A stretch of 41,374 bases of DNA from positions 1-41,374 of the forward strand of contig MGZK01000023.1 of assembly GCA_001802125.1 (NCBI GenBank), given 5' to 3'. Position numbers and translations under genes: made by a program. The stretch comes from Geobacteraceae bacterium GWC2_55_20. GTDB taxonomy: Bacteria; Desulfobacterota; Desulfuromonadia; Geobacterales; Pseudopelobacteraceae. Shown here piece by piece: positions 1 to 41,374 of the stretch. Within the stretch, counting starts at the first letter, position 1. Each line of letters opens with the position of its first letter. The notes below the pieces were generated by a model. It made no database searches. It was not told the DNA's origin and worked only from the letters and a program-made list of their open reading frames with translations.

Positions 1-2
1 TG

Positions 3-914
3 ATCCAGAAGGTTGCCAACAGCCAGAGTAGCGTACTGGTGCTAGGGGAAAGCGGAACCGGCAAGGAGCTGGTTGCCCGCTCGGTACACACCTGCAGCCC
101 CAGGAAGTCAAAACCGTTTGTCGCCGTCAACTGCGGCGCCATACCGGAAAACCTGATCGAAAGCGAGCTGTTCGGACACAAGAAGGGCTCGTTCACCGGG
201 GCAGTCGTTGATCGCCCCGGTCTGTTCGAACAAGCCGAAGGGGGTACGCTGCTGTTGGACGAAATCGGAGAGTTGCCACTGCTGTTGCAGACCAAACTGT
301 TACGGGTGTTGCAGGAGCGTGAGTTCAAGCGGGTGGGGTGTACCCAGACCCGCAAGACCGATGTCCGCATTATCTGTGCTTCCAATCGGGACCTGGAGTC
401 CCAGGTGCGTGAAAATTCGTTCCGGGAAGACCTGTTCTACCGCATCAACGTGGTGCAGTTGCTGATGCCGCCGCTGCGGGAGCGGATCGAGGATATTCCG
501 CTCCTGGTGGAACACTTTTGCCGGAAGTACCATGCCGGCGGGCAGGCTGCTCCGGCGACCGTAGCGCCAACCGCACTCAAGGCGCTGATGAACTACCAGT
601 TCCCAGGGAATATCCGCGAACTTGAAAACTGCATTGAGCGCAGTCTCATTCTGGATCCGCAGCTGATTTCGGAAAACAATCTTCCAAAGCAGATGCTGGT
701 CGCTAGAACGGCCTGTCTCACTGCCGATATAGAAATTCCGGAAGAGGGCATGCTGCTTGAGCCGCTGCTGGAGGAGTTGGAGAAAAAATATCTGCTCAAG
801 GCGCTGGAAAAAACCGGGGGAGCCAAGAAAAAGGCCGGGGAACTGCTGGGGATGTCTTTCCGGTCATTCAGGTATCGTTTGGCGAAGTTTGGGCTGGATG
901 TCGGGGAAGAGTGA
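3..914 (+). CDS. pilR: PilR, sigma-54-dependent response regulator of pilin genes (3' part; starts before the window)
   Basis: The frame is open from the first base, so the gene begins upstream and its receiver domain is not visible. The 303 visible residues hold a complete AAA+ sigma-54 activator core: Walker A GESGTGKE, the sigma-54 contact loop as GSFTGA (canonical GAFTGA), Walker [12 protein letters not shown], and the sensor II region [16 protein letters not shown]. The C-terminus is a Fis-type helix-turn-helix ending [15 protein letters not shown], a signature typical of PilR. In this family the protein is phosphorylated by PilS, oligomerises on DNA and uses ATP to open RNA polymerase-sigma-54 complexes at pilA. 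Two pilA genes with sigma-54-like promoters follow, which supports the PilR call over a generic NtrC paralogue. An insertion sequence now starts about 15 bp after the stop, between pilR and pilA. Confidence 0.93.
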
Positions 915-929
915 GCTGCTTATTCAAAG

Positions 930-2032
930 TTGCATTCAAGTTGTCATTAATTTATACTCTCGGCATGGAGGTGAGCCATGGCGAGCACAGTTTGTATCAG
1001 CGATATCGAAGTTGCTCAAGCACGTCTTCTTAGGGAACAAGCAAAGTCAGCATCTGAACTGCGCAAGGCTTTATCAGTATTGTTAATAGCTGAGCTTGGT
1101 CTCGACTCTGACAAAGCGGCGGACATTCTTGGAACAAGCAAAAGAACGGTTTTTCGCAATCGACGCAATATTCGCAGTCAAGATGGCACTTCTCGTAAAA
1201 CCTGGGGAGGTCGTCGAAACTGCATAATGACCATTGAACAAGAACGTGAATTCCTGTCTCAATGGGCTGATTCAGCGACAGCAGGACAAGTTCTCTCTGT
1301 CCCGCCCATACACGCTGCACTGGTAGAACGTTTGGGTCACGCAACTCCTACTTCAACAACATATCGGCTACTGTCGCGACATGGTTGGCGCAAGGTTCAG
1401 CCAGACACGAAACATCCTAAAAGTGACCCGGTCGCTCAGGAGGAGTTCAAAAAAAACTCCCCGAAATTGTGGATGCCGCCTGCCTGAAAAACAAGGACGG
1501 CCTTCCAGTCCGATTAATGTTTCAGGATGAGGCACGCTTTGGGCGGATGAGCGATCCCCGTGCTTGTTGGGCTCCTGCACCACACCGACCAGTTGTGAAT
1601 TTAGCTCTGATCCGTGAATATCGGTATGAGTACGCCGCCATAAGCCCTTGGGATGGCAGCCTTGATTACATGACCTGCGAAAAGATGAACACAGAAAACA
1701 TGAGCTGTTTTCTGAAGCAGATCAGTGAATCGCATCCTGATGACTTCATTGTTATGGTGCTGGATGGGGCATCCTCACATAAAAGCAAGGATCTCAAAAT
1801 CCCTGAAAACGTTTCTCTTGTACTGCTACCGCCATATTCACCGGAACTGAACCCAGCCGAACAGATCTGGAACGTACTACGACGAAATCGTGTATTCGAT
1901 TCATTGGATGCCGCAACTGAACAGGCATAGCACGGCTTAAATCAAATGGCATCAGATAAACCGAGCATGAAGAGCCTCTCGAATTGGCCATGGATTAATG
2001 CCATCTTGAAGGCTTAATGGAATTAGATGCAA
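930..2032 (+). mobile_element. IS630-family insertion sequence, decayed, between pilR and pilA
   Basis: The element holds one IS630-type transposase reading frame, now broken. Imperfect terminal inverted repeats can be read at 930-950 (TTGCAT...CATTAA) and 2014-2032 (TTAATG...ATGCAA in plus orientation), giving about 1.1 kb, a usual IS630 length. A clear TA target duplication is not visible at these ends, so the outer boundaries are approximate. The right repeat overlaps the ancestral transposase stop codon. The element lies 22 bp upstream of the pilA sigma-54 promoter and leaves it intact. Confidence 0.75.
978..2017 (+). pseudogene. IS630-family transposase, interrupted by a -1 frame change and an in-frame TAG
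   Basis: The start ATG at 978 follows a strong GGAGGTGAG ribosome site. The first segment (978-1487) carries an N-terminal helix-turn-helix (DKAADILGTSKRTVFRNR). The second (read in the -1 frame from about 1457 to 1930) carries the catalytic DDE core: Asp in LMFQDEARFG, Asp in VMVLDGASSH, and Glu in PYSPELNPAEQIW. The two frames meet at a run of eight A followed by C (1449-1457). Continuing in the -1 frame gives LPEIVDAACLKNK, a smooth join. A TAG at 1928-1930 then interrupts a frame that otherwise continues with a plausible IS630 C-terminus to a TAA at 2015-2017. The A-run could be a programmed -1 frameshift site or a mutation. The TAG argues that this copy is inactive, or at least truncated by about 28 residues. 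Confidence 0.85.
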
Positions 2033-2054
2033 GATGTGGTGTGCCCGGTTGTAA

Positions 2055-2070
2055 TGGCACGGTAGCTGCA
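2055..2070 (+). promoter_or_regulatory. Sigma-54 promoter of the first pilA gene
   Basis: The sequence reads TGGCAC-GGTAG-CTGCA. It has the invariant GG and GC pair separated by exactly 10 bases (GG 2056-2057, GC 2068-2069), a perfect -24 box, and one mismatch in the -12 box (consensus TTGCA). The predicted start near 2081 gives a short leader holding the GGGGGAG ribosome site at 2089-2095 and the ATG at 2100. A pilR gene upstream makes RpoN/PilR control likely. Confidence 0.75.
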
Positions 2071-2099
2071 ACGCTTTGCGGGAATCGTGGGGGAGAACT

Positions 2100-2312
2100 A
2101 TGAAAGCAGTTCGACATAAAATTGCCGGCTTTACTCTGATCGAATTGTTGATCGTGGTGGCAATAATAGGGATATTGGCCTCAGTTAGCATCCCTATTTT
2201 TCGCGACTATACATTACGAGGCTATAACTCAGCAGCGAACTCGGATTTAAGAAACTTCAAGTCTCAGATGGAAGCTGCTTTTGCCGAACAGCAATCATAT
2301 CCTGTATTTTGA
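2100..2312 (+). CDS. pilA: Type IV pilin PilA-N, first tandem copy
   Basis: This encodes a 70-residue prepilin with a 10-residue leader (MKAVRHKIAG) cut by prepilin peptidase before Phe1. The mature part starts FTLIELLIVVAIIGIL with the conserved Glu5. The mature chain is only about 60 residues, ending YPVF, as in Geobacter PilA-N rather than the roughly 150-residue pilins of Pseudomonas. Aromatic positions corresponding to those of Geobacter PilA are kept (F1, F24, Y27, Y32, F51, Y57), with extra F43 and F60. The ATG at 2100 is chosen because GGGGGAG precedes it and the leader then has the canonical length; an upstream in-frame start would lengthen the leader by 8 residues. It differs from the second copy by Ser18/Ser20 and RDYTLR in the mid-helix, so the two are diverged paralogues. 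No PilA-C gene follows it directly. Confidence 0.92.
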   Translation: MKAVRHKIAGFTLIELLIVVAIIGILASVSIPIFRDYTLRGYNSAANSDLRNFKSQMEAAFAEQQSYPVF

Positions 2313-2427
2313 GTCTGGGTGACGATTTTTGGCAGTCCTGGTGACTATATTTGGTTTTTTTTGTTTAAGGTTTAACGATATCGCAAATGGATGTTTGTAA
2401 ACAGCTGAAATTAAATAGCCGGAAGAC

Positions 2428-2443
2428 TGGTTTGAAAATTGCA
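2428..2443 (+). promoter_or_regulatory. Sigma-54-type promoter candidate for the second pilA gene
   Basis: The sequence reads TGGTTT-GAAAA-TTGCA. GG (2429-2430) and GC (2441-2442) have the required 10-base spacing, and the -12 box is perfect. The -24 box matches only the TGG part. The predicted start near 2455 lies upstream of both candidate pilA start codons (2477 and 2507). Confidence 0.55.
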
Positions 2444-2476
2444 GTATATGTAGAACATTTTACTTATTGCTCAATT

Positions 2477-2506
2477 ATGAGCACAAAACAAAGAAAGGAG
2501 AATGAC
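2477..2506 (+). promoter_or_regulatory. Alternative upstream start of pilA giving a 20-residue leader
   Basis: An in-frame ATG at 2477 lies exactly 10 codons before the ATG at 2507, so the prepilin leader could be 20 residues instead of 10. Two such pilA translation starts, giving long and short prepilins, are described for Geobacter sulfurreducens. The site at 2507 has the clear GAAAGGAG ribosome site; the upstream one has no strong site. That the arrangement is functional here is inferred from the spacing. Confidence 0.45.
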
Positions 2507-2719
2507 ATGCTTAACAAAATCAGAAACAGAAAAGGTTTTACTTTGATTGAGCTGCTGATCGTTGTTGCGATTATCGGCATCTTGGCTGCTGTTGCTATTC
2601 CGCAGTTCTCGGCATACCGCATCAAAGGTTTTAACTCGGCAGGAACTTCGGATCTTCGCAACTTCAAGACCCAGATGGAATCATCTTTTGCTGATAATCA
2701 GGTCTATCCGACACTCTAG
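2507..2719 (+). CDS. pilA: Type IV pilin PilA-N, second tandem copy (closest to the canonical Geobacter pilin)
   Basis: This encodes a 70-residue prepilin with leader MLNKIRNRKG and mature start FTLIELLIVVAIIGILAAVAIPQFSAYR, strongly resembling Geobacter sulfurreducens PilA-N. Glu5 is present; aromatics are F1, F24, Y27, F32, F43, F51 and Y57, so position 32, a Tyr in G. sulfurreducens, is Phe here. The mature chain is 60 residues and lacks the usual globular domain; in such Geobacter systems that part is supplied by a separate PilA-C protein, here encoded 38 bp downstream. The start at 2507 is chosen for its GAAAGGAG site and canonical leader, with 2477 as a possible second start. In Geobacter this pilin is assembled on the inner-membrane pilus machinery and is linked to pili or secretion of electron-transfer filaments. 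Confidence 0.95.
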   Translation: MLNKIRNRKGFTLIELLIVVAIIGILAAVAIPQFSAYRIKGFNSAGTSDLRNFKTQMESSFADNQVYPTL

Positions 2720-2757
2720 ATTATTGTTTCTCAATTTAATTGAAAGGAGCTATTAAA

Positions 2758-3072
2758 ATGAATAAGACTTTAATAAAAATATGTTTTGTTGCCGCTCTGA
2801 TGATGGCTGCAGGTTCAGCCTATGCAAGCACCAGTATTACTGGTACGACGGTTATTGGTGGTGGTACATTTTCCCCATCAAATAAAGTGAATATTGGTGT
2901 CACTTCAACTTCTACAAATTATTCGGCTCAATCAAAACACTCGTCTGGTGACCGCCAGATGGGTACTAACAATACTGATCCAAAAATGTACTGGTCTGCT
3001 GCAGCTATCGGTGCAGTTGCTACTACACCTGCTAATGCAACTGTTGATTATTCCGGATGGACTTCCCTCTAA
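2758..3072 (+). CDS. PilA-C-like secreted pilin partner
   Basis: This is a 104-residue protein with a Sec signal peptide (MNKTLIKICFVAALMMAAGSAYA, likely cut after AYA) and an approximately 81-residue mature part. By position (directly after short pilA-N) and by its start STSITGTTVIGGGTFSPSNKV it resembles the GSU1497/PilA-C partner that forms a heterodimer with PilA-N in Geobacter. The mature part is very rich in Ser and Thr (27 of 81), so it offers many O-glycosylation acceptors right beside a glycosyltransferase locus. The ATG at 2758 follows GAAAGGAG at good spacing; an upstream in-frame TTG at 2740 would spoil the signal peptide. The gene is closed by an intrinsic terminator. The family call rests on motif memory and context, not on a search. 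Confidence 0.78.
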   Translation: MNKTLIKICFVAALMMAAGSAYASTSITGTTVIGGGTFSPSNKVNIGVTSTSTNYSAQSKHSSGDRQMGTNNTDPKMYWSAAAIGAVATTPANATVDYSGWTSL

Positions 3073-3100
3073 TATTGTTGGTATAATAAGATGTATAGTA

Positions 3101-3128
3101 AGCCTGACATCTGTCAGGCTTTTTTTTT
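3101..3128 (+). terminator. Rho-independent terminator after the PilA-C-like gene
   Basis: AGCCTGACA (3101-3109) pairs with TGTCAGGCT (3112-3120), directly followed by a T tract to 3128. Full pairing would leave a two-base loop, so 7 bp with a 6-base loop is more realistic. It separates the pilin operon from the giant GT41 gene, which begins only about 50 bp later. Confidence 0.82.
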
Positions 3129-3180
3129 GAGATTATTCTCTTTTACCACATCTTTTTTTGCCTTTAAACTGAACAACTAT

Positions 3181-6100
3181 ATGACTAAAAAACTTGTTTT
3201 ATATGATGAATTAACGGTTAATGAAATGTGCCGAAAAGCTTCTATGTGCGTGGATAAAGGTGATTTTATTCAGGCGGAAGCAATTTATCGTGATATCATC
3301 TCACGAATTCCTAATCATCACCGGTCACTTCATGGACTTGGTGTTGTCATGTACAGAGGCAGAAAAGATACAGAAGAGGCTGTCAGGTTGGTGCAGCAAG
3401 CAATACAACTTAAACCGGATTATCTTGATGCATTTTTCAATTTAAGAAAAATGCTGAATGAACTGGGACGCTTTGTCGAAGCTGAGGAGTGCTACCAGAA
3501 AGCCATGGCGTTAAAACCGGATTCTTCTGTTGTCTGTCTGGGGCTTGGAAATCTCTGCTGCCAAAAGCAAAAGTTTGAAGAAGCTGTTTCGTTCTATCAG
3601 AAAGCAATCGAATATTCACCGGATGCAAAGATTTATGTGGCAATGGGAAAAGCACTAAGGATGCTTTTTCGTATTGAAGAAGCTGTTAATGCATTCCACA
3701 GCGCTTTAGCTATACAGTCAGACTGTGGAGAAGCTCTATTAGGTCTTTCAATGAGTTATGAGATCAGTTCGAATTATGTTGCAGCAGAAGAATATGCTCA
3801 AAAAGCTCTTAAACTGTTGCCAACGTCTGCCGACTGTATGCAGGTGATGGCAGTGCTAAAGAGAGCATCTGGCAAGGCTACTGAGGCAGTAGACTGGTAT
3901 AAGTCAGCGGTAAAAGTTGGCGGAGGTCTGCCAGTATTTTCAAACATGCTGTATGCCATGAATTTTTCGACGTATTTTTCTCAGGATGAAATCCTTTATC
4001 AAAGTCGTATATGGGAAAGAAAACTTACATTAAAGACAGACTCGAATGTTTTTCCTGCCCGTCAGCCAGGGAAACTCCGGATTGGCTACATCTCCCCTGA
4101 TTTCAGAAAGCATGTTGTGGCCTTTTTCTTTGAGCCGCTTTTAGCAGCTCATAATCATAACCGTTTTGAAATCCACTGTTACTCAAATGTACTAACGCCA
4201 GACAATGTAACGGAGCAATTAAAAGGATATGCTGATTACTGGCATGATATCCGCTCGTTTTCGGATGAAGAGGCGATAGCAAGAATACGTGATGACCGGA
4301 TCGATATTCTAATTGACCTGTCCGGGCATACGGCAGATAACCGGTTGGGAATATTTGCTCATCGAGCCGCCCCGATACAAATAACTTGGCTCGGCTATCC
4401 GAATACTACTGGCATATCAGCGATGGACTATAGAATTACTGACGCTGTTGCCGATCCTGAAGGGTTTAGCGATGAACAACACTCTGAACGGCTGATGCGG
4501 CTTCCGGATTGTTTTCTATGCTATCAGCCGCCAAAGAATCCTCCTGACGTTGCGTCAACGCCATTACTTATCAATGGGTTTGTTACCTTTGGATGTTTTA
4601 ATTATCCGGCCAAGATCACGCCAGAAGTCATAGCCATTTGGAGCAATATACTTTTGTCAGTGCCCTTTTCCCGACTATTGTTGAAATCGCAATCATTCTG
4701 TGATCCAGTTCTAGCCAAAAACTTTACTGCGTGCTTTGAAGCTCACGGAATAGCAACTGAACGTATTATGTGTGTTCCGGCAAAGGAATCCTTCTCAGAC
4801 CATCTTGCAACCTACAACCATATCGATATTGCTTTGGATCCCTTCCCTTACAACGGAACAACCACAACCTTTGAGGCCCTTTTTATGGGCGTACCTGTTA
4901 TTACTTTAAGGGGTAATCGTCACGCTGCAAGGGTGGGATCCAGCATTCTAACAAATCTGGGGGCGACTGAACTGATCGCGGAGACAGTTGATGATTATCT
5001 GGCTTTATCTGTTTCTCTTAGTTCTGACGTCAAACGTCTTTCAACATACCATCTAGAACTTAGGAATCTGCTTGTTTCTTCTGCTCTCTGTGATTCCGCT
5101 CGTTTTGCAGATTCTATTGAAGAAGTATTTCGTACTGCCTGGCAAGCTTACAGTCATGCGCACCCTGTATCTCCGCCCCACCTTGATGGTCAATTTCTTA
5201 AGGCCCAAAAGTATTTCACACGAGGTGAATATGAGCAGTCGAGAAGTATATATGAGGACATACTGTCGGATCAGTCTGATAATCCAAGGGCGCTTCATGG
5301 AATGGGGGTCGTTTGTCATTGGCTGGCTGATTCGGAATCGGCAATTCGTTATATTTCCAGGGCAATTGAATTAACCACAAATTATCCTGTCGCATTAACG
5401 AACCTGGGGGGTGTTTACAAGGAAACAGGGCGGGTAAGGGAAGCAATAGATTGTTTCAGGAAGGCACTGGCCTCTGATCCATGCTTTTCAGAAATCCATA
5501 GTAATATTTTGATGAACATGCAGTATTTGTCAGAGTATTGCTATGACGACGTCTTGAAGGAATCACTTCGCTGGTCCGATTTACATGCAAGACTACCATG
5601 TCAACAGCTTTCCAACAAAAAAATCAATTCAATAAAATCAGGTAAAATCAGGATTGGTTTCGTATCTGCTGATTTCAGAAAACATCCGGTAGGTTTTTTT
5701 GTTATTCCTTTCTTTTCTAACTATGATCACGAACAATTTGAACTGTTTTGTTATAGTAACAGTAATTGTTCTGATGAAATTACAAAACAAATCATCTCGC
5801 TGGTTGATATATGGCGGGTGATTGAAGGAATGCCTGACAGGATTGCTTGGCAGATGATACATGATGACGCCATTGACGTTCTGGTTGACCTTTCTGGTCA
5901 CACAGCCGGAAATCGGCTTATTTTATTTTCTATGAGACCTGCTCCAGTACAGATGACCTGGCTTGGTTATCCCAATACGACTGGAATATCAGCAATGGAC
6001 TTTCGAATAACGGATGCTGATGCAGATCCAGTGGGGGCTAGTGAGGCAAATTATTCTGAACAACTGATCCGTTTATCAAATTGTTTTCTCTGTTATCAGC

Positions 6101-9100
6101 CTCCAATTGATCCACCGGATTTTTCTCCACCACCAATTATTCGTAACGGATTTATTACTTTCGGATGCTTTAATCAACTACCTAAAATTACATCTGAGAT
6201 TATTAACTGCTGGATCGCTATACTCATGGCAGTTCCAAATTCACGCTTTCTGCTGAAGTCGCAATCATTCCGTGACCCTGATTTCGCCGCCAACTTTTCT
6301 GCATGCTTTGGATCTAATGGTGTTACCTCTGACAGGATTATATGCATTCCAACCAAAGTGTCTTTTAATGACCATCTTGCAACCTACAATGAAATTGATA
6401 TTGCTCTTGATACTTTTCCTTACAACGGAACCACAACAACTTTTGAAGCTTTGTTTATGGGGGTGCCTGTAATTTCATTACGGGGCAACTGTCATGCTGG
6501 CAGGGTGGGTGCCAGTATTCTCAACAATCTTGGGCTGGCTGAGCTCATTGCTGAGACGCTTGAAGATTATTTGTCGATAACTATTGTTCTTAGTAGAGAC
6601 ATTCAGCGGCTTTCTACATATCACGCTGGTTTAAGAGAGTTGCTTGTTTCCTCAGTGCTTTGTGATGCTGCCCGGTTTGTAGATTCTTTTGAAGATATGT
6701 TTCGCACAGTCTGGCAAAAATACAATCACTCGAACCAAGCAACGTTCTCGCAAACCAATTTACGGAAACCGACAATAGTTGCTTTATACGAAAATGAGTT
6801 CGAGCTTGAAAATCGTTGCAATGAAGCTGCACAACTTGTTGTGTTGGGAAAACTTAAAGAGGCAGAAGCTTGTTATGAAGCTCTTCTTGCAGATTTTAAT
6901 GGTTATCCTCGGGCACTTCATGCTCTTGGGGTAGTTCGTTACCGTATAGGAAATATTGAAAATGGGCTCGAGTTGGTGCGTAACGCCCTAGTACTCAAAC
7001 CTGATTATATCGAAGCATTACAAAGCCTGGGAAAGATGCTGAATGAGCAGAAATGTTATCTGGAGGCATCCAACTGTTATCGTAGAATCTTATGTCTGAA
7101 ACCGGATGACCAGAATTCCCTGCTTTTGATGGCCATAATACTTTCCAAGGCAGGAGAACGCGAAAAAGCGATCAATGCATATCAAAGGCTTGTTGCGGCC
7201 GCTCCCGAACATTTCGATGCCATCTTCAATCTTGGGCAGCTTCAGATTGATGCCAAGCAATTCGATCAAGCGGAAAAGCTATTACACCGTGCAAGACAGT
7301 TGTCGCCTGATAATGCAGGTGTGTTGTTAGTGCTAGGTAATCTTGCATTAAGCAAAAGAGATTTTAAAACTGCTGAAATATTTTATCTTAATGCCTGCAA
7401 GATAGAGCCGGATTGTGTTGAACTACAAACCAATCTTGGTTATCTCTACACTGAGTTAAAGCATATAAAGAAAGCTATAACACATTCTGATCGTGCTGTT
7501 AAATTGAAGCCTGATTTTGCTCTTGGCTATGTAAATCTTGGCTGTGCGTTGGAAAAATCAGGCCAAATCTATGAGGCTGTTGAAGCATACAAAACAGCTA
7601 TTAAATTTGATCCGGCATTGCATAAAGCTCATTCCAGTTTAATTATGCTTATGCATTATTTACCAGAAACCACTCCGGAAGATATTTTTCAAATGAGCCT
7701 GAATTGGAACTCGTTGAATGCGGAATGCTTCAGCAATCTTTGGAGTAGAGGTAATTGCCAATATTCACAAGATAAAATAATTAGAATAGGTTTTATCTCT
7801 CCAGATTTTCGTCGTCATCCAGTGGCATATTTTATTCAGTCGTTTTTTGAGTTTCATAATCGTGATGAATTTGAAATTATCTGTTACTCTGATGCGGTTT
7901 ACGAGGATGATTTTACACAAATACTGCGTAATGCATCAGATAGTTGGAAAACTGTGATTGATACGGATGATTATGTATTAAATGAAGTTATACGTGAAGA
8001 TCACATAGACATTTTAGTCGATTTGGCGGGACATACCGTAGGTAATAGACTTAGGGTTTTTGCAATGAAGCCGGCTCCAATTCAGGTGACTTGGGCCGGT
8101 TACGCTGGAACGACCGGTTTATCGGCAATTGATTACCTTATTTCTGATCGTTTTCAGTCACCACCAGATGCAGAAGAATATTCCAGCGAGCAAATAATCC
8201 GTATGCCTGATGATTACATAAGCTACTGTCCGCCGCAATATGCTCATGAAGTTTCATCATTGCCCGCTTTATCAAACGGTTATTTAACATTCGGTGTATT
8301 TAATAATTTGGCTAAGGTGTCAACTGAGGTTCTCTGCGTGTGGGTAGAGATTCTGAATAAGGTTGAAGGGTCTCGCCTCTTCATCAAAAATCCATCTTTT
8401 GATGATCCATTTACTGTGAAACGTTATCTGGAGTTTTTCAAATCTCGCGGTATTTCTGCTGAATTAATAATAACTGAAGGACTGAGTTCGCCTGCAGAAA
8501 TGTTGGACCGATATTCACATGTTGATATCCAACTGGATACATTTCCTTACTGCGGCGGACTTACAACTCTTGAGTCTCTTTGGATGGGAGTTCCAGTTAT
8601 AACCTTGTCAGGTAATTTGTTTTCTTCTCGACACTCACTTTCCCACCTGATGAATGTAGGTTTGGATGAATACGTTGCCTCTTCTAGGGAAGAGTACGTT
8701 GCAATTGCTTGTCAACTGGCTGGAGACCTTGAAAGACTTTCAGTTTTGCGAACAACTCTTCGCCAAAAAATGGCAGATTCTCCTTTATGTGATGGAATTA
8801 CTTTTACTAAAAATATACAGGAGGTTTTTAGAAAAATATGGGAAAAAAACGGTTCAGTAGTAAAATCTGAAGCACTTGATATCGGTGCTATTGAACAGCC
8901 TGTAAAGATTATTGAAAAACAATTGTCAGGTGATCACATTACATTTAATGATCAGGGAAACATCCACTCAGATAATGGGGATTTCGATTCTGCAATTAAA
9001 TGTTACATAAAGGCGTTGGATCTAAAGCCAGGATATGTTGAGGCATATTTCAATATGGGGCTTGTGTATAACAAAACTGGAAATCTTGAAGAAGCAATCC

Positions 9101-12100
9101 GTTTATTTGATCATGCCATCGCTACCTCGCCTGATTTTGCCGCACCATTTATAAGCTTGTCAAACCTATATTTATCTGTTGGAAAGCTTGGAGAGGCGAT
9201 TGCAATTTGTAATAAGGCACTTGAAAATATATTTGATTGTCCGGAAATCTATAATAACCTTGGAAGCGCTTACATGAAGTTGGGCAATTTTAATGATTCT
9301 CTGGCTGCATTCAGGAAAGCGCTTGAATTAGACCCGAACTATCATCAGGTCCGAAGTAATATATTATTTCTTTTGCATTCTATTTATCAAACCACAATAC
9401 ATGAGGTTTTTGAAGAAAGCCGCAATTGGGATATTAGGCACGGTAGATTAGAGAAGTATTCTCATATTCCAGAAAAACTCGTTGGTAGTTCTTTGCTCCG
9501 CATAGGTTTTATCTCTCCTGATTTCAGATCACATCCAGTAGGCTTTTTTATTCAATCTTTCATGATGCTGCATGACAGAAACAGCTTTGAGATATTCTGC
9601 TATTCAGATGTTATTTCTGAAGACCATATAACTAAACGTATCTGCGAGTCAGTCGATGTCTTCCGTGATATCCATGAAATTGATGATGAAGAGGTTTCTG
9701 AAATTGTATTCAGGGATAATATAAATATTCTGGTTGATCTCGCAGGTCATACAAATGGCAATAGATTGAGAGTCTTTGCTATGAAACCGGCACCGGTTCA
9801 GGTGACATGGGCCGGATATGTGGGGACCACAGGCCTTTCCACAATGAATTATCTTATTTCGGATCGTTTTCAGTCACCGGAAGGTTCAGATGCGTTTTCT
9901 ACAGAAACTATCATCAGGATGCCGGATGATTATATCTGCTATATGCCACCTGAAGATTCCCCTGCAGTAAGTCCTCTACCAGTGGACCAAAACGGATATG
10001 TCACATTCGGCAGTTTTAATAAACCGTCAAAAATATCCGATGAATCGATAGCTTTATGGTCTGAAGTATTGAAACTGGTAGACGGCTCGAGGTTATTTCT
10101 CAAAAACGCATCGTTTTCCGACAGCGATGCGATTAAGCGATACACCCAGATGTTTTCCCGTTTTGGAATCACTAATGACAGATTGATTTTTGAAGGTCCA
10201 GCCTCGCACTATGAGATGCTTGCCAGTTACGGTAAAGTGGATATACAGCTAGATACATTTCCATATAGTGGTGGACTTACCACGCTTGAATCACTTTGGA
10301 TGGGGGTGCCTGTAGTTACTTTACCTGGCAAACTGTTTTCATCAAGACATTCTTTAAGTCATCTTATGAACGCTGGATTGGGTGAGCTAGTGGCATCAAC
10401 GCAGGAGGAGTACGTAGCTATTGTATGCAAACTTGCTGTTGATCTGAACAGACTTTCAACCCTGCGAACTGGGTTACGTCACCGCTTGATCAGTTCCCCT
10501 ATTTGTGACGGGAGTAAATTCACAAATAACCTGCAGAGGGTATTTCGTTGGATGTGGCACAGTTGGAGTGAAAGTGATTTCAATGTTCCTCTAGTGTTTT
10601 GTGGTGAAAATGAAATTGTAAAATTACAGGAAGATGAGGACTTTAAATCAGCTTTGTTTACCGATGATTTTTCAAAGGGGCTTTTGTGTATCCAATTAAA
10701 TGATTTTCTAGGAGCAGCGGAGATGTTTGAGGCAGTTCTGGTTAATGATCCAGACAATGCTGATGCTCACAACAATCTTGGAATTGCCTATTTTGAAATT
10801 GGTTTCAGGGATGATGCCAAAGATGAATTCAGGACAGCGACTAAAATTGCACCCAACCATGCAGAAGCCTGGAAAAATCTTGGAAAAGCAAACAGGGATA
10901 CTGGCGGTAATTCTGAACTGTCTGCTCGATGTTTCAGAAAGGCTCTTTCCATTAATCCTTATTTTGATGAAGCCTGGATGATGTTGGGCGCTTCACTGCT
11001 GGATAGTGGGAGGAGCGCCGAGGCAGTAAATTGTTTCAAAAAAACTTTGGAACTGAATCCGAAGAATTGTGATGCTCACTCAAACTTACTGTTTGCCATG
11101 AACTACATTGCTCAAATATCTCAGGAAGATCTTTTCTTGGAAAGCCTGAAGTGGAATGAGATTCATACATTCGGCATTGAAAGAATCCAGCCAAGTTCTA
11201 AAATTTTTCCACACCTAAACCCCAACACTGATTGGGAGGGGAATAAGCTGCGAATCGGTTATGTTTCTGGGGACTTTAAACATCATCCGGTTGGGTATCA
11301 TCTGCTTCCAATTCTTGCATCGTATGACAGAAATAAATTTGAATTGTACTGCTATGCGACAATTTGTGAGCAGGACGACATGACAGAGAAAATGCAGGGA
11401 TATGTTTCCTGTTGGAGGGACATTTCAAAACTAACCGATATTGAGGCTGCAGCTAGAATAATCGAGGATAGGATAGATATTCTTGTTGATCTTGCTGGAC
11501 ATACAAAGGGGCATCGATTGCGATTATTTGCGATGAAACCTGCACCGATTCAGGTGTCATGGCTCGGTTATTTCAATACTACAGGAGTTAATGCAATAGA
11601 TTATCTGATTTCTGATGAAACAACCATTTCGGTGAATGAGGAACATTGGTTTTCTGAAAAGATTATTCGCCTTCCCGAAAGCCGTTTTTGTTATTCGCCT
11701 CCGGAATATGCTCCACCAGTAGTTAAACCGCCTGTACTTAAGAATGGTTATATCACTTTTGGTTCATTCAACAATATTGCCAAGCTGACACCTGCAGTTA
11801 TCGAATTGTGGAGTAAAGTCCTTATTTCAATTCCGGATTCCAAATTGATTATAAAATGGTCCAACCTCGGAAGAAAGAAAGAAAGAGACCGATTGTTGAA
11901 GAGCTTCAGGTGTCATGATATTTGTGATAACCGGCTGATATTACGTGGAAAGTCATCACATGCAGATATGTTAAAGGAATATGGTGATATTGATATTGCA
12001 CTTGATCCCTTCCCGTTTTCTGGCGGCATGACATCATGTGAGGCTCTTTGGATGGGGGTTCCGATTTTGACACTTATGGGAAATAAACCCGCTGGTCGTC

Positions 12101-14382
12101 AGACAGCCAGTTTTTTAAGAACGATTGATTTGCCTGAGTGGATAATATTCTCGCAGGAACAATTTATTGCCAAAGCTAAAGAGACTGCATTCAAGCTTGA
12201 AGAATTAAAAAAGATACGGTTTGAATTACGTGCTAGGATGATGGCATCGACTCTCTGTGACGGGGCAAAATTTACCAGAAATCTGGAGGAACTCTATTTT
12301 CAAATTGAGAAAGAAAGCACTGATTTGAAAGAAACTACCTCAAAATCTTATAATGATGCTGCGGAAAATATAATAGTTGATGCAAATATGAGAGCAGCCA
12401 TGCTGTACAATGATGGCATTGATCAGATGGAAGCTGGAAACTTTGATAAAGCTACCAGGCTTTTTGAACAGTCCGTGTCTTTGAATCCAGGTTTTGCAAT
12501 GGCTTACAATAACCTGGGTATTATCAAGATGCAAACTTGCGAAATTGATGAGGCAAAAAATGCATTTGAATTGGCAATTTCTGCTGACTCATCTTTCGCA
12601 GAAGCTTACTATAATCTTGGATTAACATTTGAAAAGAAAAAGTATTTCCATGAAGCCATAGAGTGCTTTGAGAGCTCTATCAGGCTGAACTCTGAATATG
12701 GAGAGGCCTATCTGGAAAAAGGCAATGCTCTGCTGGCTTTGAAAGAACCATATCATGCTCTGGAGTGCTATGAACAAGCATCTGAACATATACAGGAATC
12801 AGCCATAATATCTAACAATATCGGATCAGCGTATCATCAGCTTGAGGATATTAATAATGCTGAACTGTATTTTAGAGAAGCATTGTTTTATGACCATGAA
12901 TATGCTCCGGCATATATCAATCTGAGTATGCTTTTCTGTGAAATGGGCTTGGTAACTGATGCGGAGCGAGTTGCATCTGAGGGGCTTGGATATTTTCCTG
13001 ACAATACAGATCTCTTGTCAGTACATGCCAGAACTATGACAGCCCAGTCAAGGATACATGAAGCATTGGAGGATTTGCATAGAGCACTTGAAGTAAATCC
13101 TCAGAATGCTGCCTTGCATAGCAGCTTAATATATTCACTTCAGTATCTGGATGGTTCCTTTATTTCAGCTATTTCGGCCGAACAAAAAAAGTGGGCTGAA
13201 CTGCATGTTCCAGCAGATAATCATAAACTGACATTCCAAAATGATCCACTCCCTGATCGTAAGCTGATAATCGGATATGTGTCTCCCGATTTTTGCAGGC
13301 ACCCAGTCGGGTACTTTATATTGCCGATTCTCCAGATGCATAATCGGGATGATTTTGTTGTTATCTGCTATTCAGACAGGACGAAGTCAGATATTCAAAC
13401 CTTGATGCTGGAGTCGTATGCTGATGTTTGGCATAATACTTCAGAATGCACAGATCAAGAACTGTTTGAACTCATTTCAAACGATAAAGTTGATGTATTG
13501 GTAGACCTTGCGGGGCATACAGCTGGAAACCGATTGACATTGTTTGCCAGAAAAGCTGCACCAATACAAATTTCTTGGCTCGGCTACCCCAATACCACTG
13601 GTATACCAACAATGGATTATCGTATTACAGATGCAATCGCAGACCCTGAAGTTGCAAGTGAAAAATGTCAAAGTGAACGACTGATTCGTCTTCCGTATGG
13701 CTTCCATTGCTATCAACCTACTGAAAATTCAAAGGGTCTTGGTCCACCACCGTCACATATCAATGAATATATCACCTTCGGTTGTTTTAACAATATCTCC
13801 AAAATCACACTTGAAGTTATTGACCTTTGGAGCCGTATTCTCCTGGCAGTTCCAGATTCCCGACTTTTGCTGAAGTATAAGTCATTTATCGACTCTGATT
13901 TTGCCAAGAACTATAAAATGCATTTTGTTAAGCGAGGAGTTGAAGAGGAGCGTGTTAAGTGCGTTCCGGCAATTGATTCATTCACTGATCATCTTGAATT
14001 GTATCGTCAGATAGACATCGCACTTGATCCGTTTCCCTACAATGGCACCACAACTACTTTTGAAACCCTTTACATGGGCGTTCCGGTGATTGCATTACGT
14101 GGTAATTGTCACGCAGGACGTGTAGGGGCTAGTATCTTATGCCATCTTGGACTTGAAGAGCTTTTGGCAGAAACAGTGGATGAATATCTGGATGTCACGG
14201 TTACACTCTGTAATGATATGAAGCGACTTTCAGATTATCATTTAAATCTCAGGAAGCAGCTGTCTGCTTCTCCATTTGTGGACGCGGAAAGATTTACTAT
14301 TACTCTTGAGAATGCCTATCGCAAAGCTTGGCATATTTACTCAGCCAAATGTGCTGGGATTGATATAATTCAGAAACTATAG
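3181..14382 (+). CDS. Giant protein of six tandem TPR + O-GlcNAc-transferase-like (GT41/SPINDLY) modules
   Basis: This encodes about 3733 residues. Six catalytic domains of about 350 residues are each preceded by TPR repeats; the domain motif [RI]IG[YF][IV]S begins at residues 300, 824, 1535, 2107, 2691 and 3363. Each keeps the His of the S-x-DF-x-x-H motif (311, 835, 1546, 2118, 2702, 3374), matching catalytic-region His498 of human OGT, and the Lys of FGxFN-x-x-x-K, matching Lys842 that binds UDP. Such enzymes move a sugar from a nucleotide donor to Ser/Thr of proteins in the cytoplasm; TPRs bind the acceptor. Most family members have one catalytic domain. Domains 1, 2 and 6 share LGYPNTTG and FPYNGTTTT; 3 and 4 share AGYxGTTG and GGLTT; 5 is intermediate. 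I chose ATG 3181 because the earlier in-frame ATG at 3091 lies inside the upstream terminator; no good ribosome site is visible, so the start is uncertain. Donor and acceptor are unknown. Low GC relative to the core genes. Confidence 0.93.
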   Translation: MTKKLVLYDELTVNEMCRKASMCVDKGDFIQAEAIYRDIISRIPNHHRSLHGLGVVMYRGRKDTEEAVRLVQQAIQLKPDYLDAFFNLRKMLNELGRFVEAEECYQKAMALKPDSSVVCLGLGNLCCQKQKFEEAVSFYQKAIEYSPDAKIYVAMGKALRMLFRIEEAVNAFHSALAIQSDCGEALLGLSMSYEISSNYVAAEEYAQKALKLLPTSADCMQVMAVLKRASGKATEAVDWYKSAVKVGGGLPVFSNMLYAMNFSTYFSQDEILYQSRIWERKLTLKTDSNVFPARQPGKLRIGYISPDFRKHVVAFFFEPLLAAHNHNRFEIHCYSNVLTPDNVTEQLKGYADYWHDIRSFSDEEAIARIRDDRIDILIDLSGHTADNRLGIFAHRAAPIQITWLGYPNTTGISAMDYRITDAVADPEGFSDEQHSERLMRLPDCFLCYQPPKNPPDVASTPLLINGFVTFGCFNYPAKITPEVIAIWSNILLSVPFSRLLLKSQSFCDPVLAKNFTACFEAHGIATERIMCVPAKESFSDHLATYNHIDIALDPFPYNGTTTTFEALFMGVPVITLRGNRHAARVGSSILTNLGATELIAETVDDYLALSVSLSSDVKRLSTYHLELRNLLVSSALCDSARFADSIEEVFRTAWQAYSHAHPVSPPHLDGQFLKAQKYFTRGEYEQSRSIYEDILSDQSDNPRALHGMGVVCHWLADSESAIRYISRAIELTTNYPVALTNLGGVYKETGRVREAIDCFRKALASDPCFSEIHSNILMNMQYLSEYCYDDVLKESLRWSDLHARLPCQQLSNKKINSIKSGKIRIGFVSADFRKHPVGFFVIPFFSNYDHEQFELFCYSNSNCSDEITKQIISLVDIWRVIEGMPDRIAWQMIHDDAIDVLVDLSGHTAGNRLILFSMRPAPVQMTWLGYPNTTGISAMDFRITDADADPVGASEANYSEQLIRLSNCFLCYQPPIDPPDFSPPPIIRNGFITFGCFNQLPKITSEIINCWIAILMAVPNSRFLLKSQSFRDPDFAANFSACFGSNGVTSDRIICIPTKVSFNDHLATYNEIDIALDTFPYNGTTTTFEALFMGVPVISLRGNCHAGRVGASILNNLGLAELIAETLEDYLSITIVLSRDIQRLSTYHAGLRELLVSSVLCDAARFVDSFEDMFRTVWQKYNHSNQATFSQTNLRKPTIVALYENEFELENRCNEAAQLVVLGKLKEAEACYEALLADFNGYPRALHALGVVRYRIGNIENGLELVRNALVLKPDYIEALQSLGKMLNEQKCYLEASNCYRRILCLKPDDQNSLLLMAIILSKAGEREKAINAYQRLVAAAPEHFDAIFNLGQLQIDAKQFDQAEKLLHRARQLSPDNAGVLLVLGNLALSKRDFKTAEIFYLNACKIEPDCVELQTNLGYLYTELKHIKKAITHSDRAVKLKPDFALGYVNLGCALEKSGQIYEAVEAYKTAIKFDPALHKAHSSLIMLMHYLPETTPEDIFQMSLNWNSLNAECFSNLWSRGNCQYSQDKIIRIGFISPDFRRHPVAYFIQSFFEFHNRDEFEIICYSDAVYEDDFTQILRNASDSWKTVIDTDDYVLNEVIREDHIDILVDLAGHTVGNRLRVFAMKPAPIQVTWAGYAGTTGLSAIDYLISDRFQSPPDAEEYSSEQIIRMPDDYISYCPPQYAHEVSSLPALSNGYLTFGVFNNLAKVSTEVLCVWVEILNKVEGSRLFIKNPSFDDPFTVKRYLEFFKSRGISAELIITEGLSSPAEMLDRYSHVDIQLDTFPYCGGLTTLESLWMGVPVITLSGNLFSSRHSLSHLMNVGLDEYVASSREEYVAIACQLAGDLERLSVLRTTLRQKMADSPLCDGITFTKNIQEVFRKIWEKNGSVVKSEALDIGAIEQPVKIIEKQLSGDHITFNDQGNIHSDNGDFDSAIKCYIKALDLKPGYVEAYFNMGLVYNKTGNLEEAIRLFDHAIATSPDFAAPFISLSNLYLSVGKLGEAIAICNKALENIFDCPEIYNNLGSAYMKLGNFNDSLAAFRKALELDPNYHQVRSNILFLLHSIYQTTIHEVFEESRNWDIRHGRLEKYSHIPEKLVGSSLLRIGFISPDFRSHPVGFFIQSFMMLHDRNSFEIFCYSDVISEDHITKRICESVDVFRDIHEIDDEEVSEIVFRDNINILVDLAGHTNGNRLRVFAMKPAPVQVTWAGYVGTTGLSTMNYLISDRFQSPEGSDAFSTETIIRMPDDYICYMPPEDSPAVSPLPVDQNGYVTFGSFNKPSKISDESIALWSEVLKLVDGSRLFLKNASFSDSDAIKRYTQMFSRFGITNDRLIFEGPASHYEMLASYGKVDIQLDTFPYSGGLTTLESLWMGVPVVTLPGKLFSSRHSLSHLMNAGLGELVASTQEEYVAIVCKLAVDLNRLSTLRTGLRHRLISSPICDGSKFTNNLQRVFRWMWHSWSESDFNVPLVFCGENEIVKLQEDEDFKSALFTDDFSKGLLCIQLNDFLGAAEMFEAVLVNDPDNADAHNNLGIAYFEIGFRDDAKDEFRTATKIAPNHAEAWKNLGKANRDTGGNSELSARCFRKALSINPYFDEAWMMLGASLLDSGRSAEAVNCFKKTLELNPKNCDAHSNLLFAMNYIAQISQEDLFLESLKWNEIHTFGIERIQPSSKIFPHLNPNTDWEGNKLRIGYVSGDFKHHPVGYHLLPILASYDRNKFELYCYATICEQDDMTEKMQGYVSCWRDISKLTDIEAAARIIEDRIDILVDLAGHTKGHRLRLFAMKPAPIQVSWLGYFNTTGVNAIDYLISDETTISVNEEHWFSEKIIRLPESRFCYSPPEYAPPVVKPPVLKNGYITFGSFNNIAKLTPAVIELWSKVLISIPDSKLIIKWSNLGRKKERDRLLKSFRCHDICDNRLILRGKSSHADMLKEYGDIDIALDPFPFSGGMTSCEALWMGVPILTLMGNKPAGRQTASFLRTIDLPEWIIFSQEQFIAKAKETAFKLEELKKIRFELRARMMASTLCDGAKFTRNLEELYFQIEKESTDLKETTSKSYNDAAENIIVDANMRAAMLYNDGIDQMEAGNFDKATRLFEQSVSLNPGFAMAYNNLGIIKMQTCEIDEAKNAFELAISADSSFAEAYYNLGLTFEKKKYFHEAIECFESSIRLNSEYGEAYLEKGNALLALKEPYHALECYEQASEHIQESAIISNNIGSAYHQLEDINNAELYFREALFYDHEYAPAYINLSMLFCEMGLVTDAERVASEGLGYFPDNTDLLSVHARTMTAQSRIHEALEDLHRALEVNPQNAALHSSLIYSLQYLDGSFISAISAEQKKWAELHVPADNHKLTFQNDPLPDRKLIIGYVSPDFCRHPVGYFILPILQMHNRDDFVVICYSDRTKSDIQTLMLESYADVWHNTSECTDQELFELISNDKVDVLVDLAGHTAGNRLTLFARKAAPIQISWLGYPNTTGIPTMDYRITDAIADPEVASEKCQSERLIRLPYGFHCYQPTENSKGLGPPPSHINEYITFGCFNNISKITLEVIDLWSRILLAVPDSRLLLKYKSFIDSDFAKNYKMHFVKRGVEEERVKCVPAIDSFTDHLELYRQIDIALDPFPYNGTTTTFETLYMGVPVIALRGNCHAGRVGASILCHLGLEELLAETVDEYLDVTVTLCNDMKRLSDYHLNLRKQLSASPFVDAERFTITLENAYRKAWHIYSAKCAGIDIIQKL
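3200..14349 (+). repeat. Six-fold coding repeat: TPR + GT41 modules
   Basis: Approximate modules (TPR start to domain end): 3200-5155, 5190-6735, 6790-8850, 8935-10572, 10660-12318 and 12380-14349. Catalytic parts begin near 4069, 5641, 7774, 9490, 11242 and 13258. The number of TPRs differs between modules: modules 1, 3 and 6 have long arrays, 2, 4 and 5 short ones. Each catalytic part ends in a similar block of the type S-x-LCD-x-x-x-F-x-x-x-[IL]-[EQ]-x-[VML]-[FY]. The units are clearly homologous but well diverged, so this is old duplication rather than a fresh array or an assembly artefact. Confidence 0.9.
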
Positions 14383-14404
14383 TTAGAATTAAGAGATAAT
14401 AAAT

Positions 14405-16846
14405 ATGTCAATGACATGGGAAAAGCTGGACAAGACCGATCCTGCAGAATTGCTACTTATTGACCCGGAACTGGGGAAAAAGTTCCCACCTTTAATACTG
14501 GATTCTTCGATTACTATTGGCATGGCTGCATACGGAAATATGGATACAACTCTCATTGCTTTACGTTCTCTGCTGGCAAGTGTTACCGGAGATTATGAGT
14601 TAATTCTTGTTGATGATGCATCACCTGACAACACAGGAAAATTATTTGAGCTTGTGCTGTATTTACATAAAAATACAAAACTCTTCAGATTCCCTAAAAA
14701 CATTGAATACAGCGGAAGTCTCAATACAATACTCTCCCATGCTTCGGGTAATAGAATTATTTTTCTATCAAATGACATATTTGTTTCTCCTAGCTATATA
14801 AACGAATTGCTGTTTGTTTCAGATGTATATAATGATTCCGGTCTGGTCAGAGGGTGTTCAAATTTTGTGGATAATCGCCTTATTACCCACAATGTCAACG
14901 ACTGCGGTGAACTAAACAATTTCATTGATTTATTCACATATGCCAGGGCTCGATCAGAACGCTATAAGTGCGTTTGGTTTGATGATCCATTTTTGACCGG
15001 TGATGCCTTCCTTATTACTCGCCAACTACTTGAAAAAGTCGGATATCTGGATCGCAGGTTTTTAGGGTACTTTGTGGATCATGATTTGGGTGTGCGTGCC
15101 CGTCAGGCCGGATTTCGTCCCAGGCTTGCTATTGGTGCTTTTGCTTGGCATCAACACCAAGCAAATTTTGATTATCTTCCGAATTATGAAAAACAGAAAA
15201 AACTTGATAGACGTTGGGCACGGGTTTACGAAAATTGGGCTGTTTTTAAGCAGAAATACGGTCTTCCGGCATATATGGGGTATGAGGGAGTTAGAAGAAT
15301 CCCTTGGGATGGATTAGCTCAACTGCAGATGTCTGATTATCCTCCCCCATGTGATAATAGTCGGTTCTGTCTGCCAGTGCTTGAAACCTCTGGATGGCGG
15401 AAATATCAAGTGTCAACAATGTCGGAGCAGGCAAGCAAAACGATGTATTCAGGAAATCTTCTGGAAGCTGAATCAATTTGTTATAAAGCACTTCAGCTTG
15501 AATCTGACAACTCTTCAGTACTAACAACTCTTGGCACTATTCAGGCTTATCAGGGCAAACTTGATGCCGCTATTAAAACGTATCGTAATACATTGAAACT
15601 TGATCCATCAAATATGAAGGCCCATTCAAATCTGCTTTTATGCATGAACTATAATGAAACAAGTTCTCAACAAGCTATTTATCGAGAGAGTAGGATATGG
15701 GAAAAACATCACTTCTCAGCAAAAAAAATGAATTTGCCTGTACGCCTACCACGTTCAAGAATACGGATTGCATATATTTCACCCGATTTTCGTCGCCATT
15801 CTGTCGGCTTTTTTTTATTACCGCTTTTGGAAAATCATGACAGAAACATCTTTGAAATCTACTGTCTGAGCGATACTAAAAAAAATGATGACATGACAAA
15901 AAAGATGTTAGCGCTTGTGGATGGCTGGAGGGATATTTCATTATTGACCGATGATGAAGCGGCAAGTGTGATTTGTGAGGTCGCGCCTGATGTTCTTATT
16001 GATTTGGCAGGCCACACCGGTGAGACAATCAGGCTTGGTCTTTTCACTAGAAGGCTAGCGCCGGTTCAGGTTACCTGGCTTGGTTATCCAAACACTACAG
16101 GTCTTACTTCTATGGATTACCGCATTACAGATGCAATTGCAGATCCACTTGGAGTTTCTGACAAATTGTATAGTGAACAACTTGTAAGAATTGCAGATTG
16201 TTTTCTTTGTTACAAGCCACCTGAAGATGCTCCAGAAATCTCAGTCTTACCTGCCTTGACGAATGGATACATTACTTTTGGTTCGTTTAATATGCTGCCT
16301 AAAATTCAAGAAGGAACGGTCAAGGCATGGTGTCAACTTTTGAATCATATTCCGAATTCAAAATTGTTGTTGAAAAATCATTATTTCCGAGATGATGCTA
16401 CTGTTAACAGAATAGTGGAGCGATTCAAAAAATATGGAATTACCGGTGATCGCTTAATAATAAAACCTTCTGATCCGGATACTAAAACTCATCTCGCACA
16501 GTATGGAAATATAGATGTTGCTCTTGACACTTTTCCTTACAATGGTACCACGACCACCTGCGAGGCCCTGTGGATGGGAGTTCCTGTCATAACATTGTCT
16601 GGTGGCCGTCATTCCTGCAGAGTAGGGGAGAGTCTGCTTGCTGCGGTCGGCATGAGTTGCAATACGGCAAATTCAGTTGAGGAATACCTTGAAAAGGCTG
16701 TTTCTATTGCAAGCAAACTGGACGCATTATCTCATTTACGTTCATGTTTGCGTATGAAAATGAAAGATTCAGTTCTTTGTTCAGCAAAATCATATGCAAG
16801 AAAATTTGAAGCTGTCTTGAATACGATTTGGAATGGAGATATCTAA
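14405..16846 (+). CDS. GT2 glycosyltransferase - TPR - GT41 fusion protein
   Basis: This 813-residue protein has three parts. Residues about 35-275 are a GT2 (GT-A fold) transferase: MAAYGNMDTT, the nucleotide-binding LVDDASPDNTG, a metal-site loop FLSNDI, and the acceptor-side motif GYFVDHDLGVRARQAGF. Residues about 345-415 are TPR-like. From about residue 450 comes a seventh GT41 domain (RIAYISPDFRRHSVGFF), with the key His in DFRRH, Lys in FGSFNMLPK, and FPYNGTTTT, so it belongs to the class of giant-protein domains 1, 2 and 6. It starts 22 bp after the giant gene and is probably in its operon. The fusion suggests two successive sugar additions: a GT41 step on protein and a GT2 step that extends or acts on the same target. 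The acceptor order is inference. ATG 14405 is preceded by a weak purine-rich site. Confidence 0.92.
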   Translation: MSMTWEKLDKTDPAELLLIDPELGKKFPPLILDSSITIGMAAYGNMDTTLIALRSLLASVTGDYELILVDDASPDNTGKLFELVLYLHKNTKLFRFPKNIEYSGSLNTILSHASGNRIIFLSNDIFVSPSYINELLFVSDVYNDSGLVRGCSNFVDNRLITHNVNDCGELNNFIDLFTYARARSERYKCVWFDDPFLTGDAFLITRQLLEKVGYLDRRFLGYFVDHDLGVRARQAGFRPRLAIGAFAWHQHQANFDYLPNYEKQKKLDRRWARVYENWAVFKQKYGLPAYMGYEGVRRIPWDGLAQLQMSDYPPPCDNSRFCLPVLETSGWRKYQVSTMSEQASKTMYSGNLLEAESICYKALQLESDNSSVLTTLGTIQAYQGKLDAAIKTYRNTLKLDPSNMKAHSNLLLCMNYNETSSQQAIYRESRIWEKHHFSAKKMNLPVRLPRSRIRIAYISPDFRRHSVGFFLLPLLENHDRNIFEIYCLSDTKKNDDMTKKMLALVDGWRDISLLTDDEAASVICEVAPDVLIDLAGHTGETIRLGLFTRRLAPVQVTWLGYPNTTGLTSMDYRITDAIADPLGVSDKLYSEQLVRIADCFLCYKPPEDAPEISVLPALTNGYITFGSFNMLPKIQEGTVKAWCQLLNHIPNSKLLLKNHYFRDDATVNRIVERFKKYGITGDRLIIKPSDPDTKTHLAQYGNIDVALDTFPYNGTTTTCEALWMGVPVITLSGGRHSCRVGESLLAAVGMSCNTANSVEEYLEKAVSIASKLDALSHLRSCLRMKMKDSVLCSAKSYARKFEAVLNTIWNGDI

Positions 16847-18103
16847 ATGCCAATTCGTGTTCCCCTGGAAGTCTGCTCCGAATGTCAGCTTGATTGCGCT
16901 CACTGCGCCCATAAGGGAATGAGAGCATATAATCCTAATTACCATCTATCCATGAAAGATCTAGAATTTTTTCTAAATATTACTGAAAAGTCTAATTATA
17001 CAGTTGACCTTTTCCTTCATGGTCCCGGTGAGCCGTTACTTTGGCGGCACCTTAAGGAAGGTGTTGCTATGATGAGAAAATCAAATGCAGTGAATGATAT
17101 TGTTATTACAACTAACGGTATTGCATTACAAAATGCGATAGCTGTTATGAGTGACATCACAAGAATTGAGGTTAGTTCTTATTCAAGTGTAGCAGTAAAG
17201 GAGTTGAAGCATAGTAAAGTCAATTATGTTAAAAAAACGCATTTTGCCAACAAACAGTTTCCTGCAAGAATACCGTGTACATGCATATGTCCTGGACCAA
17301 TGATTTATGGGAATATGGTGTTTCCAGTTTGTGGGCCGTGTGTGTTTGATGCAGTAAAGATGATTGATAAAGATAAAGATCCGCTTACATTGGCAGTAAA
17401 ATTATCTGAAAATTATTTCGACTCTGAAGAGATGTTTGGGAAGATACCAGAATGTGAATATTGCTGGGCAAATTTAAACGCTGAAGTGATTGCTGAGGAA
17501 CACAGGTTGCTGGATAAACACAATCGTTATAGAATCACAACAACTTCACAAGAGGGGTTTATGGACAAAAGGCAAAGAAGGCTCCATATTGGTGGACAGG
17601 AAAAGAATAGCGAATGGGAAATTCTGGATATATTACCTTCACCAATTGTTGATCATATTGCCGAGGCTTCTGACCTCTCTGATTTTGGTGAAGGAGAGTT
17701 TTACGAGGTATATGCATCTCATGTTTTAGAACATCTTGACTTTGCTGATGAGGTATTAAAAGCTCTTGCAGAATGGTATCGGGTTTTGGAGCCTGGTGGC
17801 AGGCTGATGGTGAGCGTTCCAGACCTTGACTGCCTTGCAGAGCTCCTTCTGATCCGTGACCTAACTGTTGGTCAGTGGCAGTTTCTTACCCAAATAATTT
17901 TTGGTGGCCATTCAAATCCTTTTGACTACCACAATTCGGGCTACAACGAAAGATATCTGGAACAGTTATTGAAAATGACTGGTTTCGAAAATATATGCAG
18001 GGTTGAAACTTTCAATATTTTCAAAGATGCAAGTATCATGTTGATTAATGGACGGTATATCAGTTTAAATATGGTTGCAACAAAACCAGTCAATAGCATA
18101 TGA
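16847..18103 (+). CDS. Radical SAM/SPASM-like protein fused to a SAM-dependent methyltransferase
   Basis: The 418-residue protein begins with a radical SAM 4Fe-4S motif (C13-x3-C17-x2-C20, within CSECQLDCAHC). GPGEPLLW resembles the GGEP motif that binds SAM. Further Cys at about 140-205 (CTCIC, CGPC, CEYC) look like an auxiliary cluster region of SPASM type. From about residue 244 a second domain begins with RLHIGGQEKNSEWEILDI and continues with YASHVLEHLDFADEVLKALAEWYRVLEPGG, the pattern of COG4627-like class I methyltransferases. The start ATG directly follows the preceding stop and uses GGAGAT in the end of that gene, so translation is coupled. The stop overlaps the next start as ATGA. 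Substrate unknown; a role in tailoring a sugar or peptide in this glycosylation block is inferred from position. Confidence 0.85.
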   Translation: MPIRVPLEVCSECQLDCAHCAHKGMRAYNPNYHLSMKDLEFFLNITEKSNYTVDLFLHGPGEPLLWRHLKEGVAMMRKSNAVNDIVITTNGIALQNAIAVMSDITRIEVSSYSSVAVKELKHSKVNYVKKTHFANKQFPARIPCTCICPGPMIYGNMVFPVCGPCVFDAVKMIDKDKDPLTLAVKLSENYFDSEEMFGKIPECEYCWANLNAEVIAEEHRLLDKHNRYRITTTSQEGFMDKRQRRLHIGGQEKNSEWEILDILPSPIVDHIAEASDLSDFGEGEFYEVYASHVLEHLDFADEVLKALAEWYRVLEPGGRLMVSVPDLDCLAELLLIRDLTVGQWQFLTQIIFGGHSNPFDYHNSGYNERYLEQLLKMTGFENICRVETFNIFKDASIMLINGRYISLNMVATKPVNSI

Positions 18104-20091
18104 AGTTCCCCTTCATGTATCGCAAAATTTACATGCCCCACATATTTATTCCCGAAAAGAAAACCTATCAGATTCTTCTACTCTGCATATTGGTCCTGTT
18201 GATATATTATCCAGCCATATTTGCTGAAATATCCATTATTGATGATCTGGGTATGGTAAATGATATTTTGAATTCAGATACTATTAGCTTATCGAATATA
18301 TTTGTGCCCCGATCTGTCGGTGGTGGTTATTACAGGCCACTTCTCGGTCTCAGCCAATATATTGATAAACAGCTCTGGATGATGAGCAGTTCGTTCATGC
18401 ATCTTGAGAACATCCTGTTTCATCTTGTAAATATTCTTCTCGTCTATCTGCTTACTTTAAGGTTGTCTGGTCGCCTGGCTTTTAAAATTGACAGTCTTTT
18501 GCCGTTTGTAACCGCACTTGTCTTTGCGATACATCCGATAGTAACAGAATCTGTAAACTGGATATCTGGAAGAACAGATATCATGGCTTGCAATTTCATT
18601 CTTGTTAGTACCATTTTTTTGTTTAGTTATCTGGATAGAAGGAAAAAGCTGGACCTTTTCTGTTCTGGTACTGCTCTCCTGTTATCACTTTTAGCGAAAG
18701 AGGTTGCGTTTGGTTTTATCCTGGCGGTTCCATTTTTATTGGTACTTCCCCAGCGTGACGTATCTCGAAGAACTATTGAGCCGGTTGTCCTGTCAACTAG
18801 GAAGGTATTCCACCCATTAATTATATATTTACTCTTTTTTTCTGTTTCAGTAATTATTGTTCTTTATATTGGCTCGTACTGGTCTGTATTGTTTTTGGGA
18901 TGTTGCTTTATGCTGTATTCACTCTGGACGGATATTGGCAATAAGCCGCTTCAAGTAACTATCAGAGAGCATTTTGCCGTTACGATATTGCTGGCACTGG
19001 TAGGACTTGTAACTGGCACTCTTTTTTTTGTGTTCAGGAAAATTGCATTCTCATCCAACATTGATCGTATTTCCAATACGCTTAATCTAATATTTCAAGA
19101 TACTAGCTATGCAATTTCGATTTTTCTAGGTGCTGCTGGTTATTATGTTAAGAAGTTCTTCTTGCCGTTGCCGCTTAATTTTTTCATTCTGGAGATAAAC
19201 CCTCTCTATGATCTCCTCGGAATAGCTGTTTTTTTGTTGACATTATGGCTTGTCTTGAGGCGAAACACGATATCTGCTTTGGCAATTACAGGTATGTGTT
19301 GTGTTTTGCCAGCCTTTCCATTTGCATTCGGAACAATAGCCTGGACCGGTTATGCTGAAAGATACATATATATTGCATCAGCATTCTGGAGTATATCGGT
19401 CTCTCTATTTGTGGCTCAACTTATTGCGGAACGAAATATACGTAATGCTACAATGATGTCAGTACATGTTGTTGTTTATGCCTTTTTGATTGTCATGTCT
19501 TTTGTCACTTATCAAAGGAATATTACCTGGCAGACCAATATGGCGCTGATTGCTGATACCGTTTCGAAAAATCCTCGTCAGAAAGAACTTCGGGGGCTTT
19601 ATATGCTGGCTTTTATACGTGCAGGAGAATTGAAATCTGCTCGGGAACAGTACTTTATTGCCTCATCTTTACCAAGCAACAAATATATGGATAACTACGA
19701 TATAAATATGGCTGGAATTGAGGCAACAGAAGGTAACAAAGAAAAAGCAGAAGCACTTTTGCAAAAGGTGCTCAGCGCCACGAAAGGCAAATCAGCTGCT
19801 GCGCTAAAGTTTTATATCAATTTCCAGGAAAACGAGCTTCTTCAGGCAAAGGATCCAAACAGTATCAGGAATATTCAGGATAAAATCATATCTTTATATA
19901 ATCAGTCTTATCTGCTAATTCATGATCCATTTATTTTCTATCGCTTGGGGCAGATTTATATCGCCAGAGGTGACAAGCCAAAAGCCATTCAAATGTACGA
20001 GCAAGCTGCAAAAGCATATCCGCCAGGAAATATGTATGGTGACAATTCATCAAAAATTGTGCAGAAACTTAAAAAACAGATGCAACTTTAA
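18100..20091 (+). CDS. TMTC-like GT-C membrane glycosyltransferase with C-terminal TPR
   Basis: This 663-residue polytopic membrane protein has about ten hydrophobic spans up to residue about 480. The first extracytoplasmic loop carries the Asp pair of GT-C enzymes (SIIDDLGMV, D48-D49). The motif AIHPIVTESVNWISGRTDIM strongly recalls the TMTC family, in which the corresponding block is HP-x-HTEAVAW-x-xGRTD; those proteins are O-mannosyltransferases with lumenal TPRs using a polyprenyl-phosphate sugar. The last 180 residues are helical with a TPR-like unit (GQIYIARGDKPKAIQMYEQAAKAYP). It overlaps the upstream gene by four bases (ATGA). Its likely role is to glycosylate an exported protein on the periplasmic side, a complement to the cytoplasmic GT41 array. 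Donor and target are not known. Confidence 0.8.
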   Translation: MKFPFMYRKIYMPHIFIPEKKTYQILLLCILVLLIYYPAIFAEISIIDDLGMVNDILNSDTISLSNIFVPRSVGGGYYRPLLGLSQYIDKQLWMMSSSFMHLENILFHLVNILLVYLLTLRLSGRLAFKIDSLLPFVTALVFAIHPIVTESVNWISGRTDIMACNFILVSTIFLFSYLDRRKKLDLFCSGTALLLSLLAKEVAFGFILAVPFLLVLPQRDVSRRTIEPVVLSTRKVFHPLIIYLLFFSVSVIIVLYIGSYWSVLFLGCCFMLYSLWTDIGNKPLQVTIREHFAVTILLALVGLVTGTLFFVFRKIAFSSNIDRISNTLNLIFQDTSYAISIFLGAAGYYVKKFFLPLPLNFFILEINPLYDLLGIAVFLLTLWLVLRRNTISALAITGMCCVLPAFPFAFGTIAWTGYAERYIYIASAFWSISVSLFVAQLIAERNIRNATMMSVHVVVYAFLIVMSFVTYQRNITWQTNMALIADTVSKNPRQKELRGLYMLAFIRAGELKSAREQYFIASSLPSNKYMDNYDINMAGIEATEGNKEKAEALLQKVLSATKGKSAAALKFYINFQENELLQAKDPNSIRNIQDKIISLYNQSYLLIHDPFIFYRLGQIYIARGDKPKAIQMYEQAAKAYPPGNMYGDNSSKIVQKLKKQMQL

Positions 20092-20108
20092 AATATGTGG
20101 AGATATGT

Positions 20109-20726
20109 ATGACATTATCACTTCAATCAAGTGAGTCTGCACGGTCAGTGCTTAATGTAGGTGGAAATAATAAGGCAATTGAAATTCCTAAATGTTTTCA
20201 GGGATGGCGTCATGATCTGCTGGATATTGATCCGCTATGTAATCCTGATGTCTTGTGCGATGCGCGCGAGTTATGGAAACTTCCAGTACGTCAATATGAT
20301 GCAGTTTATTGTTCACATAATCTTGAACATTATTATGCTCATGATGTTGTAAAAGTACTAAAGGGCTTCAGGCTAGTACTGAAAAGAGGGGGGTTTGCAT
20401 ACATAAGGGTTCCCGATTTACTTGAAGTCATGAAGGCGGTTGTGGAAAATGAAATGGATATTGAGGATATTCTCTATACAGCACCTAGTGGTCCAATAAG
20501 GGTTCTTGATGTGATATATGGATTTCAAAGTCAGATAGAACGTAGTGGGAAAGATTTCTTTGCCCATAAAACGGGCTTTACTGAAAAAACATTGATAAGA
20601 ATGATTATGGCAAACGGATTTCCATATGTTTATTCTGAAGTTGGTGATACTGAGATTTTTGCAATTGCGTTTTTGGATAAACCTTCACAGTGGCAAGAAG
20701 AGTTGCTGTCAATAAAAATAAAATAG
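20109..20726 (+). CDS. Small SAM-dependent methyltransferase (COG4627-like)
   Basis: This 205-residue class I methyltransferase reads VLNVGGNNKAIEIP at the SAM site (a weak form of the glycine-rich motif I), then GWRHDLLDIDPLCNPDVLCDARELWKLPVRQYDAVYCSHNLEHYYAHD, and LKRGGFAYIRVPDL after motif III. The same fold and layout appear in the second half of the radical SAM fusion two genes upstream, so the two may be related by duplication. I chose ATG 20109 because GGAG lies six bases before it; an in-frame GTG at 20097 would overlap that site. The gene is 17 bp after the TMTC-like gene and in the same direction. A role in O-methylating a glycan is plausible but unproven. Confidence 0.8.
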   Translation: MTLSLQSSESARSVLNVGGNNKAIEIPKCFQGWRHDLLDIDPLCNPDVLCDARELWKLPVRQYDAVYCSHNLEHYYAHDVVKVLKGFRLVLKRGGFAYIRVPDLLEVMKAVVENEMDIEDILYTAPSGPIRVLDVIYGFQSQIERSGKDFFAHKTGFTEKTLIRMIMANGFPYVYSEVGDTEIFAIAFLDKPSQWQEELLSIKIK

Positions 20727-20741
20727 ATATTGTGATATAGC

Positions 20742-22409
20742 GTGAATATGATCAGATACAATGAAAAAGACATAAATATAAATAAAACAATATGTATATT
20801 GATGTTTGCATGTATTCTCTGCCTTGTCCCATTCCTGAATAAAGCGTTTCATATAGATGACCCCACCTTCATCGGAATGGCCAAACATATTCAGTCTAAT
20901 CCATTTGATTATTTTGGCTATTACATGCAATTTTCACCTCCTGTAATTACAAATCCTCCTTTAGTTGCATATTATATTGCTTTAGTAGGTTATCTTTTTG
21001 GATATAGTGAGATATCACTTCATACGGCTTTTATTTTACCTGCATTCACCGTGATTCTTGGTACATATCTTTTAGCTAAAGACTTGTGTACAAAACCCTT
21101 GATTGCAGCATTAGCAGTCTTGTGTACACCTGTCTTCATTTTATCAAGTACAACTGTGATGTGTGATGTACTAATGTTGGCATTCTGGGTATTCAGTATT
21201 TATTTTTGGCGACTTGGAATAATTGAAGATAGAAGAGTTTATTTAATAATCTCATCAGTACTTGTAATTTTTTGCATATTAACTAAATATTCAGGGATAT
21301 GCTTGGTGCCACTATTGTTAGCGTATTCTATATATGAAAAAAAAACACCAGGTGAATGGGTATTGTATTTGATACTGCCGATTGCAGCCATAATATTATT
21401 TGATCAAATTACCTATGTTAAATACGGGCTAAGGCAACTCAGCTACATAGAATCTTTTTCAATCTATAATCAAAAAACATCACACAAAAACACATTAGCC
21501 AATATTGTTACCGGGCTTTCTTTTTTGGGTGGTTGTATTTTAGTCCAATGGCTATATTTTGTTGTGTATACAAAAAAACTGTTCATATTTATAACATTGG
21601 TTGCGATCATATCTGCCTTGATGATATTGATGCGATTCGATGTATTGAATTATTATCCAATTGCCGGCACCGATGGCATAAATTGGGCCTTTGTAGTTCA
21701 GTTGCCGTTCTTTGTTTTCGCAGGAGTGAGTTTCATTTTTATTGTGGCTTCTGACTTATTGCGAAACAGGGATTCAGATTCCCTGTTGTTATTCCTCTGG
21801 GTCTTGGGAACATTTGCGTTCACTGTCTTTGTAAACTGGTCAGTCAATGCTCGCAGTATTTTGCCGATTGCTCCGGTTGCAGGAATTCTTGTAATGCGGC
21901 ATCTGAGGCAATCAAACAAGTTGGATGTATATGGTATGCGAGGTTTGTATGCTTCGTTAGTTTTATCATTACTGGTGGCATTGGTTGTGACAAGTGCTGA
22001 TTATAGCCTGGCTGGTTCCGCACGTACCGCAGCGCATTCCATACATGAAAAAACAAGAGACTGGCCCGGAAACGTCTGGTTAGAAGGTCACTGGGGGTTT
22101 CAGCATTACATTGAAAGTGCTGGTGGAGTTAAGGCGCTTGACTACGAAAAACCGTCTCTTAATAAAGGGGATCTGGTTATTATTCCTGGGAATAATACAA
22201 ATACAAAATTATTGTACAAACATATGGCACTGTTCAAAAATGAGTATGCTTTTGATGTGGCAAAAATGCTTTCAACCATGAACATTGGGGCAGGTGCAGG
22301 CTTTTACTCGGATTTACTAGGTCCACTACCGTTTGCAGTTGGGTATACTCCTGAAAAATATTATGTTTACGAGATGATTATTGACAAAAAAACAAGATTT
22401 ACCTACTGA
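20742..22409 (+). CDS. PMT/ArnT-like GT-C membrane glycosyltransferase
   Basis: This is a 555-residue polytopic protein with about eleven hydrophobic spans. After the first span it has FHIDDPTFIGMAKHI (Asp pair D39-D40) and then TNPPLVAYYIALVGYLFGYSE, the pattern of the PMT/ArnT/glycosyltransferase-39-like family: an acidic pair in the first periplasmic loop, then a P-P-[LV] motif. These enzymes transfer a sugar from a polyprenyl phosphate carrier to protein or lipid A in the outer leaflet. The start may be GTG 20742 or ATG 20748; neither has a good ribosome site. It is the last gene of the plus-strand block and ends 20 bp from a convergent gene. The target is unknown; clustering with another GT-C gene and the GT41 array points to protein glycosylation. 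Confidence 0.8.
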   Translation: MNMIRYNEKDININKTICILMFACILCLVPFLNKAFHIDDPTFIGMAKHIQSNPFDYFGYYMQFSPPVITNPPLVAYYIALVGYLFGYSEISLHTAFILPAFTVILGTYLLAKDLCTKPLIAALAVLCTPVFILSSTTVMCDVLMLAFWVFSIYFWRLGIIEDRRVYLIISSVLVIFCILTKYSGICLVPLLLAYSIYEKKTPGEWVLYLILPIAAIILFDQITYVKYGLRQLSYIESFSIYNQKTSHKNTLANIVTGLSFLGGCILVQWLYFVVYTKKLFIFITLVAIISALMILMRFDVLNYYPIAGTDGINWAFVVQLPFFVFAGVSFIFIVASDLLRNRDSDSLLLFLWVLGTFAFTVFVNWSVNARSILPIAPVAGILVMRHLRQSNKLDVYGMRGLYASLVLSLLVALVVTSADYSLAGSARTAAHSIHEKTRDWPGNVWLEGHWGFQHYIESAGGVKALDYEKPSLNKGDLVIIPGNNTNTKLLYKHMALFKNEYAFDVAKMLSTMNIGAGAGFYSDLLGPLPFAVGYTPEKYYVYEMIIDKKTRFTY

Positions 22410-22429
22410 TAGAGATTGTAAACGTATAA

Positions 22430-23353
22430 TTAAGCAGTTGCGGTCAGTTTTTTGGGCTTAAAACCAACAACTCCTATATTGCCTACAGGAATTGAAAGGT
22501 ACCATCCTCCGATTCCAATCCGGTCGAGGGTCGTGATTAGTAAACGTTTTGCAGCAGAGGAGAGAGGCAACAGCCTGAGCCAGTAGCGGATTGGATAGCG
22601 GTTAACCACATTCATGAGCATAATGTTCGAGAAGCCGGTCTGTTCCAGAAGAAAGCGGGCGCTGGACGGTGAGAAAAGCTGGAGGTGCTCGATGTCGTAG
22701 ATGGGGGATTTACGCCCAAGCAGCTGGGCGGGTAGGGCTCGTCGGTTATGGCAGACAATAAATGCCGCTCCTCCCGGCTTGAGAAGTTGATATGCACTGC
22801 GCGCCATTGCCAGTGGGTCATATAGATGTTCAAGCGTCTGGAAACAGGTCACCAGACTAAAACTTTCCGAAACATAATCTTCGCATTTGAAATTCCCTTC
22901 CCTTATGAGTGGCCGGATGTCTGTTCGGGCTGCCGCTATTGGAGCTCGAGACGGTTCAACTCCGACAATCTGATAAAATCCATGTATCTGCAGGTATTCC
23001 AGAAAAGCACCATCTCCCGCACCGATATCCAGCGCACCGAGCCGTTCAGGCAACTGAGAGATAAAGCGAGAAAGCAAATCTGCATATGTTGCTGCAGCGC
23101 ATTGCGCCTCAATACCGCTGTCATATGAAGCGTCACCATAGCCTTCCGTCAGGTAATCCTCACATGGTAGCGGGTCTGCATAGAGCAGGTCACAAACCGG
23201 GCATTCAATCAGCCGGTAATGCATATATTCAGGTGTTTTGCGGGAGGCAAATGCAAAACTGTCAAGGCGGGAAATATCGAAGTTAGCTTCGGCAAATATT
23301 TTACGGGTGTCGGCGGAACCGCATAAAGGGCATGGCCGAAAAATCATATCCAC
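22430..23353 (-). CDS. SAM-dependent methyltransferase with N-terminal zinc-ribbon-like Cys pairs
   Basis: This encodes about 307 residues. The N-terminus has CPLCGS and, about 45 residues later, CPVCDLLYADP, two Cys pairs that can hold a zinc; this layout is common in methyltransferases of sugar clusters. The class I core follows: ALDIGAGDGAFLEYL (SAM motif I), VGVEPS, VTCFQTLEHLYDP and LKPGG. GTG 23353 is preferred since GGGGAG lies nine bases upstream; a TTG at 23374 overlapping the previous gene by four bases and an ATG at 23347 are alternatives. It is the last gene of the minus-strand sugar cassette, directly after the epimerase/GT2 fusion. GC is higher than in the convergent plus-strand block. 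Confidence 0.83.
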   Translation of the reverse strand: MDMIFRPCPLCGSADTRKIFAEANFDISRLDSFAFASRKTPEYMHYRLIECPVCDLLYADPLPCEDYLTEGYGDASYDSGIEAQCAAATYADLLSRFISQLPERLGALDIGAGDGAFLEYLQIHGFYQIVGVEPSRAPIAAARTDIRPLIREGNFKCEDYVSESFSLVTCFQTLEHLYDPLAMARSAYQLLKPGGAAFIVCHNRRALPAQLLGRKSPIYDIEHLQLFSPSSARFLLEQTGFSNIMLMNVVNRYPIRYWLRLLPLSSAAKRLLITTLDRIGIGGWYLSIPVGNIGVVGFKPKKLTATA

Positions 23354-23370
23354 GGTTCTATTCTCCCCGG

Positions 23371-25335
23371 TCAACTGTTGTGCCGATCTACCGTAAAATT
23401 ACGTGTTTCACCATCTCTTATTAAATGTTTTCGAATAAAGAGTGGCCTTTGCTTTACCTCTTCAAAGATCTTTGCGATGTATTCGCCTACAATACCAATA
23501 GCAAAGAGATTGACTGATCCGAAAAACAGGATGATCAGCAGCAGAGTTGTGACGCCTCTGGGAGCAAGCTCGGGGAAAATGAGGCGGCTAACAATTTGTA
23601 CAATTCCAAGCAGGATTGAGATAATGAAAAGCATCGTTCCGGCAAAACTAAGGATGTTGAGTGGGGTGTTGCTAAACGAGAGAATCCCCTTTTTTGCCCA
23701 GTCGATGTTCTTGATCAGGTTGTTGGTGGTCACGCCGAACATCCGTTCCGGGCGGACATAGTTGACCCCGGTTTGCCGGAAGCCGACAAAAGCACGGATA
23801 CCACGCAAAAATAGATCCCGCTCTGGAAATTGAAGCAGGCACTGCACGACTTTTTTGTCCATCAACGAAAAATCACCAGCATCGTGAGGAATTGTAAGAT
23901 ATGAAAAGGCATCGAAAACACGGTAGAAGAGCTTGTACGCAACCCGCATGAAAAGCGTCGCTTCCCGTTTGACACGGCAGCCATAGACCACGTCGTAACC
24001 TTCGCGCCACTTGGCCACAAACTGTTCGATAAGTTCTGGAGGGTCCTGAAGGTCGCCATCCAGAAGAACGCAAGAATTCTTTGAAGCAAGCTCCATCCCG
24101 CTTCGAAAAGCCGCCTGAGAACCGAAGTTTCTGGAATGTGATATTCCTGTAACTCGCTTGTCCCGTCGTGTGATGGTTCGGATGATCTCTTCACTGTCAT
24201 CCGGGCTGTTGTCGTTGATAAAGATGATCTCGTAATCGATCTTGAGCTTGACAAAGGTGTCTTTTAGTCGCTGGTACATGACTGGTATGGCCTGATTGTC
24301 CTTATAGCAAGCAACGATAGCTGAAACGCTGTGTGTGGTGTCAAGTTGGAACTGTTTGGACGAAAGATGGTATTTTTCGTGATCGGGTAGGTAGCGATAC
24401 CACTCAACCATGCTGACAAGTCCATCGCTTAACGATACCCGAGGCCGCCAACCCAAGCTTCGGGCGGCTTTATCGGGATTGGCGTACCAGTCACTCACAT
24501 CCCATTTACGGTCGGGCATGGAAGAAAACTCAGGCTCATGATCGATTCTGAACAATTTTCGTGCGATCATTGCGATATCTGCAATAGTCGTCTTCTGTCC
24601 ACTGCCGATGTTGAATGATTCTCCGTAGTCACTTGTCTTCAGATTGAGTGCCGTGCTCACGAACGCCTCAACTACATCGTCGATATAGATAAAGTCGCGG
24701 GAAATGTCGGGGTGGACGAATTTCGGATAATGACCTTCCGTGCCGTAGCGAATAATAGTGGGAATCAGTCGTGATGAGTCTTCAAGGGGGCCGTATACTG
24801 AATAGAGCCTCAGATTGGCACAGGGAAAGCCTTTCTTTCGGCCAAAGTAGTTTATAAGGTTTGCGCAGGCTACCTTGGAGACAGCATAGTCGCTGTTAGG
24901 TGAGGTCAGTGCGGTTTCATCCGGCGCTGAACAGTTGTCACCATATTCCGAGGAACTACCCGAGTGGACGTAACAGGCGATTGACTGATTCTCCATCAGA
25001 TGGAGCAGACGAGTGGTCAGATTGAAGTTAGTACGGTAGATGAGTCGAAAGTCGGTTTCAAATGAATAGCCGCCATAAGATACACAGTTGAAAACTGTCC
25101 GTGGGGTGATCTTTCTAAGGAGGCTTTCCGTGTCTGAGTCTACGAGCAAATCCACTACTACTTTGTTCTGTTCCGGAATATCTTCCAACCGCCAGGCGTC
25201 AAAATTGGTTGTGGTCCCGTAAACGTCATCTCTATGCGACAGGAGCGCCCTCACAAGGTTTGCCCCTATAAAGCCGCTGCCGCCAAGTACAAGTATCGGT
25301 CCCTGGAGATTTTTTATTTTATGAGCAATGGTCAT
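23371..25335 (-). CDS. NAD-dependent sugar epimerase/dehydratase fused to a GT2 (DPM/ArnC-like) membrane glycosyltransferase
   Basis: This 654-residue protein has two enzymes in one chain. Residues about 10-310 are an extended short-chain dehydrogenase: GGSGFIG binds NAD(P), SGSSSEYGD and YAVSK give the catalytic Ser and Tyr-x3-Lys. Residues about 325-560 are a GT2 domain with IFINDNSPDDS, the metal-binding DGDLQDPP, and the NFG-x-x-x-AFRSG motif of dolichyl-phosphate mannose synthase/ArnC/GtrB enzymes. Two membrane spans follow (ILSFAGTMLFIISILLG and LLLIILFFGSVNLFAIG). The natural reading is synthesis of an NDP-sugar followed by transfer to polyprenyl phosphate, making donors for the GT-C enzymes nearby. 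ATG 25335 is chosen because the dehydrogenase fold starts soon after it; the frame is open further upstream into the previous gene's end. Confidence 0.87.
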   Translation of the reverse strand: MTIAHKIKNLQGPILVLGGSGFIGANLVRALLSHRDDVYGTTTNFDAWRLEDIPEQNKVVVDLLVDSDTESLLRKITPRTVFNCVSYGGYSFETDFRLIYRTNFNLTTRLLHLMENQSIACYVHSGSSSEYGDNCSAPDETALTSPNSDYAVSKVACANLINYFGRKKGFPCANLRLYSVYGPLEDSSRLIPTIIRYGTEGHYPKFVHPDISRDFIYIDDVVEAFVSTALNLKTSDYGESFNIGSGQKTTIADIAMIARKLFRIDHEPEFSSMPDRKWDVSDWYANPDKAARSLGWRPRVSLSDGLVSMVEWYRYLPDHEKYHLSSKQFQLDTTHSVSAIVACYKDNQAIPVMYQRLKDTFVKLKIDYEIIFINDNSPDDSEEIIRTITRRDKRVTGISHSRNFGSQAAFRSGMELASKNSCVLLDGDLQDPPELIEQFVAKWREGYDVVYGCRVKREATLFMRVAYKLFYRVFDAFSYLTIPHDAGDFSLMDKKVVQCLLQFPERDLFLRGIRAFVGFRQTGVNYVRPERMFGVTTNNLIKNIDWAKKGILSFSNTPLNILSFAGTMLFIISILLGIVQIVSRLIFPELAPRGVTTLLLIILFFGSVNLFAIGIVGEYIAKIFEEVKQRPLFIRKHLIRDGETRNFTVDRHNS

Positions 25336-25375
25336 TGGGTGCTTTCTCAGAAGAGTTGGTTTGTTCTCTGATATA

Positions 25376-27331
25376 TCATAGCTTGGGTATTTGGTTGTTC
25401 TGCATTGCAACTACAATAGCGCTTCCGACTGAAGCATTGTAATTGTATCTCAGGCTAGCAAGCAGGAAGTTCATTTCAGTGCTGCAAACCAAGTAATAGC
25501 CGTTGTCAAGCAGATCTTGCAAGAAACGATTGAGTTCGGAGGAGAATATCCACGTCTTGAACGGGTTGCAGTACCCTGTTGGCTTATAACCACCATAGTA
25601 GTAGCAGTCAAAGTCAAAACCGCTGACAAAATATACTCTGCTGCTGTTATGTGTCACATTTCGAATAGTGTTTATATCGCATAAGAGAGGGTTCTCAGTA
25701 AAATTATGAGGATAGATTAGCTGCCCTTTTCGAGCGTTTATGAACTGTGTACCTGTTTTGTCAAGAATATTCCCAGTATAGAAAACTACCATCACAGATA
25801 GTATTACTGCAGCTACAACAATAATGCTGCTGCGCATTAAAGGCATTAGTACACCATTTTCAGCACTTTCGTCCAGAAAACGTGAGATAAGGTCGAGCAG
25901 GAAGAAGAGAATGAACAGCAATATTATTGAAATGTTGAGAATGTTGTGCTCATGGCTTCTGCCAAAGAAATATATAGAGTTGCCTATGGCACAGTAGGTC
26001 AACATCAAACCGGTTGCCAAGTAGGTTGGGGAAACTGACTGTCTCGTTTTGAGCAATAGGACGATAACCATGCTGAACAATACTGGGGCATACCAGTAAA
26101 AAGAATTTGGTGAGATATGTAAGAAGCCGATACTTAGCTTTTGATAGTAGCCGGAATAATTTCCAAACTCGCTGTTTATGAACAGAATATGGCTCGCGCT
26201 AGCGAACAACGCTATAATCATGACTGGCAGCCAGCAATGTTTCCCATAATCCAGCATACTTTGCCATAGTGATACTTTTCTATTTCTATCTAAATATCTG
26301 ACCGCAAACAATGTTATCAGTAACTGAATGTATGCCAGGCTGTAAATAATGCCGAAGTTTTTGATCAGTAGTATCAAAAGCCCGCATATCAGACCTACCA
26401 ACCAGTGATACGGCCCTAGGAAATATATACCCACAAGCAGAGGTAGCCAGAGATCAATTCGTAGTGGAGTCACCTGAAAGTAGCATACGACATCCCGCGG
26501 ACTAGCATAGATACGCCCAAGAATGAGGGCCATCACTAGAAACAACGCGAGTTCCTTTTTTTGGAAAAGTTTCCATGAAAGTAGGTATGTTCCCAGTATT
26601 GCAACATAATAGGCTGCCTGCCCAAGAACCTGGAAGGTGTTTAGATTCAAGTCAAGCTTCATCCAGATTGTTGCAAGCAGAGAAGGCAAAAGATCATACT
26701 GAAAGTAAATGTCATGGATGGCAGTGCCTTTAAGCAACTGCAGTGCCGGGGCAAATATGTAGGTGTAATCATCCCAAGAAATCGGCGACGTCGCTATAAA
26801 GCAGATTGGAGCCAGTATAATGGCAACTGCTGGCGTTAACCACCGACTGGAGCGCAGTTGTAAGTAATAAAGAAACGCAACAAGAAAAAAAATAACCGCC
26901 ACTAAGAATAATGAAAGCGAAATAATTTCTATGAGAGGAGTCTTCTGAAGGGTGTTCATGGGAGGCGTAAAGCCGATGTTTTTAAAAAATAAGCACGAGA
27001 TAACTACACACAGTGCTAAAAAGAAATTCTGTGTATGTTTTTCTGTACAATTCCGCATTAGCCAAGACAGGGCTACTGTGGAGTAGCTGCTCATAAACAT
27101 CAATATATAGAGGGCGTAAATTTCCACTCCATCACATTCCGAGGTGTACATTCGTATCCAAGGTGTGATGCTTTCCGTCCGGAATGGAATCTTTTGGCAC
27201 CATATCCATGGTGCCAAATAAAAATAACAATAGTAGTACAGACCTGTTACTGACAAGGCCAGAACAGCAGCTTGAAACGGTTCCAGATGATTGCCGAGGC
27301 TTCGATTTGTTTTTGTACTCTCAGCCGCCAC
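25376..27331 (-). CDS. Polytopic membrane protein, possible GT-C-type glycosyltransferase
   Basis: This encodes about 651 residues with a dozen or more hydrophobic spans and few other features. An extracytoplasmic loop reads ISWDDYTYIFAPALQLLKGTAIHDIYFQYDLLPSLLATIW, which has the acidic pair and following Tyr/Phe-rich stretch seen in GT-C enzymes, but the acidic pair lies well into the protein, not in the first loop. The family is therefore uncertain. The frame is open to 27535, but that part lies over the transketolase C-subunit gene; GTG 27331, nine bases after GAGG and overlapping the transketolase stop by 11 bases, is the likeliest start. It sits between transketolase and the epimerase/GT2 gene, so a role in assembling or moving a lipid-linked glycan is reasonable. 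I do not recognise a specific named family. Confidence 0.72.
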   Translation of the reverse strand: MAAESTKTNRSLGNHLEPFQAAVLALSVTGLYYYCYFYLAPWIWCQKIPFRTESITPWIRMYTSECDGVEIYALYILMFMSSYSTVALSWLMRNCTEKHTQNFFLALCVVISCLFFKNIGFTPPMNTLQKTPLIEIISLSLFLVAVIFFLVAFLYYLQLRSSRWLTPAVAIILAPICFIATSPISWDDYTYIFAPALQLLKGTAIHDIYFQYDLLPSLLATIWMKLDLNLNTFQVLGQAAYYVAILGTYLLSWKLFQKKELALFLVMALILGRIYASPRDVVCYFQVTPLRIDLWLPLLVGIYFLGPYHWLVGLICGLLILLIKNFGIIYSLAYIQLLITLFAVRYLDRNRKVSLWQSMLDYGKHCWLPVMIIALFASASHILFINSEFGNYSGYYQKLSIGFLHISPNSFYWYAPVLFSMVIVLLLKTRQSVSPTYLATGLMLTYCAIGNSIYFFGRSHEHNILNISIILLFILFFLLDLISRFLDESAENGVLMPLMRSSIIVVAAVILSVMVVFYTGNILDKTGTQFINARKGQLIYPHNFTENPLLCDINTIRNVTHNSSRVYFVSGFDFDCYYYGGYKPTGYCNPFKTWIFSSELNRFLQDLLDNGYYLVCSTEMNFLLASLRYNYNASVGSAIVVAMQNNQIPKL

Positions 27332-28268
27332 CAAACGCTGCCTCGCCTTTGTTGGCCAACGTCCGATAGGCTGCTGCAATTGAATCGGCATCAAGCCCGG
27401 AACGGGCGAGCAGGGATTCTCGATCATAACAGGCATCAGGGAACTCCAAAGGTATGGCCAGCATTCTGAAGCGGGTTCCTGTACATGTCTCGGCAACGAT
27501 CTTGGCTGTTTCCTGACCAAGTCCCCCGGTCGCAACGTGCTCCTCCACGGTCATGATTTGCTTGCTGTTGGCGATCATCAGACTGATGTACTCTTTCGGA
27601 AACGGCCGGAGAGTTGTTATGCGAACGACAGCAGGGTGAATGTTATGTTGATTGAGCAAGTCGACGGCCTTGAGGACTTCATGAAGAATGAAGCCGCTAG
27701 TAATGATTACTCCATCACTTCCTTCCCGAACCATTGCTGGTTGGGAAATGTCCGGCGAATCTTTCTGCGAGTCAAAGATGTGAGGCTCTTTGTTACGCCC
27801 AAGGCGCAGATAAGCCGGGCTTTCAAGGGATGTCGACGCTCGAACGCATAGCCGTACCTCATGTGGATCAGACGGAGTCCAGATCGTCAACCGCGGCAGA
27901 CAGCTCAAAACGCCAATGTCATCAATTCCGTGGTGAGTCGGCCCATTCGGCCCATATGCAAATCCCCCCCCGACTCCAACAATCACAACGTTTGCCTGGT
28001 TGTAGCAGAGATCTATCTTGATCTGCTCAAGGCAGCGTAGCGTCACAAATGGTGTGATCGAGTAGACAAACGGCAACAGTCCCGTCTTTGCCAACCCGGC
28101 AGCATAGCCGATCATACCGGCCTCCCTGATGCCGCAGTTGATGACTCTTGACGGGTCATGTTCTTTTAGCTGGTCAAATAGCTTGTAGCCGAGATCACCA
28201 GTCAGGAACACGATTCTCCGATCATGCCGGAAAATGGTGTAAAGCTCTGAAAAAAAAGCATCACGCAC
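27321..28268 (-). CDS. Transketolase C-terminal subunit (pyrimidine-binding and C domains)
   Basis: The 315-residue protein matches the second half of transketolase-like enzymes: VFLTGDLGYKLFDQL and NCGIREAGMIGYAAGLA (the catalytic Glu that contacts thiamine diphosphate lies in IREA), PFVTLRCLEQIKIDLCYN, HHGIDDIGVL, then a C-terminal domain with SGFILHEVLKAVDLLN and TVEEHVATGGLG. With the N-subunit encoded just upstream it should form a split transketolase that moves two-carbon units between sugars. The GTG start at 28268 overlaps the N-subunit stop by eight bases, so the two are translationally coupled. Split transketolases of this kind occur in sugar and antibiotic clusters as well as in primary metabolism. 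Its position next to epimerase and glycosyltransferase genes suggests precursor supply for an unusual sugar. Confidence 0.9.
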   Translation of the reverse strand: MRDAFFSELYTIFRHDRRIVFLTGDLGYKLFDQLKEHDPSRVINCGIREAGMIGYAAGLAKTGLLPFVYSITPFVTLRCLEQIKIDLCYNQANVVIVGVGGGFAYGPNGPTHHGIDDIGVLSCLPRLTIWTPSDPHEVRLCVRASTSLESPAYLRLGRNKEPHIFDSQKDSPDISQPAMVREGSDGVIITSGFILHEVLKAVDLLNQHNIHPAVVRITTLRPFPKEYISLMIANSKQIMTVEEHVATGGLGQETAKIVAETCTGTRFRMLAIPLEFPDACYDRESLLARSGLDADSIAAAYRTLANKGEAAFGGG

Positions 28269-29082
28269 CGTTCAGCATCCTGAGAGCCTTGTCACGATCA
28301 TTATCTCTGACTTGGCGGTAATGCCACTCCAGATCACCTTCCATGAAATTGACCCCTTTCCCCTTTATGGTTCGACACAGTATAGCGCTTGGAAGGCCTG
28401 TTTCTGCAGCAGATCCAAGTACACTCACAAGCATCTGGTAGTCGTGGCCGTCAACTTCAAAAACCTTCCAGCCAAAGCTTCTCCAGCAGTCGGCTAGTCC
28501 CATGCCTGGAGAAATATCCTCGAATGTACTACAAGCTTGAAGTCCATTTGCATCGACAATCGCAACCAGATTGTCAAGCTTCCCTGCACGAGAGAGCGCC
28601 GCAGCTTCCCAGACGCTTCCCTCGTTACATTCCCCGTCTCCAAGCAGGACGAATACCCTGGCTAAAATGCCCTGGAGCTTTAGTCCACTGGCCATGCCTG
28701 CGCCAATTGCGAGTCCATGTCCGAGGGATCCGGTTGCACATTCCACTCCGCCGAGCTTGCCTGCCAGCGGATGCTCGGCAAGAACAGAGCCATTGTGTCC
28801 ATATGTATTCAGCAACGTATGTTCTATAAAACCCAGTCGAGCCAAAACTGCATAGAGTGCCATGCATCCGTGCCCCTTGGATAGTATGAAACGGTCACGT
28901 TCTGGAGCGTCCACCGTTAATGGTGTAATGTTGAGGACATCTGCATATAACGCCGCCAGTATATCGACACAAGATAATGCGACAGCAACATGGGCCGAGT
29001 TTGCCGCCATCATGATGATGTCGCGACGCAATTCCAGTAAAAACTCATTTATCGATGCTCGATTATTCTGTGGTGCTATCAT
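28261..29082 (-). CDS. Transketolase N-terminal subunit (thiamine diphosphate-binding domain)
   Basis: This 273-residue protein reads RFILSKGHGCMALYAVLARLG and GSLGHGLAIGAGMASGLKL, both typical of transketolase N-domains, then LLGDGECNEGSVWEAAALSRAGKLDNLVAIVDANGLQ, the metal and thiamine diphosphate motif (GDGE...N). It is about half the length of a normal transketolase because the other half is encoded by the overlapping downstream gene. ATG 29082 has AAGGTGG a few bases upstream. It is the first gene of the minus-strand cassette (transketolase N, transketolase C, membrane protein, epimerase/GT2, methyltransferase), so the cassette promoter should lie in the gap beyond 29083. Confidence 0.9.
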   Translation of the reverse strand: MIAPQNNRASINEFLLELRRDIIMMAANSAHVAVALSCVDILAALYADVLNITPLTVDAPERDRFILSKGHGCMALYAVLARLGFIEHTLLNTYGHNGSVLAEHPLAGKLGGVECATGSLGHGLAIGAGMASGLKLQGILARVFVLLGDGECNEGSVWEAAALSRAGKLDNLVAIVDANGLQACSTFEDISPGMGLADCWRSFGWKVFEVDGHDYQMLVSVLGSAAETGLPSAILCRTIKGKGVNFMEGDLEWHYRQVRDNDRDKALRMLNGA

Positions 29083-29127
29083 AAAACCACCTTGATGTTT
29101 TGCTTGATTCTGGATGCTTTTCTAAGA

Positions 29128-29143
29128 TGGCACATTCTAAGCA
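29128..29143 (+). promoter_or_regulatory. Sigma-54-type promoter candidate, distal, for the pilus ABC operon
   Basis: The sequence reads TGGCAC-ATTCT-AAGCA. The -24 box is perfect and GG-N10-GC spacing is correct; the -12 box has AA instead of TT. It would give a leader of about 240 bases before the permease gene. Plausible because neighbouring pilus genes look PilR/RpoN-controlled, but a chance match cannot be excluded. Confidence 0.4.
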
Positions 29144-29301
29144 CATTGCTAATCATAATAAACAGAATAAATAAGATGCGATGAAAATATGAATGAGCAG
29201 TTTGTTTAGAGTGAAGAATTCGCAATTGCCTCTCAATTAACGCTTCGAGAAGGCTGCTTGATATATGTATCCGTCTGATATACACTGAACGACCATTAAG
29301 C

Positions 29302-29317
29302 TGGCTCAGTCAATGCG
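29302..29317 (+). promoter_or_regulatory. Sigma-54-type promoter candidate, proximal, for the pilus ABC operon
   Basis: The sequence reads TGGCTC-AGTCA-ATGCG with GG (29303-29304) and GC (29315-29316) at the proper 10-base spacing. Both boxes carry mismatches (TGGCTC for TGGCAC, ATGCG for TTGCA). The leader to the ATG at 29397 would be about 70 bases. Confidence 0.3.
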
Positions 29318-29396
29318 ACAAAGCATAACCTGTGTGGATCTAATTATTTATGAGTACTGATTTGTTGCTATTGGTCAAATAGGAGGCAGATTCATT

Positions 29397-30191
29397 ATGT
29401 TGTCAATAGTTAGGATTACCCTGAAAGGCATATTCCGTGACCGTATATTCCAAGGAATAATGGCACTGTCTTTGTTTTTTGTTTTCATTCCATCCGTAGC
29501 ATCACTTTCCATGCGGCAGGTTACCGAATTATCCACTACGCTTTCGCTATCGCTGATTTCATTCATAATGCTACTTCTGGCGGTCTTTCTTGGAGCAACC
29601 TCGATCTGGAAGGATATTGAGCGGCGTTACACCTTCAGTGTATTAAGCCTTCCGGTGAGCCGCTCTACGTATCTGGTAGGGCGCTTCCTTGGTATAGCCA
29701 TATTTATGCTTATTGCGGCTCTTTTTCTCGGAAGTGCTGCAATTGTATCTATCAAGATCGCTTCATTGACATACCCTCCTGCCCGGCCGTTGCTATGGTT
29801 TGCCATAATCACATCAATAGTTTTCGATGCACTCAAATATATCATAGTCGTAGCGGTTTCCATGACACTGGCCACGGTGAGCACATCATTTTTCCTGCCT
29901 GTATTCGGTGCCATCAGTATCTTTATGGCCGGTACTGTTACTCAGCAGGTGTTTGACTATCTGCATACCCCATCGGCACAGGCGGCTGTTTCTGCAGCTA
30001 TCCGTAAGGCCGCCCTGGTGCTTTACTATCTGCTTCCCAACCTGGGCGGTTTTGATCTGAAAGTGCATGCGATCTATGCCATTCCGCTCAATACGCAGGG
30101 CCTACTACTGACCGGAGTGTATTTCCTGGCCTATACCGGAATAGTAATGAGTGTAGGAGCGTTGCTTTTTGCGCGCAGGGAAATGAAATGA
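29397..30191 (+). CDS. ABC-2-type transporter permease, PilI-like
   Basis: This 264-residue inner-membrane protein has about six spans. The early block SIWKDIERRYTFSVLSLPVSRSTYLVGRFLG is the usual ABC-2 permease motif (a cytoplasmic loop between the first spans). It starts at ATG 29397 behind a perfect AGGAGG. Its stop overlaps the next gene as ATGA, and an ABC ATPase is encoded third, so permease, TPR protein and ATPase form one transporter operon. In Myxococcus xanthus, pilG-pilH-pilI lie just downstream of pilA and encode an ABC system needed for pilus assembly; the present operon has equivalent parts and is the next plus-strand operon after pilA, beyond the glycosylation block. The PilI assignment is by context. 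Confidence 0.85.
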   Translation: MLSIVRITLKGIFRDRIFQGIMALSLFFVFIPSVASLSMRQVTELSTTLSLSLISFIMLLLAVFLGATSIWKDIERRYTFSVLSLPVSRSTYLVGRFLGIAIFMLIAALFLGSAAIVSIKIASLTYPPARPLLWFAIITSIVFDALKYIIVVAVSMTLATVSTSFFLPVFGAISIFMAGTVTQQVFDYLHTPSAQAAVSAAIRKAALVLYYLLPNLGGFDLKVHAIYAIPLNTQGLLLTGVYFLAYTGIVMSVGALLFARREMK

Positions 30192-31081
30192 GCGCAGTGT
30201 CCAGACCGGTTGTTGCACTGTTGGTTTCTCTTACGATCTATGGCGTGGTACTTGGTTCGTTCTCGGACTATATGAAGCTCAAGCCGATCGAGGAAAAGCT
30301 TGGCTATCTGCCCAGTACCAGTTTCCTCCGTTATGCTAGCGCCGACCACAAAGAGCTGGTGGGAGCCTCTCTTGTGATGAAGGTTATCATGTACTTCGGA
30401 GGCATCGCCGAGAAACAACAGGCCAATGTCATAGTTCAGCCGCCTGATTATAGAGGGATGTCTGGGATACTTCATGGTGCGGTAAAACTGGATCCATACA
30501 ACATGGATGCCTATTATTTTGCACAGTCGTTTTTAACATGGGAGGTTAAGCAATATAAGATTGCCAATGATCTTCTGGATTATGGCATGAAATACCGCTC
30601 GTGGGATTGGATGCTGCCGTTTTTTGCCGGGTTTAACAGTTCTTATTTCATGAGAGACTATCCAGCAGCAGCTACATACTATAAACGGGCCGGTGAACTT
30701 TCCGGGTCTGACCTTTCGAAACTACTTGCTGGTCGCTATATGCAGGAAGCAGGTCAGACTGAACTTGCCATAGCTTATCTTACTACAATGGAAAAAGGTG
30801 AGAGAAATCAATCTGTAAGGAGGAACTATCAGCTTCGACTATCTGCATTTAAAGAGGTCCGTAAAATAGAAATGGCAAGGGATCGTTTTAAAGAGGCAAA
30901 AGGGTACTTGCCGACAACAGTTGAGCAGTTGTCTCAGGGTGGTTTTCTTTCTACTGTACCGCTTGATCCCTACGGCGGCCAGTTCTACCTGGAAGCGGAC
31001 GGCAAGGTTGCTACCACCAGCAAGTTTGCCTTTGCAGGAGCAAAAAAGGCAGCTAAGCAAAACGCGGGAGAAACTCGATGA
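30188..31081 (+). CDS. Membrane-anchored TPR-type protein with pseudopilin-like C-terminal motif, PilG-like
   Basis: This 297-residue protein has one N-terminal span (VVALLVSLTIYGVVLGSF) and otherwise appears periplasmic. The middle has TPR-like helices (GAVKLDPYNMDAYYFAQSFLTW, AATYYKRAGELSG, AGQTELAIAYLTTMEKG). The C-terminus reads AKGYLPTTVEQLSQGGFLSTVPLDPYGGQFYLEADGK, which closely resembles the conserved end of type II secretion/pseudopilin G proteins (LP-x-[ST]-x-x-x-L, then P-x-DP[WY]G), although no prepilin leader is present. It overlaps both neighbours by four bases (ATGA at each end). It corresponds by position to the accessory subunit of a PilGHI-like system. Function unknown; a link between the ABC transporter and the pilus is inferred. 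Confidence 0.78.
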   Translation: MSAVSRPVVALLVSLTIYGVVLGSFSDYMKLKPIEEKLGYLPSTSFLRYASADHKELVGASLVMKVIMYFGGIAEKQQANVIVQPPDYRGMSGILHGAVKLDPYNMDAYYFAQSFLTWEVKQYKIANDLLDYGMKYRSWDWMLPFFAGFNSSYFMRDYPAAATYYKRAGELSGSDLSKLLAGRYMQEAGQTELAIAYLTTMEKGERNQSVRRNYQLRLSAFKEVRKIEMARDRFKEAKGYLPTTVEQLSQGGFLSTVPLDPYGGQFYLEADGKVATTSKFAFAGAKKAAKQNAGETR

Positions 31082-31989
31082 AGGCCATTGAAACAACCGG
31101 ACTTTGCAAACAGTTCAAAGGTAAAAAAATGACCCGGGTGGATGCCCTGAAAAGTCTGGATCTTCAGATTGAGAAGGGTGAAGTCTTCGGTTTTCTCGGC
31201 CCGAATGGTGCCGGTAAAAGTACCACCATCAAGCTGATCATGGGATTGTTAAAGCCGACTGCTGGTACAGCCAGTATCATGGGCAAAGATTCTTCGACAA
31301 CTGACTCCCGTCGCCAGGTCGGTTTTTTACCCGAAAATCCGGCGTTTTACGACTACCTGAGTGCCGAGGAGTACATAACTTTCGTCGGCTCCCAGTTCAG
31401 TATGGAATCGTCACTGCTTAAGCGTCGTACAGAGGATGTTTTGAAGCGGCTTGACCTGTGGGAGGCCCGCAAGCGGCCGATGCGCGGCTACAGCAAGGGG
31501 ATGGTGCAACGGGTCGGTCTGGCACAGACGCTGGTTCATGATCCGGATGTGTATATCCTGGACGAGCCGATGAGCGGACTGGATCCGATCGGGCGGGCGC
31601 TGGTCAAGGATATCATTCTGGACCTGAAGAGGCGCGGCAAATGCGTTTTCTTCAGCACTCATATCACTGATGATGTGGAGAAGGTCTGCGACCGGGTTGG
31701 GGTAATCGTCAAGGGGAGTCTGGTGGCGGTAGACCGGGTTGAAAACATCATGAGAAGCGGCGTGGAAGGGTATCTGGTCCATCTGCGGTTCCAGGATAGC
31801 GCTAGCCGCAATTTTGCCGGAATCGAGCCGCTTCGAACAGCCGGCTCGACATCCGAATTCTATGTTTCTTGCAGTGCGTTCAATGCCTTTATGGGTGAGG
31901 TCAATGCAGCCGGGGTCGAAGTGGCGCTGGTGGAAACCAAACGCAGGGACCTGGAGGACTTCTTCCTGTCTCTTGTCAATAAACCGTAG
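31078..31989 (+). CDS. ABC transporter ATPase, PilH-like
   Basis: This 303-residue ATPase has all motifs in order: Walker A GPNGAGKST, a Q-loop near QVGFLPENPAFYDYLSAEEY, a signature that departs from LSGGQ (YSKGMVQRVGLAQ), Walker B VYILDEPMSGLDP, and the H-loop FFSTHI. A C-terminal extension of about 90 residues follows, as in ABC-2 exporter ATPases. It partners the permease two genes upstream. By analogy with Myxococcus PilH it may be needed for pilus assembly or export of a pilus-associated compound. The TAG stop (31987-31989) lies inside the first arm of the palindromic element at 31985-32052, so that element forms the very end of the gene. Confidence 0.9.
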   Translation: MKAIETTGLCKQFKGKKMTRVDALKSLDLQIEKGEVFGFLGPNGAGKSTTIKLIMGLLKPTAGTASIMGKDSSTTDSRRQVGFLPENPAFYDYLSAEEYITFVGSQFSMESSLLKRRTEDVLKRLDLWEARKRPMRGYSKGMVQRVGLAQTLVHDPDVYILDEPMSGLDPIGRALVKDIILDLKRRGKCVFFSTHITDDVEKVCDRVGVIVKGSLVAVDRVENIMRSGVEGYLVHLRFQDSASRNFAGIEPLRTAGSTSEFYVSCSAFNAFMGEVNAAGVEVALVETKRRDLEDFFLSLVNKP

Positions 31990-32052
31990 GTGCGAATCTT
32001 GTATTCGCCCTGTTGAAAGGTGCAAAGGGCGATCACAAGGATCGCCCCTACG
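31985..32052. repeat. Paired palindromic (REP-like) element between convergent genes
   Basis: Two hairpins lie in inverted orientation. The left has stem GCGAAT/ATTCGC (31992-31997, 32003-32008) with loop CTTGT; the right has stem GGGCGATC/GATCGCCC (32027-32034, 32040-32047) with loop ACAAG, the reverse complement of the left loop. The outer ends also match (CGTAGG 31985-31990, CCTACG 32047-32052). The two 26-base halves match at 21 of 26 positions; four of the five differences are paired compensatory changes that keep the stem. It overlaps the ATPase stop codon and ends four bases from the metG stop. It may act as a bidirectional transcription end or RNA stabiliser. Confidence 0.82.
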
Positions 32053-32055
32053 AAA

Positions 32056-33582
32056 TTATTCCTTCCCTTCATACCTCGGAAAGAGTGCCTCAACTTTAGT
32101 TATTACGGTACCTTCCTTCAAGCCGCCCCACACCAATTTCTCTTTTGAAATTTCTTCTGCATATCCCAAAGACGCCAGCGCTTTGCCGGCTGTGGTCGGC
32201 AAAAAGGCCGAGAGCACGCAGTGCGTGATGCGCTGCGATTCGAGCAGCGTGTGCATGACCGTTGCCAGGCGTCCCCTGTTGGCCGGATCCTTGGCCAGTG
32301 TCCAGGGTGCCGAGTCGTCGATGTATTTGTTTCCCGCTGAAATTACGTCCCAGATCGCCTGCAACGCCTTGCTGAAAGCCAGTTCATCGATGAACTTATC
32401 AACTATTGCAATCATTTCTTCGGTTTTAGTCTTCAAGGCCAGGTCGATATCGAGCATTTCAGATGGTTCCGGCAGGATGCCTTCAAAATACTTTACCGCC
32501 ATCGCGGTGGAGCGCGATAGCAGGTTGCCGATGTCATTGGCCAGGTCCGAGTTCATGCGCTGGATCAGCGCGGTGTGTGAAAAATCGCCATCCAGGCCAA
32601 ATGGAACCTCGCGCAGCAGGAAGTAGCGCACCACGTCAACGCCGTATTTGTCGATCAGCATGTTTGGCTCGACCACGTTCTGCAGGCTCTTGCTCATCTT
32701 TTGCCCTTCCACGGTCCACCAGCCATGGGCAAAGACCTTTTCAGGCAGCGGCAGGCCGGCCGCCATCAGGAAGGTCGGCCAGTAAACGGCGTGAAAACGG
32801 AGGATGTCCTTGCCGATCAGGTGCACGTCTACAGGCCAGTAGCGGCTGTAGTTTCCGGATTCATCCGGGTAGCCGAGGGCGCTGATGTAGTTGGTCAGGG
32901 CGTCGAACCAGACGTAGATGATGTGGCGGTCGTTGCCCGGCACCGGAATGCCCCAGGTAAAGGTCGTGCGTGAAACGGAAAGGTCGCGCAGACCCTCCTT
33001 GATGAATGAGACGATTTCATTGCGTTTGCTCTTGGGTTGAATAAAATCTGGGTGTGCTTCGATGTGGGCCAGCAACTGCTCCTGGTATTTGCTCATGCGG
33101 AAGAAGTATGATTCCTCCTTGAGTTTTTCAACCGGCCGGTTGCAGTCGGGGCAGCGCCCCTCGATCAGCTGGGTTTCCGTCCAGAATGTTTCGCAGGGGG
33201 TGCAGTACCAGTCCTCGTATTCACCAAGGTATATGTCTCCCTTGGCGAGAATGTTGCTGAATATTTCACTGACACCTTTTTTATGGCGTTCCTGGGTGGT
33301 GCGGATAAAGTCGCTGTGTGAAATTCCCAGCCGTTCCCAGAGCGCCTGATAGCGTTTCACTACCCGGTCCGCCAGCTCAAGCGGTGTTTCCCCGGCGGTA
33401 ATAGCGGCCTTTTCGACTTTCTGGCCATGCTCGTCGCTGCCGGTCAGGAAATAGACATCGTAACCCATCAGCCGTTTGTAGCGTGCCAGAACATCGGCGG
33501 CAACTGTGGTGTAGGCGTGTCCGATATGCGGGACATCGTTTACGTAGTAAATCGGTGTTGTAACGTAGAAGGTCGGTTTCAT
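32056..33582 (-). CDS. metG: Methionyl-tRNA synthetase
   Basis: This 508-residue class I aminoacyl-tRNA synthetase charges tRNA-Met in the cytoplasm. The HIGH motif is H19-I-G-H22 after YVTTPIYYVNDVP, a zinc site is formed by YCTPCETF and RCPDCNRP, and K295-M-S-K-S299 is the ATP loop. The anticodon-binding domain is alpha-helical. It lacks the C-terminal EMAP-like tRNA-binding domain found in longer MetRS, which places it in the short form. ATG 33582 is preceded by AGGAG with six bases spacing inside the end of ricT; one base separates the ricT stop from it. The frame is open to 34032 but that part is only ricT in another frame. Last gene of the tmk-holB-ricT-metG operon. Confidence 0.96.
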   Translation of the reverse strand: MKPTFYVTTPIYYVNDVPHIGHAYTTVAADVLARYKRLMGYDVYFLTGSDEHGQKVEKAAITAGETPLELADRVVKRYQALWERLGISHSDFIRTTQERHKKGVSEIFSNILAKGDIYLGEYEDWYCTPCETFWTETQLIEGRCPDCNRPVEKLKEESYFFRMSKYQEQLLAHIEAHPDFIQPKSKRNEIVSFIKEGLRDLSVSRTTFTWGIPVPGNDRHIIYVWFDALTNYISALGYPDESGNYSRYWPVDVHLIGKDILRFHAVYWPTFLMAAGLPLPEKVFAHGWWTVEGQKMSKSLQNVVEPNMLIDKYGVDVVRYFLLREVPFGLDGDFSHTALIQRMNSDLANDIGNLLSRSTAMAVKYFEGILPEPSEMLDIDLALKTKTEEMIAIVDKFIDELAFSKALQAIWDVISAGNKYIDDSAPWTLAKDPANRGRLATVMHTLLESQRITHCVLSAFLPTTAGKALASLGYAEEISKEKLVWGGLKEGTVITKVEALFPRYEGKE

Positions 33583-33583
33583 G

Positions 33584-34711
33584 TCAAGCTCCTGATGATG
33601 GCGCCGGTGTGCCGCCGTCTGTTGTGCCGCCCTGTGGTTTGCGATGCCCGTGTTTTCGGGACCGGTGCTTTTTGCTGCGTGGCTGTCCTGCCTTGCCAGC
33701 TTCCGGCGGTTGTTCCGCACCTGCTTTTTTGGGTGCAGCCGGAGGTGTTTGTTGAGCAGCAACTGTCTCCTCCGTATCAGTCTGCAACACGGACTGCAGC
33801 GAGCTTTTTTCGGGTTTGCGCCGTTGTTCGGAGCGCCGCTCACGGTTTTTGGGGGGACGGGGCTGCGCCGGCGGAGCGGTGCGCTGCGCTGCTTCGGGAG
33901 CGGATGCGGGAGCTGCTCCATCGCCGGTAATCTCTTCGCGCCTGATAACCACGATTTTGTTGTCGTCAAGTTTAAGCGTAATGTTGCCGGTGAGAATGTT
34001 GACCTTGTCCACAATTCCGGTTGCGTTGGCAATGCTTACACGTTTTCCGGCTTTTGGGAAATTCTTACGCAGGCAACAGTAGGTATCGTATTCGTAATCC
34101 AGGCAACAGAGGAGGCGTCCGCACTGGCCTGAAATCTTGTTGGGATTGAGCGCCAGGTTCTGCTCCTTGGCCATCTTGACCGATACCGGCTGGAAGTCGC
34201 GCAGCCAGGAACAACAGCACAGCTCACGGCCGCAAATGCCTATACCGCCGATCATCTTGGCTTCATCGCGAACCCCGATCTGGCGCATTTCTATGCGGGT
34301 GTGGAAAGAGTGGGCCAAATCTTTGACCAGATCGCGGAAATCAACACGACCATCAGCAGTAAAGAAAAAGACCGCCTTGCTGCAGTCGAACTGATATTCC
34401 ACCCGCACAAGTTTCATGGGCATGTTGCGTTCAATTATGCGTTTGACGCAAAAATCAAAAGATTCTTTTTCTTTTTGAGAGATAACTTCCAGTGTTGCCA
34501 AGTCATCCGCAGTCGCCTTGCGCTTTATGGCAACCAGGTTGTTCGGCGCGGTTTCGTCCTGTGCGCTTGGAGGGCGCACAACCTGGCCGATGCCCAGACC
34601 GCGCTCGGTTTCTACAATAACGTGATCACCCTGGGAAAGTTCGATGGAGCCCGCTTCAAAGTCGTACATCTTGCCGGCTTTCGCAAACTGAATGGTTACA
34701 ATGTGTGACAA
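33584..34711 (-). CDS. ricT: PSP1/RicT (YaaT)-family protein with long low-complexity tail
   Basis: This is a 375-residue protein. Residues about 1-245 are the PSP1 domain: GDHVIVETERGLGIGQVV, then IGVRDEAKMIGGIGICGRELCCCSWL and KISGQCGRLLCCLDYEY, the Cys-rich motifs of RicT/YaaT. In Bacillus this protein joins a complex carrying Fe-S clusters that affects RNA processing and sporulation; its role here is less clear, but holB-yaaT neighbourhood is a conserved order in bacteria. From about residue 260 the tail is rich in Ala, Pro, Gln, Lys and Arg, ending with a KKHRSRKHGHRK basic stretch, likely disordered and possibly RNA-binding. The start is TTG 34711 behind AGGAGG (short spacing of four). 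Confidence 0.88.
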   Translation of the reverse strand: MSHIVTIQFAKAGKMYDFEAGSIELSQGDHVIVETERGLGIGQVVRPPSAQDETAPNNLVAIKRKATADDLATLEVISQKEKESFDFCVKRIIERNMPMKLVRVEYQFDCSKAVFFFTADGRVDFRDLVKDLAHSFHTRIEMRQIGVRDEAKMIGGIGICGRELCCCSWLRDFQPVSVKMAKEQNLALNPNKISGQCGRLLCCLDYEYDTYCCLRKNFPKAGKRVSIANATGIVDKVNILTGNITLKLDDNKIVVIRREEITGDGAAPASAPEAAQRTAPPAQPRPPKNRERRSEQRRKPEKSSLQSVLQTDTEETVAAQQTPPAAPKKAGAEQPPEAGKAGQPRSKKHRSRKHGHRKPQGGTTDGGTPAPSSGA

Positions 34712-34843
34712 AAAACCTCCTAACCCTGATAAACAGGATAAGTGCGTTAACGGATTAATTCTCTGCCGGAAAAGAGCAGGAAGTAACTTCTATTTATAAA
34801 CCGGACAAGCCGGAAACGGAACTTGTGCAAAGGTTTCGTTTGT

Positions 34844-34876
34844 GCCGACGCCTGAATCGACAATTCAGGCGTCGGC
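34844..34876 (-). other. Strong hairpin at the holB 3' end / holB-ricT gap
   Basis: A perfect 14-bp stem (34844-34857 with 34863-34876, ending GACGCCTGAAT) has a five-base loop CGACA. It includes the holB stop codon (34865-34867). On the minus strand no T run follows, so it is not a standard intrinsic terminator; it may slow polymerase, protect the upstream mRNA or divide the operon. About 150 bases separate holB and ricT, by far the largest gap in this operon. Confidence 0.6.
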
Positions 34877-35842
34877 GGCAATGTTCATGAACAGATGGTC
34901 CAGGGCCAATTTGGGGTTGGCGTTTCTCTGGACGTCCTTCCGGGTCTGGTAAATATCGTCCAAGAGTTCCATGATACGTGGCAGTGAACCGCGGGCAGCG
35001 ATGGCTTCGATAGCTGCGCCTGCCGTGCGGTTTACTATTTCATGGCTGCCGGCGGCCAGATGGACCGCATCACGATATAGCGACAGCAGCAGATCGAGCA
35101 GTTCCAGAGTTTCTTCGCGGTTGCCGGACAGCGCTTCGGCGGCATCAAACACAGTGGCTATCCGGTTTATATCCATCTTGCCCAGCCGCGATATTACGTT
35201 GTCGCGGCGTACGGCGAGCGACTCGTTGTCCAGTTCCAGCGCCCGCTGCATACTGCCGCCGGAGATTGGAGCCAGGAGGCTGGCTGCACCGCTCTCCATG
35301 CCGTTTAGTTCGAGCAGCGTCAGCAAATGCTCGGGCGATAGTGGCGCAAAGCGGATCAATTGACAGCGGGAACGGATGGTCGGCAGCAGCATTCCCGCGT
35401 TTTCAGTCAGCAGGATGATCAGCGCATCTCCGGGGGGTTCTTCCAATGTCTTTAACAGTGAGTTGGCCGCGTTGACGCTCATGCGCTCGGCCGGTTCGAT
35501 GATGCAGGCCTTGCGCGGCGCTTCGTAGGGGCGCAGTGACAAGGTCCGTTGCATCTCCCGCAACTGGTCGATACTTATGTCGCGCTTGTCCGGCAGAGGC
35601 TCGACCGTATGAATGTCGGCATGGCTGCCGCAGGCTACCTTGCGGCATGACGGACAGGCCCCGCAGGCATCATCCTCTCCAGCTTTGCAGAAAATAGCCT
35701 GGATCAGCGCCAATGCGGTTTTTTTACGACCGCATCCGGGAATCCCTTCGAACAGGTATGAATGGGCTGTTTTACCGGTTCGCAGGGAACGCCGCAGAAC
35801 CTCGATAATCCGCTCGTGTCCACGAATGTCAGCTAATGGCAC
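34865..35842 (-). CDS. holB: DNA polymerase III delta' subunit
   Basis: This 325-residue clamp-loader subunit is part of the complex that places the beta sliding clamp on DNA. It begins with IRGHERIIEVLRRSLRTGKTAHSYLFEG, followed by a degenerate P-loop (GIPGCGRKKTALAL) and the zinc module CGACPSCRKVACGSHADIH. It continues with IDQLREMQRTLSLRPYEAPRKACIIEPAERMSVNAANSLLKTLEEPP and TIRSRCQLIRF, hallmark delta'/gamma sequences containing the SRC motif. The start is GTG 35842 behind GGAAGG, overlapping the tmk stop by 14 bases; tmk-holB adjacency is a classic arrangement. The last codons form half of the 14-bp hairpin. Confidence 0.94.
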   Translation of the reverse strand: MPLADIRGHERIIEVLRRSLRTGKTAHSYLFEGIPGCGRKKTALALIQAIFCKAGEDDACGACPSCRKVACGSHADIHTVEPLPDKRDISIDQLREMQRTLSLRPYEAPRKACIIEPAERMSVNAANSLLKTLEEPPGDALIILLTENAGMLLPTIRSRCQLIRFAPLSPEHLLTLLELNGMESGAASLLAPISGGSMQRALELDNESLAVRRDNVISRLGKMDINRIATVFDAAEALSGNREETLELLDLLLSLYRDAVHLAAGSHEIVNRTAGAAIEAIAARGSLPRIMELLDDIYQTRKDVQRNANPKLALDHLFMNIAADA

Positions 35843-36494
35843 GCAGGCCTTCCGGAATCCGCGCCAGTACCGCCGCTGAAATTTCTAAAGCAATTCCCTC
35901 AACTGTTCCGGCGCCATCAACAATTACAAAACGTTGCGGCTCATCAATGGCCAGTTGGTTATAGCCTGAGCGGACACGTTGGTGAAAGGCGATGGCTTCC
36001 AGCTCGAAACGTTCTTCCCGTGGGCCGCTGGAAAGTTCGATCCGGCGGCGGGCCCTTTCCAGGCCGACCCGTGGGTCACAGTCGATCAGAACTGTCAGGT
36101 CCGGTGAGATTCCGGAGCAGGCATGACTGTTGAGGGTGTCGATGATCGACCGGTCGAGGCCGCGACCATAGCTCTGATAGGCAACTGTTGCATCGCAAAA
36201 ACGGTCGCACAACACTATGCCACTATCGGACAGCGCCGGAGCTATTACCTCGTTGACATGCTGGGCACGGGCAGCGGCGTAAAGCATCAGTTCGGCCATC
36301 GCTGACATGGCACTGTTGTCGGCATCCAGCAGGATTGCGCGAATTTTGTCGGCAATCGGACAACCGCCGGGCTCACGGGTCAGGGTGGTGCTCAGGTTGC
36401 GGGAAATCAGACTATTCGCCAAATACCTGATCTGGGTGCTTTTCCCCGATCCCTCCACGCCTTCAAATGTAATGAAATAGCCCAACGTATTCAC
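35829..36494 (-). CDS. tmk: Thymidylate kinase
   Basis: This 221-residue kinase phosphorylates dTMP to dTDP in the cytoplasm. The P-loop is FEGVEGSGKST (residues 10-20), followed by TREPGG, CDRFCDATVAYQSYGRGLD (the DR motif and substrate loop), VLIDCDPRVGLERARRR and a lid region rich in Arg and Glu. The start is GTG 36494; no better ATG is near and the P-loop would be lost with a later one. It is the first gene of the operon; a near-consensus sigma-70 promoter at 36537-36565 gives a leader of roughly 36 bases. Confidence 0.95.
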   Translation of the reverse strand: MNTLGYFITFEGVEGSGKSTQIRYLANSLISRNLSTTLTREPGGCPIADKIRAILLDADNSAMSAMAELMLYAAARAQHVNEVIAPALSDSGIVLCDRFCDATVAYQSYGRGLDRSIIDTLNSHACSGISPDLTVLIDCDPRVGLERARRRIELSSGPREERFELEAIAFHQRVRSGYNQLAIDEPQRFVIVDGAGTVEGIALEISAAVLARIPEGLRAIS

Positions 36495-36536
36495 CAGAGT
36501 CCATAGGTCGGTTCGTACCGTAAATCTAAATGCGAA

Positions 36537-36565
36537 ATTATATGCAAGCGCCCCCGATTTATCAA
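36537..36565 (-). promoter_or_regulatory. Sigma-70 promoter of the tmk-holB-ricT-metG operon
   Basis: On the minus strand TTGATA (36565-36560), a 17-base spacer and TATAAT (36542-36537) form a near-consensus promoter. The predicted start near 36530 lies about 36 bases before the tmk GTG. Confidence 0.75.
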
Positions 36566-36591
36566 CCTAATTCCACTGATATGACTTTCAG

Positions 36592-36620
36592 TTGCCAAAA
36601 TCTGGCCGTGTCGCTATAGT
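36592..36620 (+). promoter_or_regulatory. Sigma-70 promoter of the rnc operon
   Basis: TTGCCA (36592-36597), a 17-base spacer and TATAGT (36615-36620) precede rnc. The predicted start near 36627 leaves a leader of only about 15 bases, with GGAG at 36629-36632 as ribosome site. It is back-to-back with the tmk promoter. Confidence 0.68.
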
Positions 36621-36641
36621 TTAGCTCCGGAGATACAGCCT

Positions 36642-37352
36642 TTGAATTCGAACTTACAACAACTTGAAGCGGTTCTGGGGCATCGGTTCGAAGACCGGAC
36701 CCTCCTTTTGCGCGCGCTTACACATACTTCCCATCTGCATGAATCGGACGGGATCAACGGTAACGATTACCAGCGGCTTGAATTTCTGGGGGACGCCGTA
36801 TTGGGGATGCTGTTGGCCGAGCTGCTCTACCACGGGCATCCTGATTGGGACGAGGGTGCCCTGTCCCGTCTCCGCTCCCGGTTGGCGGGACAGGATATGC
36901 TGGCTGATCGGGCCAGGACGCTTGGTATCGGTGAGTTCATGTTGCTTGGACGTGGGGAGGAACAATCCTCGGGGCGGACCAAGGATTCGATCCTCGCGGA
37001 TGTTTTGGAATCGCTGCTGGCCGCGCTCTACCTGGATGGCGGACTGGAGGTCGCCCGCTCGCTGATTGAACGGCTTTTTGCCGATCTGGCGGCGGAACCG
37101 CAATCGTTGACGCTTGGGCGTGATTCAAAAAGCGAACTGCAGGAGCTGCTTTCAGTGCTGGGCGCCTCGATGCCTGAATACAGCCTCTTCAGGGAATCCG
37201 GTCCCCCGCATGACCGATTGTTTCACTTCAAAGTCTTGCTTGACGGCCGCTGTGTCGGTGAGGGTCAGGGAAAATCCAAAAAGATTGCCCAGCAGGCCGC
37301 GGCGGCACAGGCGCTGGGCAGCATCAGGGCCTCCATGGGACCGGTTGAGTGA
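36642..37352 (+). CDS. rnc: Ribonuclease III
   Basis: This 236-residue enzyme cuts double-stranded RNA, including rRNA precursors. The signature YQRLEFLGDAVLGMLLAELLY holds the catalytic Glu and Asp, and DSILADVLESLLAALYLDGG holds the second acidic pair. A double-stranded RNA-binding domain fills about residues 160-235 (DSKSELQELLSVLG ... FKVLLDGRCVGEGQGKSKKIAQQAAAAQAL). The start is TTG 36642, nine bases after GGAG; a start at this position gives the normal N-terminus LQQLEAVLGHRF. Its stop overlaps the next gene as GTGA. Full length and all motifs intact. Confidence 0.96.
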   Translation: MNSNLQQLEAVLGHRFEDRTLLLRALTHTSHLHESDGINGNDYQRLEFLGDAVLGMLLAELLYHGHPDWDEGALSRLRSRLAGQDMLADRARTLGIGEFMLLGRGEEQSSGRTKDSILADVLESLLAALYLDGGLEVARSLIERLFADLAAEPQSLTLGRDSKSELQELLSVLGASMPEYSLFRESGPPHDRLFHFKVLLDGRCVGEGQGKSKKIAQQAAAAQALGSIRASMGPVE

Positions 37353-38422
37353 AGCCGGTTACGGTCCCTTTTTTCATCAGCCATCAGGGTTGTCCGCACA
37401 CCTGTGTCTTTTGCGACCAGAGAACCATATCCGGTGCTGGTGGCGCTCTGCCGGCCCACGTGGAGATTCTCTCCAAAATTGCCGCATGGCGGTCCGGCGC
37501 GGGCGGGCGACCGGTTGAGGTCGCTTTTTTCGGCGGCAGTTTCACCGCGCTCCCAGAAATGATTCAGGACGATCTGCTGGCGCCGTTGCAGCCGTTGTTG
37601 GCATGCGGCGAAATCTCCTCAGTACGGCTTTCTACCCGCCCTGACTGTATTGATCCTGAACGGGTTTTGTGGCTCAAAAATCATGGCGTGCGCACAATTG
37701 AACTGGGTGTCCAGTCGATGGATGACGTCGTGCTGGACGCATCCGGGCGCGGGCATACGGCGGCCGCATCCGAGGCGGCCATCCGCTGCATCAAACGGCA
37801 GGGGGTGCTGGCCGGGGCCCAGTTGATGCCGGGATTGCCCGGCGATACGCCGCATTCGTCACTGATGTCGCTGGAGCGGGTCATCTCTGCCGGGGCCGAT
37901 TTTGTCCGGATCTATCCGACGATCGTCATTCGTGGCACCGAACTGGCGCGGCGTTATGGCGCCGGAGAGTATTTTCCCTTGAGCCTGGAACAGGGGGTGA
38001 CGCTTTGCAAGCTGCTTCTGCACCGAGCGTTGCGGGCAGCTCTGCCGGTGATCCGCATCGGGCTTCAGGCCGATGAAGGACTCAATGCCGACACCGTGCT
38101 GGCCGGCTGCTGGCACCCGTCGCTGGGGCAGCTGGTTAGTTCGGGTCTGTACGGTGATCTGGTCGGCAATTATGTGGCGGAAGGCGATTCGGTTGAAGTG
38201 TTTTGCCATCCCTCGCGGCTGTCGGATGTTGCCGGGCACAAACGGTCCAACCTGGAGCGTCTGGCCGGGCGCGGCGTTAGGATTCGGCTCGCTACGGATA
38301 TGACGCTTGATAAAAAAGAAATCATGATCAAGAGGGATAACGGATATTTCAGGTATAATCTGGTGAACGATCTTAAATACTCCATTAACGAGGTATATCA
38401 ACAATGCGCAAGGATTCACTGA
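37349..38422 (+). CDS. Elp3-like radical SAM protein (short, without acetyltransferase domain)
   Basis: This 357-residue radical SAM enzyme has the cluster motif C-x3-C-x2-C in HQGCPHTCVFCDQ, then VEVAFFGGSFTALP (a GGSF version of the SAM-binding GGE motif), VRLSTRPDCID and TIELGVQSMDD, as in the Elp3/MiaB-like subgroup. The C-terminal part lacks the acetyltransferase domain of true Elp3. Similar stand-alone proteins often sit next to rnc in bacteria. The GTG start overlaps the rnc stop by four bases, and the end overlaps the next gene by 19 bases. Substrate is unknown, with RNA modification a fair guess. Confidence 0.85.
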   Translation: MKPVTVPFFISHQGCPHTCVFCDQRTISGAGGALPAHVEILSKIAAWRSGAGGRPVEVAFFGGSFTALPEMIQDDLLAPLQPLLACGEISSVRLSTRPDCIDPERVLWLKNHGVRTIELGVQSMDDVVLDASGRGHTAAASEAAIRCIKRQGVLAGAQLMPGLPGDTPHSSLMSLERVISAGADFVRIYPTIVIRGTELARRYGAGEYFPLSLEQGVTLCKLLLHRALRAALPVIRIGLQADEGLNADTVLAGCWHPSLGQLVSSGLYGDLVGNYVAEGDSVEVFCHPSRLSDVAGHKRSNLERLAGRGVRIRLATDMTLDKKEIMIKRDNGYFRYNLVNDLKYSINEVYQQCARIH

Positions 38423-39477
38423 AGTTTCTCGAAAAACTGCTCGATGCCCCCAGTCCGTCAGGTTATGAACAACCTGCCCAACGGATTTTCCGCGATTATG
38501 TGACACCCTTTTGCGATGAGCTGACCACCGATGTGATGGGCAACGTCTTCGGTCGCATCAGCGGCAAGGGGAAGAACCTGCCGCGGGTGATGATCGTCGG
38601 TCACACCGACGAGATCGGACTGCAGGTCAAATATATCGATGACAAGGGTTTCCTGTATTTTGCCGCGGTCGGAGGCGTGGATGCCCATCTGACACCCGGC
38701 AAGCGGGTCAATGTCCACACCTCCGCCGGTCCGTTGCCCGGGGTGATCGGGAAAAAGCCGATTCACCTGATGGATAACAAGGACCGTGAAACTGTGGTCA
38801 AACTGGAGTCGCAATATATCGATATCGGCGCGCAGGACAAAAAAGAGGCCCAAAAACTGGTGAGGGTAGGGGATGCCGTCACATTTGAAAGCGCGTTTAC
38901 CCGCCTGCAGGGTGACCGGGTCGCCTCGCGCGGTTTTGACGACAAGGCCGGTTGTTTCGTGGTGGCCGAAGTGCTTCGCCTGGTAGCAGCATCCGCCGGC
39001 AAACTGTCGGTTGACCTGTACGGGGTCTCGTCGGTTCAGGAGGAGATCGGGCTGCGCGGCGGCACCACCAGCTGCTATACGATCAACCCGGATGTGGGGA
39101 TATGCGTGGAGGTGGACTTTGCCACGGACCAGCCGGACGTGGAGAAAAAGCACAACGGTGAAGTCGCGCTCGGCAAGGGTCCGATCCTGGCCCGTGGCGC
39201 CAATATTAATCCGCATCTGTTCGAGCTGCTCTCAAAAACCGCTGAGAAGGAAAAAATCTCCGTGCAGCATACCGCCACACCCCGTGCTACCGGCACCGAC
39301 GCCAACGTGATGCAGATATCGCGCGGCGGAGTGGCCACCGCGCTGGTCAAGATTCCGCTCCGCTATATGCACACACCGGTTGAGACGGTTTCGCTGGCGG
39401 ACCTGGAAAACGCCGCCAGGCTGATCGTGGCGGCACTGGCTTCCATTTCTTCAAGAGAAGAGTTCATCCCGAGATGA
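38404..39477 (+). CDS. M42-family metallo-aminopeptidase
   Basis: This 357-residue enzyme belongs to the M42 family, which forms large tetrahedral aminopeptidase shells with two metal ions per site. The ligands can be seen: H67 in GHTDEIG, an Asp in FDDKAG (179/180), catalytic E213 and ligand E214 in VQEEIG, an Asp in EVDFATD, and H323 in YMHTPVE. The N-terminus EKLLDAPSPSGYE is typical. It overlaps the end of the Elp3-like gene by 19 bases; a GAGG lies about a dozen bases upstream of the ATG. Cytoplasmic peptide turnover is the expected role. Older annotations call this family endoglucanase, which the motifs do not support. Confidence 0.93.
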   Translation: MRKDSLKFLEKLLDAPSPSGYEQPAQRIFRDYVTPFCDELTTDVMGNVFGRISGKGKNLPRVMIVGHTDEIGLQVKYIDDKGFLYFAAVGGVDAHLTPGKRVNVHTSAGPLPGVIGKKPIHLMDNKDRETVVKLESQYIDIGAQDKKEAQKLVRVGDAVTFESAFTRLQGDRVASRGFDDKAGCFVVAEVLRLVAASAGKLSVDLYGVSSVQEEIGLRGGTTSCYTINPDVGICVEVDFATDQPDVEKKHNGEVALGKGPILARGANINPHLFELLSKTAEKEKISVQHTATPRATGTDANVMQISRGGVATALVKIPLRYMHTPVETVSLADLENAARLIVAALASISSREEFIPR

Positions 39478-39568
39478 GTGCATGCATGATCCGACGGACC
39501 GAAAAACTGGTTCAGGAGGGGCGGCTGATGAGTGCTGCCTCTCTGACTGTAGATAGAGGCTGATTTAC

Positions 39569-40513
39569 ATGGCAAAAAATTTTTCACCGATTGTGCTTGA
39601 TTCCATCGAGCCGGAATATTTTCCCGCTGTTGATCTCTATGTGAAACAGGGAGTGAATTATACTCTATATCGAAATGGAGAAACGGACCTTTCGGAAAGC
39701 GGACTTGAACGTTTGCGGCAAAGCGGCGTGGAATTCGTCTATGTGGACAGCTGTAATTCCGATGAGGTGCTGCTCTATGTGGAAAGCAACCTCAAGCAAA
39801 TCTGCGGTAACGAAAAGATCTCCCGTACCTCCAAAAACCTGGTTCTCAGCCATATCATGATGAGTGATATCGGCGAGGTGTTCAAAAACCCGGCCCGTCC
39901 GGGCATCTGCGCCAAATGCCGGAGTTTCCTCGATCAGCACGAATTCTTTATAGACGATCGCCTCGATCTGCTGGAGCTGCTTTCAAAATTCAGCCATTAC
40001 GAGGTATACCTCTTCAAGCACAGCGCCCAGGTTGCCATACTTGCCATGTATATGCACAGGAAACTGTTCGGCATGACTCCCGAAGAACTGGTCCCGATCG
40101 GTGTCGGCGCCATGCTGCACGATATCGGCATGCTGGATGTCTCGTACGATATACATGAAAAGCGTGATACACTCACCCCCCAGGAATATCTGCGTGTCAG
40201 GCACCATCCGCGCAGCGGTCATAAGATGCTGCACCAGATCGGCTTGTCTGATCCGGTTTCCCTCTCGATGGTGCTGGATCATCACGAACGCTACAACGGG
40301 ACCGGATATCCCCGCCAATTGTACGAGAATGAAATCCCGAAAAGCGCCCAGATCGGTGCGATCTGCGATACCTATTGCGCACTGACCATGGACCGCCCTT
40401 ACCGTCCTGCCTCCCCGCCGGTTGAAGCGGTCAGAATAATGCGCGGAGAGAAGAAGCTTTACCATCCGGGTTACTTTGAGGCGTTTGCCGACATCATTGG
40501 CGACGGCGATTGA
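39569..40513 (+). CDS. HD-GYP domain protein, cyclic-di-GMP phosphodiesterase
   Basis: This 314-residue protein has an N-terminal region (about 1-140) resembling the domain often found before HD-GYP (EYFPAVDLYVKQGVNYTLYRNGETDLSESGLERLRQSGVEFVYV). The catalytic part follows: H184-D185 in LHDIGMLDV (the usual HDIGK is HDIGM here), HHPRSGHKML, and H238-H-E-x-x-x-G-x-G-Y-P (residues 238-248). Such enzymes break down cyclic-di-GMP and so affect motility, pili and biofilm. No receiver or transmembrane part is visible. AGAGG lies about 11 bases before the ATG. The Lys-to-Met change after HDIG is a deviation that may affect activity. Confidence 0.9.
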   Translation: MAKNFSPIVLDSIEPEYFPAVDLYVKQGVNYTLYRNGETDLSESGLERLRQSGVEFVYVDSCNSDEVLLYVESNLKQICGNEKISRTSKNLVLSHIMMSDIGEVFKNPARPGICAKCRSFLDQHEFFIDDRLDLLELLSKFSHYEVYLFKHSAQVAILAMYMHRKLFGMTPEELVPIGVGAMLHDIGMLDVSYDIHEKRDTLTPQEYLRVRHHPRSGHKMLHQIGLSDPVSLSMVLDHHERYNGTGYPRQLYENEIPKSAQIGAICDTYCALTMDRPYRPASPPVEAVRIMRGEKKLYHPGYFEAFADIIGDGD

Positions 40514-40557
40514 ACCAATGAATGGCCCAGCCGTTTGTATACCCCCTTTTGCCTTGA

Positions 40558-41374
<817 letters not shown>

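Follow-up and report, generated by a model that had tools for sequence, protein, structure and literature searches.

Six glycosyltransferase domains encoded in one uninterrupted frame raise the question of what such a chain is for and which protein it modifies. The gene concerned lies in a stretch of 41,374 nucleotides from Geobacteraceae bacterium GWC2_55_20, called here the window. An earlier note, made from the sequence alone, had described an array of TPR repeats and GT41 transferase domains.

Organization of the six-module GT41 gene

The frame is open on the forward strand from 3091 to 14382 and is stop-free over 3763 amino acids in the translation of the window. Counted from the ATG at 3181 to the stop codon at 14382, the protein contains 3733 amino acids. 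This ATG is favoured over 3091 because similarity to the orthologue in Pelobacter sp. isolate GS8 260 (G011) begins only at the same MTKK, and because a terminator-like hairpin is located at 3100-3121. The Pfam profile PF13844 (Glyco_transf_41) matches 12 stretches, which correspond to the N- and C-halves of six cores (1117 bits for the whole protein against a cut-off of 25). A second core scan detects the same six places, with both halves of each core above the curated cut-off. This profile search, which the earlier note had named as a check, thus finds six cores and not fewer. The motifs S-x-DF-x-x-H, D-x-x-GHT, FGxFN and LDxFP are each found in six copies, and a Lys is present four residues past the Asn of FGxFN in 6/6 cores; the six S-x-DF-x-x-H and six FGxFN-x-x-x-K blocks previously counted in a single frame of 3733 codons are both reproduced. 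Each core is preceded by a region of 151 to 338 amino acids in which at least one of the TPR families of Pfam has its best stretch, in agreement with the TPRs reported ahead of every GT41 copy. The modules (M1 to M6) are organized as follows, with donor-pocket residues in SPINDLY numbering:

3181..14382 (+): six-module TPR-GT41 protein (ORF, Pfam, motifs; 3733 aa with ATG 3181 as start, open frame extending back to ATG 3091)
3181..4062 (+): module 1 TPR region (TPR families)
4063..5181 (+): GT41 core M1, donor class A, H728/Y744/TTT (PF13844, alignment)
5182..5634 (+): module 2 TPR region (TPR families)
5635..6753 (+): GT41 core M2, class A (PF13844, alignment)
6754..7767 (+): module 3 TPR region (TPR families)
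7768..8886 (+): GT41 core M3, class B, M728/Y744/GLT (PF13844, alignment)
8887..9483 (+): module 4 TPR region (TPR families, model)
9484..10602 (+): GT41 core M4, class B, M/Y/GLT (PF13844, alignment, model with TMq 0.92 to SPINDLY)
10603..11235 (+): module 5 TPR region (TPR families)
11236..12354 (+): GT41 core M5, class B, M/F/GMT (PF13844, alignment)
12355..13251 (+): module 6 TPR region (TPR families)
13252..14370 (+): GT41 core M6, class A (PF13844, alignment)

Pairwise identities between the six cores range from 38 to 61%. M1, M2 and M6 are mutually similar (52-61%), M3 and M4 share 60% identity and M5 is distant (38-42%). Such values rule out both a recent tandem copy and a collapsed repeat. 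The program TRF found no tandem DNA repeat among units of at most 500 bases, which are shorter than one module.

The same six-module gene is present in G011 as an open frame of 3750 amino acids (89% identity), and the protein of the window itself is also found in the protein database (P0002), from a 149-kb contig. Shorter versions contain five modules (G102, in a frame of 3044 amino acids), three modules (G125) or two modules (G117). The G117 genome is composed of one contig and the G125 genome of two contigs, the second of which is the plasmid NC_010815.1 of Trichlorobacter lovleyi SZ (identical across the 8000 bases compared). In this strain, the three-module gene occupies the same geopilin locus. 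An assembly artefact is therefore unlikely.

Number of GT41 cores per protein

The distribution of long GT41 proteins was obtained with the full-length query. The 2185 candidates sharing most words were scored, yielding a set of 96 proteins of 2078 to 5702 amino acids. Among these 96 proteins, eight cores were detected in P0005 (5702 amino acids), seven in P0010, six in five proteins (the window's own protein P0002, plus P0003, P0012, P0015 and P0024) and five in five proteins; these counts lean to SPINDLY-like cores because the profile used (gt.hmm) was built from the six cores of the window. In 78 named genome loci, drawn from the best 80 of at least 583 matches and including some ORFs cut by the locus ends, 120 ORFs have one core, 13 have two, five have three and one has six. 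Six GT41 cores in one chain are neither unique nor a record. The earlier note, whose author knew of no described enzyme with six GT41 domains, is corrected as to uniqueness by database proteins with 5, 6, 7 and 8 cores, and the count per protein across public sequences, which it had suggested, reaches a maximum of eight in P0005.

Catalytic residues and donor-pocket classes

The accessible part of PMC9715652 reports that the H495 and K665 mutants of SPINDLY are dead, that N661, K665 and T748 touch the phosphates, that H728 stacks on the base, that Y744 sets the donor size and that the substitution T748A strongly lowers the activity. The alignment reveals that the equivalents of D491, H495, N661 and K665, including the two residues essential in SPINDLY, are present in 6/6 modules of the window. 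The donor pocket H728/Y744/T748 is complete in M1, M2 and M6 (class A: H728, Y744 and TTT at positions 747-749) and incomplete in M3, M4 and M5 (class B). In class B, M3 and M4 display Met728, Tyr744 and GLT at 747-749, and M5 displays Met728, Phe744 and GMT. The order of the classes along the chain is A-A-B-B-B-A. Since M3-M5 have Met in place of His728 and Leu or Met in place of Thr748, their donor probably differs from that of class A. The Cys found at position 744 in human OGT is absent from 6/6 modules, which have Tyr or Phe instead, and by the argument made in the accessible part of PMC9715652, UDP-GlcNAc would not be the expected donor. Among 244 cores tabulated from database proteins, H495 is kept in 242, whereas position 665 is a Lys in 229 and an Arg in 15.

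Comparison with the G011 gene gives dN/dS values of 0.15-0.24 for every core and of 0.19-0.55 for the TPR regions. Purifying selection acts on each core, and decayed GT41 copies are unsupported, the ratio being well below 1 in each core. All six modules are likely to be catalytic, judging from their residues. The view that the six copies are catalytic rather than decayed thus stands as regards the conserved His and Lys and the selection, but not as regards their equivalence, the pocket of M3-M5 being altered.

M4 and its TPRs were modelled with a pLDDT of 91.5. The closest solved structure is the SPINDLY-GDP complex 7y4i_B (TMq 0.92, rmsd 2.1, 34% identity), followed by TtOGT and then by human and fly OGT. 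With the sequence of M3, the matches follow a similar ranking: SPINDLY (E 5e-88), TtOGT (7e-77), OGT (8e-52 or weaker) and HMW1C-like proteins (3e-4). A GT-B fold with a TPR N-terminus is predicted by the model for M4 and by sequence only for the five other modules. Profile, M4 model and residues all point to SPINDLY-type GT41 enzymes, consistent with the protein glycosyltransferase family assigned at the outset.

Pilin genes and other neighbours

The geopilin genes directly upstream are the telling context of the giant gene and were absent from the earlier note. The other features of the window are:

3..914 (+): sigma-54 activator, C-terminal part, truncated by the window end (Pfam, NCBIfam)
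978-1930: transposase (HTH_33, DDE_3; two overlapping frames), separating the sigma-54 activator from the pilin genes
2055..2069 (+): -24/-12 (sigma-54) promoter-like site, 1 mismatch, 30 bp before the first pilin ATG
2100..2312 (+): geopilin domain 1 (PilA-N), copy 1
2507..2719 (+): geopilin domain 1 (PilA-N), copy 2 (PDB 7tgg_A, E 1.2e-31)
2758..3072 (+): geopilin domain 2 (PilA-C), with signal peptide (PDB 9egp_B, E 2.8e-9 by profile)
3100..3128 (+): intrinsic-terminator-like hairpin (3100-3121) and T run, between the pilin and GT41 genes
14405..16846 (+): GT2 + TPR + GT41 (class A) fusion (Pfam, core scan)
16847..18103 (+): radical SAM + methyltransferase protein (Pfam)
18100..20091 (+): GT-C-like membrane protein with C-terminal TPRs, occurring in many geopilin loci
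20097..20726 (+): methyltransferase (Pfam)
20742..22409 (+): PMT_2 membrane protein (Pfam)
23371-25410 (-): NAD-dependent epimerase fused to a GT2 domain (Pfam)
25376-27535 (-): frame of 719 aa without Pfam match, overlapping neighbouring frames

The activator is presumably PilR, a name taken from the gene order of Geobacter. In G011 (L058) the activator adjoins the pilin with no transposase between them, unlike in the window. The sigma-54-like site is weak, since seven such matches occur in the window where 3.5 are expected. Domain 1 followed by domain 2 is the order of the geopilin (PilA-N / PilA-C) operon. Searched as a single sequence, domain 2 matches 9egp_B with an E-value of 0.08-0.13 only. 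The mature domain 2 is composed of 33% Ser+Thr (27 of 81 residues).

Downstream, the GT41 core of the GT2 fusion groups in the trees with L113 (G022) and with a second GT41 gene of G118. For the radical SAM protein, no NCBIfam model exceeds the cut-off among the matches listed. A relative of the GT-C-like protein is found in 38/51 of the geopilin loci fetched; none was found at the five loci with a long fused pilin (L084, L096, L097, L098, L103). Plain Foldseek gives mainly TPR matches for this protein, and the GT-C reading comes from a second structural look; it is perhaps a general geopilin glycosyltransferase. A defence role for the two membrane proteins was rejected, PADLOC giving no match. 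The frame 25376-27535 may not be a gene, and no Rfam match was found in the window.

Linkage of multi-module genes to geopilin and flagellar loci

We surveyed 141 genomes of the order for GT41 (E <= 1e-60) and geopilin (E <= 1e-22) hits, genes within 12 kb being considered as linked; at this threshold 31 of the 141 genomes have no geopilin hit. The survey detected 16 GT41 genes with at least two cores. A geopilin lies within 12 kb of 12/16 multi-module genes against 2/98 single-module genes (Fisher p 2.8e-11, phylogeny ignored; the GT2-GT41 genes of 817 amino acids at 13 kb from geopilin were scored unlinked). The 12 linked genes, which span six genus codes and two family codes, are 1.6-4.1 kb distant from the domain 1 hit and lie either directly behind the GT-C-like gene or in the interval separating it from domain 2. 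The two linked single-module genes are that of G056, upstream and on the opposite strand, and a second gene of G118. Overall, GT41 genes at linked loci have 1, 2, 3, 5 or 6 modules. Many geopilin loci have no GT41 gene, which is therefore an optional addition to the locus.

Concerning the four unlinked multi-module genes, those of G019 and G022 are on fragments and cannot be placed, and those of G101 and G075 adjoin FlaF and FlbT genes, with a flagellin also in G101. Thus, 14/14 placeable multi-module genes are found at a filament locus. Each of the 12 geopilin-linked chains contains at least one class B core, and H495, N661 and K665 are kept in 37/37 of their cores; the two flagellar chains contain class A cores only. 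Class B as an exclusive mark of geopilin loci was nevertheless rejected, since such cores also occur in unlinked genes. In a tally of 58 genomes under a loose rule, linked cores comprise 11 of class A and 15 of class B, and unlinked cores 20 of class A, nine of class B and 14 others. Of the nine unlinked class B cores, three are on the G019/G022 fragments and six belong to single genes at other places; a B-like pocket is also present in two more unlinked single genes, G094 and G095.

Other arrangements were observed in the same order of bacteria. At L108, L115, L118, L271 and L272, tandem or two-module GT41 genes lie beside flagellin, FlaF or FlbT genes (tandem single-module pairs at the first three), perhaps as a FlmG-like flagellin system. 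At L272 (11316-19463, minus strand), a protein of 2716 amino acids with five GT2 stretches, GT4-type domains and TPRs adjoins the two-module GT41 gene of the FlaF/FlbT locus and is another many-transferase chain at a filament locus. The single-module GT41 genes of L273 and L274, from one genus code, have a B-like pocket (L728/Y744/GLT) and no linkage to a geopilin hit.

Module history and order

Trees of GT41 cores were built from 111 and from 117 sequences. In the 111-core tree, M1 of the window pairs with the first modules of G022, G102, P0004, P0008, P0011 and P0014, and M3/M4 and M5 likewise pair with middle modules of the relatives. In the 117-core tree, clustering is by protein for P0010, P0012, P0017 and seven of the eight modules of P0005, which for P0005, P0010 and P0012 indicates a recent expansion. 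The order of subtypes, whose labels were assigned by visual inspection of the tree, was compared in ten proteins after removal of the near-identical G011: 68/72 ordered pairs agree, whereas 5000 shuffles average 70% with a maximum of 86%. The exceptions stem from subtype A2, found at two places in the chain (M2 and M6). The modules of the geopilin family are therefore positional orthologues in a nearly fixed order. Since common descent alone gives such an agreement, it is evidence of old, non-equivalent and order-keeping modules and not of a function.

Between the window and G011, the DNA identity is about 97% over M3-M4, falls to 68-85% from 10.4 to 11.9 kb (10409-11933) and is about 93% afterwards; lesser drops, to about 80%, occur around 3.8 and 5.6 kb. 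The stretch 10409-11933 corresponds to the TPR and N-lobe of M5, and the drop is likely to be a natural, cassette-like exchange of part of a module.

Proposed function and alternatives

The reading that we favour, with moderate confidence, is that of a cytoplasmic, pilin-dedicated protein glycosyltransferase, in which six TPR-bearing SPINDLY-type GT41 enzymes form one chain encoded at the geopilin locus. We infer its acceptor, donors, cytoplasmic action and order of events as follows. Each GT41 enzyme would possess its own TPR helix holding the substrate, and the chain would capture newly made geopilin subunits, most likely through the Ser/Thr-rich domain 2, while they are unfolded and before Sec export. 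HMW1C is a precedent for a GT41 enzyme acting before export. At least two nucleotide-sugar donors would supply the sugars added to the subunits, the class A modules (M1, M2, M6) having a SPINDLY/OGT-like pocket and the class B modules (M3-M5) an altered one. The GT-C-like enzyme of the locus probably modifies the pilin separately, on the opposite side of the membrane. The gene for GDP-mannose dehydratase (gmd), the precursor enzyme for GDP-fucose, is above the cut-off in 9/12 carrier genomes, including that of the window, whereas G102, G040 and G139 (75% complete) stay under it; GDP-fucose is therefore possible in those nine genomes, where it could serve as donor.

The dedication to the filament subunit is suggested by the linkage of the GT41 gene to the geopilin gene. 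In addition, domain 2 contains 31.2% Ser+Thr at loci with a GT41 gene against 26.9% without (p 0.0065, 13 against 37 loci, phylogeny ignored; G019 was left out, its GT41 gene being on another contig, several loci of one genome were counted apart, and the doubtful domain 2 picks L104, with 7% Ser+Thr, and L096, beside a fused pilin, are included). Conversely, the second pilin and domain 2 genes are 98% identical between the window and G011 while the TPR/N-lobe of M5 has only 68-85% DNA identity, contrary to what a co-evolution with the acceptor would give. The optional presence of the gene, the hairpin between the genes and the occurrence of class B in unlinked single-module genes also count against the pilin reading.

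It is possible, although not what we expect, that the modules work independently, sugaring different Ser/Thr of one pilin or avidly treating many copies with no ordered pathway. The 27 Ser/Thr of domain 2 would provide sites for this, plant SPINDLY adds single fucoses (accessible part of PMC9715652), and most modules of P0005, P0010, P0012 and P0017 form protein-specific clades, as a dosage effect would give. The geopilin family, in contrast, has old positional orthologues (68/72 ordered pairs) and two pocket classes, and the number of Ser/Thr in domain 2 is not correlated with the number of modules (rho 0.05, p 0.73). The proximity of geopilin could also reflect co-regulation with surface functions only, the target being one or several other surface proteins. 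The optional presence of the gene, the terminator-like hairpin ahead of it and the sugar-related genes downstream fit this explanation, which we nevertheless consider unlikely given the linkage (12/16 against 2/98, in six genus codes and two families) and the fixed place of the gene in the 12 linked multi-module loci.

Two further explanations concern the chemistry. The class B modules might be scaffolds that bind without transfer, as they lack the equivalents of His728 and Thr748 and as T748A strongly lowers the activity of SPINDLY (PMC9715652, accessible part). This is improbable: M3-M5 keep H495 and K665 with dN/dS of 0.15-0.24, and TtOGT is also devoid of His728 (Leu by alignment), although the activity of TtOGT is itself not established. 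Very unlikely is a lipid-linked route, in which the GT41 modules would contribute to the assembly of a glycan, to be transferred to the pilin in the periplasm by the GT-C-like enzyme of the neighbouring gene, since the worked-out TPR-GT enzymes FlmG and SPINDLY act on proteins, as far as the available parts of their descriptions indicate, and many loci have the GT-C-like gene but no GT41 gene.

Within the pilin-dedicated reading, an ordered ("assembly-line") addition of sugars is plausible, and the former proposal of an "assembly-line or multi-site" enzyme would be compatible with ordered, positionally conserved modules. Its fullest form is tentative and rather doubtful: a colinear chain in which the order of non-equivalent modules, with at least two donors, would write a defined glycan on each pilin subunit, and in which species would vary this glycan as modules are added, lost or exchanged in fixed slots. 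Polyketide synthases follow a comparable modular logic for polyketides. Non-equivalent modules in conserved order, as expected of an assembly line, are indeed found, but common descent alone gives the same picture.

Significance and relation to the literature

To our knowledge, the GT41 protein glycosyltransferases worked out so far have one catalytic domain each. This is the case of SPINDLY and FlmG in the accessible parts of PMC9715652 and PMC7591256. Neither a multi-GT41 chain nor a GT41 gene in a geopilin locus was found in the literature, among the matches listed and by title or start of abstract, bioRxiv and most subscription papers being outside the scope. The accessible part of PMC5174107 treats GSU1496/1497, and the terms glyco-, tetratricopeptide and TPR are absent from it. 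In the corresponding parts of the other sources, split and fused geopilins are described (PMC3543383), a PglB is mentioned elsewhere (PMC7762298), glycosylation is mentioned for OmcE and OmcS, not for pilin (PMC9473688), and geopilin and glycosyltransferase are named in unrelated places (PMC10787695, PMC11934962, PMC10599522). What is new is the combination of non-equivalent GT41 modules, a fixed order, a geopilin locus and a species-variable count. Six ordered non-equivalent modules tied to the geopilin of relatives of Geobacter would represent a modular, lipid-carrier-free writing of glycans on protein. If so, the geopili of some species would carry a species-specific sugar coat, of relevance for work on pilus structure and conductivity.

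Comparison with known systems

By analogy, the closest worked-out system is FlmG of Caulobacter, a flagellin O-glycosyltransferase: flagellin is bound by its TPR domain, and its GT domain is required for the modification (PMC7591256, accessible part). As proposed for the window protein, FlmG is a cytoplasmic TPR-GT enzyme dedicated to a filament subunit; its TPR part binds the subunit, whereas only gene linkage points to this here. FlmG differs by its single TPR part and single GT domain, its flagellin substrate and its sugar, pseudaminic acid (same source), the window gene having six modules at a geopilin locus. Arabidopsis SPINDLY (GT41 O-fucosyltransferase, PDB 7y4i) shares the fold, with a TMq of 0.92 for M4, and the residues H495, N661 and K665, to which class A adds H728, Y744 and T748. 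Unlike the window protein it has a single catalytic domain, and class B differs from it at 728 and 747-748 and, in M5, also at 744. Human and Drosophila O-GlcNAc transferases likewise combine a TPR array with a GT41 core, but they are less similar to the window modules than SPINDLY is, and these modules have Tyr or Phe and not Cys at the donor-size position. HMW1C/NGT is a GT41 N-glucosyltransferase that acts on an exported protein, and its similarity to the window core is barely detectable (E 3e-4). The OGT of Thermobaculum terrenum (PDB 5djs) is a bacterial TPR-GT41 enzyme without His at 728, as in class B, but it has a single module and its O-GlcNAc activity was not seen in vitro, according to the accessible part of PMC9715652. 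Finally, P0005 (eight cores), P0010 (seven) and P0012, P0015 and P0024 (six) resemble the window protein by the many GT41 cores per chain; in the tree, which included P0005, P0010 and P0012, the modules of these three proteins differ from it in clustering by protein (in P0005, seven of the eight) and in being nearly all of class A.
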